Shown here: one piece after another, positions 1 through 64,000 of the stretch
Layout of the letters: each line of letters opens with the position of its first letter
Position numbering within the stretch: the first letter of the stretch is position 1
Assembly (NCBI RefSeq): GCF_017875315.1
Contig: NZ_JAGGMM010000003.1
Span: 62,001 to 126,000 of the forward strand
Direction of reading: 5' to 3'
Source of the DNA: Methanomicrobium sp. W14
GTDB taxonomy: Archaea; Halobacteriota; Methanomicrobia; Methanomicrobiales; Methanomicrobiaceae
DNA length: 64,000 nt
The notes under the pieces: model-generated
Database searches by the model: none
What the model saw: only the letters and a program-made list of their open reading frames with translations
Told to the model about the DNA's origin: nothing
Program-made: the position numbers and the translations under genes

Positions 1-1185
1 CAAATCAAATTCATCAGGTTCTTTTTCATGTCTCTTTTTTCCGGTTGTGTAATTGATCAGAACAGGGACCTGTTTTGCCTGCCGGATGGTCTCACCAATG
101 GCATCGTCATACCGTGTAATCCATGACCGTTCCAGATTTCTTTTTGTGAGCAGAGATGAACAGTGGGGGCATGGGAATTCGTCCCTGACTTTTCCTTCTT
201 CCTTGTCAACGGCCTCTTTCCAGAATACTATCTCCTCTGCACATTCCTGGCAGACGAATACATCGGACCAGACAGTATAGTTTATCCTTCCTATTTCATT
301 TTTGTCCGATTGGAAATCTTTTGAGCTATCTTTCCCTGAAATCAGACTCTTTATTTTTTCAACCGAACCCGATTTTGCCGCATCGGTCCAGGTATTTAGC
401 GTATCTTCCGAAGGATTGTGAAGAGTTGTGTACATCCATCCACATTCCTCCTCAACCTCTGCAAGTATCCGGTTGGCTTCCTTCTCAAACTCTTTTACAT
501 CAACCGGCGTGTTGTAGTTGTAAGCTATAAATGTCGCAGCCGGAGATAAATCGTTTAAAACCGCTTTTCGTGCTCCAAGCTTTGAAAAAGGAATCCATAT
601 CTCTTTATCTTCCTCTTTTGAATATTCCTTTTTAAGAATTGTTCCATCGGATTCAACACGGTAGCCAAGCGATTCGACAACAGAACGATCACCGCACATT
701 TGCGCTGCAACACCTGTCATCCCCGTTCCGCAGAATCCGTCAAAGACTATGTCACCCGGTTCTGTGTAATGGAGAATGTACCGCATAATTGCTTTGTGCG
801 GAACTTTGGTGTGATATGAATGTGCATTATAAATTGGATCATTTTTGCCTTCGGAGACATCTGCTGCAAAAGGTTCACGGTGGTATGGTTCTTCCTCTGA
901 TTTCTTTGGTTTTTCACTCTCCCATTCAGAAATGAAATCATTTATCCATGGGTTAGGGCAGGCAGTATAATATGGCGGATCTGAGAGTGTTAAAATATCC
1001 TCATCTTCTGCAAGAGGAAATCCCTCAATTGCCCTAAAATCAGGATCCTTTAATTTTTCCCTTAAAATTTTAGTAAAATATTCGCGCCTCTCTTTTTCGG
1101 ATGAAAAAGTCTGACCGAGACAGGTTATTGTATCCCCCCTGGTTTTGGTATCAGAATTATTGTGTATTGTAGTCTGTTTTCCCAT
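1..1185 (-). CDS. pglX: BREX type 3 adenine-specific DNA methyltransferase, 3' end outside window
   Basis: The frame is open from an ATG at 1185 to the left edge (395 codons, no stop), so the C-terminal part is missing. Residues 69-72 are DPPY, the catalytic motif of amino-methyltransferases, and residues 148-155 (FDGFCGTG) form the SAM-binding loop. The DPPY-before-SAM order fits beta-class enzymes. Two Cys pairs (CQEC and CPHC, roughly residues 270-310) suggest a zinc site. In BREX this enzyme methylates a non-palindromic host motif and marks self DNA. Its place downstream of brxF and brxC on the same strand supports PglX/PglXI of a type 3 BREX island; brxHII and pglZ would be expected beyond the left edge. 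A 370-bp gap with dyad and repeat signals separates it from the preceding gene, so it may have its own promoter. Methyltransferase is near certain; the BREX assignment rests on context. Confidence 0.85.
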   Translation of the reverse strand, partial: MGKQTTIHNNSDTKTRGDTITCLGQTFSSEKERREYFTKILREKLKDPDFRAIEGFPLAEDEDILTLSDPPYYTACPNPWINDFISEWESEKPKKSEEEPYHREPFAADVSEGKNDPIYNAHSYHTKVPHKAIMRYILHYTEPGDIVFDGFCGTGMTGVAAQMCGDRSVVESLGYRVESDGTILKKEYSKEEDKEIWIPFSKLGARKAVLNDLSPAATFIAYNYNTPVDVKEFEKEANRILAEVEEECGWMYTTLHNPSEDTLNTWTDAAKSGSVEKIKSLISGKDSSKDFQSDKNEIGRINYTVWSDVFVCQECAEEIVFWKEAVDKEEGKVRDEFPCPHCSSLLTKRNLERSWITRYDDAIGETIRQAKQVPVLINYTTGKKRHEKEPDEFDL

Positions 1186-1383
1186 GAACTTACCTGATTT
1201 AGATCTTATCATTGTCAAAGATAAATTGTTTGGGTTTTGTTATCGAAAATAAATATTCACAGAGTTTTTAGATTTTTATTTTAAGAAAATTAGTTAGATT
1301 AAAAGACTATATATCCTGATTTTTTACCATAATGTAAAATTTTTGTTATAAAAACGTCCGTGAAATTATATTTCATGCACCGG

Positions 1384-1416
1384 TTTCATGTAAGTTACGA
1401 AGTAACTTTCATGTAA
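1384..1416. promoter_or_regulatory. Dyad flanked by direct repeats upstream of pglX
   Basis: Seven-base arms AAGTTAC (1392-1398) and GTAACTT (1402-1408) flank a 3-nt loop. The 10-mer TTTCATGTAA occurs at 1384-1393 and again at 1407-1416, overlapping the dyad on both sides. The element lies about 200 bp upstream of the pglX start. It resembles a regulator-binding site more than a terminator because no T-run follows. Function is inferred. Confidence 0.45.
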
Positions 1417-1469
1417 AATTAAATCTAAGCACTTTACAAGCAGGATACAGGAAATAGAGAAATATAGAT

Positions 1470-1513
1470 CAAGTAGTGGTCAAGTAGTGGTCAAGTAGTG
1501 GTCAAGTAGTGGT
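1470..1513. repeat. Four tandem copies of an 11-bp unit
   Basis: The unit CAAGTAGTGGT occurs four times without a mismatch at 1470-1480, 1481-1491, 1492-1502 and 1503-1513. It sits in the gap between the AlbA_2 gene (ends 1555) and pglX. Iterons of this kind can bind regulators or arise by slippage; the sequence does not say which. Confidence 0.9.
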
Positions 1514-1554
1514 CATGCTTAAAATTCGAACAAAAAAAATAGATTATATTCAGA

Positions 1555-3369
1555 TTATTGCTTTTTGGTAGCGATATATCCCATACCTTTTTCTGTTGCA
1601 GCATACTTTTGCTTTGGGGAATTTGGTTTTTGGGGATTCATCATTTTAATCAAACCCTGTTCAATTAAAGATAGTATAACCTTTTCCCTTAGATATGATC
1701 TGCTTTTAATATCTACAATTTCAAGGATTTCTTTAAGAGAGCGTGGAATCTGACAGGCTAAAAGTACTTTATATTCGGTTTCTGTCAAAATTTCATTGTT
1801 TTTTATTATGGCTTCCTCTCCTGCTTTCACATTTAAAATATTATCATCCTGACTAATATTTTTTATATCTTCTGCAATTCCTTTTTTGATTCTCTCATAA
1901 ATTATTGAATTAATTATACGCAAAGATAGCTGGAATCTGTTGTCATTACCGGCAACTATCAGATCTTCTTTAACAAGCTTCTCAGTAATCTCCTGACATT
2001 CACGCCATTTCTTTCCTGTTACTGCCCTTACATCAACAAGTGATATACTGCCTCTCTTCACAGCCAGAACAAAAACACGTGCTTCATCGTCTGAAAGGTT
2101 AAATCCGGTTTCCTTCTGGAAAGTTTTTATGTCATCAAAAAAAAGCTTGTCCTTAAGAAGAATCAGCTCAAATGCCTTCTTATCCTTGTAATTGTTGATA
2201 ACAGGAGGAACATTTCCAAGTTCGCGCCAGTTATTGAAAATTGACGGCACACCGCTGCCGGCCTGCTCGGACATCCCGATTCTCCTGAATGCACTTACAA
2301 TAGATGGATTTCGAACCTCCTTTTCAGTCGTTTCCAAAAGTTCCTTCTCATCTGTATAAGAATCACCGGGATTCCAGAAAACAGTCCTGTTCTTATAAAA
2401 TTTAATCGAAGCCTTCCTTCCATGATCGCCATAATCCTGATGAATCAAAAGATTCATTGTAGCTTCACGAAATGAGATATAATCAGCCGGTTCATCATTT
2501 CTGCGAAGAGAAATTTTATCTACCGAAAACGGCCTGTCAGCCATCCTGTGATATTTCTCAGCCAGAATTATCCATGCCTGAATAAGGTTGCTTTCAATTG
2601 CAACCCTGTCATGCCATCGGACTTCAGATGACCAGTCATCAAAATCAAGATCAATTCTCTGATAATCTACAACAATCCGGTTATTAAGAATCAGGCGGAC
2701 ATACTTATCCTTACCAAAAATCAACACACCTGCACGTGTGGGAGCAAGTTTGCCATCCTTCTCAACAAGAAAACCAAATTCAGAAAGAAAATCCACATCA
2801 TTTAAAGTTTCAGATCTGCCAGGATTTTTATAATTATAGAGATTTCTGTAATACTGAACAGATCCCTCATCATAGAAAATATTAGAATCAATATCAAAAA
2901 GAGGTTCATTGTCATATTTAGTATCTGAAGAATCACGGACAAACCGTTTAACTTCTTCCTCAGTGCATTTCTGACTGCAGCCGCCACTTCGGATATAACA
3001 CTCACTCCAGTTCCCATTTAGAAAAACAGGTTTTTTATTGCGTGGCGATTCCGGAATAAAAAATGCCAGAATATCCTTATCCTCAAAAGAAAACAGCTCC
3101 TCTTCACATGTGATAACATGATTGAATTTCGTCCTGGATCTCAGCACACCTAAAAAATCATTCTGAACAGAATCTACATCCAAAACTCCGACAGGCTCAA
3201 GACTGCCATTTTCGTCCTTAATCCCAAATATTATCCATCCGCCTTTTGTATTTGCAAAAGCTGAAACTGTTTTATATGTCTCAGCCGGCACTCCCCTTTG
3301 CCCTTTTTTGAATTCAAGATCATTCCATTCATGCTTGCCAAGCAGTGCAATAATATTATCTCTCTCCAT
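1555..3369 (-). CDS. AlbA_2/HATPase_c_4 (Schlafen-AlbA-like) protein within the BREX operon
   Basis: A 604-residue protein if started at the ATG at 3369. That start is preceded by GGAGTG at suitable spacing and lies 4 bp after the brxC stop; a longer frame reaches 3438 but would overlap brxC. The N-terminal ~150 residues match the AlbA_2 (divergent AAA-4/Schlafen) pattern, with NDLEFKKG followed by FANTKGGWIIFGI. Residues ~300-400 match the C-terminal ATPase-like domain found with AlbA_2 (around REATMNLLIHQDYG and SEQAGSGV). The rest looks like winged-helix DNA-binding segments. Such proteins are widespread in archaea and are often transcription regulators or defence accessories. Sitting between brxC and pglX, it may regulate or assist BREX; its exact function is unknown. 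Confidence 0.8.
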   Translation of the reverse strand: MERDNIIALLGKHEWNDLEFKKGQRGVPAETYKTVSAFANTKGGWIIFGIKDENGSLEPVGVLDVDSVQNDFLGVLRSRTKFNHVITCEEELFSFEDKDILAFFIPESPRNKKPVFLNGNWSECYIRSGGCSQKCTEEEVKRFVRDSSDTKYDNEPLFDIDSNIFYDEGSVQYYRNLYNYKNPGRSETLNDVDFLSEFGFLVEKDGKLAPTRAGVLIFGKDKYVRLILNNRIVVDYQRIDLDFDDWSSEVRWHDRVAIESNLIQAWIILAEKYHRMADRPFSVDKISLRRNDEPADYISFREATMNLLIHQDYGDHGRKASIKFYKNRTVFWNPGDSYTDEKELLETTEKEVRNPSIVSAFRRIGMSEQAGSGVPSIFNNWRELGNVPPVINNYKDKKAFELILLKDKLFFDDIKTFQKETGFNLSDDEARVFVLAVKRGSISLVDVRAVTGKKWRECQEITEKLVKEDLIVAGNDNRFQLSLRIINSIIYERIKKGIAEDIKNISQDDNILNVKAGEEAIIKNNEILTETEYKVLLACQIPRSLKEILEIVDIKSRSYLREKVILSLIEQGLIKMMNPQKPNSPKQKYAATEKGMGYIATKKQ

Positions 3370-3373
3370 TAAT

Positions 3374-6300
3374 TCACTCCAGAACAAACCTGACCTTTGA
3401 CCTGTCCTGCCCCTTGATTTTGTCATCAATAAAATCATTAAAGACTTTCTTTAACTCATCAGGAGTTGCAGCGCCGCCTGATTTTTTAAGAGCACTAAAT
3501 ACTTCATTAGATGTTATGTTAATTCCCTTAAGACCTGATAAAATTCTGTCAACTGTCCCTGTAAATTCACTGTCAACGTGATTTGGAAGAATGCCTGTTG
3601 AAATAAAGTCTTCAACTGCTTCTGCTTCATCGGCATTTAACAATTTTACAGCCTTCAGTGACATTGGATCTTTAAGGTTTGTATGAAGAATTGCTGTCCA
3701 CTGTTCTAGGATATTATCTAAGTCCTCATCAAGACTATCCAGAATAATTCCTGAGGAGATATTTCCAAATTCAGATTTTGCTTCAACAGACGGCCTGAAA
3801 CCACAGTGAGGGCATACCGGATTTTTATCCAGATCTTCTTTTAATAACTCATAGCATGTATTAAGACTGCCAAGCTTATCCCTGAAATCCTTAATCTCCT
3901 TTTTTGGAATTAGAGATATAACAGAAAGGGCATCTGCAGTTTTTAATCTGCTGTCATTTATCAGTGCATTCTTTCTTCCATCCTCATTCATTCCAAGCCT
4001 GGCACTTGAATGCAGCTTTATGTAGATATTGATGTAATTTTCCTTTAATTTATTAAGCTCAGATGATAACTCCGAAGCATATCTTTTCAACTCTTCCGGT
4101 TTCATACTGCGAATATCATTAATAACCCGTGATTTAACGGAATCAGCAGTTTCTATCCATGTATTATCGTAAGGCAGAATTTCTTTTGCTGTAGTTAACC
4201 ATCCGCAGATCTGCCCGAATTTACTGATATAATCAATATAATTCTTTAATTCAGAAACAACTCTGTATTTACTGCTTATATCAGATATATCGGAGACACT
4301 GTACTTAAAATTCTTAAAAGAGCCTGGAGTCTTGTAGTTTTGTACAGATTCAAAGAAATTCTTTGCCGCATCTAGAGCAGCAATCTTCTCTTCAAGGATT
4401 GTTTTTGATATTAAATCTTCACCCCATAGAGTAATTCCCATTGAAGTATTCTGCTTGATTTCAAGTATCTCCTTTATCCTTTCAGAAGCTTTAACCTGAA
4501 TATCTGCAACTACATCATCTTTGCCCTGTGATAAAAGCTGTCCCTTTCCCGAAGGCAGGTCGAAAAGTTCACAAAGTGATTTTAATACAGGCAGATTCCA
4601 TTCTTTTGGAGGTTCAATATGTTTAAAGTTGATGAGATCCTCAACAGAAACCGAGGCCAGCTTATCAACCGAAGTTGAATCAAATTTCTGGCCGGGAATT
4701 GCCAAAACTCCGTCACCTGAATAGACAATTGCAGAGAGCAGAACAACAACCCATTCTGGTTCAAGCCTTGCCCCTTCAGGGTCCATATACTCAAGACCCA
4801 AATCATCATTTAGAATTTCATTGCGGTTTAATACCTGTCCGGCTCCTTTCTCTCTCATCAGATTAAGAATAAATTGTACATATCGGGATCTTTCAGGAGC
4901 AAGTCTTTCACCATCAAGAAGTTCAAGTGCGTCTGAAACTGCAATAGCTTGCTTGGTCCTGGACTGGTTTGCAATAAGCCGCAAGGCATCTTTTGCAGCC
5001 TGTTTTCTACTGTCATTGCGGACCATTACTGAAAAGACAGGGTAGTCAGGAGCTATATCTGAAAAATGCGGTTCAAGACATGTTCCTGCTACAGTATTAA
5101 TCAGGTCGCGGAAATTGACAATTTTCTCTGAACCTCCTGTGGAGAAATCCTTTAGTGACCTGTTGGATTTCCATTCAACCAGCGATTTTGTTTCACCCTG
5201 ATATGTTATTTCATAAGCTGAGTACAGATTTTTTGAAAGCCAGCTAACTAGTTTTCGCAGATTCTCTTCTGCTTTTGAATGATATGTTGATTTAGCTGAT
5301 CCTGAGGATGTTCCTGCAAGTTCACCTGCACCTGCGTATTTTTTTAAAGCTAACAGAAATTCAGTATCAGGATTTTTCAGCCTGAAAAATACCTCATCTG
5401 ATTTCTTTTCATCCTTAAATTTAGGAGGATCATAAGGTTGGATGAAATAAAGATAAAAATCACGTTCCGGAACTGTTGTTGAACGCTCATTTGGAACACC
5501 AAAGAAAAGATATCCCATTCTTGATGCACGTTTTTCATGCCATTCAAGCTCATATTCCCATATATTAAAACCGGTACGATAAGTCTGGGTTGAACATTCC
5601 ATCAGCTGACTTAATGCAGAAGCGTAATACCTGTCAAGAATATTGTCATCAAGAGTCTCAGCTTTCTTTTCAATTATGGCATCATAATCTTCGGTCTTTT
5701 TTAAATCCAGATAAAATTGCCGGTTATCTGGATTTGAAGAGATAAACTGACCGTTTACGGTCTTATGAATCTCTCTTAAAACAGTTTCAACGTGTGATAA
5801 AAGATCATCGGCGGGATCTCCTCCAAGTTGTGCTATATTACTATCATAAAGGCAAAGACTGTCCCTTAACTCTTCGGGAGTTGCCCCAACTTTTGCATAA
5901 ATATCACCCGTTGTAAGTCTGTGGACAGAAAGTCCGGCTATAATCCGAAGGGCAATTGGCTTATATAGGGGTTTAGTAAATGCCTGTTCAATCCTCGTTT
6001 TAAGGACATCACTACAGTCAATAACTTCTCTTACTTCAGGAATTGTTCTTATTGATGAATTATCCGTAAGAACTTTCCAGTAAGAATCATATGCAATAAG
6101 ACCTGGCCTGTCATCAGGTAGAGAATCTTCAAGAATATTTCGCATACTCAATGACAGAGTCTTTAATACCTCTCTTTTTTCTACAATAGTCACATGTTCA
6201 AATGTATTGATATAATCCGGGTGAACAGGAAAAAGGCTAACAAAATCATCCATCCTTTCATTCATATCACTATAATACATAGCAAAAGGAGAGAGATATT

Positions 6301-7114
6301 CCCTGATTTTCTGCATCTGATCGGCATTTTTCTTTAAAAGACGATTGGATACAACATATTTTACATCATTTCTGGCAATATGGACCTGTTCAAAGCGATC
6401 TTTTACTCTTAAAAGACTGTTCGCAACAAAAGAGAAGCGATCATTATCAAAAATAGCCTCTTGCAGTCCTGCAATAAACCTGAACCTGAGTGACTTTGTT
6501 ATTTCACCTATCTCACGTAAAAAATTTAGATCCAGAATAAGTGCCTGTTCTTTTCTTGTTCGCAGATAATCGAGCAATTCATCCACAACAAGCAGCAGAC
6601 CTTTATCAGGATACTTCTGGTGGAAAAGAGACATCATCTCTTCAAAAGAACTGATATGATTTGGAATTGTATTTGCAGGGGGGAATGAATAATTTATACC
6701 ATAATTTCTTAATTTCTCTTCAAGTTCGCCCGTAATTATGTCACGAAGTGACATTTCAGATGCCCCTATTTCACTTCTGATTGCAATGAATTTTCCTGCA
6801 ATACTTTTTGCGGACTCTGAAATATCCTTGTTTGACAATTCTTCAAGTAATGTTTCATCCTCGGCTATTGATGAAATAACAGACATCAGGTGAGACTTAC
6901 CTGTACCATAATTTCCAACAATAAAAATACCTTTATTGTCACAGGGAGAACCAAACTGAACCTGTGGAAAAACAAGAGATGTTAATCTTTCAGACATCTC
7001 ACCAGAGATAACATAATCTCTGACTAACTGAATTGCGGTAGATTTTTTTTCAGAATCAACAAGTTTTATTACTGACTCGATTGGTTGAAAATTAATTAAA
7101 TCCTTATACTTCAT
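3374..7114 (-). CDS. brxC: BREX type 3 large ATPase BrxC (DUF6079 family)
   Basis: A ~1246-residue P-loop protein. The Walker A GNYGTGKS lies near residue 70 and the Walker B LLLVVDEL near residue 175, as in BrxC/PglY ATPases of the AAA+ type. A zinc-knuckle-like CPHCGF lies near the C terminus. The size, the DUF6079-like organisation and the small P-loop gene immediately upstream identify BREX type 3. BrxC is thought to act with PglX and PglZ in exclusion of phage DNA. The start was set at 7114 (MKYKDL) because GGGGA lies about 9 bases upstream; ATG 7120 and TTG 7129 are alternatives. The end nearly abuts the AlbA_2 gene, so the two are probably cotranscribed. Confidence 0.85.
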   Translation of the reverse strand: MKYKDLINFQPIESVIKLVDSEKKSTAIQLVRDYVISGEMSERLTSLVFPQVQFGSPCDNKGIFIVGNYGTGKSHLMSVISSIAEDETLLEELSNKDISESAKSIAGKFIAIRSEIGASEMSLRDIITGELEEKLRNYGINYSFPPANTIPNHISSFEEMMSLFHQKYPDKGLLLVVDELLDYLRTRKEQALILDLNFLREIGEITKSLRFRFIAGLQEAIFDNDRFSFVANSLLRVKDRFEQVHIARNDVKYVVSNRLLKKNADQMQKIREYLSPFAMYYSDMNERMDDFVSLFPVHPDYINTFEHVTIVEKREVLKTLSLSMRNILEDSLPDDRPGLIAYDSYWKVLTDNSSIRTIPEVREVIDCSDVLKTRIEQAFTKPLYKPIALRIIAGLSVHRLTTGDIYAKVGATPEELRDSLCLYDSNIAQLGGDPADDLLSHVETVLREIHKTVNGQFISSNPDNRQFYLDLKKTEDYDAIIEKKAETLDDNILDRYYASALSQLMECSTQTYRTGFNIWEYELEWHEKRASRMGYLFFGVPNERSTTVPERDFYLYFIQPYDPPKFKDEKKSDEVFFRLKNPDTEFLLALKKYAGAGELAGTSSGSAKSTYHSKAEENLRKLVSWLSKNLYSAYEITYQGETKSLVEWKSNRSLKDFSTGGSEKIVNFRDLINTVAGTCLEPHFSDIAPDYPVFSVMVRNDSRKQAAKDALRLIANQSRTKQAIAVSDALELLDGERLAPERSRYVQFILNLMREKGAGQVLNRNEILNDDLGLEYMDPEGARLEPEWVVVLLSAIVYSGDGVLAIPGQKFDSTSVDKLASVSVEDLINFKHIEPPKEWNLPVLKSLCELFDLPSGKGQLLSQGKDDVVADIQVKASERIKEILEIKQNTSMGITLWGEDLISKTILEEKIAALDAAKNFFESVQNYKTPGSFKNFKYSVSDISDISSKYRVVSELKNYIDYISKFGQICGWLTTAKEILPYDNTWIETADSVKSRVINDIRSMKPEELKRYASELSSELNKLKENYINIYIKLHSSARLGMNEDGRKNALINDSRLKTADALSVISLIPKKEIKDFRDKLGSLNTCYELLKEDLDKNPVCPHCGFRPSVEAKSEFGNISSGIILDSLDEDLDNILEQWTAILHTNLKDPMSLKAVKLLNADEAEAVEDFISTGILPNHVDSEFTGTVDRILSGLKGINITSNEVFSALKKSGGAATPDELKKVFNDFIDDKIKGQDRSKVRFVLE

Positions 7115-7147
7115 TCCCATATTCCCCAAAATAATATAATTTACCTT

Positions 7148-7615
7148 TTAATTCTTATCCATAGTAAATTTGATCAAACCGTCTGCATTATATTTCCGGT
7201 ATTCAGGATGTCCGGACTTACCATAGATTAATGAGTTGTCTTCAATGATGCCATTCCAGGTTGCAACTATACAATAATTTCTTGCCAACTCCTGAAGAAG
7301 CTTAAGCGGATCTATTTTTAATTCTGTATCAAAAAGAATTTCAGAATTGTCCAGAAGAATAACATCTTCTGACTCACAGTTTTGTTTTATAATGTCATAG
7401 AGAGTTTTTGATGCATTTAGCATTCTCTGCCGTTTTGACATATCAAGAAGAAGTTTTGATAATTCCAAATTAACATTAAGAATTGATGAACCTGTTTCCT
7501 GGCCGATTTTTCTTAAAAGATCTGTTTTTCCACTATCAGATGGTCCTATTATCAGTATTAATCGGTTATATTGGGTTCTGGACCTTTCAATTTCCTGAAT
7601 AATTTTATTTTTCAT
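7148..7615 (-). CDS. brxF: BREX type 3 P-loop protein BrxF
   Basis: A 155-residue small P-loop protein. The Walker A GPSDSGKT lies near residue 25 and a Walker B-like VILLDNSE lies near residue 95. The size and the position just upstream of a DUF6079 BrxC are the signature of BrxF, found only in BREX type 3. The ATG at 7615 (MKNKII) was chosen because GGTGA lies about 8 bases upstream; a second in-frame ATG at 7630 is possible. This is the first gene of the minus-strand BREX operon, so the operon promoter should lie between 7616 and 7754, a region shared with the divergent zinc-ribbon gene. Confidence 0.8.
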   Translation of the reverse strand: MKNKIIQEIERSRTQYNRLILIIGPSDSGKTDLLRKIGQETGSSILNVNLELSKLLLDMSKRQRMLNASKTLYDIIKQNCESEDVILLDNSEILFDTELKIDPLKLLQELARNYCIVATWNGIIEDNSLIYGKSGHPEYRKYNADGLIKFTMDKN

Positions 7616-7754
7616 AAATAAATTCACCATCTAATCAAAATCAACTATAAAAATTATGTATTGAAACATAATTGCCAGTACATAGTAGATTATGTGAATC
7701 TCTAATAAATAACCTGCAGTGAAATCCATAAATATTCACAACAATACCCTTATC

Positions 7755-8375
7755 ATGGAAAAAGTCTGTGATATCTGCGGATTTAAAAACCTGGAAGATG
7801 CCTGTTTTTGTGGCGGATGCGGAGTTGATCTAAGGGAAAATGATGAATCTCCTAAATCTACGACTCAAAAGAAAAAAACAAGTCCTCCAAAGAAAGAGAA
7901 AGTAGATGATCAGGAGAATAATCAACAGGATAAAATTATAAAATGGTGTCAAATTTATTCAGCTATGACTTTTCATGAGCTGACGCTTCCGTTATTTCTG
8001 GCATTAATTATTCAATTTGTTAATGGAGATAAGTATCTAGGTTTTTGCAATTGTAGTGCATGTAATTCGGGATATAGGCAAATACAAACAGATTACATAA
8101 ATCTAACTGAAAATAAAAATTTGAAATATAACAGTAGGGAAATTGTTAGCAGGTTTCATGATGATGATATCTCACAATTCTTTTTTGATTTATCAAAACT
8201 TTGTAAAAGTAAAAAACCACAAAAAGAAGATTATCAGGTAAATCAGTCGGAAAAAACTACAAAATTAAGTGATAAGATTTCAATTGATATTGATAAGATT
8301 GTACTTGAAAATCTATTGCTTAAAGTCCTCTCAAGTGAGAATGGACAGGAATTATTAAAGAAATCCCTGAAATAA
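7755..8375 (+). CDS. Zinc-ribbon protein of unknown function
   Basis: A 206-residue protein not recognised beyond its N-terminal zinc ribbon: CDIC at the start and CGGC about 15 residues later. A charged linker rich in Lys, Ser and Pro follows (residues ~30-60), then a mainly helical region with a further CNCSAC motif. ATG 7755 is preferred over an upstream GTG at 7719 because a TATA-like CATAAATATT (7728-7737) lies about 25 bases before it, as for a leaderless archaeal transcript. It is divergent from brxF and next to a UDG-fold gene, so a role in the defence island is possible but unproven. Confidence 0.65.
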   Translation: MEKVCDICGFKNLEDACFCGGCGVDLRENDESPKSTTQKKKTSPPKKEKVDDQENNQQDKIIKWCQIYSAMTFHELTLPLFLALIIQFVNGDKYLGFCNCSACNSGYRQIQTDYINLTENKNLKYNSREIVSRFHDDDISQFFFDLSKLCKSKKPQKEDYQVNQSEKTTKLSDKISIDIDKIVLENLLLKVLSSENGQELLKKSLK

Positions 8376-8476
8376 TCTTTAAAATGCTTTTTCTTCTGAT
8401 TAATATTAAATTCCTTCATTAATGATAACAAACCAACAGGAAAAATTCATCCCATAACACACCAATCCCTAAAACA

Positions 8477-9175
8477 ATGAGCTTTGATAATTATTTTAAA
8501 ACAATATCTAAAATGAATAAATCTAATGCATGCCCGGATGAATGTGAATTCAAAAGGCTCTCTGCCATCCCTGCAGTCTGGGTTCCTCCGCCACAGAATA
8601 ACCCTTTTATTGGAATGATAATATCCAGAGATCCAACCACAGCGTTTATTCCATACTACAATGATGCAAAATCAAAGAGCTTCTTATCGTGGAGGGAGGA
8701 TCTTTTTAATTCAAATGCCATCCCTGATTGGATATATATGCGTATTGAATATTTCAACAGGAAATATATGGAAAATTTACTCTCAAATGATGAACTGGCG
8801 AATTTTAGGAAGGCCCTTTTTCAGTCCGTTTACTGGACACACCTCCATAAATGCTGTACAGAGAAACTTGCAAAGGTATCACCTAAATTTAATCCGAAAA
8901 ACGCAGGATACTGTGCAGACTGGTGGCTACATTCAGAGATTGAATCGGCTGCTTCTGATAACATTCGGTTTATCATAACGCTTGGAAAAGATGTAGAGCG
9001 ATGGTTTGAGAAGAGTGGTAATAGTATTCTTGAAAACAAAAGCATTCACCTGTATCATCTTCCTCATCCGTCTAGAGCGAATATGGCGTCATGGTCTCCC
9101 AAAGATGAACAGGCAAAAAGAATACTCAAAGAGAAAATAGAAAATCTTGTTTTTGAGTGTCAAAAAATTCAATAA
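8477..9175 (+). CDS. Uracil-DNA-glycosylase-fold family protein
   Basis: A 232-residue protein whose layout resembles the UDG superfamily. A strand followed by GMIISRDPT (residues ~45-55) sits where the GEAPG-type water-activating loop lies. A later strand FIITLGKDVERW (~residues 165-176) matches the LLG...A segment. The C-terminal HLPHPSR (~residues 193-199) matches the HPS DNA-intercalation motif. The catalytic residues differ from standard UDG families, so it may be a diverged member with another substrate or a defence nuclease-like relative. It follows the zinc-ribbon gene on the same strand about 100 bp downstream, beside a BREX locus. The fold is a moderately confident inference; the substrate is unknown. 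Confidence 0.5.
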   Translation: MSFDNYFKTISKMNKSNACPDECEFKRLSAIPAVWVPPPQNNPFIGMIISRDPTTAFIPYYNDAKSKSFLSWREDLFNSNAIPDWIYMRIEYFNRKYMENLLSNDELANFRKALFQSVYWTHLHKCCTEKLAKVSPKFNPKNAGYCADWWLHSEIESAASDNIRFIITLGKDVERWFEKSGNSILENKSIHLYHLPHPSRANMASWSPKDEQAKRILKEKIENLVFECQKIQ

Positions 9176-9328
9176 TGTCGCAGGAATAACGCGCCATCAG
9201 AATTCCCAATATTTAATCACAGATTCTATGACATGATTAAATTTATGCTGATTAGAATCCACAATGTAATTAAAATAACAATAAATTACTAATTATTTTG
9301 TAAAAGAGCTTTGAACCTTGCGTATTGA

Positions 9329-9402
9329 TGCTGATATGGGGATTCGAACCCCAGTCGCAGGAGTGAGAGTCCTGCATGATTGGCCGGCTACACTATATCA
9401 GC
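9329..9402 (-). tRNA. tRNA-Glu (anticodon CUC)
   Basis: On the minus strand the acceptor arms GCTGATA and TATCAGC pair perfectly. The anticodon stem GCAGG/CCTGC closes a loop containing CTC, and the T arm is CTGGGGTTCGAATCCCCA, with the expected GTTCGAATC core. The D-arm sequence with CCGGCCAATC is typical of archaeal tRNA-Glu. The discriminator base is A at 9329. CCA is not encoded, and no intron is seen. The gene lies downstream of mtrH on the same strand. Confidence 0.95.
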
Positions 9403-9592
9403 AGAAAAGTGCCAGATTATATTTACAGGAAAAGGATTTAAACATAATTGTTTGGCATCACAAAAGAACTGAAAAAACCCGAAAAATTATCATGCCACAG
9501 TAAAAATCCAGATAAAAATACGGGACTACTCTTCTAAATACCGGATACAGGACTGGCTATTTCAAAACAGAACCAGAAACCGGAGACGAAAT

Positions 9593-9600
9593 AAAAAAAA
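9593..9600 (-). terminator. Oligo-T terminator after mtrH
   Basis: On the minus strand a run of eight T residues lies about 20 bases after the mtrH stop codon, with another T-rich stretch just before it. Archaeal RNA polymerase commonly terminates at such T-runs without a hairpin. Confidence 0.5.
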
Positions 9601-9618
9601 TATTTTAGGGTTTTTTCT

Positions 9619-10641
9619 TTATACAAGGTGCAGGAGCGGATGGGTATCCACCTGGGGTTCGAGACCGAACTCCTTTCCGGCTTCAGCAAGAACGATATCA
9701 GAGAATGCAATAGCAGTCGCTGCCGCCTCACAGTTCTCGATAGGTCCGTACATAATCAGGTCGGCACCAAGAGTTGCCGCCATGATGTTGCATCCGATAT
9801 CAGGTGAAGACCATGCAGCCTGCCTGATACCTTCAATTCCGCCGAAGTAGTGGTGGGACATCTGTTCAAGGAGAAGGTCCTTGCCTTCATACTGCTCGTA
9901 GAGTGTCTTCTTTCTCCAGCGCTTGAGCCATGGCCATGAAACGGTCATGTTGTGGTATGCACCGCCTGTTGGCAGACCGTGAATTGCTTTGCATGCAAGG
10001 ATCTCACGGTATGCACCGCCTGAACCAAGACCAAGAGGTGTTGCTGCCGTATCCAGAATAATACGATTGATTCCACAATCCTCTGCAATTGAGATCATCG
10101 ATTTTTCCTGTCCAGCAACGCCACCCTCAGTCAATACCTGCTCTCTTCCGCGAACCGTAGGGTCACCCGGGTTGAATGCGAGAACAATAGCCGCATCAAC
10201 ATCACTCTTCTTTAATGCCTCAATGTTTTCGGGCAGAATAGAGCCATTAATAGAATTGTAGATTGCACGATCCGCAAGACCTACCTCGGTAACATACTCA
10301 CACGCATGTACAAGTGCGGCAGGGTTCGAGGAATCCATAAGGAACGCTGACTTGTTGTCTATAGAGTCAAACCACTGGAAGTAGCTCTCAAACGCTTCAC
10401 CTGTCTCAGAGATGATCTGGCAAAAGTGTGGATTTCCAGTAATGTCTGAAAGTTCAAGACACCTGTTCCAGAGCGCCTCTGCTCTGTCCTTGTCAATTAC
10501 GCCCTTCTCATCATCTATAACAGTCTCATGCTTGTTGTAGAAGATTGAAGCGCTAAGCACCCTCGGGTATTCCCCGGGCTGCCCACCAATCTTGGTACCG
10601 TTGAAATCATGTACCGTTTGCTCTTTTTCAAATTTGAACAT
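9619..10641 (-). CDS. mtrH: Tetrahydromethanopterin S-methyltransferase subunit H
   Basis: A 340-residue soluble subunit. MtrH transfers the methyl group from methyl-tetrahydro(sarcina)methanopterin to the corrinoid on MtrA, on the cytoplasmic face of the complex. The MFKFEKEQ start, the TIM-barrel pattern and the segment around the Asp/Asn pterin-binding loops (DSSNPAALV, LAFNPGDPT) match the family over full length. ATG 10641 is preferred to the GTG at 10650 because GGAGGAG lies about 8 bases before it. It is the last gene of the mtr operon, 15 bp after the MtrA-MtrG fusion. Confidence 0.97.
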   Translation of the reverse strand: MFKFEKEQTVHDFNGTKIGGQPGEYPRVLSASIFYNKHETVIDDEKGVIDKDRAEALWNRCLELSDITGNPHFCQIISETGEAFESYFQWFDSIDNKSAFLMDSSNPAALVHACEYVTEVGLADRAIYNSINGSILPENIEALKKSDVDAAIVLAFNPGDPTVRGREQVLTEGGVAGQEKSMISIAEDCGINRIILDTAATPLGLGSGGAYREILACKAIHGLPTGGAYHNMTVSWPWLKRWRKKTLYEQYEGKDLLLEQMSHHYFGGIEGIRQAAWSSPDIGCNIMAATLGADLIMYGPIENCEAAATAIAFSDIVLAEAGKEFGLEPQVDTHPLLHLV

Positions 10642-10656
10642 ATTTGTCACTCCTCC

Positions 10657-11397
10657 TTAAATCATTGCCATAAGTTTCGGGAGTAATACCAGCAACATCA
10701 TGAATACAATAATGCCTGCTGTAAGACCGTAAAGAATACCGATATCACGGCCAATTTTACGTCCTGCACGCTGGGCAATTTCAGCATCTGCAAATTCAAG
10801 CTTCTTTTCGATTTCGTTGAGGCGTGCCTCAATCTCAAGGAACTGCGGATTTGCGGTTGCAACAACGGCGCCTCCGTCTGCATCTCCGGACTCTTTGACC
10901 TCAACTATCATCGGTTCAGCGTCAAAGGCTCCGGGATCACGGGCCGAGAGTTCATCGATTTTGGCTTTGATTGTACCAAGATCCTCGGTTTCCATGATAT
11001 CAACCACTTCAACCTGATCCTGGAAACGCCCGATTGCATCTGCTGTAAGATTCTCAATGAATGGAATTGCACCCTGTGCCCCGACAATCTTTCCGCCCTC
11101 AACACCACCTGTGTGAAGGGCCTTTAAGCACTGACCGGAGAGGTGACCCTTTACCTCCGTTCCGCATGTGACAAGGAAACGGATGTTCGGGTTTGCGATA
11201 ACATTTGCAACAATTTTCTCCAGACCGAGGTTTTCTGTTTTGCAGGAGCCGCACATGGCAGCGCCCGCATCACAAACGGCCTGTTCGTCAAGGTGTGAAC
11301 CCATCGTAACGACAACAACAGAACTGTTGGTATCACCCGTGTGGTAGTCACCCTGTATTTTTGGCCATCCGGACGCCGGTGATTTCTTGTCGGCCAT
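10657..11397 (-). CDS. MtrA corrinoid domain fused to MtrG
   Basis: A 246-residue protein. Residues 1-169 are a second MtrA domain, differing from the operon's MtrA at only about 19 positions and keeping the corrinoid-ligand His (His85 in EVKGHLSG). From about residue 183 the sequence changes family: [15 protein letters not shown] and GRDIGILYG followed by one transmembrane helix are the MtrG pattern. No separate mtrG exists; the fusion occupies the mtrG position between mtrF and mtrH, so it probably supplies MtrG to the complex while adding a second cobamide carrier per protomer. It starts 3 bp after the mtrF stop. Intact domains argue against an assembly artefact. The family assignment of both halves is secure; the function of the extra corrinoid domain is inferred. 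Confidence 0.9.
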
Positions 11398-11399
11398 CT

Positions 11400-11612
11400 T
11401 CAGACGCCTCCCATCAGAAACACCGGTACAAGAACCAGAAGAAGCGACAGTATAAGACCTATAGCAAATCCTGTAATGCCTGCTCCCATTATGCCGGACT
11501 CAAGCTTGTTTGTCCTGGCCATAATCTGACCCTTGTAGCGCATATCCTCGATCATGTCATCAATTGCTGCCATCCTGATAATTGCCGGACCTGATTTCTC
11601 TTCATCTGACAT
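11400..11612 (-). CDS. mtrF: Tetrahydromethanopterin S-methyltransferase subunit F
   Basis: A 70-residue subunit. The [15 protein letters not shown] and [10 protein letters not shown] segments and a single C-terminal transmembrane helix are diagnostic of MtrF. It is a small membrane subunit of the sodium-pumping Mtr complex, related to the C-terminal anchor region of MtrA. It lies 5 bp after mtrA and 2 bp before the MtrA-MtrG fusion, so it is cotranscribed. Confidence 0.93.
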
Positions 11613-11617
11613 TTATA

Positions 11618-12340
11618 TCACCCCATTAGCATGAAGCCAAGTATGACAAAAGACACGATCAGACCGATCATGAGTCCTTCAACTTTTCCTGAGTATACAC
11701 CTGCCGAGAAGCGGTCACGGTAGCCGATATCTGTAATCATCATCTGAATTGTCTTCATCCTTGCGTGGATAAGAGCAAGTTCAGCTGACATCGGCACTTC
11801 CTCGCCTTCCGACTCGCCGGCATCGTCGCCGCCTTCCTTAACCTCGACAACCATGGCGTCGCCCTCAAACGCACCCGGATCGCGGGCTGTGAGCTCATCG
11901 ATTTTGGCTTTGATTGTGCCCAGATCCTCGGTCTCCATAATGTCGACCATTTCGATCTGGTCCTGGAAACGCTTGATTACTTCAGGTGTAAGATTTTCGA
12001 TGAACGGAATTGCACCAGTTGCTCCGACAATCTTTCCGCCCTCAACACCGTTTGCATGAAGGGCTTTTAAGCACTGACCGGAGAGGTGACCCTTTACCTC
12101 CGTTCCGCATGTGACAAGAAAACGGATGTTCGGGTTTGCAACAACGTTTGCGACTATTTTTTCAAGACCCAGGTTTTCAGTCTTACAGGAACCGCACATT
12201 GCAGCGCCTGCATCACAGACTGCCTGTTCGTCAAGGTGTGAACCCATTGTTACAACGACAACAGGACTGTTGGCATCGCCCGCGTGGTAGTCACCCTGTA
12301 TTTTTGGCCATCCTGAGGCCGGAGATTTTTTATCTGCCAT
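11618..12340 (-). CDS. mtrA: Tetrahydromethanopterin S-methyltransferase subunit A (corrinoid protein)
   Basis: A 240-residue corrinoid carrier that shuttles the methyl group between MtrH and coenzyme M. The soluble domain (residues 1-~170) has His85 within EVKGHLSG, equivalent to the cobalt-ligand His84 of the Methanothermobacter protein. A variable acidic linker and a helical segment lead to one C-terminal transmembrane helix of the usual MtrA type. Length is normal for the family. It is followed by mtrF and then by a second, almost identical MtrA domain fused to MtrG. Confidence 0.97.
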
Positions 12341-12350
12341 TTACAACACC

Positions 12351-12635
12351 TCAAAGCAGCGCAAAGGCTATCAACCCCGCGACGATTAATCCGACAGCTA
12401 TACCATACCACATTGCAGTGACGCTTCCCGCATATACAAGGGACTTCTCCCTGTGCGGAAACGATGAAAGGAAGCTTCCTTCGCCCGAGAGCATTCCGAC
12501 GATATCATCGGTTATATTCTCAAGCTCTCCGACCTGATCGATAACGGGAGCCAGCGAAACTCCGGCTGTTGTGACAACACCGACCATCGGGTCTGCAACA
12601 AGACCGAATTCCGGAAGCACTTGAATGTATCCCAT
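12351..12635 (-). CDS. mtrB: Tetrahydromethanopterin S-methyltransferase subunit B
   Basis: A 94-residue membrane subunit with a short N-terminal soluble part (VLPEFGLV, DPMVGVV) and one C-terminal transmembrane helix, as in other MtrB proteins. The start lies 2 bp after the mtrC stop. It helps form the membrane part of the Mtr complex. Confidence 0.94.
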   Translation of the reverse strand: MGYIQVLPEFGLVADPMVGVVTTAGVSLAPVIDQVGELENITDDIVGMLSGEGSFLSSFPHREKSLVYAGSVTAMWYGIAVGLIVAGLIAFALL

Positions 12636-12637
12636 AA

Positions 12638-13510
12638 TCAGGCCTCCTCCTTCTCAAGAATAGGCTTGGCATCAAGCCACATGTATGCATCACGCTTTGA
12701 CATCTCAAGGTATTTGTAGTAAGTGTAGACCCATCCGATTACAGAAACAGCAAACGAAACGATTGCCGAGCCCATACCAATGAATGCAAATGATATGATT
12801 GAAACTGTAATCATGCTCAAAAATCCGCACTCTGCTGCAAGCATAAGTGTCCTGTCCTGGGATTCGTTAGGTCCGAGACATGCATTGAAAGCGTGCTGGA
12901 CACCAATTGCTCCAAGCATGAAAATAGCTGCTATAACACCGCCGCCCAGAAGGGACGCCTGGTAGTTTGCAACTGTTATACCGAAGAATGCCACCTGACC
13001 GGATGCAAGGTCTGCAAAAACAAAGCTTCCTGTAGCCATCGCGGAGAGACCGAGAATTGTGACTGCTCCTACGATACAGAGCTCTGCAATCGATGAGACC
13101 ATTACCGGAATGCTCATGTTTACTATATTATTTGCAATGTATCCGAGAATCGCCCCGAGAATCCCTGCAATTACCACACAGCCTATAGGGATTACAAGCG
13201 CTGAGGATATAATTCCCATTGAGCTGAGCTTTGTCGCAAAGATCATTGCAACGAGACCTGAACCAAGTGCAATCATACCTGCCGACGGAACACCTGTACC
13301 AAGACCATAGCTGCACAGGTGTTTGATTGTATCAGTACCCCACCACAGGGCGAATACCGCTGCAAGACCACCAAAGAACGAGAATACCTCGGTGCCGGTT
13401 AATGCGTTCAGGTACGTAAGATACATGCAGACTACTGCACCAACGAGGCCTATTGCCAGCACTTTGTTGTGCGACATCCCGCCTTCAGAAGCTGTAATTT
13501 GTACTGTCAT
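12638..13510 (-). CDS. mtrC: Tetrahydromethanopterin S-methyltransferase subunit C
   Basis: A 290-residue integral membrane subunit with about seven to eight hydrophobic helices and the conserved patch GLGTGVPSAGMIALGSG. With MtrD and MtrE it forms the sodium-translocating membrane core. The length matches the family. The gene lies 12 bp after mtrD. Confidence 0.95.
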   Translation of the reverse strand: MTVQITASEGGMSHNKVLAIGLVGAVVCMYLTYLNALTGTEVFSFFGGLAAVFALWWGTDTIKHLCSYGLGTGVPSAGMIALGSGLVAMIFATKLSSMGIISSALVIPIGCVVIAGILGAILGYIANNIVNMSIPVMVSSIAELCIVGAVTILGLSAMATGSFVFADLASGQVAFFGITVANYQASLLGGGVIAAIFMLGAIGVQHAFNACLGPNESQDRTLMLAAECGFLSMITVSIISFAFIGMGSAIVSFAVSVIGWVYTYYKYLEMSKRDAYMWLDAKPILEKEEA

Positions 13511-13522
13511 ATCTAAAACACC

Positions 13523-14353
13523 TCACACCACCAGCATAACGGCAAGCAGACCGCATACAGCGGATGCAATTGCACAGCCGATTACTGCCCTAGGGAATCT
13601 CTTAAACTTCGGGTCGTGCGGACCTTCGATAGTTCCTGTAATATTGTATGCTGCAATAACAGCGTTGACAAGGAAAAGACCTACTGCAAAAATGCCTGCA
13701 AGTCCTACCGCAAGAGGAACAATCTGGTCAATAGAGCCGCCCATTAACTGCGGAAGTGAAGCCTCGTAAACTCCGAGAAGCTCAAGGTAAATGAGAGTTC
13801 CTCCAAGACCGCCGAGAAGACCGCCTATTACACCGCCGACATATGAGACAAACGGAAGACCGTGTCCTTCTGTACCCTGTGACTTGTACGCTTCAAATGT
13901 ATCGCCTGTAATAGGATCTTTTGCAACCTTTCCGGATGCTGCCGGAATACCCATTGCATAAACGTATACAACATTTACCATAAGACAGGTGATTGCCATC
14001 ATGAGTGCACCGCCGATTGCTCCTCCTGCGAGAGCGACGCCAAAGCCGAGCTCTGCCGCCCAGGCTCCGCCGAAGAGACCGGCAAGACCTGCACCCGCTG
14101 CAAGCATTGTAACACCTGTAGCAATACCGGGTGACTGTCCCATAGCTGCCGGAGCTCCTCCGACAGGAACAAAGTGAACACCGAATCCTATCAGGACACC
14201 GCCTATAATAACGCCGATAAGCGCCATGAAAGCCATGCCCGGAGCAAGGAAGTACACCGCCGCAAGAGCGACAACAAGAATAACAAGACCCACAACAACT
14301 GCTACAGGTTTCATCCCCTGTCCTCCGCCTGAGCCTGATCCGAGAGCGGTCAT
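13523..14353 (-). CDS. mtrD: Tetrahydromethanopterin S-methyltransferase subunit D
   Basis: A 276-residue glycine- and alanine-rich membrane subunit with several helices; part of the sodium-conducting core. The start overlaps the mtrE stop by four bases (ATGA), indicating translational coupling. A Gly/Ser-rich N-terminal extension precedes the first helix. Confidence 0.95.
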   Translation of the reverse strand: MTALGSGSGGGQGMKPVAVVVGLVILVVALAAVYFLAPGMAFMALIGVIIGGVLIGFGVHFVPVGGAPAAMGQSPGIATGVTMLAAGAGLAGLFGGAWAAELGFGVALAGGAIGGALMMAITCLMVNVVYVYAMGIPAASGKVAKDPITGDTFEAYKSQGTEGHGLPFVSYVGGVIGGLLGGLGGTLIYLELLGVYEASLPQLMGGSIDQIVPLAVGLAGIFAVGLFLVNAVIAAYNITGTIEGPHDPKFKRFPRAVIGCAIASAVCGLLAVMLVV

Positions 14354-15255
14354 GATGATACCTCCTCTTTCTTCTCTTCAGTGTACGGGCCGTATGTTCT
14401 GCGTGCCCATTTCTCTACCATTCTGTCAATTATCATGAAGATAAGAATCAGTACAATACCGGCGATTACTGCACCCCAGCCTGCTGCGAAACCTTCGAAG
14501 AAGATTGTACGCCACAGTTCAAGGAATACAATAAGACCGAAACAGACACCTGATGCGGGTCCACCCATCTTTGATGTGAACCATCCGTTGTCAAGTGAAC
14601 TGCGCTGACCTGCCTCTGCATACCGGACGATGTTACCGGATGCCGAGATAGGTACACCAGCACCGAACTTCTGCGACTGGTACTGGCGCTCCTTTCCATA
14701 GAACGGGTTGCCTGTTGCAGAACCTGCTGCTCCGAGAGCAATACCCCATACCAGACCCAGAAGGGGGAGCGGGAAAGGATGTCTGAGTGCGTTTACCATA
14801 AGGAAACACATTGACACACATGTGAATATCGCAATAAACGCATGTGCCATGGTCACAGTCGTAACCGATTTGATTAAATCGATATAGACCGGCTGTCCGA
14901 ATTTAGCCAGACTTGCAGTCCTGCCCAGATAAGCTGTGGTTGCATAAATACCCTGTACAAACACAGCGATAGCCGAACCTAAGACTATAGCAAGAACCGG
15001 ATTGTAGTTAATCGCCATCAGCGCCCATGCAAGACCTGCTCCTAACGCACACCATAGTCCGTATGCTGGGGGTTCACCGGATATAGCTTTGCTGTAAATA
15101 CGGTGAATATATCCCATTTGCGGGGCCAGCTGAACCTGTGAATTCGGGTCACCCTGTGATCCTATATCAGATTCAGTATCCTCCGCAGCACCGGACACAG
15201 TGGCAAGAGCGCCCGCAACAGCGCTTATACCGATGCCAAATAGTAACTCTTCCAT
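14350..15255 (-). CDS. mtrE: Tetrahydromethanopterin S-methyltransferase subunit E
   Basis: A 301-residue integral membrane subunit and the first gene of the mtr operon. The ATG at 15255 has AGGAGG about 8 bases upstream. The conserved hydrophilic stretch with GDPNSQVQLAPQMGYIHR and multiple helices matches MtrE, which contributes to the Na+ path and contacts MtrA. It lies about 200 bp downstream of mcrA with its own TATA-like signal. Confidence 0.96.
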   Translation of the reverse strand: MEELLFGIGISAVAGALATVSGAAEDTESDIGSQGDPNSQVQLAPQMGYIHRIYSKAISGEPPAYGLWCALGAGLAWALMAINYNPVLAIVLGSAIAVFVQGIYATTAYLGRTASLAKFGQPVYIDLIKSVTTVTMAHAFIAIFTCVSMCFLMVNALRHPFPLPLLGLVWGIALGAAGSATGNPFYGKERQYQSQKFGAGVPISASGNIVRYAEAGQRSSLDNGWFTSKMGGPASGVCFGLIVFLELWRTIFFEGFAAGWGAVIAGIVLILIFMIIDRMVEKWARRTYGPYTEEKKEEVSS

Positions 15256-15333
15256 TAAGGCATCCTCCTGTGTGCTACATGCACCAGAGATACACGTTTA
15301 CACGAAACCCTTTTTGGATTCAAAATTAAGTCG

Positions 15334-15353
15334 TTTAGTAGTTTATTAAAGCT
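15334..15353 (-). promoter_or_regulatory. Probable promoter of the mtr operon
   Basis: On the minus strand a TATA-like TTTAATAAAC lies in the mcrA-mtrE gap about 85 bases before the mtrE start. A T-rich stretch just after mcrA (15438-15450) could end mcr transcription, so mtr may be transcribed both separately and by readthrough. Confidence 0.45.
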
Positions 15354-15458
15354 TTCGAAAGGATTGTCTTGAAAAAAAACGGATAAACTGCCCCAAATGG
15401 AAATTAATCATATTTACCCGCATTATTTTGAGATAAGAAAAAAAATATTGTATAGATC

Positions 15459-17165
15459 TTACCTTGCAGGTATGATCAGCGAGCGCTCTCCGGCAGGCAT
15501 AAATTCGCGGATTGCTCCCTTTGCAAACTCACGGCGTGGCTCTGCAAAGTCGAATTTAAGTGACGGATCTGCGAAGGTTATCTTGACGAGCGGGTTGAAG
15601 CAGAATGCATCGCCGCGGCCGTAGTGGGCTGCACCGACGATAGCTGCATATTCTCCCTGGTGTCCTACGTTCATTGCGTAGTTCGGGTAGTTAGGTCCAC
15701 GGAGTTCTCCCATCAGACCGCGGTCAGGCTCCATTGACAGGGAGTTTGCTGAACCACACTGGTCCTGGAGGTCGTATCCAAAGAATCCGAGACGTGACCA
15801 TCCTTCCTTGTGCATAAGCATCGAAAGGTACCATCCGTTAAGACCTGCATTTGAGTTTCCTGTTGCAATGGACACTGAAAGACCACATGCTGCAGCCATG
15901 ACACCGGCACGCTGTGAACCTCCGAAGTGGTCCTCCATCATTGTCGGGTACTGTTCATACTGCTCCATTGCATTGAGGTTGACCTCGGTTGCGATGTCGT
16001 TGACAACTTCCTGTGTCGGTTTGACAAGCTTTGCGGGGGACGGGTGAGTGTAGTCTACACCATATTTGTCTTTTATGTAGTCCATACCGTAGTATGTGAA
16101 TTCATCGAGGATGTTATCAGTATATGCTGCTGTTGCATACTGGGTAAATCCGACACCACCTGACATGTACGAACCAAGCCAGATCTGATCGAAGAGCATT
16201 GTACCTGCACCGACAACCTCAAGGGATGCCTTTGCCGGGTCCTTCGGGTACTTGCGGTTTGCCTGTATGATATCCGAGAAGAGACCGAATTTAATTCCAC
16301 CTGGCTCATTTGGTCCACGTGCACGACGTGCAGGAAGGTGGGATGCCATCTGGATAACACCGGCGTGCTTTGCTGCAAATGAAAGGTCTGCTACTGCTGC
16401 TTCACCGGCGCACATCCTGTATGCGGCGATAAAGGACATTCCTATCTGCATAGCTGACCATCTTGAGGTTGTACCTCCGTCGCATGTCCTTGAGACAATT
16501 GTCGGTATGTGGATTGCCTGGTACATCGACTTTCCGACCTGCTTTTTAAGGACTTCTGCCTGTTCTTCAGGGAAGAGCTTGTCGATGTTGAGCAGGAACT
16601 GCGGCTCGATGTCGTCTGCCATCTCGTCATCGCCTGTGAATACTTTGACGTAACAGTCATCGACAAGACCCGGGTGTGTCTCAACCATGTGCTCCTGGAC
16701 TACAGCTGCACCTGGCATTGCGTGGTTTAATATGTGGAGGTACTCGTTGATTGTCTCAGGAGTAACTTCCTTTCCGAGACGCTTCTGGAGTGTTGCGTGT
16801 GCAAGGTCCATTCCCACGATGACAGTCCTTCTTATGTCATCCCAGAACTGCTGCATTGCAGCATTGTTTACGAAGTGTAAGTCATCACCCTCGACGAAGA
16901 CGTCGGTTCCCGATACTTCGTAGGTCATGAGCTGTCTCTGACCCATTGGGATACCACCGAGGTGGCAGTGCTCAGGATCATACATGGAAATACCACGCTT
17001 CATCTCAATGCCTTTTGTTGCCGCCATGAATTCACGCTTACGGGGGGACTGGCGGACACCATTGAAGTGGTAGAATGTGGTCTTTACTGATTCGGGGTCT
17101 TCTCCCTGGAACTTCTCCTTAAGTGCATTGAGGAAAAGCTTCTGTGATCTCTCTATTTTTCCCAT
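15459..17165 (-). CDS. mcrA: Methyl-coenzyme M reductase alpha subunit
   Basis: A 568-residue catalytic subunit binding F430, CoM and CoB; it releases methane from methyl-CoM. The sites of known post-translational modification are present: the His in [10 protein letters not shown], the Arg in SRWSAMQIG, the Gln in GGSQRAG, and the thioglycine context [11 protein letters not shown]. Full length with no gaps. It is the last gene of mcrBDCGA, 5 bp after mcrG. Only one MCR isoenzyme is seen in the window. Confidence 0.99.
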
Positions 17166-17170
17166 TTAAA

Positions 17171-17941
17171 TCACTCCTCCTTTGGCATAAAGCCGTATTT
17201 TGTCCTGAGCGAATGAATGCGCTGGATGTATTCGACGTACTCTGCGTCATCACGGTAGGGTACACCTACAAGTGAGTGGAAGATTGTCGAGTGTGCCTTT
17301 ACCCATTCCTCGTCCATCGGTTTTCCTACTTCAACCTCACGGTCGAGCGGCTCTCCGATCTGGTCCTTGACGTACCTTACAACACCGTCTTTTCCGAGAA
17401 TACAGCGCTGGAGCATATCAAACATCATACCGTCTTCTGCAAGACGGAGTGAGTGCCCGTGCACTGTTGCACCACGGCAGGATACGAGAGCAGGGTCAAA
17501 CATCTCGGTTTCAATGAGAAGCTTTGCGTACTGCTCAAGGTCACGCTCACGGCACTCTACAATCTGACGTCCGGAAAGTGTACCGGGGTCAATACCGCGG
17601 AAGCGGTACATCTCAGCGTATGTACGCTGGTATGGCTGGGATGGTGCGTTGAACATCGAATCTGCGAACTGAATGTAGCGGACACGGTCTCCTGCCTTTG
17701 CTCCTTCTGTTGGCTTTACAATTTTTCTGATTGGACAGTCGGGCTCCTGCTGTTCTGCAAGGGGCGGGTGTGCTGTCGGGTATGCTGAACCCGGTGCACG
17801 GTGGCCGAGTATAAGCACAACATCTTCGTCTGTTACATCACGAACTTTTTCAAGCTGATGCGCCGGGTCCATCTGTTTACGCCTGTTTTCGGCGACAATA
17901 GATGTTCCTGGCCCATACTGTGGTTTGTATGCCATTTTCAT
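17171..17941 (-). CDS. mcrG: Methyl-coenzyme M reductase gamma subunit
   Basis: A 256-residue structural subunit that completes the F430 pocket of the (alpha-beta-gamma)2 enzyme. Conserved blocks YGPGTSIVAENRR, LGHRAPGSAYPT and VPYRDDAEYVEYIQRIH match the family over full length. The start is 10 bp after mcrC. Confidence 0.98.
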   Translation of the reverse strand: MKMAYKPQYGPGTSIVAENRRKQMDPAHQLEKVRDVTDEDVVLILGHRAPGSAYPTAHPPLAEQQEPDCPIRKIVKPTEGAKAGDRVRYIQFADSMFNAPSQPYQRTYAEMYRFRGIDPGTLSGRQIVECRERDLEQYAKLLIETEMFDPALVSCRGATVHGHSLRLAEDGMMFDMLQRCILGKDGVVRYVKDQIGEPLDREVEVGKPMDEEWVKAHSTIFHSLVGVPYRDDAEYVEYIQRIHSLRTKYGFMPKEE

Positions 17942-17951
17942 TTCACCTTAA

Positions 17952-18572
17952 TTATTGTTTCATAACCTTCATTACAGCCGAAATAACTTCTGCCAGTTTG
18001 TCTCTCGGGGGTGTCTGCCCGCGGGTAACCCCGCTTATTATGGCGACGACTCTTCCCTTCGTGCGTATATTCTCTTCTGCAGGAAGAACAAAGGCGGTCT
18101 TTACGCCAACCTTTGCAAGGTCTTCATAGTCTATTGGGGCCTGCGATACCACTATTGCATCAATGTCGCAGACAGAAAGTATCTTGCGGACTTTTTCAAC
18201 AACATGGGAACGTACGTTCCCGTGATGAAGAATAGCCACTTTATGCTGCTCGATCTGTGCTCTTTCCTTGTCGCTTAAGCCAAAGTAGGCTCCGAGAACG
18301 GAACCGGCTATCTTTGGCGCATCGTCTGGAACACCGCTTCCAGCGTTCAGAACAAGAGTACTTACGGAGAACTCTATTCCTTCTCTCCGAAGCCCTGAAG
18401 TGATATCGCATACAGGTTTTGTCACATGTCGTCTCCCTGGAGACATGCCTACAACTATGACATCGGGATGGCGACACTCTGATATTGTGCCACGCTGGGC
18501 GAGGCCGCCGCCTTTTCCCATGCCCATGCTTTCACGGCAGTCTACAACCTGGGTTACTCGACCAAGCGGCAT
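17952..18572 (-). CDS. mcrC: Methyl-coenzyme M reductase operon protein C
   Basis: A 206-residue accessory protein that takes part in ATP-dependent reductive activation of the F430 nickel and is not part of the purified enzyme. The N-terminal region with CRESMGMGKGGGLAQRGT and the motif MSPGRRHVTKP are typical. The gene lies one base after mcrD. Confidence 0.96.
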   Translation of the reverse strand: MPLGRVTQVVDCRESMGMGKGGGLAQRGTISECRHPDVIVVGMSPGRRHVTKPVCDITSGLRREGIEFSVSTLVLNAGSGVPDDAPKIAGSVLGAYFGLSDKERAQIEQHKVAILHHGNVRSHVVEKVRKILSVCDIDAIVVSQAPIDYEDLAKVGVKTAFVLPAEENIRTKGRVVAIISGVTRGQTPPRDKLAEVISAVMKVMKQ

Positions 18573-18573
18573 T

Positions 18574-19050
18574 TTATTTTCTACCCTGTATTATTACCGG
18601 ACCATCTTTTTTTCTCGGATCGACAAGGCCGATTACTGATTCGTCGGCTTCAGGCCCGTACTTGCAGTAATCTACAAGTGTCGGGGAAGTCTTCATGAAC
18701 TTTCCTTCCTGAACCTGGCACAGTATGTTATGGTCTTTAAAAAAATCCGTGCTTACTCCACGAATTTCTTCAATGACGGTCTTGTCTTCAACTTCGAATA
18801 TTACCATTCCGACCTGAACCCGCAAATCAACTTCGGAAGTGCCTACAGATATAGCCTTCCTGTTGGAATTGGGGTTAGGTTTCCCTCTTGCCGGGCCGTA
18901 AGGCACCACAGCAGGTAGTGATGGTCCGTTGATCATCATCCTGCGTATTCCCGGCACCTTTACTACCTCGTTGAGATATTTTTCAGCAGTCTCCGGAGAC
19001 AGCATGCGTAGCGGGACTGCCCTGCACTGGGGGTACTGGCTTTGTGTCAT
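18574..19050 (-). CDS. mcrD: Methyl-coenzyme M reductase operon protein D
   Basis: A 158-residue accessory protein proposed to help F430 delivery or MCR maturation. The N-terminal PLRMLSPETAEKYLN and the central GPARGKPNPN-type segment are family features. It lies between mcrB and mcrC, 21 bp after mcrB. Confidence 0.95.
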   Translation of the reverse strand: MTQSQYPQCRAVPLRMLSPETAEKYLNEVVKVPGIRRMMINGPSLPAVVPYGPARGKPNPNSNRKAISVGTSEVDLRVQVGMVIFEVEDKTVIEEIRGVSTDFFKDHNILCQVQEGKFMKTSPTLVDYCKYGPEADESVIGLVDPRKKDGPVIIQGRK

Positions 19051-19071
19051 TCCAATCTGTATTTATCTTAT

Positions 19072-20376
19072 TCAGACGCTCTTTGCAATATGCTGAATTG
19101 GCTTGTTGAACTCAGGGATCTGACCGTAGGTCTGGCCCATTACTGCTGATGTGCCTTCCGGAGTAAACATCTGTGTTCCTGCATCCAGTGCACATGCTGC
19201 AACTACACACGGAATAGCACAGCCGTTTGCGTGGCGTGTTACTACGTGGTTACCGTTGAAGATACCTGGACCGCCGCCACCGTAGATTGAGTGGCTGAAG
19301 AATGAGAAACCGACAGCTGTTCCCATCACACGACCGAAGTCTGTTGACGGAAGACCTGTCTCGTGCTCAAGAAGATCGTTGAAGTAAAGAAGTGTTGATG
19401 ATACAGCCTGTGCGAAACGTCCTGCACCACAGTTGACCATGGTTGCAGCCATTGTTCCTGCTGCCGCATATGCGTTCCACATCATCGGGTCCTTTGTGTC
19501 GTAGAACTGGAAGTAGCCGCCCTTCTTTCCGGGGACTATTACCTTGTCCTCAATTGCCCTCTCAACAAGGGACTGGAGTACTGTACCTACTGTTCCTGTC
19601 TGGCCGTTTGCCTTTACAAGATCATATACAAGGTTGTTTGCGTTGAGACCCTGGTATGCGTACTGGAGAAGCAGGTGGCGCTCGAACGGGCCGATTGCAC
19701 CGCCCATCTCAAACTCACCGGCTGTCTCAAGTGTTGCTGCAAGGGCTGCACCCTGCATTGCATTCCTTCCTGTCATCATGACATAGTGGTTTACACCGAT
19801 GTTACGCAGAGCGTATCCGAGACCCTCGTTGTTCTGTGGGTTCGAGAGAATGGATGTTACAAGTGCGCCTTCCATGTCCATCGTGTGCGGGTAGCCGCCG
19901 AAGGTTGTCGCTTTGACAGTTGATGCATTGAACATGTCAATGTCGAACTGGTCAACGATTGCGTATGTTGTCGCAGCCGCAACTGCTGTAATTGCCGCAT
20001 CATATGTGGAAGCTGCCTTGATACGTGCTTCAGGCACTTCAACCAGAAGAAGCTGTCCGCCCTTGTACTCGTTGACGACAGTTTCGCCGCCCATTACGTC
20101 GACCATTTCCTTGATCTTTGCGATAATTGCATCCTTGTTCTGCATTATCGGAAGGTCAAGCTCACGGCCCATGATTACACCGTTTTTACCAAGTTTGCCG
20201 GATTTGAGATTTGCTTCAATACCGCCAAGGTTTACTGCGACGCTTCTCTTTGTAAGGTCGATAAGCTTAAGTGTTGCCGGGTTGACAAGCGGGCTTACCT
20301 TCTCGAGAGAAACGTTGCTTTTCAGAACTTTTCCGTCGTCTGAATAAAGATCGATTGTGTCGGAATATTTTGCCAT
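19072..20376 (-). CDS. mcrB: Methyl-coenzyme M reductase beta subunit
   Basis: A 434-residue beta subunit; it helps bind coenzyme B in the active-site channel. Conserved [30 protein letters not shown] and the C-terminal [10 protein letters not shown] block are present. The start ATG at 20376 has AGGAGG 5-6 bases upstream. It is the first gene of mcrBDCGA. Confidence 0.98.
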
Positions 20377-20507
20377 ATTTTTCCTCCTATACCCATTATG
20401 TGCAATGCCTTTCGTTTACTGAACACTGGACAGCAGATGCTGACGAACACTATGGTAATCACTACTGCACGTCCCCGCATGGGACAATCGTACATTATAA
20501 TGGAATC

Positions 20508-20519
20508 AGAATATAAGCG
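20508..20519 (-). promoter_or_regulatory. mcrB: Probable promoter of the mcr operon
   Basis: On the minus strand CGCTTATATTCT gives a TATA-like core about 135 bases before the mcrB ATG. A start of transcription about 25 bases downstream would give a leader near 110 nt. Very strong promoters with long leaders are known for mcr operons; the exact start is inferred. Confidence 0.5.
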
Positions 20520-20520
20520 T

Positions 20521-21469
20521 TCCTAATATGAAACAATATAATTGGATAAAAATAGTTCGTGAATAAGGATTAATTTCAAATATAAAATACGATTATTTAG
20601 TTTTTTTATGTTATGTGTTACCATGCATAATTTAAAGTATTACTCTTTATGACAAAAATAGTGAGTACAGGGATACCGGGCTGTGCGCCTTTACTGCCCC
20701 CTGTAAAATTAAGGTCATTCTAAAGGTAATTTTTTTTTAAGCCTTCTTTTAGAATTTTTCAGGACTGCAGATTTTCAGATACCGGGAGCATTTTAAGGCC
20801 CTTTAAACATGTTAATTATCCGACCCGCCCGCAAAAATTATTTAACCAGTATTTTTAGGGTGACGGAAGTCCGTTTTCAAATCATTCATACAGCAGGTTT
20901 TGGCATTAATTTTGGTATTAAAGAGGGAGTATTTTTTTAATTTTTTTATTTTATTGCCGGAATATAGTTATCTTTGAAAATCACAGCAAAAAAGCGCATT
21001 AAAAATCCGGCTGATATCATTAATCAGGAAATAATTTCTCTGAAGGGCACATTTGTCTGAAGCGCCCCTAAAAAAGGTGAGAGTGAATAAAATCAGACAG
21101 TGCTTTAAAATACGGTCTTTTCTGAACCTCTCATTGGCAGATAAATTTTAATTGGACACATCTTTCTTCCGGATACCTCATATAACCCGCATTAAGAGGT
21201 ATTTTTCCGTTTTTTGCCGATGCGTAAGACATCATGCCGACTCAGTCAGAGTTTAACAAATAGTGTTGATTTGTACCCTATGTCAGCAATTACTATTTAT
21301 CGCATTATCACCAAATATAATTTGCTGTAGTGACAACAAAAAAATATTCAGAATCTAAATATAATTTTATAACTAAAGGGATTAATAAAAACAGGGATAT
21401 TTTTGATTTAGTCCCGGATTTTTTTTATTCTGTTTTCCGGATTTTAAAGGGCCCTTTCTTTTAGGTTTT
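20521..21469. other. Gene-free AT-rich region between mcrB and fwdC
   Basis: About 950 bp with no convincing reading frame, tRNA or rRNA. It has several T-runs of seven or more (for example near 20730-20740 and 20933-20948), which could end fwdC transcription or mark small transcripts. No clear hairpin-rich RNA or repeat could be identified by eye. Confidence 0.5.
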
Positions 21470-22246
21470 TCAGTAATATTCAAAGGATGCCACTTTAAGG
21501 GTTCCGTTGCCGCGGTTTGCAATATCACCTTTAAAAACTGTAAATATTTTTGAATCCAAAGTTTCCTCGCCTTCCTTTGAAAACGCAGGCGGCATCGCGT
21601 AGGCTGTCCCGCAAACAGTAACAGTTCCCCCTTTCATATTTCCGCACGGCCTGTGGCAGTCCTTTGATATGAAGAGCTCACCTCCTTTCATATCTACACC
21701 TGCCATATCCCCGCATGACCCGTGGACAATTACCTTCCCTCCAAAAAGACACTCGCAGCAGTAGTCGCCGGCGTTACCGAAGACCTCTATAAGACCGCCT
21801 TTCATGCCTTCTGTAACCCCCCTGTAACCTGCACCGCAGTAATGGGAAGCGTCACCGTGACAGATTATTTTTCCACCCTCCATCTCACGGCCGAGCCAGC
21901 CGTCGGCATTGCCGAATATCTCTATTGTACCACCCTTCATGAAATTCCCGCAGTGCATCCCGATGTCGCCTCTAACGGTTATTTTCCCATCCTCCATGTA
22001 TTCGCCGATTCTTTTGACGGTACGGGTAGTATCCCCTGATAGAACAATCCCGACATCCGATGGTTTTTCAGCTTTTCCTGTGCAGGAGATGTCAAAGAAA
22101 TCCGTAAGTTTCCATTCTTTGTTTCCCTCCCACACCGTAAGGTCTGCATAACTTTCATCGACAAAATTTGCAGGAACAATCCCCTCTGCCTCTACAGAAA
22201 TGTCAGGTTTCTCTCTTTTTTTTACAGTAAGTGTAACGGTTCTCAT
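21470..22246 (-). CDS. fwdC: Formylmethanofuran dehydrogenase subunit C
   Basis: A 258-residue beta-helix subunit from the ATG at 22246 (MRTVTL). Seven or so repeats of the G-x2-G-x3-GG type (for example MHCGNFMKGGTIEIFGN and GDMAGVDMKGGELF) form the right-handed helix shared with the glutamate synthase C-terminal domain. In the complex this subunit packs against FwdA and FwdB. A longer frame to 22297 lacks family similarity. GGGAGG lies about 13 bases before the ATG. It stands alone here, 16 kb from fwdA and fwdDB, and has no FwdD domain attached. Confidence 0.93.
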   Translation of the reverse strand: MRTVTLTVKKREKPDISVEAEGIVPANFVDESYADLTVWEGNKEWKLTDFFDISCTGKAEKPSDVGIVLSGDTTRTVKRIGEYMEDGKITVRGDIGMHCGNFMKGGTIEIFGNADGWLGREMEGGKIICHGDASHYCGAGYRGVTEGMKGGLIEVFGNAGDYCCECLFGGKVIVHGSCGDMAGVDMKGGELFISKDCHRPCGNMKGGTVTVCGTAYAMPPAFSKEGEETLDSKIFTVFKGDIANRGNGTLKVASFEYY

Positions 22247-22550
22247 ATTACCGGAATTTCCTCCCTGAAAGTGAAAAATCCCCCGTTGAATAATCATATT
22301 AAAAAGGGATATTAAACACAGACATAATTTCGGATTCTTATAAACTTACCTTTGAACCGCACTGCCTTTTAAGATTTTGTTCTGTCTGCCTGAACTCCCA
22401 CAAACCTGTTAAAGAGACTTTTGGTGCTTAAAAAAATGAACTTACCTTCAAATCATAAAAACGGTTTTGAAAATTCATTTAATCAGATTTTTTTAACCGG
22501 AGATGAGAGTGCCAAATATTATATCGGGCATAGTCCATATTCTAATCACA

Positions 22551-23144
22551 ATGGCAGACGAAGAATATCTGGCCGCATTCTTTCTCTCTGAACTGCACCA
22601 GAAATATATGGACAACGTGACTGAAATAGGAAGCATCAGGGACATTCTCGAAGAAATAAAAGAAGATACGGAAAAACTTTCCGACCTTTCGGGTGACGAA
22701 CTCCAAAAGGGCATAGATTCGGTTCACGGCACTGTAGAAGCTCTTTCGTCACGTTTAAAGGATGTGCATGACTTCCTGGAGTTTTACTTAAAGGACAAGA
22801 ACTCCGTAGGAATTGTTCTCCTGGAAAGGGACACATACATGAAAATTAACCAGATTTTAAGGTGGAACAAAGCTGATGTCAGGGAGCTTAAAAGGTGGAT
22901 AAACGAACTCAAGGAGCTTGCAGGAAAACTGGGAAGAAACCCGCACGACCTTTTAAACTTCAGGAAACTCCCGACGGTCGAGATGCCCGAGGTCGCCCGC
23001 AAATATCCTGCCTGGGCAATGGACAAAAACGACTACTGCCTTACAGGGCCTGATTACAACGAAATTATGCATATAGATGAGGTTATAGATGAGATGGAAT
23101 CCGGAGAGAACCCGTTTCCGGTCCACCCCGTCAGCACAAACTAG
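22551..23144 (+). CDS. Conserved hypothetical helical protein
   Basis: A 197-residue soluble protein of unknown function from the ATG at 22551. It is rich in Glu and Lys, with long helices and likely coiled coil in residues ~20-130. The C-terminal part has a KLPTVEMPEVARKYPAWA-type segment. ATG 22551 is preferred because a TATA-like AATATTATATC (22514-22524) lies about 30 bases upstream, suggesting a leaderless message; an ATG at 22503 is the alternative. No membrane or signal segments. It is unrelated to its neighbours. Confidence 0.65.
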   Translation: MADEEYLAAFFLSELHQKYMDNVTEIGSIRDILEEIKEDTEKLSDLSGDELQKGIDSVHGTVEALSSRLKDVHDFLEFYLKDKNSVGIVLLERDTYMKINQILRWNKADVRELKRWINELKELAGKLGRNPHDLLNFRKLPTVEMPEVARKYPAWAMDKNDYCLTGPDYNEIMHIDEVIDEMESGENPFPVHPVSTN

Positions 23145-23202
23145 ATCTTTTCAAACCAAACTTATTATTTATTTAAGTTTTATTTAATCCAATATATCTT
23201 TT

Positions 23203-23991
23203 TCAGACCCATTTTTTCCTGTTCATACTAATTTTTTGCAGAATTGAATTTAAAGTCCTTTTTTTAGGGAAACAGGATGGTTTAACCAGGCCCGCACATG
23301 AATATCTAAGTAACCTGCCATCATCTTTAGTGATGTGATAATTGTAGAATCCTGCTATGTAAGTCAGCATATATGCAAAAATTCCTTTTATCCTCCGTGC
23401 CGATGTGTATACTTCCGCCTGCCTGTCATATACATAGGAAGCACCGGCTGAAAACAGACGCAGGGAAAGATCATAATCCTCTAAAACAGATATGCTCCTG
23501 TGACCTCCTGCTTCTATGTAAATATCTTTTTTTACCGCGACATTGGACCCGATTAACCAGTAAAATCCAAATAAATGCAATAAATGATAATATTTTCTCC
23601 AGACCTGTATAATTAATGAGCAAATATTCCCGTCATAGAACCTTACCGGACCTGTACACACATCATATCCCCCGTACATCAGATTTTTTTTAATTCTTTC
23701 CAGCCATCTGTGCGAATATAGTGTATCTGCATCGGTAAAAACCAGTATATCTCCGGATGCAGCCTCAACCCCGTCACGCCGTGCACCTCCGATACCCTTC
23801 CTTTTCTGGAAAATCACCTTATCCGCAAAATATTCAGCTTTTTTACACGTTTTATCTGAGGAAAAACCGTCTACAATAATAATTTCATATTCATCTCTGG
23901 GCAGACTCTGGTCAGAAAGTGATTTAAGACAGGCAGTAATCCTGTTTTCTTCGTTTAAAGCAGGTATAATTATTGAAATCAGATCTATCAC
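23203..23991 (-). CDS. Family 2 glycosyltransferase
   Basis: A 262-residue GT-A fold enzyme. The N-terminal SIIIPALNEE is the nucleotide-sugar binding start, and FTDADT (~residue 90) supplies the DxD metal ligand. VLEDYDLSLRL (~residue 170) is the ED-type catalytic region. One weakly hydrophobic segment near residue 215 (FAYMLTYIAGFY) may touch the membrane. It probably transfers a sugar to a lipid or glycan; acceptor and donor are unknown. It stands alone without a sugar cluster. Confidence 0.85.
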   Translation of the reverse strand: MIDLISIIIPALNEENRITACLKSLSDQSLPRDEYEIIIVDGFSSDKTCKKAEYFADKVIFQKRKGIGGARRDGVEAASGDILVFTDADTLYSHRWLERIKKNLMYGGYDVCTGPVRFYDGNICSLIIQVWRKYYHLLHLFGFYWLIGSNVAVKKDIYIEAGGHRSISVLEDYDLSLRLFSAGASYVYDRQAEVYTSARRIKGIFAYMLTYIAGFYNYHITKDDGRLLRYSCAGLVKPSCFPKKRTLNSILQKISMNRKKWV

Positions 23992-24102
23992 CGTTACATT
24001 AAGTAAATCTGAAACAATCTATTAAAACCGGATAAAATCTGATTGATTTCATGACGCAGATTATTTTATAATAATCATATATTTTTGAATTGAGAGCGTT
24101 TT

Positions 24103-24687
24103 TCATAAATTTCGCCCGATTCCGGACCACATCGATGAGGTTGACTGTTCTATAATCTCTTCAATATTACTCCTAAGCCTGCCTATTGTGTACAGGTTTA
24201 TAAGCATAAAATTCGGGTACCAGAAATTTGCCAGAAAAACCTCTTTATCGGTTTTAACTATAATTCCACGGGAAACTGCTTTTTGATACAGGTCATCAAG
24301 GACTGAAAACTTGTCCAGTGCCTCTTCTTTTGCTTTTTTAGTAATACTTGATGAAGAAGAGAAATTTTCAAAGAAAAGAGTTTTTTCCGGGTTTTTAAAC
24401 ATCCAGATTAATACCTGCCGTTTGGCGTTTTTTATCTTCTCTTCAACGGAATCTGCTGAACTAACTGCCTCTTCTACAACTTCTGACAATGTCTGGTGAA
24501 TAGAGAAGTATAAAGTGTCAATCAGATTCTCCTTGGTCCCGAAATATTTGAACAACGTTCCTACTGATACACCTGCAAGGTCTGAAATCTGCTGCGCAGG
24601 AGTAGCATGAAAACCCTGTCTGGAAAAAAGTTCAACCGCAGCTCTCATCAGGTCTTCATATTTTTTTTCAGACAATCTTTTGCTCAA
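24103..24687 (-). CDS. TetR family transcriptional regulator
   Basis: A 194-residue TetR-type repressor. The N-terminal helix-turn-helix covers residues ~10-55 (FSRQGFHATPAQQISDLAGV, then GTLFKYFGTKENL), followed by a helical ligand-binding domain. The start is probably the TTG at 24687, which has GGGGAGG six bases upstream; a GTG at 24702 is the alternative. An 8-bp inverted repeat lies about 54 bp upstream (24741-24760), fitting autoregulation. No gene is divergent from it within 2 kb except the CRISPR array, so other targets must lie elsewhere. Confidence 0.9.
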   Translation of the reverse strand: MSKRLSEKKYEDLMRAAVELFSRQGFHATPAQQISDLAGVSVGTLFKYFGTKENLIDTLYFSIHQTLSEVVEEAVSSADSVEEKIKNAKRQVLIWMFKNPEKTLFFENFSSSSSITKKAKEEALDKFSVLDDLYQKAVSRGIIVKTDKEVFLANFWYPNFMLINLYTIGRLRSNIEEIIEQSTSSMWSGIGRNL

Positions 24688-24740
24688 AACAAACCTCCCC
24701 ACAACAGGAACATAAAATAATCTCGTATTTCATAGTATAA

Positions 24741-24760
24741 ATGAGTGATCACTCACTCAT
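24741..24760. promoter_or_regulatory. TetR-type operator
   Basis: The arms ATGAGTGA (24741-24748) and TCACTCAT (24753-24760) are perfect inverted repeats with a 4-base spacer. The site lies just upstream of the TetR gene, close to TATA-like sequence. TGAGTGA...TCACTCA sites are typical TetR/AcrR-like operators. Confidence 0.7.
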
Positions 24761-24906
24761 TTTTTAACCCTTCTCTCTGTTGCAGAATTGCAACAGTATT
24801 ATAAAAATTATGGAAAAAGAATTGGAAATACTGAAAATTGAAATCTGTCATGAAAAAAATTCACAAGGGCAGGAATAAAAAAAGGGCAAAGGAGTTATCA
24901 TCATGA

Positions 24907-27141
24907 TTTTCAATCCTTGTTTTATTGGATGTAACTCTTCAAGTAGGCTTAACCTTCACCAAAGAGTTTTTACTGTTCGGTTTCAATCCTTGTTTTATTG
25001 GATGTAACTCTTCAAGAATGCAGTTGCGGAAATGAAAACCGGGAAAGAAATTAGTTTCAATCCTTGTTTTATTGGATGTAACTCTTCAAGCTGGTTCACC
25101 ATAATACTAAATTACGCTCGCTCTAGTTTCAATCCTTGTTTTATTGGATGTAACTCTTCAAGCCTGCGGCTCCTGCTGAGGCTGCAGAACTTGTCTAGTT
25201 TCAATCCTTGTTTTATTGGATGTAACTCTTCAAGGTCGGGTAAGTGCCTTTGTAGTCCCAGGACAAACCGTGTTTCAATCCTTGTTTTATTGGATGTAAC
25301 TCTTCAAGACCGTCATCTGACCCACAGATAATTGATTTTGTTTCGTTTCAATCCTTGTTTTATTGGATGTAACTCTTCAAGTTCCGCCCGGCCCCCTCTC
25401 GTGCTACGAGTTCCAAGTTTCAATCCTTGTTTTATTGGATGTAACTCTTCAAGGATATCAGTAAGGCAAAAGAAGAGGCAGATGAAGCAGGTTTCAATCC
25501 TTGTTTTATTGGATGTAACTCTTCAAGGAAAGCGTGATACAGAGCGATCTCTATGCGCTGTAGTTTCAATCCTTGTTTTATTGGATGTAACTCTTCAAGT
25601 TCACCTTCTTTAGATACACCATAGTGGTGTATATGTTTCAATCCTTGTTTTATTGGATGTAACTCTTCAAGTTATCAGCAAATACAGCCGTAACAATGAA
25701 ACAGCTAAGTTTCAATCCTTGTTTTATTGGATGTAACTCTTCAAGAAAGTGTCGAGGTTTGCAAACTTGCGGGAATCGCAGTGTTTCAATCCTTGTTTTA
25801 TTGGATGTAACTCTTCAAGAGTATGGAAGAAACTAAACGAACTTGAAGAAAGAAGTTTCAATCCTTGTTTTATTGGATGTAACTCTTCAAGTTTTCCTGA
25901 AATGCTCTGGTCGTCTAGATTTATCTCTAGTTTCAATCCTTGTTTTATTGGATGTAACTCTTCAAGGCCCACGCGAATTAAATATGAATGTTTCCGGACG
26001 GGGTTTCAATCCTTGTTTTATTGGATGTAACTCTTCAAGATTCTCCAAAGATATATGTTTATACTCGCGTTGACGTTTCAATCCTTGTTTTATTGGATGT
26101 AACTCTTCAAGCCAGAAGAGAGATTATGCATATCGTCGGAATCGAGTTTCAATCCTTGTTTTATTGGATGTAACTCTTCAAGTTGCAATGAACAGGAATT
26201 ATTATTTATGGATAAGAAGTTTCAATCCTTGTTTTATTGGATGTAACTCTTCAAGGAAATTCATCTCTGAAAAGCCTTCAAGAGCAACGCAGTTTCAATC
26301 CTTGTTTTATTGGATGTAACTCTTCAAGTAATAGATATAAAGGAGAATTAAAATGAAAGAAGATTAGTTTCAATCCTTGTTTTATTGGATGTAACTCTTC
26401 AAGACAAACATAAGAGAATTCAAGAGAAGCATAGAATGTTTCAATCCTTGTTTTATTGGATGTAACTCTTCAAGACATACTCGTATGTAGCATTCGCCGG
26501 ATCGGGCATGAGTTTCAATCCTTGTTTTATTGGATGTAACTCTTCAAGCTATACATCCAAATGACGCAAGCGCATTTAAACCTTCGTTTCAATCCTTGTT
26601 TTATTGGATGTAACTCTTCAAGGTCAATACCATAGATTTCATACGCTTTGCTCCACGAAAGTTTCAATCCTTGTTTTATTGGATGTAACTCTTCAAGGGA
26701 CGGCGGTTTTCATATGATATCTGCACCAGTCATGTTTCAATCCTTGTTTTATTGGATGTAACTCTTCAAGATAGTAGTTGCGTATTGTTCTTTGTCCTCA
26801 AATATGGAGTTTCAATCCTTGTTTTATTGGATGTAACTCTTCAAGATCTTTTTTGTGCTGCTCTTCTTATAGCTGCCTCGGTGTTTCAATCCTTGTTTTA
26901 TTGGATGTAACTCTTCAAGCCTGATTCAAAAGCTTTTTTAGTAATTGCAATAGTATGTTTCAATCCTTGTTTTATTGGATGTAACTCTTCAAGAAGAAAA
27001 GATCATGAAAAAGACAAACATGCCTATGCCGTTTCAATCCTTGTTTTATTGGATGTAACTCTTCAAGATTTTTTCTCTTTCAAGAATCTTCCTTGCCGCT
27101 TGTAGTTTCAATCCTTGTTTTATTGGATGTAACTCTTCAAG
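24907..27141 (-). CRISPR. CRISPR array, 31 repeats and 30 spacers
   Basis: Repeats are 37 bp, spacers 34-38 bp. Repeat copies begin at 24907, 24980, 25054 and so on to 27105. On the plus strand the repeat begins GTTTCAATCC and ends AACTCTTCAAG. All copies look identical except the first (24907), whose first base is T rather than G. Read on the minus strand each repeat ends ATTGAAAC, the usual 8-nt 5' handle of type I-A/I-B and some type III crRNAs. Together with the altered terminal repeat at the left, this places the leader at the right and transcription on the minus strand. No cas genes are in the window, so the array depends on cas genes elsewhere. Confidence 0.98.
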
Positions 27142-27240
27142 AGCAGGCAATTTTCCTTATTTTAACGTATAAACTCTGATTCTTGCCCGAAATTATGGTT
27201 GTGTTTTCTTCTGGCAAAATTATCAAACCCTTTATAAATA
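27142..27240 (-). promoter_or_regulatory. CRISPR leader and promoter
   Basis: AT-rich, non-coding DNA next to the conserved end of the array. On the minus strand TATTTATAAA (27231-27240) is a good archaeal TATA box; transcription would begin near 27205, about 65 bases before the first repeat. The orientation agrees with the handle sequence in the repeats. Confidence 0.65.
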
Positions 27241-27407
27241 TAAGAAAAACTCCTTCTATATGAGTAAATAGATCTTACAGATAAATAAACCAAACTGAAA
27301 ATAGACAATTGAAAAATAGACGGCTGCAAAAAAAAATATGCAATAAAAGAGGAAAAAGATATATTTAATGAATCCGGGTATTTTACAGACAGTCGTTCAT
27401 ATACACA

Positions 27408-29261
27408 TTATACAGACCTCATTTTTCCTGATACCGATACATCATAGCCGCCGGAATTTTTAAGTGCACTTTTAAACTCATCCGATGAAACGGCTTCAAC
27501 AAGCTTTTTTATTCTTTCATCAGAAAGCCCGGAGTCGCGTACTGCAAACTCATACCTTGCATAGGACACCGGAGAAAAATCAAGGCCATAGACCTTTGCG
27601 GACTGGTAAGATACAAAAGCTGCATCGCAGTCGCCGTTCAGGACTGACATTGCAACGGCAGTCTCGCTGTTGAGGACTTTGTCATAGCCTTCAACCAATT
27701 CGGATGATATCTTTTCTTCCGATATTGCCCTGTCAAAAAGTATCCGGGGCTCTGAACCGGGGGGCTGGTTTACAAACGAATGTTTTGCGACATCCTTTAA
27801 TGACAGGTTGTTTCTGGATGCTATCCCGTAGCTTATCCCGGCTATGCACAAGAGGCTCACCTTCGTTTCCGGAAGGTAGCGTTTCACCTGCTCTATATTG
27901 TACTCACCGTCCGGTGAAGGAATATGCATTGGTGCACAGTGGCAGACGTCCTTTTTAAGCGCAATGACACCCCCCATGTTCCCCGAACTTCCAATGTGGA
28001 GCACAACACCCGACTTTCTTAAAATCCCCGAAAGAACGCCAAGTGCAGGGTCTGCCATTCCTGTAACAAGAAGTGACCCGTCAGCATAGCTTTTTCCCTG
28101 GGTAAGAGTAACGCTCACCGTTTCACCGGCCGGGTACCCTTCAAGCCGCGACGGCACACGGAGAAATGCATTGGACCTGACTGAAGCCATCTGGACGCCC
28201 GCACCTCTTGACTGCTGGGCTGCAAGGTACCTGCCGTCCTTTTCCGCAACCGAGAGAAGCACAAACTCATCATAGCCTACATTTGATGTAATATCAGAAG
28301 AAAGCTCAACGTCAATCTTCCCGGACAGGGGACCTGTAAAACCCCATTTGTCAAGAAGAGGCCCCACAATCTCCCTTAATACGACCTGCGCAGATATCGG
28401 ATAACCCGGAAGGCCGATTACAGGTTTTCCCATAACTTTGCCGAGGATCATGGGTTTTCCGGGCATTATCGCGATGCCGTGAAAAATAAGCTCACCAAGT
28501 TCCGATATCGCACCCGCCGTAAAGTCCTTGGTCCCCGCGGAGGACCCGGCAGAGACAATTACAATATCGTTTTCCACTGCGGCTTTTTCAACAGCTTTTT
28601 TTATCATTTCAGGGTCGTCAGGTGTTATCGGGTAGCAACGTGCGTCAACCTTTCTTTCGGAAAACCATACAGAAGCCATAGGAATGTTACTCTCAACGAC
28701 CTGGCCGGGCCCTGGGACATTTCCAATCTCTACAAGCTCGCTTCCGGTCGGGACAAGGCCGGCCGAAAGTTTTCTTACACAAAGCTCCTTTATGCCGTAG
28801 GTCCCGAACGCTCCGGTATCAAAAGCTCTCATCCTGTGGCCCGCAGGTGCAATAAGTTCGCCTTTCTTTATGTCCTCTCCTGCCGGACGTACATTCTGCC
28901 AGGGCCTTGCGGCTTTCCTGACCGAGTAAACGCCGTTCTTCTCCCAGGTATCCTCTATCATCACGACAGAGTCGAATTCGGGCGGAACGAAATTACCGGT
29001 ATTGACACGCAGAGTTTTTCCGAGTGCTACAGGGTTCTGCTCCGATGCACCTACGGTCTCAGCGCTTTTGACCGCAATCCCGTCCATTGCTGAAGTATTT
29101 ACACACGGGACAGGATAACCGGCATAAACAGGTTCACGGAGAACACGGCCGCAGGAATTCTTAAGTGAAACCGTTTCGCGGGACTTTGGCTCGTCAAAGG
29201 ACGAGAGAACCTTTGACACTGCATCATCGAGACTTACCTGCGAGAGGTATCTTTTCACCAC
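27408..29261 (-). CDS. MoeA-type molybdenum cofactor protein fused to a periplasmic-binding-like domain
   Basis: A 617-residue two-domain protein. Residues 1-~400 are MoeA: VNTSAMDGIAV, the MPT-binding region VSAGSSAGTKDFT and LPGYPIS. Residues ~405-617 match the PBP-like (LysR substrate-binding-like) domain seen in archaeal MoeA/LysR fusions (start GMADPALGVLSGIL). MoeA inserts molybdate or tungstate into adenylylated molybdopterin; the extra domain may bind oxyanion or a pterin. It starts at GTG 29261, with GGAGG seven bases upstream, and overlaps the preceding moeA by 7 bp. The product would serve the pterin cofactor of formylmethanofuran dehydrogenase. Confidence 0.88.
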   Translation of the reverse strand: MVKRYLSQVSLDDAVSKVLSSFDEPKSRETVSLKNSCGRVLREPVYAGYPVPCVNTSAMDGIAVKSAETVGASEQNPVALGKTLRVNTGNFVPPEFDSVVMIEDTWEKNGVYSVRKAARPWQNVRPAGEDIKKGELIAPAGHRMRAFDTGAFGTYGIKELCVRKLSAGLVPTGSELVEIGNVPGPGQVVESNIPMASVWFSERKVDARCYPITPDDPEMIKKAVEKAAVENDIVIVSAGSSAGTKDFTAGAISELGELIFHGIAIMPGKPMILGKVMGKPVIGLPGYPISAQVVLREIVGPLLDKWGFTGPLSGKIDVELSSDITSNVGYDEFVLLSVAEKDGRYLAAQQSRGAGVQMASVRSNAFLRVPSRLEGYPAGETVSVTLTQGKSYADGSLLVTGMADPALGVLSGILRKSGVVLHIGSSGNMGGVIALKKDVCHCAPMHIPSPDGEYNIEQVKRYLPETKVSLLCIAGISYGIASRNNLSLKDVAKHSFVNQPPGSEPRILFDRAISEEKISSELVEGYDKVLNSETAVAMSVLNGDCDAAFVSYQSAKVYGLDFSPVSYARYEFAVRDSGLSDERIKKLVEAVSSDEFKSALKNSGGYDVSVSGKMRSV

Positions 29262-30466
29262 AAAAATACCTCCACTTCATCGCCTGCCTCATATCCTTCC
29301 CTTCCTCCCGGAACCCGGATGACGCCGTCGCTTTTAACCAGAGTGTTCAGTATACCGGATTTTCCGAACAAAGGCTCGGCAAGGTTTTCATCCGTTATCC
29401 TGACACGGACATACTCCTCCCTTCCCTTCTCCGAGGGGAGGCTTTCCGCAAGCTTAACCTTTACAACGGATTCGTTCTCCTTCAAAATTCCCGTCATTTC
29501 TCTTAAAAGATGCCTCACAATTACAGAAAGGACCATATATGTCGCCGCAGGATGACCGGGGATTCCTATTAAAGGTGTATCCTTAATTTTTCCGATTATC
29601 GTCGGTTTTCCCGGCGCAAGCATGACGCCGTGAGCAAGGACTTCTCCTTCGGAATAAACCGCTCTTGCCGTAACGTCCTTTATGTCCTTTGAACTTCCTC
29701 CGGATACCAGGATTAAGTCACATTCAGCAGGAGCATTTCTTAAAATGTCCCTCATGGCCTTTTCATCATCCCTGACAATTCCGAGGTGTTTTGGGATACA
29801 GCCGTGCTTTTTTGCAAATGCAGAGCAAAGATATGTATTTACGTCCCTTACCTCACCGGCTTTGGGTTTTTCATCAACCGGAATAATTTCTATTCCTGTC
29901 GATATTATTCCAACTACAGGTTTTTTTCGGACAGATACCCTGGATGCACCGACTGCTGCAAGGCCTCCTATATCGGAAGCGGAAAGCACGCGGCCCTCTG
30001 CAAAGACAAGCTCACCTTCTGAGAAGTCTTCACCTTCCAAAACAACGTTTTCCCCCGGTGCAACCGGCCTTTTTATGAGGACGTCACCTTCTACCTCGTC
30101 CGTGTACTCGACCATTACGACGGCATCAGCACCTTTTGGCATCTGGCCGCCGGTTGGAATATTCAGGCATTCGCCCGCACCCATTGTCATCCTCTCCCCT
30201 GCTCCCATCGGGATACGTCCCGTAAGCTTAAGCATTGAAGGCATACTGACAGTCGCGTTCACCGTTTCGGCGGCAGATACGGCATAGCCGTCCTTCCATG
30301 ACCTGTCAAAACCGGGTATGTTTATATCCGAATGCACATCTTCAGAAAGGACTCTTCCCACGGCATCCTCAAGAGCAACCGGCTCCGACCCGATAACGGG
30401 GACAATGCTTTTTGCAATCTTCACCGCCTCCTCTACGCTTATCAGATTCAAAAAATCTTTAGACAT
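29255..30466 (-). CDS. moeA: Molybdopterin molybdenumtransferase MoeA
   Basis: A 403-residue MoeA with the standard four-domain layout: FDRSWKDGYAV near residue 55, the MogA-like domain with VSGGSSKDIKDVTAR near residue 255, IPGHPAATYMVL near residue 300, and a C-terminal beta domain ending EVFLW. It catalyses metal insertion into molybdopterin-AMP. The next gene is a second, larger MoeA; two MoeA paralogues are common in archaea and may separate Mo and W use. Confidence 0.92.
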   Translation of the reverse strand: MSKDFLNLISVEEAVKIAKSIVPVIGSEPVALEDAVGRVLSEDVHSDINIPGFDRSWKDGYAVSAAETVNATVSMPSMLKLTGRIPMGAGERMTMGAGECLNIPTGGQMPKGADAVVMVEYTDEVEGDVLIKRPVAPGENVVLEGEDFSEGELVFAEGRVLSASDIGGLAAVGASRVSVRKKPVVGIISTGIEIIPVDEKPKAGEVRDVNTYLCSAFAKKHGCIPKHLGIVRDDEKAMRDILRNAPAECDLILVSGGSSKDIKDVTARAVYSEGEVLAHGVMLAPGKPTIIGKIKDTPLIGIPGHPAATYMVLSVIVRHLLREMTGILKENESVVKVKLAESLPSEKGREEYVRVRITDENLAEPLFGKSGILNTLVKSDGVIRVPGGREGYEAGDEVEVFLW

Positions 30467-30500
30467 GGACCAACTCTCAAAAAACGGGCTATTATTCTAT

Positions 30501-30686
30501 TTACTTAAAACATCCAAGCTTGCAGCCGCGAATCTTGATACCGTTCGTGTTGCAGAATTTACCTATATCCTCTTCAGGAATCCCGTATTTTCCGGATATT
30601 GAAAGAGCCTGTGTACATGTTATTACAGAGCCTATCCCCTCGCAACTGAATATCCCCGAGATCTTCTCTTTGTACTCCGAGTTCAT
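30501..30686 (-). CDS. Small protein with C-terminal CKLGCFK motif
   Basis: A 61-residue protein. A helical region typical of a small helix-turn-helix (GIPEEDIGKFCNTNGIKI) is followed by the C-terminal motif CKLGCF. Small archaeal proteins ending in C-x-LGCF often lie beside molybdopterin genes. It is 34 bp upstream of moeA on the same strand. The two terminal Cys residues could bind a metal; a regulatory or metal-sensing role is inferred only. Confidence 0.6.
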   Translation of the reverse strand: MNSEYKEKISGIFSCEGIGSVITCTQALSISGKYGIPEEDIGKFCNTNGIKIRGCKLGCFK

Positions 30687-30756
30687 ATATCATTATTAAT
30701 TTACAATAAATTAGAGTTTACGTGATTATGTGAACACAATAAAAAAAAGTAAAAAG

Positions 30757-31356
30757 TTATTTTTCTGCGATTTTTTCAAGAATCTGCCTGATTTTTTTGA
30801 GTTCTTCCGTGATTTCCTGATCTGATCCCTGAAGTCTTTTCTTTGCAGACGCATCCCCTCCGCCTGTTGCCGCAGATAAAGAGACGTCATCCCTGACAAA
30901 GTCCATTATCATCTCACGCAGCGGTTCAGGCTCTTCCATCCCTTTGATGCTTATTTCCGCAACCTTCTGCGCAGAATATCCGGCAGTCTGGATTCTCAGG
31001 TTCGAAATTTCAAACATTCTCATAAGAGGGCCCTGCACGATATCCACGTTGGTTATTCTGGTGTACGGGACAATACCTGTCTGTTTAAACCAGACACCCC
31101 TCCTCCATGTCATTTCGGTTTTATTCAGGTGATAGACTATGGAATCATAATAAAGAATATTCCAGACTATCCCTATAACAAGCAATATGACAAGCAGACC
31201 CGCAATAAACACATTCAGGAACATAAACTCGTCTATGAATACAATCCATGCAAAACAAAGCCATATGACAAAAATATAAAAGCATGTCAATATCCCGTTA
31301 TACAACCTGAACTGTTTTGCAGGCTTAAAATCCTTTAAAAGCTCAATCATCTCCAT
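30757..31356 (-). CDS. bPH2 (PH-like, YdbT-type) membrane protein
   Basis: A ~199-residue protein from ATG 31356 (an upstream in-frame start at 31389 exists). Two transmembrane helices (residues ~15-75, LYNGILTCFYIFVIW and LVILLVIGIVWNILYY) are followed by a bPH2 domain with the typical TRITNVDIVQGPL and LRIQTAGYSA pattern. The C terminus is a charged helix, probably coiled coil. The role of such proteins is largely unknown. Confidence 0.8.
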   Translation of the reverse strand: MEMIELLKDFKPAKQFRLYNGILTCFYIFVIWLCFAWIVFIDEFMFLNVFIAGLLVILLVIGIVWNILYYDSIVYHLNKTEMTWRRGVWFKQTGIVPYTRITNVDIVQGPLMRMFEISNLRIQTAGYSAQKVAEISIKGMEEPEPLREMIMDFVRDDVSLSAATGGGDASAKKRLQGSDQEITEELKKIRQILEKIAEK

Positions 31357-31479
31357 GAAAGACTCTTTCTGATTTAAGTATATAAGCATGCAGGATATCC
31401 GGAGTATTATGCGTATGATTTTGAGTCTCCGGTGTTTTAGGTTAAGTTAATAATATTTACTTTATCCAGTCGGCGCATA

Positions 31480-31494
31480 AATGATAATCATTAT
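31480..31494. promoter_or_regulatory. Fur-box-like palindrome
   Basis: AATGATAATCATTAT contains the perfect dyad AATGAT-A-ATCATT and matches the central 15 bases of the classical 19-bp bacterial Fur box. It lies about 280 bp before the chelate-binding lipoprotein gene and just upstream of a TATA-like GATTTAAATG (31512-31521). An iron-responsive Fur- or DtxR-type regulator is inferred from the motif alone. Confidence 0.5.
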
Positions 31495-31771
31495 ACATTC
31501 AGGAAAATAAAGATTTAAATGTAAATTATCACTGGATTACCGGTAATTTAGAAGCCTTTTAAAAGCCTGAAATAATAAAAAGCGATGCAAAGTGCCTTTA
31601 TGGTGATAACCGGCAGAATTTTTGCATTTTTAGGCTTTCGGCTTTTTAAGTGGCTTCAACCGGATTTAACGGGAAAACGACAGAAGGCATTTTTTTTGAT
31701 TTTCAGATTATTTCTGTTACACCTTCCGCTGTTCCTTAAAATCCGGCAGGTATTTGGGAGAGGATTAATTA

Positions 31772-32893
31772 ATGACCAGAAAAAACATGATTTGTTCCGT
31801 ATTGTGCGTTTTTTTCGTTTTATTTCTGCTGATTACCTCGGCAGCCTGCACATCATCGGAAAACACAGGTTACAACGATTCAAAGACAGTATCCTACACT
31901 GACGAATTCGGAAGGACACTTGAAGTCCCGGCAGACCCCCAGAGAGTAATCTCAACCTGCCCGACGACAACGACACTTGTGTATATGCTTGCCCCTGACA
32001 GGCTCCTGGGGTGGAACAATAAACCGGATACTACCAATATGCCGGAAAAATATGCAAAACTCCCGGTTATCGGTGGATGGTTCGGGCTTTGGAGCGGAAA
32101 CTACGAGACCATGCTTGCGGCAAACCCGGACCTTGTAATCTACGAGACAACGTATGACACGACCGACAAGTCCGATACAACCAGTCTTGAAGAAAAGCAG
32201 GCAAACTTCGGCAGCGTGCCTGTCGTAGGAATCTACGATTCCGGAAACCTGTCAGTACTTGACGACACGATAACAAAAGTCGGCAACCTTTTGGGAACCG
32301 GAGAAAAGGCTGAGGAACTTATAAAATTCCACGATGAAATGGAAGAACTCGTAAAATCACGCATTCAGAACATCTCAGGAGAGAACCGCACAAAAGTATA
32401 CTACGCTGAGACCCCGTCAGGTCTTTCAACAGATACTGCCGGAACCGACCACGCCAGGCTGATTTCATTGTGCAACGGAATAAACGTGGCCAACATAACC
32501 CAGCAGGGCGGACAGATGGGCCAGACAGAAGTTTCAATGGAGCAGGTCTTAAGCTGGAACCCTGACGTCATAATATGCAACCAGAAAAACTGCTATGACG
32601 AAATATTAAACGATTCGGTCTGGGGCCAGCTTGACGCAGTCAAAAACGGACGTGTATACTACAACCCGAGAGGACCTTTCTGCTGGTTTGACAGACCGCC
32701 TGGCGCAAGCACTATCCTGGGAATCCCCTGGACTGCGAAAGTTTTGTACCCTGACCTTTTCAGTGATGTGGACCTTGAATCACTGACACGCGGGTTCTAC
32801 TCGGAGTTTCTACATTACGACCTCTCCGACGACGAACTCCGGACTCTCATGCTGGGCGTCCCCTACAGTTCAGGTGAAGGCGGAAAACAATGA
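31772..32893 (+). CDS. Metal-chelate ABC transporter substrate-binding lipoprotein (BtuF/FepB-like)
   Basis: A 373-residue class III binding protein. A signal peptide ends in a lipobox (ITSAAC, Cys near residue 26). Two lobes follow, the first with YTDEFGRTLEVPADPQRVIS and the second with the family motif DRPPG...GIPWTAKVLYPDLF. It captures siderophore-, haem- or corrinoid-type chelates at the outer face of the membrane. The start has GGGAGAGG 8 bases upstream. No permease is adjacent; the permease and ATPase pairs at 50 and 62 kb may serve it. It overlaps the next gene by four bases. The exact ligand is unknown. Confidence 0.88.
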   Translation: MTRKNMICSVLCVFFVLFLLITSAACTSSENTGYNDSKTVSYTDEFGRTLEVPADPQRVISTCPTTTTLVYMLAPDRLLGWNNKPDTTNMPEKYAKLPVIGGWFGLWSGNYETMLAANPDLVIYETTYDTTDKSDTTSLEEKQANFGSVPVVGIYDSGNLSVLDDTITKVGNLLGTGEKAEELIKFHDEMEELVKSRIQNISGENRTKVYYAETPSGLSTDTAGTDHARLISLCNGINVANITQQGGQMGQTEVSMEQVLSWNPDVIICNQKNCYDEILNDSVWGQLDAVKNGRVYYNPRGPFCWFDRPPGASTILGIPWTAKVLYPDLFSDVDLESLTRGFYSEFLHYDLSDDELRTLMLGVPYSSGEGGKQ

Positions 32894-34680
32894 CGCAATG
32901 CGCATTTTGTGAGAACAGGTGCAGCATCCCCGAAGGAGAATCGGGGATCTGCAAAATGTACACAAATTTTTGCGGCGAAATAAAAGAGCGTTTTCCCGAC
33001 ATGTGGATGAACATGATGCCTATATCAATCGAGACCATGCCTATCCTTCACTGGCACCCGCGCTCGAAGATTCTCCAGATAAGCACAATCGGGTGTAACT
33101 TTTCATGTGAAGGCTGCGTATCCGAGATCTTCTGCAGGGACACAAAGGACCTGTCGGTATCGATGAAAAAGGCGTCAGCAGAAGAAATAGTGCAAAAGGC
33201 TGTCGATGAAGGTTGCATAGGCATCTCGTTCTGCCTAAACGAGCCATCGGTTTCCCTGCCGTCGTTTAAGAAGGTGGCAGTCCTTGCAAAACAAAAAGGC
33301 CTTTTTGCGGGCTGTTCGACAAACGGCTACTTTACTGAAGAATCAGCAAATGAAATCCTGCCGTACCTTGATTTCGTAAATCTCGGGCTTAAAGGGTCAT
33401 CGGATGAAAGGTACAGAGAGTGCAGGGCGCTTAAAGGCTCGGTGCCCCCGTTCAGAAATCTCGGGGCTTTCTACAATTCAGGCGTCCACTGCGAGACCTC
33501 CATAATGTATATAAGGGGCTTTGAGGACGAGGTTTTCAAAGCCGCCGAAAGGGTTGCTGCCATTTCCAGGGAAATCCCGTTTCAGGTGATGCGTTTTATC
33601 CCGTTCGGGGACTGCGACATATCAATGGAGCCCTCCATAAGCGAGGCTGAAGATTTGTGCGCCAAACTTTCCGAAAAACTGGACTACGTCTACCTTTTCA
33701 ATACCCCCGGAACGAAATGGCTGAACACAAAATGCCCCGGATGCGGCAAAGTGCTCTTTTCGCGTGAGTTTCACGGTCCTATGGGTGCAAAGACGCTGTC
33801 ATACCAGAAGAACCCTGGTAAATGCAGTTTTTGCGGCGCTTCAATTTCAATAAAAGGAGAGACTTCTGAAGAGATGTTCGAGGAATCAGGGATGCTCGGC
33901 GGCTACAGGCCCACACGTGCACTTGAGATGGTGCATGCAATTGCTGTCTGCCTCGGAGACTTAAGCGACGACAAAAAAGAGCAGCTGTTCAGGGACGTAA
34001 CAAAACAGGAGTTTATCGGCAGTATTCACGAAAAGATAAACGGCATTGACACTTACTTTGACCTGATAGCCGATATCGCAGAAAGAGCGGGCAAAGAGGA
34101 CGAGGGAAGAGCTCTCACGGACTACCTGAAGGAAAAAACCGACTTCATATCGGAAAAATCAAAAAACGCCCCAAAAAAACGTGTATACTACTGCATGGGA
34201 ACACCTCTTTTTGCACTCAACGCCGGAAGGTTTGAAATAGACCTCGTTGAATGTGCAGGCGGAATCGGAGTAAACAGGTCAATAGAACGCGAGGGAAAGC
34301 CCGGAGTAAACATCACACCTGAAGAGTTCAGAGAACTCAGCCCCGGGATAATACTTGTCTCAGGCCTTTTCTCGTCGTCACAGAAGGATTATCTCAGGCT
34401 GTGCAGTGAAAACGGACTTGAGGCGAAAGCAGTTTTTGAAAACAGAATTTACACGATTACACCGGGATGGGACTTCGGAAGTCCGAGGTGGGTCCTCGGT
34501 TTAATGGAGATTGCAAATATACTTCACCCGGAAATATTTTCGTTTGACATGAAAAAAGAGAGTTCTGAATTTTTTAAAAAGTTCTATGGCATTGACTACA
34601 ACCAGGTCCACCCGAACAGGTCGTTTTTTTCACCGACAGGAAAAAAGCACATTAAGGGATTATCTAACGAAAGTGCCTAA
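32890..34680 (+). CDS. Radical SAM protein fused to a binding-protein-like lobe
   Basis: A 596-residue cytosolic protein. An N-terminal Cys cluster (C4, C7, C11, C21) resembles PflA/AmmeMemoRadiSam-type proteins. The radical SAM site C69-x3-C73-x2-C76 binds a 4Fe-4S cluster. A zinc-ribbon-like pair CPGC and CSFC lies near residues 280-320. From about residue 430 (RVYYCMGTPLF) to ~580, the protein resembles the second lobe of the chelate-binding protein encoded just upstream (compare RVYY, IYTITPGW and NILHPEIF). The four-base overlap (32890-32893) indicates coupled translation. The arrangement suggests a radical enzyme that recognises the imported chelate and opens or modifies it; this is inference. 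No signal peptide. Confidence 0.75.
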   Translation: MTQCAFCENRCSIPEGESGICKMYTNFCGEIKERFPDMWMNMMPISIETMPILHWHPRSKILQISTIGCNFSCEGCVSEIFCRDTKDLSVSMKKASAEEIVQKAVDEGCIGISFCLNEPSVSLPSFKKVAVLAKQKGLFAGCSTNGYFTEESANEILPYLDFVNLGLKGSSDERYRECRALKGSVPPFRNLGAFYNSGVHCETSIMYIRGFEDEVFKAAERVAAISREIPFQVMRFIPFGDCDISMEPSISEAEDLCAKLSEKLDYVYLFNTPGTKWLNTKCPGCGKVLFSREFHGPMGAKTLSYQKNPGKCSFCGASISIKGETSEEMFEESGMLGGYRPTRALEMVHAIAVCLGDLSDDKKEQLFRDVTKQEFIGSIHEKINGIDTYFDLIADIAERAGKEDEGRALTDYLKEKTDFISEKSKNAPKKRVYYCMGTPLFALNAGRFEIDLVECAGGIGVNRSIEREGKPGVNITPEEFRELSPGIILVSGLFSSSQKDYLRLCSENGLEAKAVFENRIYTITPGWDFGSPRWVLGLMEIANILHPEIFSFDMKKESSEFFKKFYGIDYNQVHPNRSFFSPTGKKHIKGLSNESA

Positions 34681-34758
34681 GTAAACCCATTTTTACAATT
34701 TTTCCACAAAATAGTAAATAGTGTTTTGGTAATTTTATCCGCTTACAGATGCGGTTGT

Positions 34759-35838
34759 TCAAAAACTTTCAAAAAGTATGATTTCACCGGTATGTGCGTC
34801 AATTGTCATGTAATGCATCCTGTTGTTATCCGGGGTAATAAAAGGGAGTTCCCATACTAGTTTAAAAGGACTTCTCATATACCCGTCTTCAACATCAATA
34901 TCTTTTACTAAAGCATCGTCCCAGAGAAGGTTGGGAAACTCTTCATACTCGTAACGCGGGCAGTATTCAATAGAAACATTTTCACCGCCGTTTTTGTCCT
35001 TAAGGTAATTTTCAAGAATCTGTCTGGCTTCATCAATAGTGATATCCGGTTCGGGAGACAGCGTAGTTACCTGAGACATGATGTCATGGCTTCCCTGACT
35101 GTTGACATAGGTCTCAACCTTGTCATGCTTAAGATCATAATCCACCCATGTCTGGTCCAGGGAATAAACAACTCCTTTGTACCTTGTGGAAATTCTTACA
35201 TACAATGTATCAGGAATTATCCCTTCCCACGGATCGTCTTTGTCTGTGGTGATAAAGTCGTTTTCATGGTACCTGTACTCGTCTCCCAGGGCTTTTTTGT
35301 AGAAATCCAGTGCTCTCTCTTTTGCTTCTTCATCTGAAACAAAAGATTCATTACTATTCGGGAGAACTATTCCCCTGTGCGGCAGATAGGCGCTGACCAT
35401 CTTCCTTTCCGGGTCATAATCGACTTCAACATATCTGTTTTCTCCAGGATAAGACTCAAAAATGTCTTCAAAGATTATAGAAGGTGACCTGTAGCTGTTA
35501 TAGGACTGCGTTTTCCAGGAAATGTTAGCTCTGTCAATACTTTCCTCTGCAACGTAAGGAAAAAGTCTTAATATTTCCTTTTTTGCCTCTTCAATAAGTG
35601 ACTGTTTTTCTTCATCACTATAAGAAGGTAAAGAAACCTCACTCTCTGTCTGAGGCCAGAAAACTTTCATAGACGAATTTCCTGCATGACCGGAATAACC
35701 TTGTTCTTCTGTTGGCTCAACATTTGGTGTTTCCGTTGCAGGAGTATTACCGTCAGCGGATGTGCACCCGGAAATTAAAACTGAAGCTATAATCAGCAAA
35801 AATACCGGAAAATATTGGTTGTACTTTGATTTTTTCAT
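34759..35838 (-). CDS. Lipoprotein with PepSY/YcdB-like repeats
   Basis: A 359-residue protein with a signal peptide and lipobox ISGC (Cys near residue 25). A Thr/Pro/Glu-rich linker precedes two domains with the pattern DEEAKERALDFYKKALG and DEARQILENYL, each followed by beta strands. The C-terminal MTIDAHTGEIILF is a PepSY-like end. Such domains are thought to modulate extracellular proteases or bind ligands. It is convergent with the radical SAM gene. Confidence 0.65.
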   Translation of the reverse strand: MKKSKYNQYFPVFLLIIASVLISGCTSADGNTPATETPNVEPTEEQGYSGHAGNSSMKVFWPQTESEVSLPSYSDEEKQSLIEEAKKEILRLFPYVAEESIDRANISWKTQSYNSYRSPSIIFEDIFESYPGENRYVEVDYDPERKMVSAYLPHRGIVLPNSNESFVSDEEAKERALDFYKKALGDEYRYHENDFITTDKDDPWEGIIPDTLYVRISTRYKGVVYSLDQTWVDYDLKHDKVETYVNSQGSHDIMSQVTTLSPEPDITIDEARQILENYLKDKNGGENVSIEYCPRYEYEEFPNLLWDDALVKDIDVEDGYMRSPFKLVWELPFITPDNNRMHYMTIDAHTGEIILFESF

Positions 35839-36046
35839 AACTTTTCACTTGGGGGATTTATGGACTGCAAAATTTATCAGGCAATATATTGCCTGTGAAT
35901 ATATCCCATTTCTCTGACAAAGTTCGAACTGACGGACTTAAAATCAGGAATAGGCCTTAGCAAAAAGACCGTCTTTTTAGGCTTTTAAAAAAGAGGCAAA
36001 AGGACTAAACTGTAAAAAATTATGGATAAAACTGAGTTTAAAAAAT

Positions 36047-37348
36047 TCAGTTGCATTTATCGGCAGAAGAGAGCCTGACTGCCACCTTCATTTTCAGGTA
36101 ACCTATAAGATAGAGGACACCGAGGAATATCGACAGACCGCTGTATGCGATAAACATGTTGCCGTAAGTCCCTACCGCAGCAAGAATAGGAACTACTATC
36201 AGTGCAGACACAAACTGCCCCAGGTTCAGGGCCACCGAGAACCCTCCCATAATTTTGCCCATCACATGCTGGGGGGTCACAAATGTCAGCCAGTTTAATA
36301 TTGTAGGATTGACGAGTCCGCTTCCTATACCTGCAAGAATTACTGCAATTCCCGCAACAGCAAGCGAACTGGAATACCCGAGAATTATAAAGGCAGAGCC
36401 GTACATGAAATACGATAACACAAGAATTGACATCCTGTGCATTTTCGCTGCGATTCTCCAGTATATGACGCCTATAATTGATGAGGCACATCCCATAAGA
36501 CCAAGGAACAGACCGCTTACAAGGGAAGCGTTCGCAAAGATTCCGCCTGATTCCGTAAGACCTGTTGTTGCCGCAAGTTCAGACATAAAATACGGGAACT
36601 TCGTCGGCATCAGAAAGAACATCAGCATTGTCAGAAACAGGGTCATATATATCATTATAATCGTGGAGTACGGGATAAACTCGCACTCCGGGTTACCTGA
36701 ATGCTTTGAACCTGCCTTATCCTTATTAATGTCGCAGACAGGTGTCTGTGCCCTTTCCGGTTCTTTCATCGTCAGAAGAACTCCGGCCATTATGAAAAGC
36801 CCGATAAGGTATATCAGAAAAGATATCCTCCAGGAAATACCTGCAAGAAGACCGCCGCTTGTTTCAAGTACAAGGATTCCGACTCCCATTGCAGCTCCCT
36901 GATATCCGAGAACGCGGGTCTTAGTCATACCCTTGTAATAATCGGTTATAAGAGCCGTTGTCCCTGTTGCAATTCCTGCAATTCCTATACCAAGGATAAA
37001 TCTTCCTATAAGTATTGCCTCAAGCGAATGAAGGTAAAACCCGGACGTTCCTGCAAGGGTAAATATTGCGAGGGAACTGACAAGAACCGGAAGCCTCCCT
37101 ATCCTGTCCGCAAGGACTCCTATTATAAATCCTGAAAACGCAACCGAAAGAGACGGAAGGGTTATTATCATCGAGATCATCCATTCCGAAGCTTCAGGAT
37201 ACGAGTCGCTTATAAGCGGAAGAGAAGGCGCAACTGCCGCACCACCCATAAGGATTAGCATTGATGACAGCATTAAAAATGCAAGGGTCCATTTGGTAGG
37301 CTGAAATCTTGCCGGCCTGAACACTGAATGAATAAATGATACCTGCAT
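36047..37348 (-). CDS. Major facilitator superfamily transporter
   Basis: A 433-residue protein with 12 predicted helices. The MFS loop 2-3 motif GVLADRIGRLPVLV lies near residue 80, and a cytoplasmic loop with charged residues separates the two halves (residues ~190-215). The type resembles drug- or metabolite-proton antiporters. It is divergent from a TrmB-family regulator, which probably controls it. The substrate is unknown. Confidence 0.87.
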   Translation of the reverse strand: MQVSFIHSVFRPARFQPTKWTLAFLMLSSMLILMGGAAVAPSLPLISDSYPEASEWMISMIITLPSLSVAFSGFIIGVLADRIGRLPVLVSSLAIFTLAGTSGFYLHSLEAILIGRFILGIGIAGIATGTTALITDYYKGMTKTRVLGYQGAAMGVGILVLETSGGLLAGISWRISFLIYLIGLFIMAGVLLTMKEPERAQTPVCDINKDKAGSKHSGNPECEFIPYSTIIMIYMTLFLTMLMFFLMPTKFPYFMSELAATTGLTESGGIFANASLVSGLFLGLMGCASSIIGVIYWRIAAKMHRMSILVLSYFMYGSAFIILGYSSSLAVAGIAVILAGIGSGLVNPTILNWLTFVTPQHVMGKIMGGFSVALNLGQFVSALIVVPILAAVGTYGNMFIAYSGLSIFLGVLYLIGYLKMKVAVRLSSADKCN

Positions 37349-37465
37349 GGTTATTTGTTAAAAATTGTTCTGATAAATATGTACTGCTCCTGACAACAGG
37401 AGCACCATTTTATAATATAAACAGAAATTCTATATTCAAAATAATTTTTACGTGGGATACTGACC

Positions 37466-38242
37466 GTGTTTGACGAATCACTGATAGAAGACCTGAAAAA
37501 AACCGGTATGAGCGAGTATGAGGCAAAGACGTACACTATTCTTATTGCACTCAGGGTGGCAAGCGCACGTGAAATTCATGAAATAACAAAAATACCGCGC
37601 GGAAGAGTCTATGAAACACTCTCATCCCTGACCGAAAAAAGGTTTATTGTCTCATCGCCCGGAAACCCCGCACGCTACAGTGCAATCGACCTTACTAAGA
37701 CTTTTGACAGACTCAAACGCGAAACTGGGGGGTTTTTTGACAGTATAAGCTCGCGACTTCAGACCCTTGAGAAGGAAAGGCCCGACATGGTATTAAAGGC
37801 ATATGACCTGAGAACCGAATGGTCCATTGAAAAACAGATCCGCCTGATTTTTGCGAGGGCAAAATGCGAGATGATAATCCTGTGCAATGATCCTATATTC
37901 CTTGAAAGATGCTCTGAAGACATAATACGCACACAGAAACGCATCAGGGTGTACACTATAGTAAGCGACGAAAAATTCGCAGAACTTACACCCGGAAAAT
38001 GTTACATAGGGGATAAGGACATTAAAACTTCATTCTTTGACCTGCCAGAAGGAGTTTCGGACAACGGAATAATAAAACTCATAATCTATGCAGACAGGCA
38101 CGAATCACTCCTTGTTTTTGAAAATGAAGACAACCTCGAGGGTGTATACCTTTCAAACGACATCCACGCTGTTTACCTTTCAAAAACACTGCTCAAAAAC
38201 ATCAGGGAAATAGAGAAACCAAAACCCGATAATTCAGAATAA
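37466..38242 (+). CDS. TrmB family transcriptional regulator
   Basis: A 258-residue regulator with an N-terminal winged helix (residues ~10-80; GMSEYEAKTYTILIAL, then IPRGRVYETLSSLTEKRFI), the TrmB signature. The C-terminal part (~110-250) is a PLD-like sensor domain. The start is a GTG at 37466; ATG 37508 is an alternative. It shares a 117-bp promoter region with the MFS gene and probably regulates it. Confidence 0.85.
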   Translation: MFDESLIEDLKKTGMSEYEAKTYTILIALRVASAREIHEITKIPRGRVYETLSSLTEKRFIVSSPGNPARYSAIDLTKTFDRLKRETGGFFDSISSRLQTLEKERPDMVLKAYDLRTEWSIEKQIRLIFARAKCEMIILCNDPIFLERCSEDIIRTQKRIRVYTIVSDEKFAELTPGKCYIGDKDIKTSFFDLPEGVSDNGIIKLIIYADRHESLLVFENEDNLEGVYLSNDIHAVYLSKTLLKNIREIEKPKPDNSE

Positions 38243-38293
38243 CAGACAAAAAACAAAAAATAAACTGTTTTTTTACTGAGAGAAAATAAAGGT

Positions 38294-39994
38294 TCAGAAA
38301 TCCGGTTTTGTTTTTATGCAGTAGTTATCGTGGAGAAAACTTTCCCGGACCGGGTAGTTGCTCAGCTTTACCGTATAATACCGCTCGAACTTCTTTAAAA
38401 ACTCCGGGTCGTGCTCTATGTTGTATTCGTCCGGGACCTCGGGCTTCACCCACAAAGTAGTATTCCTGCCGTTCACAAGGCACTTGCCTTCCTTTGAAAC
38501 CACAAGACCTTTTTTTATCGTATAATCAGTCTTTGAAAAAGCTTTGATTACCTTGTCATACTCAACAGACGGGTCGGTTTCATTAACCTTTATAGGATAT
38601 ACCGCAATGTCCGCATCAGCACCGACGCCGAGGTGACCTTTCCCAAGCGGAACTATCCCGAGAGCCTTCGCCTGCGCAGAACGCGTCATAACGGCTATCT
38701 CGTACCAGTCAAGCTCCCGGTCAAGCGTATGCAGAAGGACACGCTTCTCCGTATCAGGATGGACACGTGCGAACTCAGAGTCCCTGTACTTTTTGCTCAT
38801 CAGAAGTGCCATAATCTTGGGATACTTTACAAATGGTGCACCGTTGGGGTTGTCGGTTGTAAGCATGCACTGCAACGGGTTTTTGACCTGGAGTGCAAGT
38901 TCAAGTCCTATAGCCCACATAATCGAATTCACAAGGTTTTTGCGGCTGTAATATACAGGGATTACACCAGAACCTGTCTCAAGCTCGACGTCATGATTGC
39001 TCCATTTGTTGTGATACAGCCTGTAGAGATTGAACTCCATCGGCCCGTCCGCAGTCATCGTCGTGGTTTTTCCGAACATCACCTGCCCCATGTCTATTGC
39101 AAGCTGCGGTTTACGGTTTACCATCCATGCGATATCGTCGGATTTTGAGCAGAAATCTTTCCATGAAGAACCCCCGTAGGAGTGGAACTGCACATGTGTA
39201 AGATAGAGGGTCTGGCGGTTTTTGTTGAGGTCAGGAGTCCTGTTCATCGTCTCAAGCGTGCACTTGTAGTTGCCAGGTTTTCCTAGGTTGTTGCAGTGGA
39301 GGTGAACCGAATGGGGCATTTTCAAAAGTTCGTTGGCACGTATCATGTAGTCGATAATCTCTGCCGGAGTCACGTCGAAATGCGGGACCTTTTCATGAAT
39401 GCAGGATACGTTTCCGCCAAAGCCCCAGGCTTCGGTCCCCCCCGGGTTCGTAAGTTTCAGCCCGAACCCTTTTGCGGCTGAGATTGTCCACGCGACAACT
39501 GCCGCAGCCTTTTTTAAGTCCTTATCATGAACCGCCTCCATCACAGACCAGTTGCCGTCGAAAAGAGTGTTTGCCATCGTGTCCTGAAGAGTCATCCGTC
39601 GGAACTCTTCATGGGTGTGGCGTGCACCCATCGGGGCCATTGCACCTTCAAGAAGGGTGGTATACCCCATAGCACTGTAGCGATAGGTGTTCGCATATAC
39701 CGTCGGAACGCTGTACCCGGAGACCGCATGCATATTCGGGCAGGCCTTCTCCCTTCCTGCCCTCATATCTTCCGGGCTCATGTACCTCCCGAAGTTCACC
39801 TTCGTCCCGCAGATATGAGTATGCGAATCGATGCCTCCCGGAAGCGTAAGCCTGCCTTTGAGGTCTATGACACCGGGATTGGGACCGGCAGATTCAACGA
39901 TTTTTCCGTCCAGGACAGGGATATCCATAACCTCCCCGTGAACGTTGTTCAGGGGGTCGATGACAAAGGCGTTTTTCAGTATTATTCCGCTCAT
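38294..39994 (-). CDS. fwdA: Formylmethanofuran dehydrogenase subunit A
   Basis: A 566-residue amidohydrolase-fold subunit. It condenses formate made at the W/Mo site with methanofuran. The dinuclear metal motif HTHICG lies near residue 60, with further His residues (SVHLHCNN, THVQFHS) supplying ligands. Full length. It follows fwdDB with a four-base overlap (39991-39994), so the subunits are made together. Confidence 0.95.
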   Translation of the reverse strand: MSGIILKNAFVIDPLNNVHGEVMDIPVLDGKIVESAGPNPGVIDLKGRLTLPGGIDSHTHICGTKVNFGRYMSPEDMRAGREKACPNMHAVSGYSVPTVYANTYRYSAMGYTTLLEGAMAPMGARHTHEEFRRMTLQDTMANTLFDGNWSVMEAVHDKDLKKAAAVVAWTISAAKGFGLKLTNPGGTEAWGFGGNVSCIHEKVPHFDVTPAEIIDYMIRANELLKMPHSVHLHCNNLGKPGNYKCTLETMNRTPDLNKNRQTLYLTHVQFHSYGGSSWKDFCSKSDDIAWMVNRKPQLAIDMGQVMFGKTTTMTADGPMEFNLYRLYHNKWSNHDVELETGSGVIPVYYSRKNLVNSIMWAIGLELALQVKNPLQCMLTTDNPNGAPFVKYPKIMALLMSKKYRDSEFARVHPDTEKRVLLHTLDRELDWYEIAVMTRSAQAKALGIVPLGKGHLGVGADADIAVYPIKVNETDPSVEYDKVIKAFSKTDYTIKKGLVVSKEGKCLVNGRNTTLWVKPEVPDEYNIEHDPEFLKKFERYYTVKLSNYPVRESFLHDNYCIKTKPDF

Positions 39995-41712
39995 TTCCCT
40001 TTCGCCTCCGCGATAATATCCCGTATCTTAGTCAAAACCTCAAGGTCGTTTTGCTGCGGGGAATCCATGACCTTTTTAACCCACAGGGGTATTGCATCAA
40101 GCCTGTACGCAGTCCCCCCGCAGTCAACGCCGCACATCGCAACAGGTATCTGCACGTTAGCCGTAGCAGTCGACATGCTTGGGAAAGGGTCTATTACAAC
40201 GCACGGGATTTTCGAGAGCCTCTCGTTGCACTTTCTCGGCAGGTGTGCTCCCGGATCGCTTCCTATGATGACGCATGCATCAACTTCACCTCTTACAAGA
40301 AGGTCTACAGCCGAAGTCTCCCCGGGGTTGTAAAACGCCGTTCCCCTTGAAAAATCGATTGCATAAGGGTATCCCCCCATATACGTGAAAGTCTGGTTCG
40401 TCCCGTAGACGTTCCAGTGTCCCCTCATAGGAGTCAGTGTGAATTTCGTATGCCTGCACAACTCGTCAACAAGTTCTACTCCGTTTTTGACGTTTTTGTA
40501 CTTGCCCGGCGACTCGGTGAGACCGATGCCGGTAAAAAACACACCGAACTTTGCATTCATGCACATATCGGCGACACGTACAAGCTTCTCTTTTGTAACG
40601 CCGGACACCATATCCGGGATTACGTCGGCTCTTCCCCGGACTATAGCACGAAGTGCCGAAAACACGGCATAATCACCACCGGGCTTTATCTGGATGAATT
40701 CGTCGGCGTTCTTTGCTACATCGGTCTTCCTGATATCAACGACAATCATCTTTCTGTCGCGGAAGGCGTCGTGCAGGAAATACCCGTCGGCATACATGGA
40801 ATACCTGCTCATATGACGGGGATGCGACTCAATCGGGTTTGACCCCCAGTAAACGATAAGATCCGCCCTGTTCTTTATCTGCCCGAGTGTGCATCCGGGG
40901 TGTCCGGCCTCCTGTATAGCCATAATTGAAGGGCCGTGGCATATGGAAGAGCAGTTGTCTATTACTCCGCTTATCATCTCCGCAATTGAGATTCCCATGC
41001 ACTGTGCTTCCCCGTAGGTCCCCGACCAGCCGAAAAGAAGCGGCCTTTGGGCATCAAGAAGCATATCGGCAGTGTAACGGATGGCCTCGTCATAAGTGAT
41101 GTTCTTCCAGCCTGAACCGGTCCTCATAATCGGCTGCTTCAGCCTGTGCTTTGCAAGGAATTTCCCGCTTGAAAGTGCACATCCGTTGTCGACGCCTGTT
41201 ATCTCGTTGTTTTTTATCGTCAGCGTGATATCATCGCACAGGCACCCGCATAAAGGGCAGACGACATCATTTATTACGCAGTCGCCATTCTCTGACTTCG
41301 TGGGGCAGCCGGGGTCAGTGTTGTTATATCTGAGACCCCCTTCAGCCTCAAGAATTTCCCATGCCGAAAGAATTCTGTCCCCGTTTTCAGCCGGGACTAC
41401 ATCAACGTCAAGCCATTTGTAGTCAGGGGCACCTGTCCCGTGCGTCTTTGAGTGAATAATAAAATTGGCATGAGGACCGCACGGAATAAAAACCATTCCA
41501 CGCCTTACATCTGTCGTCGAGACAGTCTTAAAAACGGTCTCCCCCTCGACACTTTTTATACGCACAAGGTCCCCCTCTTCAACACCGATAAATGCCAGGT
41601 CTACCGGGTTGATATAGCACAGGGAAGTCTGGGCCGCATATGAGGGCTGATCCTTGTAATACAGCTGTTCTCCCTGCCTTATTGTACGGCCGCTTGTCAT
41701 CAAAAGTTTCAA
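39991..41712 (-). CDS. Formylmethanofuran dehydrogenase subunit D-B fusion
   Basis: A 573-residue fusion. Residues 1-~130 are FwdD, the molybdopterin-dinucleotide binding beta-barrel (TSGRTIRQGE, GDLVRIKSVEGE). Residues ~150-573 are FwdB, the catalytic W/Mo subunit, with the 4Fe-4S motif CPLCGCLCDD and the active-site region NCSSICHGPS, in which a Cys (not selenocysteine) is the metal ligand. It starts with a TTG at 41712, supported by GGAGG eight bases upstream and by the conserved N terminus; an internal ATG at 41700 is too far from it. With FwdA and the distant FwdC it forms the CO2-fixing enzyme of methanogenesis. Confidence 0.93.
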   Translation of the reverse strand: MKLLMTSGRTIRQGEQLYYKDQPSYAAQTSLCYINPVDLAFIGVEEGDLVRIKSVEGETVFKTVSTTDVRRGMVFIPCGPHANFIIHSKTHGTGAPDYKWLDVDVVPAENGDRILSAWEILEAEGGLRYNNTDPGCPTKSENGDCVINDVVCPLCGCLCDDITLTIKNNEITGVDNGCALSSGKFLAKHRLKQPIMRTGSGWKNITYDEAIRYTADMLLDAQRPLLFGWSGTYGEAQCMGISIAEMISGVIDNCSSICHGPSIMAIQEAGHPGCTLGQIKNRADLIVYWGSNPIESHPRHMSRYSMYADGYFLHDAFRDRKMIVVDIRKTDVAKNADEFIQIKPGGDYAVFSALRAIVRGRADVIPDMVSGVTKEKLVRVADMCMNAKFGVFFTGIGLTESPGKYKNVKNGVELVDELCRHTKFTLTPMRGHWNVYGTNQTFTYMGGYPYAIDFSRGTAFYNPGETSAVDLLVRGEVDACVIIGSDPGAHLPRKCNERLSKIPCVVIDPFPSMSTATANVQIPVAMCGVDCGGTAYRLDAIPLWVKKVMDSPQQNDLEVLTKIRDIIAEAKGK

Positions 41713-41838
41713 TACCCTTCCTCCCGGGAATATTCAGCCCGAAAGCCAGGATAAACGCCTGTATACCCCATAAAAAAATTCAATCCCCTTACGCCGTATT
41801 CTGTTAAATACGAGTAGTTAATCATTCTGTCCGCTATC

Positions 41839-41861
41839 AAATGGAATAAATGTTTCCATTT
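41839..41861. promoter_or_regulatory. Operator-like dyad upstream of fwdDB-fwdA
   Basis: The arms AAATGGAA (41839-41846) and TTCCATTT (41854-41861) are perfect inverted repeats with a 7-base spacer. The site lies about 130 bp before the fwdDB start and about 80 bp downstream of the alpha/beta hydrolase stop. No oligo-T tract follows, so a regulator site is more likely than a terminator. Confidence 0.45.
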
Positions 41862-41943
41862 TAATAGATTTCAGGGGGCAATTATAAAAATAAGGCAGAC
41901 ATTTGATTTTTAATAATAATTCAGGTTATCAGTTCCTTAAAAA

Positions 41944-42855
41944 TCAGAGAGTCCCCGTAAACCTTCTTAATGCCCCCAGGTATTCATCTTTTTTCTCCAG
42001 ATGAGCCATATGCGACGCATTTTTAATAACGACAATTTCTGAATTTTTTACGAATTTTCTGAAATACTCCATTGATGAAGGCTTTGCCTCGTCATATTCG
42101 CCGCATATAAAAAGAACAGGCATTTCAATCCTTTTTAATTCTTCGCTCAGGTTAAACGACTTCAGGGTTCCCGTGCATGTAAACTCACTCGGACCCCACA
42201 TGTACATGTAAACTTCTGCCGAAGTTTTTTCAAATGACTTCACAAGAATATCCGGCCAGGGATTAAGCCTGCATAAGTGCAGAGAGTAGTACAAATCCAT
42301 TGCATCCCGGTATCCTTTCGAATCATAATCTTTGGTCTCTTCTGCAATGCGGATATTTTCCCTGACGTCCCCTGGAAGTTCTGAAAGATAGGATTTCTGA
42401 TCGTCTATCCACCGGTTCGTATCAAGAAGCGGAGACGAAAGAACAAGGCTTTTTATACCGTTCGCTTTTCCTGAAGCCGCATAAACCGCTGCAAGACCGC
42501 CTCCCCAGGACTGGCCGAGAATGTGCACCTCAGAAAGCTCCAGTGCACCTCTTACCTCACCAACCTCCCGGACATAATTTTCAACTGAATAAAGTGACAT
42601 ATCACCAGGCTTTTCTGAATTTCCGCATCCAAGCTGATCATAAAAAATAACCGGTCTTTCCCTGGAGAGTTTTGACAGCGGTTCAAAATAGTCGCTGCAC
42701 GCACCCGGACCTCCGTGAAGCAGAAGAAGAGAAGTCTTTTCTTTATCTGTTCCGGTGATTTTAAACCAGACCTGACCTCCTGTCGTCCTGATAAAGCCCT
42801 CAATCAGGTCCTCTTCGGCAAGGGTTATTTTAACCTTTGATGAGTCGTATTCCAT
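41944..42855 (-). CDS. Alpha/beta hydrolase, proline iminopeptidase-like
   Basis: A 303-residue hydrolase from ATG 42855. The oxyanion HGGPG lies near residue 47, the nucleophile elbow GQSWGG near residue 115, the acid in CGEYDEAKP, and the catalytic His in NASHMAH. The pattern is that of S33 prolyl aminopeptidases and related esterases. It might open a peptide- or ester-linked ligand, but there is no direct evidence. A longer frame reaches 42885. Confidence 0.85.
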   Translation of the reverse strand: MEYDSSKVKITLAEEDLIEGFIRTTGGQVWFKITGTDKEKTSLLLLHGGPGACSDYFEPLSKLSRERPVIFYDQLGCGNSEKPGDMSLYSVENYVREVGEVRGALELSEVHILGQSWGGGLAAVYAASGKANGIKSLVLSSPLLDTNRWIDDQKSYLSELPGDVRENIRIAEETKDYDSKGYRDAMDLYYSLHLCRLNPWPDILVKSFEKTSAEVYMYMWGPSEFTCTGTLKSFNLSEELKRIEMPVLFICGEYDEAKPSSMEYFRKFVKNSEIVVIKNASHMAHLEKKDEYLGALRRFTGTL

Positions 42856-42986
42856 AATATCACAATTGTACAGATTCAAAACCACTCATTATGAGGATTA
42901 TAACGACAGTTTCATCATAACCAGATCTTTCCGGACAACCAGTATAAATCTGATTCCCCATAAGCAACGCGTTCCTGTAAAAGCCA

Positions 42987-43838
42987 TTAAACCTGAATTT
43001 CCTTATCCCACCATATTTTGCTCTGGTAGGAAACGGTTTTTAATGCATAACCGCCGTCTTCACGGCAGAGCTTTTTCCGGAGATAATTTCTGAGAATTTC
43101 GTACTGGGTGTCGTCTTTCAGTTTAAGCCCTGCACCCTGGTCTCCTACGGCATCATCCAGTGAGCGAAATTTCGTTATCTGCTCCTCTTTTGAAACTTCA
43201 ATATTTGCATAAATTCCAGCCTGGTTCAAAAGGTTGAATACGATATTCGGGGGATTATTCTTTCTTGCAGGAACCCCGAACAGAGGCTCCCAAATTTCAG
43301 CATAATTTTTCCTCCACGGGGACTGCATATCGGCAAACCAGAATATATAGACGTATTTTCGCGAGACCTCGTTCATCTTTAAGAGTGCCTCCATAAGGTC
43401 AGGAAATCCAAGTGAATAAGAGGCGACGACAATGTCATATTCCGGCATAAGGTCGGTTTTCGGGTCTATGTCCTCCCACCTTTTTTCAACTATGTCTATA
43501 TTGTCTATACCTGACTCACGTATGTTTTCCCTGAGGCATTCAAGCATCCCCGGAGTCGGTTCAACAGCAGTCACCCTGCGTGCAATTTTTGAGAGAGGCA
43601 CTGCAAGCGTCCCCGGTCCGGCACCGACGTCAAGAATAACTGAGTCACGCGTAACGTCCATTGCATTTATCCGTGCCTGAGACTTTCTGTAATTGTCCTC
43701 TTTTGCGGACTCGTTAAACCTCCTGCATCTTTTTATATCTGTCCAGCGGTCGGTGCACTTTGTAATATTTCCACTGTGACCGGGTCCGGGATTATTCCAC
43801 GCAAAATTCCAGTCTATATCTGATATATCAATCATCAT
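42987..43838 (-). CDS. Class I SAM-dependent methyltransferase (group I)
   Basis: A ~283-residue enzyme. The SAM motif DVGAGPGTLAVPL lies near residue 68 and the acidic loop end VEPTPGM near residue 91. The N-terminal block DWNFAWNNPGPG and a Cys/Trp motif (KCTDRW) define a subgroup shared with the gene at 55.7 kb, over the full length. Starts at 43838 and 43835 are both ATG. It is divergent from the DUF364 gene at 44033 across a 194-bp gap with TTAACA-type half-sites. The methyl acceptor is unknown. Confidence 0.85.
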   Translation of the reverse strand: MMIDISDIDWNFAWNNPGPGHSGNITKCTDRWTDIKRCRRFNESAKEDNYRKSQARINAMDVTRDSVILDVGAGPGTLAVPLSKIARRVTAVEPTPGMLECLRENIRESGIDNIDIVEKRWEDIDPKTDLMPEYDIVVASYSLGFPDLMEALLKMNEVSRKYVYIFWFADMQSPWRKNYAEIWEPLFGVPARKNNPPNIVFNLLNQAGIYANIEVSKEEQITKFRSLDDAVGDQGAGLKLKDDTQYEILRNYLRKKLCREDGGYALKTVSYQSKIWWDKEIQV

Positions 43839-44032
43839 ACGGCCTTCTTGTTTTACTTTAAAATCCTTTACTGCCGTTCCGGCTTTTTTTGGGCAGGAAA
43901 TGAACAAAAATGGATTTAGTTATATATCCCACTTAACAAATTTAAATTGTTCAATTGTTTTGTATAAAACAGGCAATAATCAAACTAACCAGAATAATCC
44001 AGTATAAAATATAAAAGAGGTGCCAGATAAAA

Positions 44033-44899
44033 ATGAGTCAGTCGGGTTCGCAGGCAATACTGAAAAAAGGCCTGAAAAAACTTAAGGAAGAATACGAAAG
44101 GATTAATGTGCCAGTCCCTGTTGCAAAGTATTTCGGCATAAATCCGGGCTGGAACGCTGTTATAGGAACCAGAAAATGCTGCGGTGTTGCAATGAGTTTT
44201 CAGGACAACAACCCCCTTTACGGAAACGATGAAACCGCACAGGACATAAGTCTCCTGGAATCGTATATAGGAAAGTCGCTTTTTGAAGTCGCAGAAGATA
44301 CGATGAAAGACGACCTTTTAAGCAGGCATTCGATAGCACTTGCATCCCTAAACGCCCTGTCCCAGCCTTTTGTAACCGATGAGATGCTAAACTCAAAAGG
44401 CTACAAAACAGGATTTGAGGTAAAGGAGATGGTAAAGCCAACTGATAACCTTGTAATAGTCGGATACGGAGGCCTTGTAAAAAGCTATGCCGGGCGCTGC
44501 AAAGAGCTTCATGTTACAGATCAAAGACCTGCCGAAACGTTTCAGACTACAATTATCGGGGACAGCATAATTAAAGGCCCTCTTGGGATTACCGTTCACC
44601 CGGCGGACGAAAACAGAGAGGTCCTTGAAAACGCCGACGTCGCTCTTATTACCGGGTCCACTCTTGTAAACGGCACGTTCGACGAGGTCTTCGGGTATGC
44701 AAAGAACGCAAGAATCAGAGCCATATACGGGTCAAGCGCCCAGCTTATCCCGGACGTCCTCTTTGAAAACAACGTAAATATAGCTATGTCTGTTGCAATA
44801 AGCGACCCGGAAAGGTTTGAGCACGACGTTTTAAACGCCCCTGACATGGAGATGGCGTTGAGAAAACACCAGAGAAAATACAACACCGGATGCTTCTGA
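44033..44899 (+). CDS. DUF364/DUF4213 putative heavy-metal-chelation protein
   Basis: A 288-residue cytosolic protein. The N-terminal ~130 residues fit the enolase-N-like DUF4213 domain. Residues ~140-270 form a Rossmann-like DUF364 domain with VIVGYGGLVKSYAG, VTDQRPAE and VALITGSTLVNGTFDEV. This family is described as a putative metal- or chelate-binding protein and often clusters with Fe-type ABC transporters. The C-terminal CF ending and the N-terminal GTRKCCGVAM Cys pair could bind a metal. The ATG has GAGGTG 10 bases upstream. Confidence 0.8.
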   Translation: MSQSGSQAILKKGLKKLKEEYERINVPVPVAKYFGINPGWNAVIGTRKCCGVAMSFQDNNPLYGNDETAQDISLLESYIGKSLFEVAEDTMKDDLLSRHSIALASLNALSQPFVTDEMLNSKGYKTGFEVKEMVKPTDNLVIVGYGGLVKSYAGRCKELHVTDQRPAETFQTTIIGDSIIKGPLGITVHPADENREVLENADVALITGSTLVNGTFDEVFGYAKNARIRAIYGSSAQLIPDVLFENNVNIAMSVAISDPERFEHDVLNAPDMEMALRKHQRKYNTGCF

Positions 44900-44984
44900 A
44901 TAATTTAATTTTAGGTTGTCCGGACATGGTAACGATACAATCTGGCAGAATTACGGTTTAACCTGAAAAACTGCCGGCAAAAAA

Positions 44985-45641
44985 TCATTTGTTTTTTGAA
45001 AATATCATCCAGAAACCGGAATCGTCGTTTATAATAATGTAATTTTTTACTCCTGCTGAACAAAACGACTCTTCAATCTCCCCTTCCCTGAATTTTTTAA
45101 ACCGCTTTCTTGCAGGTCTTTTAGGATCATCGACAATGCCTCTTTTTTTTCTTGAAGCAACGACCCTGTCGCGGATTTCCGGACTCCCGTATCCCCCTCC
45201 GATGTATGCCTTTGCACCGGGTTTTAGCACACGGCAGATTTCTCTCACTGCAAGCGTGAAATCATCCCAGAAATGATATGAACCGCGGCTTATTACAAGA
45301 TCAAATGTCGAATCACAAAAAGGAATCCTGTGTACATCTCCGGTCACCGGGGTAATTCTGTCAGAAAGACCTTCATTTCTGATATTTGAAATCGCAATCT
45401 CGTACATCTCAGGAGAAACATCCAGTGAGGTTATATGGAAAGCAGACCGTTTTGCAACCGCAACTGAAAGCGATGCCGGACCGCACCCGATGTCAAGACA
45501 CCTTCCCTTAGTGATGTTCGTTCTTTTTAAGATCTGTTCTGCCACCAGGGGATAAACATCCGAAAAATCGTTCTTTGCAAAACTGTCGTATTCCCGGGCT
45601 CTTTCCTTTGTGCCCCAGAAAGGGTCTCTGGATTCAGTCAT
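44985..45641 (-). CDS. Class I SAM-dependent methyltransferase (group II)
   Basis: A 218-residue Methyltransf_11-like enzyme. The SAM motif LDIGCGPASLSVAV lies near residue 47, the acidic loop end is LDVSPEM, and the region around SRGSYHFWDD is shared with the paralogue at 52.7 kb. The C-terminal SGFWMIFSKNK also matches that gene. The acceptor is unknown; context suggests small-molecule modification. It lies convergent to the DUF364 gene. Confidence 0.85.
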   Translation of the reverse strand: MTESRDPFWGTKERAREYDSFAKNDFSDVYPLVAEQILKRTNITKGRCLDIGCGPASLSVAVAKRSAFHITSLDVSPEMYEIAISNIRNEGLSDRITPVTGDVHRIPFCDSTFDLVISRGSYHFWDDFTLAVREICRVLKPGAKAYIGGGYGSPEIRDRVVASRKKRGIVDDPKRPARKRFKKFREGEIEESFCSAGVKNYIIINDDSGFWMIFSKNK

Positions 45642-45721
45642 ATTGTCACTTCTATGATGCCGTAAAATTCTCAGGAATTTGATATAATAAAAAAGGGTGG
45701 TTTTTTAGATTAAATAAGAGA

Positions 45722-46294
45722 TTATGGTTCAATTATTACCTTACTCTTTGAGATCATCTGACCGTCTGTTGTCGTAACTTCTAGTATAAGCGACTTTCCG
45801 ACAACATCCGTATTGCCATCCGCACCCTTATAACCGCTCAGGCCCTTCTGGATACCCGAATCTATGTAATACATAGTGTCTCCCGGGCGGAATACAGGTA
45901 TGTTGTATACACCGTTTGATGAATCAAGCCAGCACTGACCACCGGTAAGGTTAGTACAGACGCAGGACTTGTTCACGATTTCCATACCCATTCCATGACT
46001 TCCTTTTTGCGAGTAAAGACTTCCATAGCCCCCAAAGTCCTCATCGTTCTGCTGTATCTTTACAATTATCTTCTGCGTCGAAAGTTCGTCGCCTCCGGCA
46101 TGATACAACTGGAAAACGTTGTTTGAATAACTGTATGACCCCTGAATTGTCGCCTGGGGTGAGGAGGAATCAGAACTGACAAGACTTCCTGCAAAGCCGC
46201 TGACAACGGCAGCAATAACGATTGTCACGACAAGCATCAGCATAACTCCGACAACAGGAGATACAGCGGATTCAGTTTTGAATATATCTTCCAT
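45722..46294 (-). CDS. Type IV pilin-like protein (type B, second copy)
   Basis: A ~190-residue class III pilin. The N-terminal motif ESAVSPVVGVMLMLVV is the Pilin_N (DUF1628) signature, cleaved by the archaeal prepilin peptidase, followed by the assembly helix. A beta-rich C-terminal domain follows. The ATG at 46294 has GGAGGG 9 bases upstream; a longer frame to 46315 overlaps the previous gene. It pairs in sequence with the gene at 47.2 kb and contains CVCTNLTGGQC. Confidence 0.85.
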   Translation of the reverse strand: MEDIFKTESAVSPVVGVMLMLVVTIVIAAVVSGFAGSLVSSDSSSPQATIQGSYSYSNNVFQLYHAGGDELSTQKIIVKIQQNDEDFGGYGSLYSQKGSHGMGMEIVNKSCVCTNLTGGQCWLDSSNGVYNIPVFRPGDTMYYIDSGIQKGLSGYKGADGNTDVVGKSLILEVTTTDGQMISKSKVIIEP

Positions 46295-46298
46295 AATC

Positions 46299-47213
46299 TT
46301 ATCCCTCCACAACAATGTCCTTCTGCCAGATTACCTTCCCGCTCGGGGTATGGACAACCTTCATGTTTATTGTATCACCTGCACGCAGTTCATTCCAGTT
46401 ATTGCCGAATATCGCCTGCATCTGGTCTATACTGTCAGGGTATTTATCAAAAGTTGCATGACCTGAAGAATCATCACCGTATGAATAATAATACCTGCCA
46501 CCTCCGGTGTTGCCAGCATCCGTATCAGCCTCCATTCCATAGCCGACCGAGTACCCGGACATTCCTGTAGCCTGGCCTCCATAGCTTCCGCCGAAAGGCC
46601 TTGCGAACAGTTCAGTACCTGCCTGCATCTTATAGTTTCCAAACCAGGAATAATTGCCCAGACTGCCGTTCCATACATCCTCCATTGTTGCTCTACGAGG
46701 ATTGGGGACATGTTCCCAGGGTGTTGGATAATGTGGTGAGGTATCAAGCAATTCATAAGGCCAGAAATTTGAAACTTCCGTAAAGTTCTGACCAACACCG
46801 GGACCGTATCCCTGAGGACATACACTCTTCCACGTATCTGTCGTACTCCAGCCACATACCTTGTAATAAACATTGAAATTGGTTTCACCAGGTACAACTG
46901 TTGCTCCACCTTCAAGTGCAGAACCGTTTAAAAGTTTTTTTGACCATGATGTAACTAATTTAAGGTCAGCCGTGTCAATAGCTTCATCAACACCTGTAAC
47001 CTCCGCCTTGAAATAGCTTGACTGCCAGTAGCCCGAGTTTATAACTTCGGCATCCATTGAAAGCTGGGGAGCCTTTGAAGTGCCGGAGACCATATTTCCT
47101 GTAAAACCGCTGACAACAGCTGCAACAATGATTGTCACGACAAGCATCAGCATAACACCGACAACAGGGGAAACAGCCGAATCTTCATTTATTTTTGAAT
47201 TTGTCCAAATCAT
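46299..47213 (-). CDS. Type IV pilin-like protein (type A, second copy)
   Basis: A ~304-residue pilin-like protein, the largest of the four. After the DSAVSPVVGVMLMLVV motif it has a Gly-, Tyr- and Ser-rich domain that is a longer relative of the gene at 47.8 kb; both share LKLVTSW, an ATM-like central part and MQAI-type ends (RAGDTINMKVVH). ATG 47213 has AGGTGA just upstream; a GTG at 47222 is possible. It is secreted and probably forms a surface filament or adhesin. Confidence 0.83.
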   Translation of the reverse strand: MIWTNSKINEDSAVSPVVGVMLMLVVTIIVAAVVSGFTGNMVSGTSKAPQLSMDAEVINSGYWQSSYFKAEVTGVDEAIDTADLKLVTSWSKKLLNGSALEGGATVVPGETNFNVYYKVCGWSTTDTWKSVCPQGYGPGVGQNFTEVSNFWPYELLDTSPHYPTPWEHVPNPRRATMEDVWNGSLGNYSWFGNYKMQAGTELFARPFGGSYGGQATGMSGYSVGYGMEADTDAGNTGGGRYYYSYGDDSSGHATFDKYPDSIDQMQAIFGNNWNELRAGDTINMKVVHTPSGKVIWQKDIVVEG

Positions 47214-47223
47214 GTAAATCACC

Positions 47224-47793
47224 TTATCCGGAAATAGTCACCGTGGATTCCGCAATAGTCGTACCGCTCGAGTCCTGGAATTCCAGAGTAAAAGAAAGAC
47301 CAATGTTGTCGGTGTTGGCAAATCCGTAATCGGAGTCCAGATAATCGGTTACAGTCCCGTCGGGACGTTCCTGGACATATTTAAGATCTTCAGCGGAAAT
47401 CCTGACAGAATCACCTGCAATAAATGCTTTGCTGACATTGTACTCCCCGTTTTCAGCCCAGGCTTTTGCATTATCGCCTGTAGTAAACACGTGGCTTTTG
47501 TTTATCTCCCAGGAATACTTGTCTGCATCCCCGCCGAACGATTTGGTCGGGCTTACGTAGATCTTTGTCGTAACAAGAGGAATAGCATCTCCGCCGTTGT
47601 GGGAGATAGTCATTCCCTGCGAAATGCTGTATGTTCCTGAAACACTCGCCGAAGGTGCTTTTGAATTTGAACTTACAAGACCTCCTGCAAACCCTGAAAC
47701 TACTGCTGCAATAACCAGAGTCACAACAAGCATCAGCATTATTCCGACTACCGGAGATACTCCTGATTCGGAAATGAAATTTTTCTGTACCAT
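47224..47793 (-). CDS. Type IV pilin-like protein (type B, first copy)
   Basis: A ~189-residue pilin-like protein with SGVSPVVGIMLMLVV followed by a hydrophobic helix and a beta-rich domain (ISHNGGDAIPLVTTKI). The ATG at 47793 has GGAGG 7 bases upstream; an earlier in-frame ATG at 47799 is too close to that site. It overlaps the upstream gene and is related to the gene at 45.7 kb. Confidence 0.85.
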   Translation of the reverse strand: MVQKNFISESGVSPVVGIMLMLVVTLVIAAVVSGFAGGLVSSNSKAPSASVSGTYSISQGMTISHNGGDAIPLVTTKIYVSPTKSFGGDADKYSWEINKSHVFTTGDNAKAWAENGEYNVSKAFIAGDSVRISAEDLKYVQERPDGTVTDYLDSDYGFANTDNIGLSFTLEFQDSSGTTIAESTVTISG

Positions 47794-47795
47794 GA

Positions 47796-48479
47796 TCATT
47801 CCTCCACCGACACCTGCTGGCTGACTATAGCTTTTCCTGATGCAACATGGATAATGCGGACATTTACGGTGTCTCCGGCCTTCAGGTTATACCAGTCACT
47901 GCCCAGTATTGCCTGCATGGCATCATTTCTGTTGGAAACATGGTTATATCCATAATCAGAATAGTCATCCGACGGACTGTCCTGCATTGTGGTTCCGGCC
48001 ATAAGCGTGTAATTGCCCCACTGAGACGCCGGGGGATGATACGTGCTGTTCGCCCAGCCCTTTACTCCCGCCCCGTAGCCTGTCGGAACGTAATATGATG
48101 CTATATTCAGACCGGATTCACCAATACTTGCGTTACCTCCGGTGCCGGCAACTATACTCTTTCCGCCGCTTATAGTCTCACCAGTTCCCCTGCTGGTTGC
48201 AACCCATGACGTTACAAGCTTCAGGTCTTTTGTATTTATGGGCTCACTCACTCCAAGCACTTTTAATGAAAAGTAGGAATTCGATGAGTCTCCTCCGTTC
48301 TTTATGCTGATCTCAACAGTTGCCGTAGGGGCATTCTGTGAAGTATCAACAAGACCGCCGGCAAAACCGCTGACGACCGCCGCAATAATAATTGTTACGA
48401 CAAGCATCAGCATGACGCCGACTACCGGAGACACTCCTTCATCCCCGGCATTAACCTTCAATTCTTTCAAAACCTTCAT
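47796..48479 (-). CDS. Type IV pilin-like protein (type A, first copy)
   Basis: A ~227-residue pilin-like protein and the first of four. The short leader MKVLKELKVNAGDEG precedes VSPVVGVMLMLVV. The start at 48479 gives a leader of usual length and a TATA-like TTTAATTTTA lies about 25-30 bases upstream, fitting a leaderless message; a longer frame starts at ATG 48539, which has GGTGG upstream. The C-terminal domain shares LKLVTSWVA, MQAILGSDW and KAGDTVNVRIIH with the gene at 46.3 kb. Confidence 0.83.
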   Translation of the reverse strand: MKVLKELKVNAGDEGVSPVVGVMLMLVVTIIIAAVVSGFAGGLVDTSQNAPTATVEISIKNGGDSSNSYFSLKVLGVSEPINTKDLKLVTSWVATSRGTGETISGGKSIVAGTGGNASIGESGLNIASYYVPTGYGAGVKGWANSTYHPPASQWGNYTLMAGTTMQDSPSDDYSDYGYNHVSNRNDAMQAILGSDWYNLKAGDTVNVRIIHVASGKAIVSQQVSVEE

Positions 48480-48539
48480 AACAACCAGATTCCTCGGGTC
48501 TAAAATTAAATCAAAAATGCAGTAGTGGATCAATTTCAT

Positions 48540-48848
48540 GGGATCAAACCACCATGCTTAGTAAAAACGTATCTCCAATTGACATTTAACATTATCGGTT
48601 TGTAAATAGGTATTCATTAACTTAATCAAATTAACAGATTTACTTGACACAGATAAAATGCCAGATAAAATCACTTAGAACAAATAAACAATAAAGAAGA
48701 AATTTTTATTATTTTAAACAAAAACGGACTATAAAGTGTGCAAAAAATATGAATGAAACTATTCCTGAAAAATACGACTTATCGTAATAAAAAAAGAAAA
48801 GCGCAGGATAAATTATAAAATTCAACGGACTTTTTAGGAACCGGTTTT
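48540..48848. other. Gene-free region upstream of the pilin operon
   Basis: About 310 bp of AT-rich DNA with no reading frame that can be supported. It should contain the pilin operon promoter region; no dyad or repeat stands out. Confidence 0.4.
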
Positions 48849-49712
48849 CTAAAGACGGTTTATATTCCATACCATCATACCTGTGCTTACACCGGAACTC
48901 ATTGAATATTTTTCCTCAGACGTATTTTTGAAATAATCACGAATCTGTTCTTTTATAACAAAGGAACAGCTTTTTTTCATTTCCAAAGCGTTGATGACCA
49001 TTTCTGCAGCCCCGGATTTGTCAAAATCTTTTTTTCTGCTCCGGCTGCTTATTCTTACTACAGGCCTTATACCCTTCAGGTACAGGTACATGAAATTGTT
49101 GATAAAAGGCGACATCGCCTCACCCGAACGTTTGGGAGGTTCGGTTTTCAGAATATCACGGTATATTTCGTCAGGGATACCGCCTGCTCCTCTCCTTATA
49201 AAGTGACCGTAAAAACAGTATTTTCTGGAACAGGCGACCATACGGTCAAAAGTTTCAAAGTCCTTCACGGCAGGTGTCATTGAGTTGATAACAAGATCGA
49301 AATTATTCCTAAACCCAAGTTCGTCTATATCCGCCGTCCACCATGAACACTCAACAGTTTTCATGGAGACTCCCTCTTCTTTTGCGTTTGATGCAATATA
49401 TCCGAGAATTTTTGGTGAAATGTCTACTGCCGTCACATCCGCTCCTGCTTTTGCAAGGGGAATGGAGATAGCTCCCGGACCACACCCGATGTCAAGCACT
49501 TTTGCACCGTCAGCGTTAAAACCGACTTCGTCCAGCATCTCAAATATTATCTGCATACGTTCCCTGCGGTTTGCAGGTTTCAGTTTTTTTGCAAACCCGT
49601 CTGCACGTCTGTTCCACAGCTCGACGCTGCCGAGTTCACTAAGTCTTTCGGATTTTTCATCCGCAGGCCTGCAGCATTCCATCCAGTTTTTTATATTTTC
49701 ATTATTATCCAT
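48849..49712 (-). CDS. Class I SAM-dependent methyltransferase (group III)
   Basis: A 287-residue enzyme. The SAM motif LDIGCGPGAISIPLA lies near residue 75, followed by VDISPKI. It differs from the other two groups in the N- and C-terminal parts; the middle has CSWWTADI and CSRKYCFYGHF. An inner stretch of Arg/Lys (SRSRKK) is near residue 232. The gene lies beside the first ABC transporter operon on the same strand, about 260 bp from its promoter-proximal end, so a link to the transported ligand is plausible. Confidence 0.83.
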   Translation of the reverse strand: MDNNENIKNWMECCRPADEKSERLSELGSVELWNRRADGFAKKLKPANRRERMQIIFEMLDEVGFNADGAKVLDIGCGPGAISIPLAKAGADVTAVDISPKILGYIASNAKEEGVSMKTVECSWWTADIDELGFRNNFDLVINSMTPAVKDFETFDRMVACSRKYCFYGHFIRRGAGGIPDEIYRDILKTEPPKRSGEAMSPFINNFMYLYLKGIRPVVRISSRSRKKDFDKSGAAEMVINALEMKKSCSFVIKEQIRDYFKNTSEEKYSMSSGVSTGMMVWNINRL

Positions 49713-49799
49713 TTTTTCACCATGAGATTATCGTAATTTTTATTGACCAGCCGATTTTGAAACGTTAAAAATATCAATTTACAGATACATTAATCGTAT

Positions 49800-50588
49800 T
49801 CACGCCTTTTTTGCGATTATCCTTGAAACAGGGATTATATACGGAATCCCTTCGTAAAGTCTTACATTAGCACGAATCCCGTAGACTTTCTCCAGATTTT
49901 CAGAATTTATAACATCCTCCGGCTCTCCTGCCGCAACGATTCTCCCTTTCTTCATCATAATGACGGCATCCGAGTACTTCGCCGCCATGTTCAGGTCATG
50001 AATTGCAATAACCGCCGTAATCTTCTTTTTTTTCACGAGCATCCCTATCACCTCCATCACGTCTATCTGGTGCCAGAGGTCAAGGCTGCTTGTCGGTTCA
50101 TCCAGAAGAATAAGTCCGGTCTGCTGCACAAGAGCACGTGCTATAAGGATCTTCTGCTGCTGACCTCCGGACAGTTCATTAAAACCTGAAAGTGCAAGCT
50201 CCTGCATCCCGAGAAGGTTTAAGACCTCCCACACCTCGTCCTCGTCAGATTTCTCCTCGTGCCAGCCAAGATACGGCCTTCTTCCCATTAAGACAACATC
50301 AAAAACACTGTTGGGAAAAGACCTTACCGAATTCTGGGGAACATAGGATATCGACTTTGCAAGCTCCATTCTTCTCATACCGGAAGTGTCCTGCCTGTCG
50401 ACAAGCACCTTACCTGATTTCGGTTCAAGAATCTTGTCGATGCATTTGATAAGTGTGGATTTCCCGGAACCGTTAGGCCCGAGAATGCTTACAACCTTTC
50501 CATATCCTACACTCATCGAAAAATCCTTCAGAATTTCGGTGCTCCCGTAGCTGAAGGAAAGATTTTTAACGGCAAGTTTTATTATCAA
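49800..50588 (-). CDS. Metal-chelate ABC transporter ATP-binding protein (FecE/BtuD-like)
   Basis: A 262-residue ATPase. Walker A GPNGSGKS near residue 38, signature LSGGQ near residue 140, Walker B LILLDEPTS near residue 160, and the H-loop AIHDLNMAAKY are all present. It powers uptake through the FecCD permease encoded just upstream, with which it overlaps by four bases (50585-50588). Confidence 0.93.
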   Translation of the reverse strand: MIIKLAVKNLSFSYGSTEILKDFSMSVGYGKVVSILGPNGSGKSTLIKCIDKILEPKSGKVLVDRQDTSGMRRMELAKSISYVPQNSVRSFPNSVFDVVLMGRRPYLGWHEEKSDEDEVWEVLNLLGMQELALSGFNELSGGQQQKILIARALVQQTGLILLDEPTSSLDLWHQIDVMEVIGMLVKKKKITAVIAIHDLNMAAKYSDAVIMMKKGRIVAAGEPEDVINSENLEKVYGIRANVRLYEGIPYIIPVSRIIAKKA

Positions 50589-51697
50589 GTCCAGTACTCC
50601 TTTCTCCTGCCGCGAAGAATCAGATACAAAAAGAACGGAACACCGATGACAGACATGGTAATTCCAGTCGGAATCACGACCGAGCCAAGCAGATTTACGG
50701 ATATGGCATCAGCAACCAGGAGTATGACCGCACCCAGACCACCTGCTGCCGGAACAAGGTACCTGTGATCGCTTCCAAGGATCATGCGGCCCATATGCGG
50801 TGCAACAAGACCGATGAATCCAATAGTCCCGATAAAAGAGACAATTGCGGCCACAAAAAGACTTGAAGCTATCATTATGTAAATACGTGTGAAATTTGCA
50901 TCAACACCCATACTCTTCGCACTCTCGTCCCCCACAGTCATCAGGTTGAGGTCCCATGCCTTGACGTAAATCAAAGGAGTGCAGATGACCGTTATGGCGG
51001 CAAGAAAAGCTATGCTGTTCCAGTTGAGATCAGACAGGCCACCCATCCCCCATGATGACATTATATCAAGCTGGTCATCATTTGCAATATAGTTGAAAAT
51101 CTGGTTTAAAGCCTGAAACATGTAGTTCACAGCAATTCCTGCAAGTATCAGCATTTCGGATGTCGCTCCCTTAAGAGATGAGAGAGCTATTATAAAACCG
51201 GAACAGAGGACTGCAAACAAAAAGGCGTTTCCCACAAGGAAATACGGACCTCCAAAGAGTACAACCCCGAAAATAGCTGCCAGAGACACCCCAAACTGCG
51301 CACCTGAGGATATCCCGAGGGTAAACGGACTTGCAAGAGGATTTTTAAGAACCGACTGCATAACACAGCCGCATACGCCAAGCCCGAAACCGGCGAGTAT
51401 TGCTCCTGCAACACGGGGAAGCCGGATCTGCCAGACTATATGATCAGCTAAAAGTGTTGTAGGAAACATGCCGGGTATGATCCCGTTTATTACAACGGCA
51501 TACACATCCGTCATTGTTATAGGCATAGGTCCTATCGTTATTATAAGACCAGAAGCTATTGCGGTGATGATAAGCAGAGCCAGCAAAAATATGAATTTTT
51601 TCCATACCGAAAGAGAATGCTTTTTTTCGACTTCGCTAATCTTTCCTGTCCGGGTTCTTTTTATTGAATACGCCTTTTTGGGAACAGGTCTTCTCAT
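50585..51697 (-). CDS. Metal-chelate ABC transporter permease (FecCD family)
   Basis: A ~370-residue permease with about ten helices and the family patches RLPRVAGAILAGFGLGVCGCVMQ, NPLASPFTLGISSGAQFG and FIGLVAPHMGRM. The ATG at 51697 (MRRPVP) has GGAG seven bases upstream; ATG 51721 would overlap the SPFH gene. A positively charged N-terminal tail of ~30 residues is unusual in length. It transports siderophore-, haem- or corrinoid-type chelates. Confidence 0.93.
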   Translation of the reverse strand: MRRPVPKKAYSIKRTRTGKISEVEKKHSLSVWKKFIFLLALLIITAIASGLIITIGPMPITMTDVYAVVINGIIPGMFPTTLLADHIVWQIRLPRVAGAILAGFGLGVCGCVMQSVLKNPLASPFTLGISSGAQFGVSLAAIFGVVLFGGPYFLVGNAFLFAVLCSGFIIALSSLKGATSEMLILAGIAVNYMFQALNQIFNYIANDDQLDIMSSWGMGGLSDLNWNSIAFLAAITVICTPLIYVKAWDLNLMTVGDESAKSMGVDANFTRIYIMIASSLFVAAIVSFIGTIGFIGLVAPHMGRMILGSDHRYLVPAAGGLGAVILLVADAISVNLLGSVVIPTGITMSVIGVPFFLYLILRGRRKEYWT

Positions 51698-51710
51698 ATA
51701 ACTGCTCCCT

Positions 51711-52481
51711 TCACCTTTCAAATGCTTTCACAAGACCTGCGGCCGTTGCCGCAGTGCAGTCACTTTTTTCCGTGCCTGTCGTGACGACAATCAGGTTTCT
51801 TTCTTTTGCAATTTCGGTGAGAGTCTGAAACTCCCTCAGCTTCATTGCAGCAGGAGTCTTTTCATAAAACTCCGCCGCCTCGCACATCCTTTCAGACGCC
51901 TGGAACTCACCTTCAGCAAGAATGATGCGTGCTCTTTTTTCCCTTTCGGCTTCTGCCTGGCGTGCAATTGCACGCAGCATATTTTCGGGGACAGACACAT
52001 CACGAATTGTGACTATATCAACGCTGACTCCCCAGGGTTCGGTAACTTTTTTTATCTCCTCCTGAATCTCCTGGTTTAACGAATCCCTCTCTGAAAGAAT
52101 TGTATCAAGCTCATTCTGCCCTAAAACATCCCTCAGAGTGGTCTGTGCAATAAGGGCGGTTGCGGCTTCATAGTCCTCAACTTCAACAACGGCCTGGCAT
52201 GCATCAGTTACATGGTAATAGATAATTGCATCGACGTCCACGCTGATGTTGTCCTTCGTTATGATAGTCTGTTTCGGAACGTCAAGCTGTCTTACACGCA
52301 GATCAACCCGCACAATCCTGTCAGTTACAAACAATAACGGAAACATCCCGGGTCCTCTTTCTCCTATAAGCTTTCCAAGCCTGAACAGTACAGCACGTTC
52401 ATACTGCCGCGTAATTTTAAAGGAAAGAAGAACTACGGCACAGACTACAATTATAACAAAGATTGCCTCAAAAACACCCAT
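51711..52481 (-). CDS. SPFH/stomatin-like membrane protein
   Basis: A 256-residue protein with one N-terminal transmembrane helix (residues ~5-22), then the band-7 domain (QYERAVLFRLGKLIGERGPG, RVDLRVRQLDVPKQ). A coiled coil with AREAEAEREKRARI-like sequence lies at ~165-200. Stomatin-type proteins scaffold membrane microdomains. It is the first gene of the operon and lies 13 bp before the permease, so it may organise this transporter. Confidence 0.88.
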   Translation of the reverse strand: MGVFEAIFVIIVVCAVVLLSFKITRQYERAVLFRLGKLIGERGPGMFPLLFVTDRIVRVDLRVRQLDVPKQTIITKDNISVDVDAIIYYHVTDACQAVVEVEDYEAATALIAQTTLRDVLGQNELDTILSERDSLNQEIQEEIKKVTEPWGVSVDIVTIRDVSVPENMLRAIARQAEAEREKRARIILAEGEFQASERMCEAAEFYEKTPAAMKLREFQTLTEIAKERNLIVVTTGTEKSDCTAATAAGLVKAFER

Positions 52482-52531
52482 TTAATACGCCTCATATATA
52501 ACAAAAGCAGTTTTTTGTAGATCCACTGATA

Positions 52532-52552
52532 TTAACATTTAAAAAATGTTAA
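52532..52552. promoter_or_regulatory. Perfect palindromic operator upstream of the SPFH-ABC operon
   Basis: The arms TTAACATTT (52532-52540) and AAATGTTAA (52544-52552) are perfect inverted repeats of nine bases with a 3-base spacer. The site is about 50 bp before the SPFH start, next to TATA-like sequence, and is also upstream of nothing else on the plus strand. TTAACA half-sites recur before other genes of the region. Confidence 0.6.
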
Positions 52553-52681
52553 CCAATAAGATTTATTAAATATTGTCATTTTATTATTGCCCCGCAAAAG
52601 AAATTTTTCAAAATTTTGCCGCAGTCAGGCAGACAAATTTAAAAAAAGCATAAAAAAATCATGAATTAAAGTTAAAACCTC

Positions 52682-53326
52682 CTATTCAGGATTTTTCCTG
52701 AAAGTTATCCAGAAACCCGAACTGTCTTTTTTCAGGCTGTAATCACTTATCCCTGCGCAGGCAAGGGCTTTATGGTAACTCTCAGGATTATGATCACCAG
52801 GAGGAAATTTTCTCCCTTCAGTTTTCCCCTTAAATTCACGGCGTCTTTTAATCTCACCGGGTTTTGACTTAACCGCCGCTGCAAGTTCAGGAGTCCCGAA
52901 CCCGCCGCCGATATATGCCCATCCCCCGGGACGAAGAATTCTGTTTATCTCGGAAAAGGCCGCTGTTTTGTCTTTCCAGAAGAACATCGACCCGCGGCTT
53001 ACTGCAAGGTCAAAAGAGTCGTCAGGAAACGGAATCACCTCGACATTGCCCGTAACAGCAAAGACCCTGTCTGAAAGACCTGCCTCAATGATGTTTTTCA
53101 TTGCAACAGCCGACATAGAAGAAGACAAATCAAAACTTAAAACAGAGAAAAATGTTTTTCTGGCCACTGCTATTGCAAGAGAACCCGGACCGCTTCCGAG
53201 GTCAACGCAAAGCCCTTCATTCAGACCTGTTTTCTCCACAATCTGTCCGGCTATCACAGGGTACACCATTTCATAATCTGTCTTTGCTATCCTGTCGAAT
53301 TTTTCGGCTGCCTCTTTATCGAACAA
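52682..53326 (-). CDS. Class I SAM-dependent methyltransferase (group II)
   Basis: A 214-residue enzyme. The SAM motif VDLGSGPGSLAIAVA lies near residue 42; SRGSMFFWKD and the C-terminal SGFWITFRKN are shared with the gene at 45.0 kb. It follows the binding protein at 53.3 kb by 17 bp on the same strand, so binding protein and methyltransferase form a two-gene operon. The acceptor is unknown; modification of the bound ligand or of its transporter are possibilities. Confidence 0.86.
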   Translation of the reverse strand: MFDKEAAEKFDRIAKTDYEMVYPVIAGQIVEKTGLNEGLCVDLGSGPGSLAIAVARKTFFSVLSFDLSSSMSAVAMKNIIEAGLSDRVFAVTGNVEVIPFPDDSFDLAVSRGSMFFWKDKTAAFSEINRILRPGGWAYIGGGFGTPELAAAVKSKPGEIKRRREFKGKTEGRKFPPGDHNPESYHKALACAGISDYSLKKDSSGFWITFRKNPE

Positions 53327-53343
53327 TACCCCACTTCCTTAGA

Positions 53344-54528
53344 TCAGGGTTCAATAAGGGATGAAAGTTCATCGTCAGTAAGGTTATAATGATAAAAAAC
53401 CGAGTAGAACTCCTTTGCACGGCTTTCAAACCATTCATCAGTAAATATTTCAGGGTACATAATATGTGCCGTCCACGGAATACCGACAATACGGTTTACA
53501 CCCGGCGGGCGGTCAAACCAGTTGTACGGATAACGCGGGGTCAGATAAACTCTTCCCGACTTGACAGCATCCGTATCATTCCACGCAACATCCCCGAATA
53601 CGTTTTCGTAGAATTCAGAACTCGTAGTAATTATGACCGACGGGTTCCATTTCAAAACTGACTCCTTTGTTACTTCGGTCATTCCCCGCCCCGACTCTAT
53701 CTCGCAGTCGGCAACGTTCACTCCTCCCCCAATATCTATAAGCTGTGAATGAAATGAACCGCCGGGGTCTGTTTGCAGTCCGTTGGAACCCTCTGCGTAG
53801 TAAACACGCACCCTGTCACCGTCCGGAATACCGGCAACTTTTTCCCGGACTTCACCAAGCACTTTTTTGTAGTAGGCAATCTCTGTATCGGCCACTTCAG
53901 GCACACCCAAAACATCACCCATAAACCTGAGACCTTTGTCATACTCCGTGGCATTGCGTGCATCAGGCATACTTACGACAGGAATTGTCCCTAGTTTCTC
54001 CTGTACATTTTCAACAGAGGAAATGTCACTTCCTTCAACATACATCACGAACACTATATCCGGGTCCATCATGATGTACTGTTCATAGTTCATCGAATCC
54101 TTCCACCCTACAAGAGGGATGTCCCTGTATTCCTCAGGAATATATTTCATACCCTCGTCAGAGAGAGACAACTGCCAGCCGCAGAGTTTGTCAGGCGCAA
54201 GCATGTAGACATACGTGGAAGGCGGAGGAGAAGTACACAAAACCTTGGAAATGTTTACAGGAATTGTAACTTCCCTTCCGGCCAGATCGGTAATTGTTCT
54301 TGTCAACGAAGTTTCATTTGCCAGATTATTGCCATAAGAACTGTAAACAGTTCCGTTGGACCCGGTAACTCCGGTGCCTGAATAGTCCAGTCCATCAACT
54401 TCAGTTTGCGAATTGCCGGTGGAAAAAAGATCCGAAGAACCGGAATCTCCCAACCATGCTGCACCGCAACAGATTATTCCCACCCCGAAAACCGCAAGGA
54501 GGATTAAGTAAGTACTTCTTTCTTTCAT
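53344..54528 (-). CDS. Metal-chelate ABC transporter substrate-binding protein
   Basis: A ~394-residue protein from ATG 54528 (GGTG lies 7 bases upstream). An N-terminal helix (LILLAVFGVGIICCGAAWL) serves as signal peptide or membrane anchor. The two-lobed binding domain begins ITDLAGREVTIPVNISKVL and carries FDRPPGVNRIVGIPWTAHIMYPE, close to the lipoprotein at 31.8 kb. It binds a siderophore-, haem- or corrinoid-like chelate. It is followed by a methyltransferase. Confidence 0.88.
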   Translation of the reverse strand: MKERSTYLILLAVFGVGIICCGAAWLGDSGSSDLFSTGNSQTEVDGLDYSGTGVTGSNGTVYSSYGNNLANETSLTRTITDLAGREVTIPVNISKVLCTSPPPSTYVYMLAPDKLCGWQLSLSDEGMKYIPEEYRDIPLVGWKDSMNYEQYIMMDPDIVFVMYVEGSDISSVENVQEKLGTIPVVSMPDARNATEYDKGLRFMGDVLGVPEVADTEIAYYKKVLGEVREKVAGIPDGDRVRVYYAEGSNGLQTDPGGSFHSQLIDIGGGVNVADCEIESGRGMTEVTKESVLKWNPSVIITTSSEFYENVFGDVAWNDTDAVKSGRVYLTPRYPYNWFDRPPGVNRIVGIPWTAHIMYPEIFTDEWFESRAKEFYSVFYHYNLTDDELSSLIEP

Positions 54529-54710
54529 AGAGTAACACCAGAACAAACCACTTTAAATCAATGTTTTTTACTTAACAAAGTAGTGCAATTCAATACATTC
54601 TTATTGAAAACATTTGAAAAAAAGCCTTTCGAAATTCATTTTGAGACAAACAAATTCAAAAATAAAATGTTTAAAAAAAATCAGGATTTTTATCTCTTTT
54701 AAACGAGAAA

Positions 54711-55415
54711 TTACCCTGAAACAAAGCCGTCTTCAAGCCAGTATTCAATCACTTCCCCTGTCCCGGTTATAAAAAACTGCACCCCAAGCGCCACGAGCAA
54801 AAGGCCCATAACACGTGCAATAATTTTAAGCCCGTTGTCGCCTACAAATTTTCGGATCTGGTCTGAGAAATAAAACACAATCCCCATAATGACAACTGCA
54901 ACAAGTATGAGACCTATCATAATAAAGAGCGTCTCAGGTGTCTTAACCATATTTCCGTAAAGAATTACAGTCGTAAGAGTTCCCGGTCCGACAATTAAAG
55001 GGACACCCAGCGGCACGATAACATCCGAGATTTTGGACTTGGCGCTTTTAATATCGTAGCTTCTCCAGTTGCTGTCAGAGTCGCGGGTGGTACAGCATAC
55101 CGGAATATCGGTTTTTTCGGCTACCATCTTGAAGCCGTAAAACGCAACTATCAGACCACCTGCAATTCTGAAAGCAGGAATTGAAATTGAGAATATCTCA
55201 AGGATATACTTGCCTATAAAAAAGGCGACCACAATTATTCCGAATACAGCCTCGGATAATACGATTGCAACTCCGCGCCTTACCCTTGAAGAGCATTCTG
55301 ATGTATCCTTAAGAAATTCAGGTATCTTGTTGAAAGGATTTACAAGAGCCATAAGGGCAAAGAAAAATGTCAGGTATGTCCCGGCAGGTGCGGAGGAGAG
55401 GATAAGTTCGTTCAT
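54711..55415 (-). CDS. MarC family membrane protein
   Basis: A 234-residue protein with six hydrophobic segments, including FFALMALVNPFNKIPEFL and the second-half repeat VPLIVGPGTLTTVILYG, which is the MarC pattern. Function in archaea is not established. It stands alone, between two binding-protein/methyltransferase operons. Confidence 0.88.
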   Translation of the reverse strand: MNELILSSAPAGTYLTFFFALMALVNPFNKIPEFLKDTSECSSRVRRGVAIVLSEAVFGIIVVAFFIGKYILEIFSISIPAFRIAGGLIVAFYGFKMVAEKTDIPVCCTTRDSDSNWRSYDIKSAKSKISDVIVPLGVPLIVGPGTLTTVILYGNMVKTPETLFIMIGLILVAVVIMGIVFYFSDQIRKFVGDNGLKIIARVMGLLLVALGVQFFITGTGEVIEYWLEDGFVSG

Positions 55416-55698
55416 TCTGATATCGCCTGAAAGAGTCTCTTTCTACAACATGGATTTGCAGTATAAGAATAGATCATTTATAATACTTCTAACTTGCCAA
55501 CGTTGCATTCACAGGAAGAAAAAGAAATCCGAAAAGGAAGAAATAGAGAGAAATTTCCTATAGCCATCGCAGGGCATGAATTCAAAAAAGGTATATTCTT
55601 ATTCATTTAAGCTTTTTTTCAGCCTGAAAAAATTATAGGGCTACAGAACAAAGAGGTGCCGCATAAAATAACAGCTTTGAATCCGTATTTTCGCCGGA

Positions 55699-56559
55699 CT
55701 AAATGCGCGGGTTTTCCTGAAAATCCTTCTGCCACCATATTTTGTCCTGAAAGGAGGTGTTTTTTAACAGGTAAACCCCGTTTTCGTACACCAGCCTCAT
55801 TTCAAGATAATTTTTTAGAATATCAAACTGAAAACTCTCCTTTAGCATAAGACTGTAACCTACATCCGAAACGGCTTCGTCAACGCTTTTGTATCTGGTT
55901 ACATGCTCTTCTTTTGTAACCTCGACGTTTGCATAAATTCCCATCTGACCTAAAAGGTTGTAGATTATGTTGGGGCACCTTTTACACGGAATCTTTTCGT
56001 TAAAAAGAGAACCCCATATCTCCCTGTAGTTGCGCCTCCATGAAGAGAGCATATCAGAAAACCAGAAAATATAGACATATTTTGAAGAGACTTCGTTCAT
56101 CTTTGAAAGTGCTTCCCTTAAATCAGGAACACCCAGTGAATATGACGCAAAGACGATGTCATACGGGCCGGATAGGTCTTTTAGGGGCACGACGTCCTCC
56201 CATTTTTTCATTACCACGTCTATGTTTTTTATACCCCGGCTTTTTATGTTTCCGTACAGGCAGTCTGTCATACCCGGTGACGGCTCAACCGCTGTTACAT
56301 GTTCGACAAGACTGCTGAGAGGGACTGCCAGGCTTCCAGGTCCTGCACCGATATCCAAAACCCTTGAATGAGGGTTTATGTCCATCGCCTTAATTCTTGC
56401 TGCTGAACCCTTGTAATTATCCTTTTTTACAAAGCTGTCGAATTTTCTGCATTTGTCGGGGTTAGTCCACCTGTCGGAACAACCTGAAGGGTCTTTTTTG
56501 TTGTCAGGCCCGGGGTTGTTCCATGCATAATTCCAGTCTATGCTATAAATATCAGTCAT
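55699..56559 (-). CDS. Class I SAM-dependent methyltransferase (group I)
   Basis: A 286-residue enzyme, a paralogue of the gene at 43.0 kb over full length (WNYAWNNPGPD, DIGAGPGSLAVPL, KMNEVSSKYVYIFWF). It keeps the same Cys residues (GCSDRW, KCRKF), so a metal or cofactor site is possible. It lies 24 bp after the third binding protein and is probably cotranscribed with it. Confidence 0.87.
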   Translation of the reverse strand: MTDIYSIDWNYAWNNPGPDNKKDPSGCSDRWTNPDKCRKFDSFVKKDNYKGSAARIKAMDINPHSRVLDIGAGPGSLAVPLSSLVEHVTAVEPSPGMTDCLYGNIKSRGIKNIDVVMKKWEDVVPLKDLSGPYDIVFASYSLGVPDLREALSKMNEVSSKYVYIFWFSDMLSSWRRNYREIWGSLFNEKIPCKRCPNIIYNLLGQMGIYANVEVTKEEHVTRYKSVDEAVSDVGYSLMLKESFQFDILKNYLEMRLVYENGVYLLKNTSFQDKIWWQKDFQENPRI

Positions 56560-56583
56560 AATTTCGCTGTTTTTAATTAAAAC

Positions 56584-57822
56584 CTACCTGTTGTGCCTGA
56601 ATACCGCAAAAGCCACGAATATGCCTGCTATGATTCCGAACACAGGAGCAGGAGATTTCGTAGGTGAAGTCTGTTCCGTGCTCTCAGGTGCAGGAGAAGT
56701 TGAAACGGCAGTCTGTGCAACTGATGAATTTGCACCAGAGCCGAAAGGCTCTGCATAAATCATAAGGTCAGAAAGCTCATCGTCAGTCAGGTCGTAATGG
56801 TAGAACAACGAATAATATTCTTTTACGCGTTCACCCACATCGTAGTCGAAAACATCCGGATAGAACATATTGCCAAGCCATATCATCGACAAAAGGCGGT
56901 TAACAGAAGGTGGTCCTCCCATCCAGCTGTAAGGGCCGTATGGCGCTTCATATACGTCCCCGTCACGCACAGCCCTCAGTGACTGCCAGTCGGAACTATT
57001 TATGATAGTGTTGTAATACTCATGATCCTGGCTGTAGGAAACGATAACATAGTCAGGATCGGTCTTAAAAATGTCTTCCAGGGTATATTCGTCTCCATAT
57101 CCGCTTGAAGCGACGGATTCAGGCCCAAGATTATCTGACAGATAGTCTATTACTTCGGAATGATAGGAGCCTTTGCCGATGAGATTTACAGAATTTCCGT
57201 CAACTTTGGTTACATAGATAATGCTCTTCCTGTTGTCGCCGACCTTGTTCATTCCTTTGTCGAACTCTTCGAGGAGGTCTGCCGTATAGTTGGAAAGCTT
57301 CTCCCCCTGCTCTTCCCTTGAAAGAAGTTCTCCTAAAACCTTATACGACCTTGGGATATCGGAAAGGTTGTTCTGCGTTACAAATGCAAAAGTAACACCT
57401 GTCTGACCCTGGATTTTGTCAAGATCCTCTTTTATGCCATTCTTTGACTGACCAAGATCCAGAACTACGTCTATACCCAGGTCTTTGTTCATCTCCATTA
57501 TCTCTTCGGGGTTCATCGTGGACTTCGCACCGTAGAACTGACCTGTAACCGGAAGGGCCGCAACACGCGGATCTATATATTTCAGCTGTGAATCTGAAAA
57601 CTTCCCCGAAATACTTACAAAGAGGTCAGGATCAACCGAATACAGGACAATCTGTGCCAGCGGTCCTGACGGCGATACGGCGGTAATGTTTACCGGAAGG
57701 ATAACCTCTCTTCCGGCGTCGTCAACGAATGTCCGCGTCTCTTCAGCCGCACATATTCCGCAGAAAAGCGAAGCAAGAATAAACACGAGAAGAAGCATCC
57801 GTCTGGAAAACTCAAAGCTCAT
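56584..57822 (-). CDS. Metal-chelate substrate-binding protein with C-terminal membrane anchor
   Basis: A 412-residue protein. A signal peptide ends near CAAEE (residues ~20-27). The binding domain starts FVDDAGREVILPVNITAV and has a GGPPSVNRLLSMIW motif. A Ser/Thr/Pro-rich linker (residues ~365-390) leads to a C-terminal helix, FGIIAGIFVAFAVF, with a basic end, a layout like archaeal cell-surface sorting signals (PGF-CTERM-like, not exact). Anchoring thus differs from the lipoprotein paralogue at 31.8 kb. It heads an operon with a group I methyltransferase. Confidence 0.87.
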   Translation of the reverse strand: MSFEFSRRMLLLVFILASLFCGICAAEETRTFVDDAGREVILPVNITAVSPSGPLAQIVLYSVDPDLFVSISGKFSDSQLKYIDPRVAALPVTGQFYGAKSTMNPEEIMEMNKDLGIDVVLDLGQSKNGIKEDLDKIQGQTGVTFAFVTQNNLSDIPRSYKVLGELLSREEQGEKLSNYTADLLEEFDKGMNKVGDNRKSIIYVTKVDGNSVNLIGKGSYHSEVIDYLSDNLGPESVASSGYGDEYTLEDIFKTDPDYVIVSYSQDHEYYNTIINSSDWQSLRAVRDGDVYEAPYGPYSWMGGPPSVNRLLSMIWLGNMFYPDVFDYDVGERVKEYYSLFYHYDLTDDELSDLMIYAEPFGSGANSSVAQTAVSTSPAPESTEQTSPTKSPAPVFGIIAGIFVAFAVFRHNR

Positions 57823-57873
57823 ATAAGAGATGTTTTCTTTTTTGTAATATATAAGCGATCATTTTTAGATTTT

Positions 57874-57895
57874 TGTTAAGATTATTACATTAACA
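57874..57895. promoter_or_regulatory. Inverted TGTTAA/TTAACA half-sites upstream of binding protein
   Basis: TGTTAA (57874-57879) and TTAACA (57890-57895) form an inverted pair with a 10-base spacer about 52 bp before the binding-protein start. The same half-site occurs in the palindrome at 52532-52552. Short sites in AT-rich DNA also arise by chance. Confidence 0.4.
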
Positions 57896-58092
57896 CAGAT
57901 ATATGGTTCTTCTATCATAATATGATGACTAAAAATCGAAAATTCTACAGGATTTCATTATTCAATGCCGCATTTCAGGACATTATTCTAACAACCTTAA
58001 ATATACAGAATACCTGTCCCTTATACAAAAAGCTGATTATGAAATATACAGAAGTCTTTTTTATATTTTGAATGGGAGGCGTTAATCATTAA

Positions 58093-58703
58093 ATGAAAAA
58101 ATCATCATTTTCTACACAACATTCTCTCTTATAGCACTGCTGGTGATGTGTTCCGGCTGCACCCAGGGTTATTTTGAATCCACAGACACTGTACTGATGA
58201 AACTGGACGCAAATGCAGACCACTTGGATGCACCAGGAAACGCGGAAAAGTCCATAAATATTTTACAGGAGCTGCAGACAAAAGAAGAGAAAATACCCAG
58301 GGAAATGTATCTTGGTTCTGCATCCGAATCACCTGACGGAAATATCACCGCAGTTCTGACAGAAGGCAGTTACAACACTATGCAGCAGCCTGTAATAATT
58401 GCAGAACTCCCGCAAAAATGGAATTTACTCATGGAAGAAGTAAATAACCATCCTGATATCTCAGGTACAGATAAAATCCTTTATACTGATGACATAGGTT
58501 TTCTACTTGGAAAATATCGCTCACTTCCTGACGGCGGGCAAAAAATCGTGACTGAAAAAACTGACGCCGCCAATAACATAGTCTGGGATACGACAATTGC
58601 ATCATCAGACAACACGGTTTACAAATATGGTGACATTATAGGAATATCTGAAAATTCAGTTGAAGGGTATGACATTATATACCACGACCATGAGAATGCA
58701 TAA
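58093..58703 (+). pseudogene. Lipoprotein gene with frameshift in its signal peptide
   Basis: The ATG at 58093, preceded by GGGAGG 13 bases upstream, runs MKKSS... and stops after about 13 codons. In the +1 frame the sequence continues as a signal peptide with an MCSGC lipobox (near 58150) and an open ~186-residue secreted domain to 58703. A 6-base A-run (58096-58101) precedes the break; one extra A would join the frames into a normal lipoprotein. It is either a true recent mutation, programmed slippage or a base-calling error. The domain is not recognised; it has charged, beta-rich sequence. Confidence 0.6.
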
Positions 58704-58754
58704 TCGTATAACAAAATTTCAAAGACTGCAAAATATGTTAAAAATAAAAAAATA

Positions 58755-59525
58755 CTATATTTTCGGGGAAATGAAATTCACCTTTGCACCGGTAGAATAA
58801 ATTCTCTGGAACTGGGCACCGGTCATAATTTTTCTGGCCTTGGGGATATCGGTTATAACAAATCCGGAGAGGTCGTTGACACCGTAGTCGAAAAGCTGTG
58901 GTGCAAGGGGAGTCCCGGGTCCCACAACCGTGACTTTCTGTGCGTTTTCGGACAGTTCAAGCAGGTGCGGGAAGCTCTTGTCGTTTATGCTTGCACAGGT
59001 AAGAAACGCAAAGTCGCACCCGGGAAGAAGATACTCGCATGCAGTATACGGGTAATCGCCTACGCCGGGGTCCCACTCGACAATGCTCAAATCACATATC
59101 GGCTCGAAAAGGCCTTCCAGGAACGGGAAATGACCAACTACACAGACCTTTTTTCCTTTAACGTCGTTCTGCGAGTTGATGAAAGGGTCTTTCAGTCTTC
59201 CTTCGACACGCTTCTGCGGCAGAATTTCAACACCGTTTTTTTCTGCGTTTTCAGGACTGTTGTACCATGCCGTAATAGCGGCGCCCCCGGCCGAGGCCTC
59301 TATGAAATTCCAGGACTTCACAAGTTTTGCAACTTCATTTAAGGGTTTTCCCTCCTTGTCTTCGGTAGACTGCGGCGCACGCTGCCAGTAAGCCCTGTAA
59401 GGCGAAATCCCGGCACCCTTACCACTTCTTACAAACGCATGCTCGGTCCCTATCATAATGTCGTCAACAAAGACGTCGTCAGGAATTCCCTCTATCATCG
59501 CATCATAAACTTCCCATGTACTCAA
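58755..59525 (-). CDS. DUF364 putative heavy-metal-chelation protein (second)
   Basis: A 256-residue protein distantly related to the gene at 44.0 kb. An N-terminal enolase-N-like part (residues 1-~110; MIGTEHAFVRSGKGAGISPY) and a Rossmann-like C-terminal half (KVCVVGHFPFLEGLF, ACEYLLPGCDFAFLTCASINDKS, VVGPGTPLAPQLF). It is last in the series after the GTPase and ABC ATPase, with short gaps (113 bp), which suggests a joint role in metal or chelate handling in the cytosol. Confidence 0.82.
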   Translation of the reverse strand: MSTWEVYDAMIEGIPDDVFVDDIMIGTEHAFVRSGKGAGISPYRAYWQRAPQSTEDKEGKPLNEVAKLVKSWNFIEASAGGAAITAWYNSPENAEKNGVEILPQKRVEGRLKDPFINSQNDVKGKKVCVVGHFPFLEGLFEPICDLSIVEWDPGVGDYPYTACEYLLPGCDFAFLTCASINDKSFPHLLELSENAQKVTVVGPGTPLAPQLFDYGVNDLSGFVITDIPKARKIMTGAQFQRIYSTGAKVNFISPKI

Positions 59526-59638
59526 ATTTTACACCCTCATATATTTTAAATTCCAATTCAGCAAGATTTTTCTTTTTTCAACCCGGCCAGGATATTTCGC
59601 AGGAAACTGATTTTGAATAACAAGAGGCTTTTTCAGCC

Positions 59639-60676
59639 TCACCTGTTTATCATCGAGTCAATCATCCCTGAGGAGATTATATCACCGTGGCGCAGGCTGT
59701 TTCTCAGGGACAATAGAATGTTGTCCAGTTTTTCGATTTGAATAAGATTTTTTCTCTCATCATCAGTCGTAACAATAACCTTTGCTATGCCACCGTTTCT
59801 GATAACAATTCTTTTGTCGGCAAAAAGCGCCAGAAGAGGGTCGTGGGTCGACATCAAAATCACCTTTTCGTTTCCGGAAAGAAGTTTTATGGCCTCACGG
59901 CGGTCAATTCCTGCGTTTTCAATCTCGTCGATAAGAATTACCGGCGATGCACTCATAAGAGCGGTATCGGCAATCATAAGTGCACGTGACTGGCCTCCGG
60001 AAAGCTGGGTGACTTTCGTGTCAGGAGTGAACTTTTCGCCGGCAAGAGAGTTTGCGCACTCAAAACACTTTTTTACGACACCATCAACATCAGTCACGAG
60101 GCGGCTTTTTGCATGCATCTCCAAAAATTCCCTGACTGTTAAGTCCATTACAAAGTTCATGGTCTGGGAAAGCTGTGCGACAAGTTTTACACCCGTATCA
60201 AACCTTTGGCTTTCGTCAGGGACGTTTCCGTTGATGAGAATCTTTCTTTTTGTCGGCGTATCCTCCTGGGCCATGCACTCGATGTCTTCCAGAAGCCTGC
60301 TTTTTCCGGAGCCTGTAGGCCCGACGATACTTATTATCTCACCGGGCTTTATCGTAAGGCTTAAATTTTCGGCTTCCCCGGACTTGTTCTGACCGCCGAT
60401 TATTGTAATGGATGATATAACAAATGCTCCCGATTTCGAATCAGGACTGAAAGAATCGAGAAATGTGCATAAGTTCAGCACAATACTCTCGCTGTCAAGC
60501 CCGAACTCCTCAAGCATATCAGGGTCTACATCCAAAAGAGCGTCAGAAAATGCCTTTGAAAGGTCAATTTCATTGAGCCTGTGGTTTGCAAGGTAGTCTG
60601 ATACAAGAGGATACTTCTCTATAAGGGCTTTGAGGGTCATCCCTGTGACTTCATCAGAAAAACCGTAGGCACTCAT
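59639..60676 (-). CDS. Soluble ABC-type ATPase with extra N-terminal domain
   Basis: A 345-residue protein. Residues 1-~80 form a helical domain with TLKALIEKYPLVSDYLANH, resembling DUF1858/ScdA-like domains (weak). Residues ~90-310 are an ABC ATPase: Walker A GPTGSGKS (119-126), signature LSGGQS (225-230), Walker B ending VILIDE (246-251) and the H-loop STHDPLL. No permease is attached or adjacent with it, so it may power a cytosolic conformational step rather than transport. The ATG overlaps the GTPase stop by four bases (60673-60676), hence strong coupling. Confidence 0.75.
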   Translation of the reverse strand: MSAYGFSDEVTGMTLKALIEKYPLVSDYLANHRLNEIDLSKAFSDALLDVDPDMLEEFGLDSESIVLNLCTFLDSFSPDSKSGAFVISSITIIGGQNKSGEAENLSLTIKPGEIISIVGPTGSGKSRLLEDIECMAQEDTPTKRKILINGNVPDESQRFDTGVKLVAQLSQTMNFVMDLTVREFLEMHAKSRLVTDVDGVVKKCFECANSLAGEKFTPDTKVTQLSGGQSRALMIADTALMSASPVILIDEIENAGIDRREAIKLLSGNEKVILMSTHDPLLALFADKRIVIRNGGIAKVIVTTDDERKNLIQIEKLDNILLSLRNSLRHGDIISSGMIDSMINR

Positions 60677-61362
60677 TCGTCAAACTCCATTCTTTTCAGC
60701 ATCCCCATCTGGTAATAGTCGCCGATACGGGTTTCACCCGTGCAGTACGAGCAGATGGCAGCAGGCATTGTAAACCTCAAAGTCCTGTCCTTTAACGTGT
60801 TGATATCGGTAGCCTCGCCGAAATGCTTTGCAAGAATAAATGTTCCCTGCCCTGTTATCCCGTTTATGAAGATTATCTTTGCCTGCGAATTTACCTCCTT
60901 GATGTTGAATGCGAACACCTCACGCTCGGCCTGAGAGACGATGTCACCCTTCGTAACTACGACAATATCAGCGTATTTAAGCATAGGGCCTATTTTTCTC
61001 GGTGTATTGACTCCCGAGAGGTTGTCAATTACGCACACTGAAAGAATCCCCTTTATGTAAGGTGAACACCGGTTGCAAAGACCGGCGCTCTCGGTTATCA
61101 TAAGAGACAGTCCTTTTCTCTTCCCCCATGAAACCGCGTCTTCAATATTACTAACAAAGAAATGATCAGGACAGATTTTTCCCGCAAACCCGGTCTGAAC
61201 GGGAATTTTATTTTCGCCGTATCTTATGTGATCAAATGATGTCAGGGAATCGAACTTGACAACACCTACTTTTCCTTCAGGCAGCCCGAGCGCAGAAATT
61301 GTCTTTATAATTACTGATGTTTTGCCGGATGACGGCGGCCCGGCAACTGTTACTAGCTTCAT
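60673..61362 (-). CDS. G3E-like (CobW/HypB/UreG) GTPase
   Basis: A 229-residue P-loop protein. Walker A GPPSSGKT (8-15), a Walker B-like ITESAGL at 89-95 and the guanine motif TKGD are those of G3E metal-chaperone GTPases such as HypB and UreG. Two Cys pairs (C96/C99, C204/C207) could bind a metal. In the family such proteins insert Ni, Co or Zn into targets. It is coupled to the ABC ATPase and followed by a DUF364 gene, so it may deliver metal into a chelate or enzyme. Confidence 0.75.
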   Translation of the reverse strand: MKLVTVAGPPSSGKTSVIIKTISALGLPEGKVGVVKFDSLTSFDHIRYGENKIPVQTGFAGKICPDHFFVSNIEDAVSWGKRKGLSLMITESAGLCNRCSPYIKGILSVCVIDNLSGVNTPRKIGPMLKYADIVVVTKGDIVSQAEREVFAFNIKEVNSQAKIIFINGITGQGTFILAKHFGEATDINTLKDRTLRFTMPAAICSYCTGETRIGDYYQMGMLKRMEFDE

Positions 61363-61581
61363 GTTTAATATTAAGATCTAATTGAGGTCTTAAAAATCAT
61401 AATATTTGCTGAATCTTCCTTTTAAATCAACAACATCTGTTTAACAAAAAACGACCGCGGAAAATGCACAGGAAGTCTTGCGATAAAGCTGAAAAGCACT
61501 GCAACTGTTCATACTCCCGTTTTCAACCCCTTTCCTAACTGACGCCTGAAAACTTCCAGGAAATTAAAACGCAACATCATC

Positions 61582-62367
61582 CTAACCGTCACGCGGGATG
61601 CAGATCTTATGGTGACGCATGGTATTCTCGTAATCTTCAATATTTACTTCCACACCATATACCTTTTTTATCAGGCCGGCAGTCATTACATCTTCAGGCC
61701 TGCCGTCCGCGATAACCTTTCCGTCGTAAATCATCAGGACGCGGTTTGCATACAAAAAGGCATGATCCGGGTTGTGAGTCGACAATATCACAATATATCC
61801 TCCCCCTGCAAGGCCGACGATTCTTTTCATGACCCTGGACTGGTTTCCGTAGTCAAGGTTTGCTGTAGGTTCATCCATAATGAGAATTTTTGCATTCTGG
61901 ACTAGAGCACGTGCAATAAGCGCAAGCTGTCGTTCACCGCCGGAGATTTCACCGTAACCGGCGTTTTTAAGATGAGCTATACCAAGACTTTTCATGGCCT
62001 CGCAGGCCTTGTCTATATGCTCCTGTTTTGGTTCTGAAATAATACTTATCTGGTTCGTAAGCCCCATCAGGACGACGTCAAGGACAGTGAAATTAAACAC
62101 AGGATATGTCGACTGCGGTATGTAAGCCACCTTTTTCGCTATCTGCCTGTGATCAAGAGTCTTTATGTCTGCATCATCCAGGTAAACAGAACCCGAATAG
62201 TCTTTCAAAAAACCGAGGATGCACCGAAACATCGTGCTTTTGCCGACACCGTTCGGGCCGAGAACTGCGAGGAGATCGCCCTCCTTTGCGGAAAATGAAA
62301 CGTCGGACAAGACCTTCCTGGACTTTTTCCGGTACGAAAACGTCAGGTCTTTCACCTCAAGCGTCAT
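61582..62367 (-). CDS. Metal-chelate ABC transporter ATP-binding protein (second set)
   Basis: A 261-residue ATPase. Walker A GPNGVGKS near residue 36, signature ISGGERQL near residue 138, Walker B ILIMDEPT near residue 158, H-loop LSTHNPDHAF. It overlaps the permease gene by four bases (62364-62367). It differs from the 49.8 kb ATPase, so the two transporters are not recent duplicates. Confidence 0.93.
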   Translation of the reverse strand: MTLEVKDLTFSYRKKSRKVLSDVSFSAKEGDLLAVLGPNGVGKSTMFRCILGFLKDYSGSVYLDDADIKTLDHRQIAKKVAYIPQSTYPVFNFTVLDVVLMGLTNQISIISEPKQEHIDKACEAMKSLGIAHLKNAGYGEISGGERQLALIARALVQNAKILIMDEPTANLDYGNQSRVMKRIVGLAGGGYIVILSTHNPDHAFLYANRVLMIYDGKVIADGRPEDVMTAGLIKKVYGVEVNIEDYENTMRHHKICIPRDG

Positions 62368-63416
62368 GAACGCCTGCCTCCCGTAATCAGAAGATACGCG
62401 AATATAGGTCCTCCGATAAAGGAAGTAAGAATTCCGAGCGGAACCTCGATTGAAGCCATAGTTCTTGCAAAGTCGTCAACCAGAAGAAGAAAACCCCCCC
62501 CCATAAAAATTGCGGCAGGAATAATCCTCCTGTAGTCGTAACCGAAGACCATTCTGCAGAAATGCGGTATTACAAGTCCTACCCACCCGATAATCCCGGA
62601 AATGGACACAGAGACAGCTGTTATAAGTGTCGCACAGGCAATAACGACAATTCGCAGGAGGGTCGTGTTAATTCCCATGCTCTTCGCCTCGTCCTCGCCG
62701 ACTGTAAGGACGTTGAGCCTCCACCGGAGAAGAATCAGGGGTATAAGCCCTGCAATTATTATAGGTCCTGCATAAAATATGTCGTTCATCGTGACCGCTG
62801 AAAGGCTTCCCATGAGCCAGTAGGTTATCGCGGGGAGCTGGTCGGTGGTGTCCGCCGTAAGCTTTATGTAGGAAAGGGACGCTGAAAACAGACTTCCGAC
62901 AAGAATTCCCGCAAGTACCATGCTCAATGTGGGCGATCCTCTTGCAAGCCTGCTCACGCAGTATGCAACACCAACGGCTGTCATTCCGCCCACAAAGGCA
63001 AAGAGAGTTACGGCACTGCTTCCAAGGTAAAGATATATTGCAAGGGCCGCCCCGAAACCTGCACCGGCCGAAGCTCCCAGTATATCAGGAGATACCAGGG
63101 GGTTTTGGAACATTCCCTGATAGGCTGCACCTGCCGTTGAAAGTGCAGCACCAACAAGGATTGCGGCAAGAATTCTCGGGAGCCGGATACCGCACACAAC
63201 GCTGTTCATCGCGTAGTCCCACGTGTGCTCAAAAGGGGATATATTTACTAAAGAAAGGATGTTTGACGAAAGAATCTTTACAACGTCGTCTATACATATC
63301 GAAAAACGCCCTATGCAAAGAGAAATAAGGGCACAGGCAAAAACAGCGACAAAAAGAATTACAAATCTCAACCTGTAATCAGGAAGTGTCCTTTCGGTTG
63401 CTTCAGGAATATTCAT
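62364..63416 (-). CDS. Metal-chelate ABC transporter permease (FecCD family, second set)
   Basis: A 350-residue permease with ~10 helices and family patches RLPRILAAILVGAALSTAGA, NPLVSPDILGASAGAGFGA and GWVGLVIPHFCRM. Half-sites ATGTTAA (63459-63465) and CTAAC (63476-63480) lie 40-65 bp before its start. No binding protein is adjacent on this strand; those at 31.8, 53.3 and 56.6 kb are candidates. Confidence 0.93.
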   Translation of the reverse strand: MNIPEATERTLPDYRLRFVILFVAVFACALISLCIGRFSICIDDVVKILSSNILSLVNISPFEHTWDYAMNSVVCGIRLPRILAAILVGAALSTAGAAYQGMFQNPLVSPDILGASAGAGFGAALAIYLYLGSSAVTLFAFVGGMTAVGVAYCVSRLARGSPTLSMVLAGILVGSLFSASLSYIKLTADTTDQLPAITYWLMGSLSAVTMNDIFYAGPIIIAGLIPLILLRWRLNVLTVGEDEAKSMGINTTLLRIVVIACATLITAVSVSISGIIGWVGLVIPHFCRMVFGYDYRRIIPAAIFMGGGFLLLVDDFARTMASIEVPLGILTSFIGGPIFAYLLITGGRRS

Positions 63417-63510
63417 AAAATGCCATAAAAAATTGTATTGTGGATTAAATAACTCAATATGTTAACTAAATGTTGCTAACACACGCTGAATTTCCATACC
63501 ACACTTTGGA

Positions 63511-64000
63511 TTACTCAGATTTGAATTTGAAATTAAGACAGACCCATTTTATCCAGCTTATTACAGTAGAAGCCCTTCTCCTGCATGTCACCATGCTGTA
63601 ATTACTGTAATTATCTTTGATTATTTGCGCCACGGATTCTCTTGTAACTTTCTTTAAATCATAGCCGCACTCTTTCAGAAGCATTGCAGCAGAACGAAAA
63701 ACCGGTTTTCTCATCAGCTGTACCAGTAATATTTTGTTGCGGTACCTCCTCAAAGGGTAATTTTTAACCTCGTTTCCAAGCCTTGTTAAAAGGAAAAAAC
63801 TTTTATAATGAGGGTCCCTCTCCAAAAAGTCCAGGTAAATTGCAGCATTTGCATAATACTCACCCTGCCGCCCGTTAAATTTGAACTGTTCTGAGATCTG
63901 TTCACTTGTTTTCCACTTTTCATCAAAAGAGACCACCATGTCAAGTATTTTATCCAGGTCGTTTGCCTGTGGAAAGGGAACTTTTACCGGATTATGCGGC
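63511..64000 (-). CDS. DUF7226-like domain protein, N terminus outside window
   Basis: The frame is open from the stop at 63511 to the right edge, and the upstream codons (for example VPFPQANDLDKILDMVVSF) are in frame, so the true start is beyond 64000. The 163 visible residues show a winged-helix-like layout (ISEQFKFNGRQGEYYANAA, then LTRLGNEVKNYP). This resembles the DUF7226 domain seen at the end of some restriction-type enzymes, but the match is by eye only. The function is unknown. Confidence 0.5.
   Translation of the reverse strand, partial: PHNPVKVPFPQANDLDKILDMVVSFDEKWKTSEQISEQFKFNGRQGEYYANAAIYLDFLERDPHYKSFFLLTRLGNEVKNYPLRRYRNKILLVQLMRKPVFRSAAMLLKECGYDLKKVTRESVAQIIKDNYSNYSMVTCRRRASTVISWIKWVCLNFKFKSE

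What the first reader, a model, noticed from the sequence alone, without database searches (positions are those of the whole stretch)
10657..11397. MtrA-MtrG fusion inside the mtr operon
The mtrG slot holds a protein with a complete MtrA corrinoid domain (His85 kept) joined to MtrG. The complex would carry two cobamide domains per protomer, one on MtrA and one on MtrG. This would change the stoichiometry of a core energy-conserving enzyme.
Basis: partly seen in the sequence, partly recalled or inferred. Interest (0 to 1): 0.7.

Follow-up and report, generated by a model that had tools for sequence, protein, structure and literature searches.

The report
Known MtrA–MtrG fusion in methanogens
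The gene really fuses a vitamin-B12-carrying MtrA domain to the membrane subunit MtrG, but this is the standard, already published arrangement in the whole methanogen order Methanomicrobiales, not a peculiarity of this genome; what the extra B12 domain does has not been measured.

Summary
ORF 10657–11397 (−) is a 246-aa MtrA–MtrG fusion in an mtrEDCBAF(A–G)H operon that also holds an ordinary mtrA. The fusion is the only MtrG in the 99%-complete genome, so every Mtr complex must carry it unless it is cleaved. The cobalt-ligating His85 (His84 in M. marburgensis), its partner Glu55 and the GAIPF loop are intact in it.

It is not new. Wang et al. 2015 (PMC4632066) described this mtrA-2b gene in all eight Methanomicrobiales genomes they had, with its MtrA domain homogenised to mtrA-1 by gene conversion. 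I re-tested this: MtrG was found in 163 of 199 genomes of the order and was fused in every intact copy I examined; 20 short frames, plus two broken copies, proved to be contig ends, N gaps or a frameshift. Elsewhere in the phylum MtrG is free-standing. In 46 genomes with both genes, the MtrA domains cluster by genome rather than by gene (separate clades rejected, p-AU 5e-71).

The window's own subclade shows weaker homogenisation (four-fold-site identity 0.58–0.75, against mostly above 0.82). Most likely function: a second corrinoid shuttle on each protomer, six per trimer. That stoichiometry is inferred and unmeasured.

The parts
10657..11397 (-). mtrA-2b: MtrA-MtrG fusion gene, 246 aa
   Evidence: only MtrG in the genome
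10879..11388 (-). MtrA (corrinoid) domain of the fusion, residues 4-173
   Evidence: PF04208, E 3.1e-85; AF2 model with alternating strands and helices to residue 152
11143..11145 (-). His85 codon, lower axial cobalt ligand (His84 in M. marburgensis)
   Evidence: role from PMC4915002
11233..11235 (-). Glu55 codon, hydrogen-bond partner of the ligand His (Glu54 in M. fervidus homologue)
   Evidence: role from PMC4915002
10849..10902 (-). Gly/Ala/Glu-rich linker, about residues 166-183; low model confidence at 170-190
10687..10860 (-). MtrG domain, residues 180-237; stalk and membrane helix 184-245
   Evidence: PF04210, E 3.9e-23; AF2 helix; matches 9qtq_S and 8q3v_G
11406..11412 (-). Shine-Dalgarno-like GGGAGGC 8 nt before the fusion ATG
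   Evidence: read directly
11618..12340 (-). mtrA-1, ordinary MtrA with its own C-terminal anchor
11400..11612 (-). mtrF
   Evidence: PF09472
9619..10650 (-). mtrH
   Evidence: PF02007
12351..12635 (-). mtrB
   Evidence: PF05440
12638..13510 (-). mtrC
   Evidence: PF04211
13523..14353 (-). mtrD
   Evidence: PF04207
14350..15255 (-). mtrE
   Evidence: PF04206

Best explanation
This is mtrA-2b, the standard Methanomicrobiales form of mtrG. An ancestral duplicate of the mtrA corrinoid domain lost its own membrane helix and was fused to mtrG before the order diversified; gene conversion with mtrA-1 has since kept its MtrA domain alike (supported here and in PMC4632066). The fusion supplies the obligatory MtrG helix of the central stalk and hangs a second, catalytically equipped corrinoid domain from the stalk by a short flexible linker. 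Each protomer then has two mobile B12 shuttles (one on MtrA-1, one on MtrA-G; six per trimer) that pick up methyl groups from MtrH and deliver them to coenzyme M at MtrCDE, so one can be recharged while the other discharges (this last step is inferred, not measured).
For: Both domains match at full strength. The only MtrG in the genome is fused. MtrG was fused in every intact copy I examined in the order; the short frames I checked were contig ends, N gaps or one frameshift. Outside the order every listed MtrG frame is only 56-140 aa. His85 and Glu55 are invariant in both copies of all 46 genomes and GAI(P/A)F is kept in all. Within-genome MtrA domains average 96.6% aa and 87.7% four-fold identity against 77.4% and 40.4% between orthologues; all fusions as one clade is rejected. 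The window has no in-frame ATG/GTG/TTG between codons 164 and 200, and only 6 of 46 genomes have one in codons 168-200, so a free MtrG by internal initiation is unlikely. MtrG helices form the membrane core of the trimer and the soluble MtrA domain is a flexible shuttle in the solved complexes (PMC10998594, PMC12774963).
Against: I found no purified or solved Methanomicrobiales Mtr complex. Post-translational cleavage between the domains, or an apo MtrA domain on MtrG, is not excluded. Both solved complexes come from organisms with a free MtrG, so the geometry of the extra domain is extrapolated.
Confidence: 0.72

Rival explanations
1. The extra MtrA domain binds cobamide but serves mainly as a spare or buffer (dosage, a corrinoid store, or protection of the complex), with MtrA-1 doing the turnover.
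For: In the M. mazei structure only one MtrH of each dimer is thought to be well placed for MtrA (PMC12774963), so a second shuttle may have limited access.
Against: Catalytic residues and loops are conserved in the fusion of all 46 genomes, and no column shows a consistent A1/A2 difference, as would be expected if the roles had separated.
Confidence: 0.17
2. The fusion protein is cut after synthesis, releasing a soluble MtrA domain and an ordinary MtrG, so the complex has normal stoichiometry.
For: The linker around residues 170-190 has pLDDT below 50 and may be exposed.
Against: Fusion and linker length are conserved across the order with no free mtrG seen to re-evolve.
Confidence: 0.06
3. 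Each genome's fusion is a recent independent duplication of mtrA rather than an old fusion kept alike by gene conversion.
For: A1 and A2 of one genome usually cluster together.
Against: Same gene order, same junction and an orthologous MtrG tail in families f1-f6 of the order, which would need dozens of identical events; in several close pairs (L004/L005, L007/L008, L009/L010) A2 groups with A2 and A1 with A1, showing descent of the fusion as such.
Confidence: 0.03
4. Assembly artefact or chance.
For: Near-identical repeats do break assemblies here (many contigs end in this gene).
Against: The two window copies differ at 38% of four-fold sites, and single-contig genomes have the same arrangement.
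Confidence: 0.01

Closest known systems
mtrA-2b (mtrA-mtrG fusion) of Methanomicrobiales, Wang et al. 2015, PMC4632066
   Same: Same fusion, same place (between mtrF and mtrH), same second mtrA-1, homogenised MtrA domain.
   Different: No structural difference. The window's subclade is less homogenised than most (four-fold identity 0.616 in the window).
mtrA-2a (mtrA-mtrF fusion) of Methanococcales and Methanocella arvoryzae, PMC4632066
   Same: Second MtrA domain fused to another single-helix stalk subunit; also homogenised.
   Different: Partner is MtrF, not MtrG; an independent origin according to that paper.
Canonical Mtr complex of Methanothermobacter marburgensis (8Q3V) and Methanosarcina mazei (9QTQ)
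   Same: Same subunits; the MtrA domain and MtrG helix are each homologous.
   Different: MtrG there is free-standing, giving one corrinoid domain per protomer.

Membership tests
[quoted passage not shown]
mtrA-2b of Methanomicrobiales | Located between mtrF and mtrH, with mtrA-1 also in the operon | tested here: met
mtrA-2b of Methanomicrobiales | No separate mtrG gene | tested here: met
mtrA-2b of Methanomicrobiales | MtrA domain closer to the same genome's mtrA-1 than to other genomes' mtrA-2 | tested here: met
   L001_A1 and L001_A2 pair with 97/93 support; weaker than in most of the order, and by amino-acid identity L001_A2 ties with L006_A1
Functional corrinoid-binding MtrA domain | His84/Glu54 equivalents and GAIPF meander | tested here: met
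   His85, Glu55, GAIPFIEN
Functional corrinoid-binding MtrA domain | Actually binds 5-hydroxybenzimidazolyl cobamide and carries methyl groups | not testable with these tools
   needs protein
MtrG stalk subunit | Long single helix homologous to MtrG of the solved complexes | tested here: met

The most novel reading that the evidence does not exclude
In Methanomicrobiales the complex works with six corrinoid shuttles per trimer, matching the six MtrH active sites seen in M. mazei, so that both faces of each MtrH dimer are used and the two half-reactions overlap in time at each protomer.
Probability: 0.35. Interest if true: 0.6.

Novelty: already known. Interest (0 to 1): 0.22.

Why it matters
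Mtr is the sodium-pumping step shared by most methanogens. A built-in doubling of its B12 carrier in a whole order (and, with MtrF, independently in Methanococcales) suggests that carrier number limits or tunes the pump. The gene itself is known; the untested biochemical consequence, given that both solved structures come from organisms with free MtrG, is the part worth an experiment.

Tried and rejected
Assembly duplication: rejected by synonymous divergence and by single-contig genomes. Separate or internally initiated mtrG: no second MtrG in the genome, no in-frame start in the linker. Apparent exceptions in the order with short MtrG frames: G059, G046 (L085) and 20 more are contig ends, N gaps or a frameshift (G184). 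Genus g22 seemed to lack the system, but one contig stops inside an ordinary mtrA and the other hits are distant soluble homologues. Looking for paralogue-specific columns found none consistent across the order. Paper searches for proteomic or structural data on a Methanomicrobiales Mtr complex found none. A first alignment call failed because of a wrong strand and was repeated.

Full report
Observation. The ORF at 10657–11397 on the minus strand encodes 246 aa. Residues 4–173 match MtrA (PF04208, E 3e-85) and residues 180–237 match MtrG (PF04210, E 4e-23); the NCBIfam equivalogs mtrA and mtrG are both met above cut-off. The operon reads mtrE, D, C, B, A, F, A–G fusion, H, all on the minus strand. 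Blastp of the two window proteins gives 71% identity overall. Across the order, identity between the two genes is high through the MtrA domain and collapses at about residue 174–177.

Is it the only MtrG? Yes. A whole-genome search (2.54 Mb, 6 contigs, 99% complete) finds one MtrG, inside the fusion, and two MtrA above cut-off. There is no in-frame ATG, GTG or TTG between codon 164 and codon 200 of the window's fusion. The complex must therefore be built from the fusion, unless it is cleaved afterwards.

How widespread? In 199 genomes of the order, MtrG was found in 163. Most listed frames are about 200–320 aa, i.e. fused, with a minority of shorter ones. I followed up 20 short frames: all are contig ends, N gaps or, once (G184), a frameshift. 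The split copy in G059 is two contig ends and G046 has an N gap. I did not inspect every short frame, and the listing was truncated. Genomes without a match are often incomplete. In the rest of the phylum the listed MtrG frames are 56–140 aa, i.e. free-standing; L114 is one example outside the fused group, read in full, with separate mtrA, mtrF and mtrG. Named records with the fusion include Methanomicrobium, Methanoculleus, Methanoregula and Methanofollis. A shared contig length (336021) indicates that genome G005, in the window's genus, is Methanomicrobium mobile, so the window is probably a Methanomicrobium species in the sense of the genome collection (inference).

History. I extracted both MtrA domains from 46 genomes. 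Within a genome they average 96.6% amino-acid and 87.7% four-fold-site identity, against 77.4% and 40.4% between orthologues. A tree of 495 columns interleaves the two genes genome by genome (43 label changes), and the tree with all fusions in one clade is rejected (p-AU 5e-71). This reproduces, on about six times more genomes, the gene-conversion result of Wang et al. 2015 (PMC4632066), who named this gene mtrA-2b. I did not run GENECONV myself; the inference of conversion rests on this pattern plus the order-wide conservation of the fusion junction. The window and eight relatives in its family (L001, L003–L010) are less homogenised: four-fold identity 0.58–0.75, and in three pairs of close relatives A1 groups with A1 and A2 with A2. 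No column distinguishes A1 from A2 consistently across the order, so I see no sign of division of labour in the soluble domain.

How it probably works. In solved complexes, three MtrG helices form the membrane core of the stalk, the N-termini face the cytoplasm, and the soluble MtrA domain is a mobile shuttle on a disordered linker between MtrH and MtrCDE (PMC10998594, PMC12774963). An AlphaFold2 model of the fusion (mean pLDDT 76, pTM 0.64) shows a folded N-terminal domain, a low-confidence stretch at 170–190, and one long helix 184–245. The fusion thus places a second shuttle on the same stalk, with a linker of about 18 residues. With one MtrA and one MtrG per protomer this gives two corrinoid domains per protomer, six per trimer. 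The M. mazei complex carries six MtrH, so a one-to-one match of shuttles and MtrH sites is possible, but this is a hypothesis.

Verdict. What remains open is biochemical: corrinoid content, and whether the second domain turns over.

Noticed in passing
window 3374-7129 and 7148-7630 (-): BREX defence genes next to the mtr operon: BrxC (PDLC02482, full-length, 1756 bits) and BrxF.
   Followed up: partly
window 9327-9403 (-): tRNA-Glu (CTC) between the BREX side and mtrH.
   Followed up: no
loci L001, L003-L010: The window's subclade shows much weaker homogenisation of the two MtrA domains than most of the order; three pairs of close relatives show gene-wise grouping. Might indicate relaxed gene conversion.
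   Followed up: partly
locus L080 (G066): Outlier pair: fusion MtrA domain 84% identical and only 44% at four-fold sites to its mtrA-1, with a long A2 branch.
   Followed up: no
loci L129, L130 (G053, G068): Distant soluble MtrA homologues in genus g22; by eye L130 lies beside an ACR3-like arsenite-exporter-type membrane protein and L129 beside a permease and a universal-stress-type protein; not tested.
   Followed up: no
many contigs of the order, e.g. G059:C5 and G059:C7 (L083, L084): Assemblies often break inside this gene, as expected if mtrA-1 and mtrA-2 act as near-identical repeats; annotations of draft genomes may therefore miss or truncate mtrG.
   Followed up: yes

Follow-up and report, generated by a model that had tools for sequence, protein, structure and literature searches.

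In a 64,000-nucleotide stretch of the Methanomicrobium sp. W14 genome (here called the window), we found a radical SAM enzyme whose C-terminal half is predicted to be one lobe of a class III binding protein, and this importer-tied enzyme proved to be widespread. An earlier note on this DNA had proposed that the enzyme modifies inside the cell the same metallophore or corrinoid that a coupled lipoprotein binds outside; the enzyme and its tie to an importer stand, whereas the corrinoid looks unlikely and a ligand common to both proteins is not supported. We observed the fold of the enzyme, the age and spread of the fusion, a conserved gene cassette around it, and molybdenum cofactor (Moco)/tungsten riboswitches heading clostridial operons. 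Together with its uptake operons, the fusion points to a new chemical step in the acquisition of molybdenum or tungsten (Mo/W) by anaerobes. Methanogenesis, CO2 fixation, syntrophy, and nitrogen fixation all depend on these metals, and many hosts of the fusion live in sulfidic habitats, where free molybdate is scarce. The literature we searched contained no organic Mo/W ligand taken up by anaerobes via a FecCD importer and no radical SAM enzyme devoted to such a ligand. Nor did we find the fusion or the cassette described in open-access literature: leads on DUF364-radical SAM, nitrogenase-like/FecCD clusters, tungsten metallophores, and AmmeMemoRadiSam all lacked the fusion, and the available part of the Methanococcus voltae proteome study (PMC9431491) held nothing on the family. 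The component families are known; no named system corresponds to their combination or to half a binding protein built into a radical SAM enzyme.

The lipoprotein and fusion genes (Table 1) were recovered as the coupled pair that the earlier note had described, with open reading frames sharing 4 nt (ATGA). The lipoprotein is a Peripla_BP_2 protein (Pfam E = 2.4e-25). The fusion contains a Radical_SAM domain above the Pfam cut-off (E = 3.6e-13), within which the CX3CX2C motif of the superfamily is present (C69, C73, C76). Neither these cysteines nor those of the N-terminal motif varied among 80 fusion and 15 unfused proteins, and all were found again in nine correctly read canonical AmmeMemoRadiSam proteins. 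Since no signal peptide was seen in the fusion, whose N terminus opens with the Cys motif, the protein is taken to be cytosolic. Its two CxxC knuckles probably form a zinc ribbon. In the AlphaFold model, the N-terminal half folds like pyruvate formate-lyase activating enzyme (Foldseek, 3c8f/8fo0). The best family model for the radical SAM half was TIGR04337 (AmmeMemoRadiSam; 97.2 bits, E = 8e-28), although this score falls short of the curated cut-off of 220 bits. The fusion thus resembles AmmeMemoRadiSam enzymes (TIGR04337, COG1180) in all Cys motifs and in overall domain but differs from them in its lower score, its own strongly supported clade, its extra lobe, and its importer linkage. To our knowledge, none of the members of the fusion family has an established enzyme activity.

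Table 1. Features of the lipoprotein-fusion locus and of related genes in the window
Feature	Position	Strand	Length or residues	Evidence
Two MoeA genes, molybdopterin metal insertion	27408-30466	-		Pfam PF03453, PF00994, PF03454, PF12727
Lipoprotein gene, class III binding protein	31772-32893	+	373 aa	
Fusion gene, radical SAM + class III binding-protein lobe, COG1180/AmmeMemoRadiSam-like	32890-34680	+	596 aa	
N-terminal Cys motif (C4, C7, C11, C21) and radical SAM core	32899-33540	+	residues 4-217	
Two CxxC knuckles (C282/C285, C312/C315), common to AmmeMemoRadiSam enzymes	33733-33834	+		
Lobe-2 domain with backbone helix, without lobe 1	34042-34638	+	residues 385-583	hhalign, Foldseek
ABC ATPase of FecCD importer	49800-50588	-		Pfam E 3.5e-33
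FecCD permease	50585-51721	-		Pfam E 1.4e-82
Class I SAM methyltransferase, MT1 type	52682-53326	-		Pfam Methyltransf_11 3e-19
Second binding protein, same type, head of remaining cassette	53344-54546	-		40.7% identical to lipoprotein at 31772-32893

The C-terminal region of the fusion had been said to resemble the second lobe of the lipoprotein, and profile and structure comparisons bore this out. Peripla_BP_2 was detected in the fusion below threshold (residues 387-524, E = 0.001, 19 bits versus a cut-off of 27.5), and BLASTP aligned the fusion with the second half of the lipoprotein at 23% identity over 194 columns (E = 3e-6). When an alignment of 46 fusion proteins was compared with one of 16 partner binding proteins using hhalign, fusion residues 385-583 were placed on lipoprotein residues 159-363 with a probability of 99.6% (E = 1.1e-23), a region comprising the backbone helix and the entire second lobe. 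A fusion profile searched against the PDB (hmmsearch) matched class III binding proteins at about residues 363-574, with E values down to 6e-17. The comparison of predicted fold that the earlier note had suggested came out in the same direction: in the AlphaFold model (pLDDT 90.7, pTM 0.90), the C-terminal half fit 4hn9 (7e-11; 2.0 Å over 193 columns) and 4ovk (5e-11) over about 190 columns at 2.0-2.6 Å, with 4pag, CeuE, and MolA among the other Foldseek matches. These profile and model comparisons argue that residues 385-583 are homologous to class III lobe 2 with its backbone helix. The identity given to residues 430-590 was therefore right, but their extent was not: the match is somewhat longer because the interlobe backbone helix is included. 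The fusion shows the class III lobe-2 fold and is not a complete class III binding protein, having lobe 2 only and no secretion signal. The architecture is unusual in that half of an extracytoplasmic binding protein would be reused in the cytosol as a domain of a radical enzyme.

The lobe is not a recent copy of a neighboring lipoprotein, as the earlier wording had implied. In a tree of lobe 2, the 36 sampled fusion lobes were monophyletic and lay opposite 38 binding proteins with 100/100 support. A tree of the radical SAM domain cleanly separated canonical AmmeMemoRadiSam enzymes, a lobe-less importer-linked clade (10 rows), and the fusion clade (59 rows, 99/99 support), with the canonical rows set apart at 100/100 from all importer-linked rows and the fusion thus outside the canonical clade. 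Five rows within the fusion clade lacked the lobe: two split or frame-changed genes of the Methanoculleus group, two genes located at the ends of contigs, and a Desulfosporosinus paralogue. The simplest reading of these trees is that the lobe was gained once, and they indicate a single ancient fusion clade that spans archaea and several phyla of bacteria. Archaeal carriers were Methanomicrobiales, with three paralogues in the W14 genome, a second archaeal family (f8), and a Desulfurococcales MAG; bacterial carriers included Thermodesulfobacteriota, Bacillota, Deferribacterota, Chlorobiota, Pseudomonadota, and others. The enzyme is separated from the lobe by in-frame stops in genome G035 (locus L038) and by a frame change in G060, each of which looks like decay or a true gene split. 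An internal TAG in several matches was considered as a pyrrolysine codon and rejected: where ORF lengths were checked, it was the terminal stop lying just within the aligned range. A 388-390-aa protein of the unfused sister cassette had no Pfam match, and its AlphaFold model (pLDDT only 51) was unusable.

The linkage of the fusion to binding proteins that had been seen in W14 persists in other genomes. In all 13 genomes of family f8, genes for the binding protein, a class I methyltransferase (MT1), the fusion, the FecCD permease, and the ATPase are contiguous in this order; since the cassette had already been proposed from other genomes when these loci came to light, they test it independently. 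Of the 35 fusion genes in 26 Methanomicrobiales genomes, 16 had a FecCD gene within 5 kb, compared with 0.70 expected by random placement (Poisson p ~1e-16, too small a value since the genomes are related; the excess is still 20-fold). Across a partly redundant set of 91 fusion loci, contiguous same-strand neighbors were MT1 (59 loci), the binding protein (39), the ABC ATPase (22), and FecCD (19). The commonest neighbor, MT1, is a partner absent from the earlier note; its family matches PDB entry 3dlc (E = 3e-91), labeled only "putative methyltransferase." In the window, a second binding protein, a methyltransferase of the MT1-type family that precedes the fusion in other genomes, FecCD, and the ATPase are grouped on the minus strand (49800-54546), and the cassette there is thus in two pieces; its nearest relative by identity (L071) keeps all cassette genes in one cluster. 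The two parts of the window cassette together hold the genes of a Mol-type importer, namely, class III binding protein, FecCD, and ATPase (31772-34680 and 49800-54546).

Gene content varies around this core. DUF364 genes recur next to the fusion among the 91 loci. A TonB receptor gene lies between the binding protein and the fusion in Desulfobacter (L125), and others occur in Chlorobium and Thiobaca fusion loci; these receptors are more in keeping with a scarce or bulky ligand than with a free oxyanion. Opp/Nik-type importers stand beside the fusion in L054 and L059, and some fusions have no importer gene nearby. An unfused sister clade (L135-L138, L062-L065) occupies similar operons and has no lobe. 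In Desulfosporosinus (L096), the operon encodes nitrogenase-like D, K, and H proteins, a hint that certain hosts carry out additional reductive steps. The isethionate cluster isrBHDK (PMC11423573) also combines a radical SAM gene with a nitrogenase-like set; we rejected it as a relative of L096, as its radical SAM protein is BciD-like and its importer is of the SsuABC type.

Regulatory RNAs bear on which metal the cassette serves. The Moco/tungsten riboswitch RF01055 (Rfam) was found 21 to 261 nt upstream of the first gene of the operon at seven distinct clostridial loci (L098/L099, L100, L131, L135, L136, L137, and L138), which places several clostridial cassette members in the riboswitch regulon, although four of these loci (L135-L138) carry the lobe-less sister enzyme rather than the fusion and all of the evidence is clostridial. 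A further RF01055 lies directly after the fusion in L129. The genome of Syntrophomonas wolfei is about 3 Mb, and even at its density of these RNAs (~5 per Mb), a given 300-nt stretch would hold RF01055 in ~0.15% of cases. With at least 15 such RNAs, this species had the richest genome known in 2008, according to the main text of Regulski 2008 (PMC2408646). That text proposes Moco as the ligand of aptamers that have stem P3 and the tungsten cofactor as that of aptamers lacking it, and a term search of it returned no radical SAM gene and no siderophore-type importer. In our aptamer alignments, P3 was present at the fusion loci L098, L100, L129, and L131 and absent from the lobe-less sister loci L135, L136, L137, and L138, a correlation that is a lead rather than a result because the sample is small and phylogenetically clustered. 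RF01055 was absent from the 64-kb archaeal window, and the clostridial evidence is therefore extended to archaea by homology.

Given these riboswitches, a ModABC-linked paralogue, similarity to MolA, and the DUF364 neighbors, the metal of the cassette is probably molybdenum or tungsten and not a corrinoid. In phmmer searches of the PDB, the closest characterized relative of the lipoprotein was MolA (HI1472; 3psa, E = 7.8e-21), with the uncharacterized 4pag (5e-42), 4ovk, and 4hn9 nearer. MolA belongs to the type II molybdate importer MolBC-A and also binds tungstate (PMC4031551). MolBC-A (HI1470-1472, Haemophilus influenzae) shares with the cassette a class III binding protein, a FecCD-type permease, and an ATPase; it differs in having no described radical SAM enzyme or methyltransferase, and MolA is only moderately similar to the lipoprotein. 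In the W14 genome, the paralogue operon L031 reads ModA-ModB-ModC-MT1-fusion. In the paper on the first DUF364 structure (Dhaf4260), gene context linked the family to the transport of molybdate, tungstate, vanadium, and iron, and the synthesis of pterin- or siderophore-like chelators was put forward as its role (PMC2954201). These DUF364/DUF4213 "heavy-metal chelation" proteins are thus recurrent neighbors of the fusion with the same metals by context, though different proteins of putative function. Counting against the Mo/W processing model set out below are the lobe profile, which scores the heme protein IsdE above MolA; a nonsignificant enrichment of ModA near fusions (2 of 35 within 10 kb in the 26 Methanomicrobiales genomes versus 0.57 expected, p = 0.11); the restriction of riboswitches to clostridia; the absence from the lobe of the polar cleft residues of the lipoproteins; and the loci with Opp/Nik-type importers or none.

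We also asked whether lipoprotein and lobe could share one ligand, as the earlier note had supposed, and the residues lend this no support. In lobe 2 of the partner lipoproteins, E213, T220, H227, and R308 are invariant and D307 nearly so; their counterparts in the fusion lobe are M436, L443, E449, G530, and F529, respectively. The lobe has invariant residues of its own (P439, N462) and others nearly invariant (C505, W534), and the positions conserved in both groups (V432/V209, Y433-Y434, G457-G458, P485, A514, P532, G537, and P547) are mostly scaffold. From loop placement in the class III fold, the differing polar residues would sit in the cleft. Because the lobe is under its own strong constraint, it may bind a processed ligand, a metal-free ligand, or an item held jointly with the radical SAM domain.

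We propose that, within a Mo/W uptake cassette, the fusion and MT1 process an imported Mo/W ligand in the cytosol, a reading we hold to be plausible and somewhat short of probable. The Mol-type lipoprotein would catch a Mo/W species outside, and the FecCD permease and ATPase would carry it inward; there, the fusion lobe would hold the species, or the organic carrier of the metal, over the radical SAM site while the fusion and the adjacent methyltransferase alter it chemically. In the simplest outcome, the metal would be released or handed over for synthesis of Moco or the tungsten cofactor. We infer that a Mo/W complex would be the ligand in archaea too, that the lobe would bind it, and that the reaction would be ligand processing; a small-molecule role for the lobe is favored because a folded lobe with its own conserved residues has been kept across phyla. 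A broader version, which we regard as tentative, is a new Mo/W route common to anaerobic archaea and bacteria in which an imported or self-made organic complex is bound between the radical SAM core and the half binding protein and is freed or reshaped by radical chemistry and methylation, the lobe-bearing form serving molybdenum (P3 present) and the lobe-less form tungsten (P3 absent). The five-gene methanogen cassette and its clostridial relatives behind a known riboswitch make the question of the ligand testable.

The main rival, which we consider unlikely, is metallophore synthesis: the fusion and MT1, joined at some loci by DUF364 and other methyltransferases, would build a Mo/W metallophore that is exported and reimported through the importer, and the lobe would bind this product, or the complex it forms with the metal, as a means of feedback or product control. 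Metallophore operons elsewhere, such as staphylopine cnt, do pair synthesis genes with an importer. The ModABC-linked operon fits metallophore synthesis slightly better than ligand processing, since MT1 and the fusion stand there beside an importer that brings in no chelate, and molybdenum limitation would call for a chelator; the proposed role of DUF364 in chelator synthesis (PMC2954201) points the same way. One Methanoculleus group has a MATE exporter gene next to the cassette, but the exporter is confined to that subgroup, and the annotated neighbors include no amino-acid-activating, NRPS, or opine enzymes, leaving a two-enzyme core with no obvious precursor route. That the fusion instead processes a corrinoid, heme-like tetrapyrrole, or ferric chelate, the version closest to the earlier note, is improbable. 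Such ligands are the best known for class III binding proteins and FecCD permeases, BtuF and heme and ferric-siderophore proteins were among the fold matches, and the D-K-H set of L096 belongs to a class that includes tetrapyrrole reductases. However, regulatory and genomic evidence favors molybdenum or tungsten: the operon heads are Moco/tungsten riboswitches, no cobalamin riboswitch was present in the ~430 kb of bacterial loci scanned, the fusion is ModABC linked in the W14 genome, the lipoprotein is nearest to MolA among characterized proteins, and no corrinoid gene that would mark a BtuF/BtuCD importer appeared among the annotated recurrent neighbors. Similarly improbable in our estimation is a lobe that serves as a structural or protein-docking module with no small molecule, the enzyme having a protein substrate or working at another point in molybdate/tungstate metabolism. 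Cleft residues unlike those of the lipoproteins and the lobe-free operons of the unfused sister clade would fit such a module, whereas the lobe's retention by almost every member across phyla of archaea and bacteria and the strong conservation of loop residues such as P439, G457-G458, N462, and W534 argue against it.

Two MoeA genes near the fusion were rejected as operon partners of the cassette: they lie on the other strand, and MoeA genes were near only 2 of the 91 fusion loci, the W14 locus included. The MoeA at 27408-29261 ends in a PBP_like domain (PF12727) and so resembles the fusion in joining a cytosolic enzyme of Mo/W metabolism to a binding-protein-like domain, although the domain family is different and MoeA is not a radical SAM enzyme. 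Like the MoeA genes, genes with molybdopterin and amidohydrolase domains, which we read as encoding subunits of formylmethanofuran dehydrogenase, lie within 7 kb.

The gene for the radical SAM enzyme fused to a binding-protein lobe is not always linked to the same transport system. In a divergent subgroup of the fusion (homologous loci L054, L059, L105, and L120), the genes that immediately precede it encode a small NTPase and an ABC importer of the Opp/Nik type, indicating that the FecCD system is replaceable by another importer type. Additional enzymes were observed in Desulfosporosinus. The importer operon of Desulfosporosinus fructosivorans (L096) includes nitrogenase-like D, K, and H genes, and in Desulfosporosinus BRH_c37 (L129) the fusion and the Moco riboswitch have two more radical SAM genes within a few kilobases. 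In two Methanoculleus-group genomes (L038 and L060), the enzyme and lobe occupy separate open frames, reflecting either decay or a true gene split.

The unfused, lobe-less sister gene was adjoined in L062, L063, and L064 by long binding proteins (736 to 764 aa), which apparently comprise two tandem class III units. In Desulfobacula and clostridial loci, a protein of 388 to 390 aa follows this gene; it contains the conserved motifs VG(N/S)RS and EC..R and gave no Pfam matches, and its AlphaFold model was of too low quality for use. Judged by eye, the ORF following the lobe-less gene in L062-type archaeal loci resembles this protein.

Within the window, a gene encoding MoeA with a C-terminal PBP_like domain, adjoined by a second, plain MoeA gene, lies 2.5 kb from the lipoprotein gene. 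Besides the fusion, whose role in Mo/W metabolism is probable, it is a second Mo/W-metabolism enzyme bearing a cytosolic binding-protein-like domain.

Features in the window and in homologous loci (L numbers; positions within each locus)
Feature	Position	Strand	Remark
CRISPR array, 31 repeats	window 24907-27141	-	match to Rfam CRISPR-DR7
MoeA with C-terminal PBP_like domain	window 27408-29261	-	PF12727
Nitrogenase-like D, K, H genes	L096 4190-7899		methyltransferase on one side, fusion on the other
Two further radical SAM genes	L129 2017-3027 and 4408-5445		BATS domain in one of the two
Split fusion gene	L038 8032-9768; L060 7990-9727		in-frame stops, or frame change
Long binding protein	L062 5690-7972; L063 9062-11272; L064 9034-11328		
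388-390-aa protein or similar ORF	L088 5303-6475; L093 5415; L135 8996; L137 4330; L138 8228; L062 8899		
Opp/Nik-type importer locus of divergent fusion subgroup	L054 3899-9693

Follow-up and report, generated by a model that had tools for sequence, protein, structure and literature searches.

A HypB/UreG-like GTPase, a soluble ABC ATPase and a DUF364 protein as a possible molybdenum/tungsten trafficking module in Methanomicrobium

Three neighbouring genes of Methanomicrobium sp. W14 code for a HypB/UreG-like GTPase, a soluble ABC ATPase and a DUF4213-DUF364 protein. We suggest that this trio is a cytosolic, nucleotide-driven trafficking module for molybdenum and tungsten, in which the ATPase-GTPase pair would be a delivery engine with exchangeable cargo partners and would here hand the metal to a cofactor or an enzyme. 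We give this reading a probability of roughly 55%. The link of the trio to molybdenum and tungsten is well supported, and the trio probably helps the cell to place one of these metals where it is needed. It is the gene context which makes molybdenum/tungsten the likely metal.

The trio and its surroundings

The window is the whole analysed stretch of 64,000 nucleotides. It contains the following relevant features.

58755..59525, minus strand: DUF4213-DUF364 protein, 256 aa, TTG start (ORF; Pfam; homologue of the solved Dhaf4260, 3l5o)
59639..60676, minus strand: soluble ABC ATPase, 345 aa (ORF; PF00005, ABC_tran, E = 1.4e-18; model; Foldseek)
60673..61362, minus strand: HypB/UreG-like GTPase, 229 aa (ORF; PF02492, cobW, CobW/HypB/UreG, E = 7e-9; Foldseek; residue conservation)
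61582..62367, minus strand: FecE-type importer ATPase, upstream of the trio (Pfam and other evidence; homologues beside the trio in many relatives)
62364..63416, minus strand: FecCD permease, upstream of the trio (profile matches; relatives' loci)
56584..57822, minus strand: Peripla_BP_2 substrate-binding protein of the trio-linked importer (Pfam; PDB match 3psa, E = 3.3e-24)
55699..56559, minus strand: class I SAM methyltransferase, a recurrent neighbour type (Pfam; relatives' loci)
50585..51721, minus strand: second FecCD permease (profile search)
49800..50588, minus strand: second FecE-type ATPase (profile search)
44033..44899, plus strand: second DUF4213-DUF364 protein (PF04016, E = 5.1e-23; no adjoining GTPase/ATPase partner)
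39991..41712, minus strand: formylmethanofuran dehydrogenase FwdD-FwdB fusion, a Mo/W enzyme (TIGR03129, 568.6 bits, cut-off 327.8)
38294..39994, minus strand: formylmethanofuran dehydrogenase subunit A (TIGR03121, 765.3 bits, cut-off 392.75)
29255..30466, minus strand: MoeA, molybdopterin molybdotransferase (PF03453, E = 1.6e-44)
27408..29261, minus strand: second MoeA-type protein, 617 aa (ORF; match at C3:90800-91237, window 28800-29237)

The layout described earlier, three minus-strand ORFs with a 4-base overlap, was found again: the ATPase and GTPase ORFs share bases 60673-60676, and 113 bp separate the end of the ATPase from the DUF364 start. The same strand carries, 17-31 kb downstream, an operon for formylmethanofuran dehydrogenase and two MoeA genes, the dehydrogenase being 17 kb away from the trio. 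Directly upstream of the trio is a complete metal-type FecC/FecE importer (61582-63416).

The GTPase has the P-loop GPPSSGKT and a HypB/UreG-type SIMIBI GTPase fold. The best Foldseek match of its model is HypB (2hf8, E = 1.1e-10, TMq 0.66), followed by UreG as the next family; the previous label "G3E-like" holds if taken broadly. We do not class the protein as HypB or UreG, because it scores below both curated equivalog cut-offs (46.4 against 121.2 bits and 23.1 against 204.2 bits, respectively); that it is one of these two proteins itself is thereby ruled out. Both Cys pairs mentioned in the earlier note, C96xxC99 and C204xxC207, are present, as well as C110 and a further conserved motif, C64-P-D-H67, which the note did not contain. 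All six metal-type residues (C64, H67, C96, C99, C204, C207) are invariant in 68/68 sequences. In the alignment, C64 and H67 pair with the cysteine and histidine of the motif GKECH in HypB; these two we take to be the metal ligands of the HypB G domain. The motif of the GTPase is more like Ni/Zn sites than an oxyanion site, and this speaks against molybdenum and tungsten.

The nucleotide-binding domain of the ATPase is complete (Walker A 119-126, Q171, LSGGQ 225-229, D250-E251, H278), and Walker A, Q-loop, signature, Walker B with the catalytic Glu, and H-loop show little or no variation across 56 sequences. The proposed extra N-terminal domain appears in the predicted model as a helical domain of about residues 7-81 (mean pLDDT 88.6). 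Foldseek retrieved general ABC cassettes, for example MJ0796, and nothing informative on this domain. A comparison with the DUF1858 part of signal-less binding proteins gave hhalign probabilities of 79-84%, which is suggestive at best, with no Pfam match at E = 1 (locus L033). A cognate permease paired directly with the trio ATPase was found neither in the window nor in the relatives' loci. The claim of a missing permease partner thus stands for this ATPase, with the qualification that the adjoining FecC/FecE importer brings its own ATPase. A lost transporter subunit is ruled out, since the pairing with the GTPase is kept in all three branches of the pair (A, B and C, see below) and the two proteins are fused in L054.

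The third protein matches DUF364 (PF04016, E = 1.6e-30, 106.1 bits, gathering cut-off 23) and DUF4213 (PF13938, E = 2.9e-13, 50.3 bits, gathering cut-off 23.5). It aligns with Dhaf4260 (3l5o) across residues 3-250 (E = 1.4e-94). From genome context, DUF364 has been linked to uptake of Mo/W/V in PMC2954201, where synthesis of flavin- or pterin-like chelators was also proposed. For DUF364/COG2014 we found no publication describing the trio in a search of a literature collection with few subscription journals, and PMC12915319 and PMC2408646 yielded nothing on it.

Conservation and molybdenum/tungsten context

The three genes stay together as one unit, as a neighbourhood search shows, with DUF364 the constant third member of this branch, and the gene order GTPase, ATPase, DUF364 is retained in archaeal and bacterial relatives. 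In 80 relative loci a separate ATPase ORF adjoins the GTPase 76 times and the fusion in L054 adds one more; in L017 and L058 the locus stops short of the ATPase, and L049 genuinely lacks it. DUF364 is present in 49/80 loci; by our reading of the locus maps, the other 31 consist of 20 loci of another branch, 10 that end before the DUF364 position and again L049. With a GTPase branch boundary (identity of at least 70% versus at most 63%) that was chosen after the gap was seen, 21 of the 135 genomes of the window's class hold the branch and 22 hold its DUF364, both occurring together in 21 (Fisher P = 1e-23). In 45 Desulfitobacteriaceae genomes each occurs in 11, all shared (Fisher P = 1e-10). 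This co-inheritance rules out a chance neighbourhood.

The trio's branch of the pair is branch A. The Mo/W riboswitch RF01055 immediately precedes the GTPase in L013 and L020, which carry the same species annotation, and FecC in L013 and L047; it is also present at L032 and L054. In total 5/46 scanned A-branch loci have it and 0/17 of the B branch. Three placements immediately in front of the GTPase or its FecCD compare with about 0.016 expected from 137 copies in 28 genomes, a count which left out the genome of L020. Against this reading, the copies are spread unevenly, with 26 in one genome (G001) and none in 10/28.

Genes for molybdenum or tungsten metabolism neighbour several trio loci: MoaC/MoaA/MoeA (L012), MOT1 and a molybdenum-storage homologue (L013/L020), MoeA (L047, L049, L102, L104), MoaA (L054), ModA/ModB (L146), formate dehydrogenase (L032), Se-dependent xanthine dehydrogenase (L148) and, directly adjoining, formylmethanofuran dehydrogenase (L106/L107). 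The linkage is strong in several lineages and absent in others. Against the link, most of the 46 A-branch loci have no Mo/W gene in the fetched flank, judged from 170 of 208 neighbour ORFs (89 + 81; those left out are mostly contig-edge fragments and near-copies). The families of these 170 proteins are mostly singletons with few recurrent ones, in a list without ORFs below 160 aa or above 800 aa, without the methyltransferase and NTPase_1 clusters, and without L034, L035 and L040 (near-duplicates of L033); the first 25 families are listed per set. In the Methanoculleus-type loci L138-L141 and L145, ORFs identified by eye as methyl-H4MPT:CoM methyltransferase subunits stand beside the trio, not molybdenum genes. 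MoeA is encoded in 39/39 A-branch and 13/20 B-branch genomes (P = 2e-4, ignoring phylogeny). Only 3/39 genomes have it no more than 10 kb away from the GTPase (expected 0.81, P = 0.048), a marginal value which we count against the linkage. MoeA/MoaA/MoaC lie upstream in one B-branch locus as well, L078, and for this reason the A/B split in Mo/W context is not clean.

Sister branches and alternative explanations

Beyond A, the ATPase-GTPase pair has two branches, B and C; the tree backs A and C as groups, and B is the remainder only. In the B branch the pair goes with a signal-less SBP_bac_6/DUF1858 binding protein, and in 8/20 loci the ATPase is followed, at a distance of up to about 1.3 kb, by a gene for hybrid-cluster protein (Hcp). 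In the C branch it goes with a COG2000 Fe-S protein and genes of coenzyme M synthesis. The label MMP16 was obtained in 12/20 fetched loci and in L082, a C-branch locus of the window's own genome (C2:308789). The automatic labelling missed the ATPase in L113 and L122 and COG2000 in L115, where these ORFs are present. PMC12068725 describes MMP16 as a coenzyme M synthase that carries a ferredoxin domain and, in the legend of its Fig 2, the linked ATPase, GTPase and COG2000 genes as of unknown role; a legend there calls the GTPase a Ni2+-binding GTPase.

These contexts allow other readings. The pair could mobilise sulfur or an Fe-S precursor instead of a metal, with the Cys-rich GTPase carrying a persulfide or cluster to enzymes dependent on a labile sulfur ligand, namely sulfido-Mo/W dehydrogenases in A, hybrid-cluster protein in B and, in C, the COG1900 sulfurtransferase that serves coenzyme M synthesis. 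A single chemistry would then fit the Hcp genes, MMP16 with its ferredoxin domain and the Mo/W enzymes alike, and the invariant Cys pairs agree with it. We nevertheless hold it to be rather unlikely, as the branch A links (oxyanion importers, MOT1, the storage homologue and the riboswitch) concern the metal, and neither a cysteine desulfurase nor a Suf/Isc gene is among the families listed. The earlier note had proposed a cytosolic machine for metal insertion or release. This is partly supported: the trio did not fall apart in relatives, the Cys pairs were not lost, and the gene context points to Mo/W, but the sequence is compatible with insertion, release from a chelate and supply of sulfur or Fe-S alike.

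An unlikely alternative is that the trio serves the FecCD importer: DUF364 and the linked methyltransferase would synthesise a metallophore or modify one, and once the chelate has been imported into the cytosol, the ATPase and GTPase would free the metal from it. In favour of this, many loci have FecC/FecE and Peripla_BP_2 genes next to the trio, many bacterial loci continue after DUF364 with a class I methyltransferase, alone or together with an NTPase_1, and the chelator synthesis proposed for DUF364 would suit such a role. Many trio loci, however, have no FecCD nearby, no peptide synthetase or other siderophore enzyme is among the families listed, and DUF364 paralogues such as that at 44033-44899 occur without the pair. 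We regard as improbable a chaperone for nickel (or zinc/cobalt) like HypB or UreG, for which the Mo/W neighbours would reflect just a shared anaerobic one-carbon metabolism. In its favour, no solved sequence or fold is nearer than those of HypB and UreG, the GKECH-like alignment of C64 and H67 fits, and so does the name given to the C-branch GTPase. Yet the Rfam matches at the 46 A-branch loci comprise only Mo/W, cobalamin, tRNA and c-di-GMP elements, and the position of the Mo/W riboswitch would be left unexplained. Nor is a nickel-enzyme or hydrogenase family found among the families listed for the 170 neighbour proteins, for which reason we rejected a hydrogenase or nickel operon.

Proposed mechanism and comparison with known systems

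For Mo/W trafficking we suggest the following steps. Molybdate or tungstate would enter via the neighbouring FecCD/E importer. DUF364 could use the cleft formed by its two domains to bind the metal, or a metal-pterin or metal chelate. Two ordered nucleotide switches, a dimer of the ABC ATPase and the GTPase, might then load and release the cargo or remodel the receiving protein. The metal would thereby reach MoeA, the bis-pterin cofactor or an apo-enzyme such as formylmethanofuran or formate dehydrogenase. In the sister branches the pair would be coupled to other cargo, by the SBP_bac_6/DUF1858 protein near Hcp and the COG2000 Fe-S protein near coenzyme M synthesis. We tentatively extend this to a general anaerobic delivery engine with cargo adaptors, that is, DUF364 for Mo/W, the cytosolic SBP_bac_6/DUF1858 protein for hybrid-cluster protein and COG2000 for coenzyme M synthase.

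To our knowledge the textbook Mo/W route (importer, MoeA) has no ATP- or GTP-driven chaperone. The trio is a testable candidate for moving Mo/W from importer to pterin cofactor in anaerobes and for keeping both metals apart; it is linked to formate and formylmethanofuran dehydrogenases, and we know of no machine of this kind described for placing these metals. With a general engine, if true, there would for the first time be an energy-driven step specific to Mo/W on the way from importer to cofactor, and one which uses two different nucleotides. It would also account together for unassigned genes of three pathways, joining the hybrid-cluster and coenzyme M clusters and the trio to one machine.

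In its Peripla_BP_2, FecCD and FecE architecture the window's importer is like the type II Mo/W importer MolABC. The binding protein strongly matches HI_1472 (3psa), its best gene-identified PDB entry and presumably MolA, the molybdate/tungstate binding protein; three generically named entries (4pag, 4ovk, 4hn9) score higher and the importer is a candidate only. DUF364 of the trio is a full-length homologue of Dhaf4260, and PMC2954201 mentions ABC transporters, not a GTPase-ATPase unit; in its text ABC occurs once and GTPase does not occur.

SufC-type soluble ABC ATPases act with cytosolic partners. The trio ATPase resembles them in having the full ABC motifs and no permease of its own and differs in its GTPase partner, its helical N-terminal extension and the absence of a SufB/SufD neighbour among the families listed. 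The MMP16-linked set is a sister branch of the same pair; the two GTPases are 39% identical, its ATPase lacks the N-terminal extension, the gene order is reversed and there is no DUF364. With HypB and UreG the trio GTPase shares the SIMIBI fold and a Cys/His motif at the same place of the G domain. Unlike them, it has two added Cys pairs, it is partnered by an ABC ATPase, and its type is found in the context of Mo/W, Hcp or coenzyme M and not of hydrogenase or urease.

The trio as a unit

The GTPase, the soluble ABC ATPase and the DUF4213-DUF364 protein are encoded in the following arrangement:

61582-63416, same strand as the trio: FecE and FecCD genes, upstream
60673-61362, minus: GTPase, 229 aa; Pfam cobW (CobW/HypB/UreG)
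59639-60676, minus: ATPase, 345 aa; Pfam ABC_tran
58755-59525, minus: DUF4213-DUF364 protein, beginning 113 bp after the ATPase; Pfam DUF4213 and DUF364
56584-57822, minus: Peripla_BP_2 protein, downstream of the trio
55699-56559, minus: SAM methyltransferase, downstream of the trio

The coordinates of the three ORFs in the earlier note were borne out, and the GTPase and ATPase genes indeed share four bases (60673-60676). The genome comprises 2.54 Mb in 6 contigs (window, C3:62001-126000); of the relatives that have a name, the closest are MAGs of Methanomicrobium and Methanocorpusculum. On the opposite strand, between the genes for DUF364 and the binding protein, lies an orphan ORF of 186 aa (58143-58703, plus); its N-terminus is lipoprotein-like and a search for a Pfam family gave no match.

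As the earlier note had assumed, the trio is conserved as a unit: the ATPase lies next to the GTPase in most loci, and GTPase and DUF364 are inherited together. We scanned 84,980 genomes with the GTPase, obtained 429 related stretches and kept the best 80 (L001-L080). Among these best 80 of 429, the ATPase follows the GTPase as a separate ORF in 76 and is fused to it in one (L054); two contigs stop short of its place, and a single locus, L049, lacks it. DUF364 follows in 49 of the 80. Within the window's class (135 genomes; cut-offs of at least 70% identity for a GTPase of the trio's own branch A and at least 50% for DUF364) the GTPase is found in 21 genomes, DUF364 in 22 and both in 21. In the sole exception, G081, DUF364 is intact, the GTPase is gone and the truncated ATPase ORF (L137 7116-7910) begins inside a long, expanded DRQT tandem repeat; here the trio has apparently decayed by repeat expansion. 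The 45 Desulfitobacteriaceae genomes contain the GTPase in 11, DUF364 in 11 and both in 11. The distribution is patchy in both genome sets, and in the window's genus only one genome of four, the window's own, carries the trio. This co-inherited yet patchy pattern suggests that the trio is gained and lost as a single piece.

Branches and conserved residues of the ATPase-GTPase pair

A maximum likelihood tree of 68 GTPases contains branch A, with DUF364 as partner (30 rows, support 97/95), branch C, found in a coenzyme M synthesis context (15 rows, support 100/100), and the remainder, branch B (23 rows, one long branch apart). The longest branch of the tree leads to the L109 GTPase (11659-12342); this contig has two B-type pairs (5671-14971), one of which adjoins ORFs resembling a NitT/TauT-type transporter.

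The partner in branch B is an SBP_bac_6-domain protein, with this domain mostly placed after a DUF1858 domain (20/20 loci and a second copy in L016). Its N-terminus has no evident signal peptide, and DUF1858 cannot be recognised in a few members. In the 20 loci its gene precedes the GTPase; a hybrid-cluster protein is encoded downstream in 8/20, and Crp-type regulators occur in some. In the archaeal genomes G184 and G181 (L103, L105) a stretch of about 15 kb contains both a trio of type A and an SBP-GTPase-ATPase set of type B.

The window's own genome carries a branch C set as well (L082). The gene order of this branch is ATPase, GTPase, COG2000 Fe-S protein and then MMP16 or, in L118, L119, L124 and L130, other ORFs; those of L118 encode cysteate synthase and sulfopyruvate decarboxylase. 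The MMP16 label was found in 12 of the 20 fetched loci and in L082. PMC12068725 identifies MMP16 as coenzyme M synthase and describes the role of its genomic companions, an ATPase, a Ni2+-binding GTPase and the COG2000 protein, as unknown. Since the branch C pair belongs to this very set, the window's trio is a sister of the MMP16-linked genes. An SsuA-like binding protein (aliphatic sulfonate family) without evident leader is encoded in L118 (82-1023, minus) and in L117, L119, L124 and L130, next to the branch C pair. It is the second binding protein of cytosolic appearance to be associated with the ATPase-GTPase family.

The GTPase model (mean pLDDT 89.1) has HypB 2hf8 as its best Foldseek match (E 1.1e-10, TMq 0.66), followed by HypB 2wsm and UreG. 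The profile search gives both families too, with RecA matches that cover only the P-loop. In it the C-P-D-H motif is aligned to the GKECH motif of HypB, so that C64 and H67 match the Cys and His that serve as metal ligands in the HypB G-domain. Invariant in 68/68 GTPases of all three branches are K14, D38, C64, D66, H67, E91 and the two Cys pairs already pointed out in the earlier note, C96/C99 and C204/C207; metal-type residues are among them. C110 is kept in 30/30 sequences of branch A, 22/23 of B and 0/15 of C.

The ATPase motifs are intact, and all ABC motifs are conserved across 56 sequences. The extra N-terminal domain proposed before is helical in the model (residues 7-81; mean pLDDT 88.6) and weakly resembles DUF1858. 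It is missing in the branch C ATPase (259 aa, L082) and likewise in the natural GTPase-ATPase fusion of L054. Over its full length the DUF364 protein is homologous to Dhaf4260 (3l5o, E 1.4e-94).

Molybdenum and tungsten around the trio

The Mo/W (Moco) riboswitch RF01055 was detected at the Rfam gathering score in 5/46 branch-A loci (L013, L020, L032, L047, L054) and in 0/17 branch-B loci. It ends about 140-160 bp upstream of the GTPase in L013 and L020, which bear one species name and are therefore not independent, and 84 bp (L013) or 20 bp (L047) upstream of FecC. The baseline is 137 copies in 28 genomes, with 26 in G001 and none in 10/28; given this baseline, 0.016 placements on the same strand and at most 400 bp from GTPase or FecC starts are expected versus 3 found.

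The protein neighbours agree with the riboswitches on a Mo/W link. L032 encodes the alpha chain of a formate dehydrogenase in two ORFs (2571-5246), with the riboswitches upstream and the trio downstream of it. L013 and L020 encode a MOT1 transporter, an SBP_bac_11 protein and a match to the molybdenum storage protein beta subunit (E 7.7e-75 in L013). MoaC, MoaA and MoeA neighbour the trio in L012, MoeA in L047 and L049 and MoaA in L054; in L102 and L104 MoeA, with its family assignment confirmed, is less than 5 kb away. Further neighbours are ModA and ModB equivalogs (L146) and a selenium-dependent xanthine dehydrogenase (L148). In the window's closest relatives, L106 and L107, formylmethanofuran dehydrogenase genes follow the trio and its binding protein on the same strand. 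MoeA_N is encoded in 39/39 branch-A genomes searched versus 13/20 of branch B.

Most branch-A flanks searched contain no Mo/W gene, few families recur among the 170 neighbour proteins scanned, and MoeA within 10 kb (3/39 genomes) barely exceeds expectation. A counter-case is the branch-B locus L078, which also has moeA-moaA-moaC upstream. At the Methanoculleus-type loci L138-L141 and L145 the trio's neighbours resemble, by eye and with the family confirmed elsewhere only, subunits of the methyl-H4MPT:CoM methyltransferase. TrmO_N-domain proteins (L074 7704-8231; L146 10929-11432) are recurrent neighbours, adjoining the pair and ModAB genes.

The window itself contains related genes:

49800-51721: second FecC/FecE pair
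44033-44899, plus: second DUF4213-DUF364 protein
38294-41712, trio's strand: FwdA and FwdD-FwdB fusion, scoring above the cut-offs that NCBIfam sets for subunits A and B
27408-30466, trio's strand: two MoeA genes

Formylmethanofuran dehydrogenase lies 17 kb and MoeA 28 kb from the trio's end, with the second DUF364, the second FecC/FecE, binding proteins and methyltransferases in between; these distances indicate regional linkage, not an operon. No GTPase or ATPase gene was found beside the second DUF4213-DUF364 protein, a paralogue that possibly serves the same metal. The fusion of formylmethanofuran dehydrogenase subunits D and B (573 aa, 39991-41712) also occurs in L106. A CRISPR array (24907-27141, minus; 31 CRISPR-DR7 repeat matches in Rfam) stops just before the MoeA genes. 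A radical SAM relative of the AmmeMemoRadiSam enzyme (32890-34680, plus) is encoded immediately downstream of a Peripla_BP_2 protein; its own C-terminal third looks Peripla_BP_2-like by eye, without leader or Pfam call.

Possible mechanism and relation to known systems

We suggest that an oxyanion could enter via the FecCD/E importer. The importer's binding protein matches HI_1472 (MolA; E 3.3e-24); 4pag, 4ovk and 4hn9 score higher. DUF364 might then hold the metal, a metal-pterin or a chelate, and ATPase and GTPase could act as two switches which load and release the cargo toward MoeA, the cofactor or an apo-enzyme. Alternatively, the pair might deliver sulfur or Fe-S instead of metal, and of the alternatives this is the one that best fits all three branches.

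Returning to metal delivery, the metal link of DUF364 itself is not new, since Pfam describes the domain as putative heavy-metal chelation and its genome context had already connected it with the transport of Mo, W and V in 2010 (PMC2954201). Our literature search found no paper on the GTPase-ATPase-DUF364 unit, its riboswitch or its connection with the Hcp and coenzyme M branches. Proteins of the HypB/UreG kind are familiar, as are soluble ABC ATPases; new is the steady pairing of GTPase and ATPase with exchangeable third partners.
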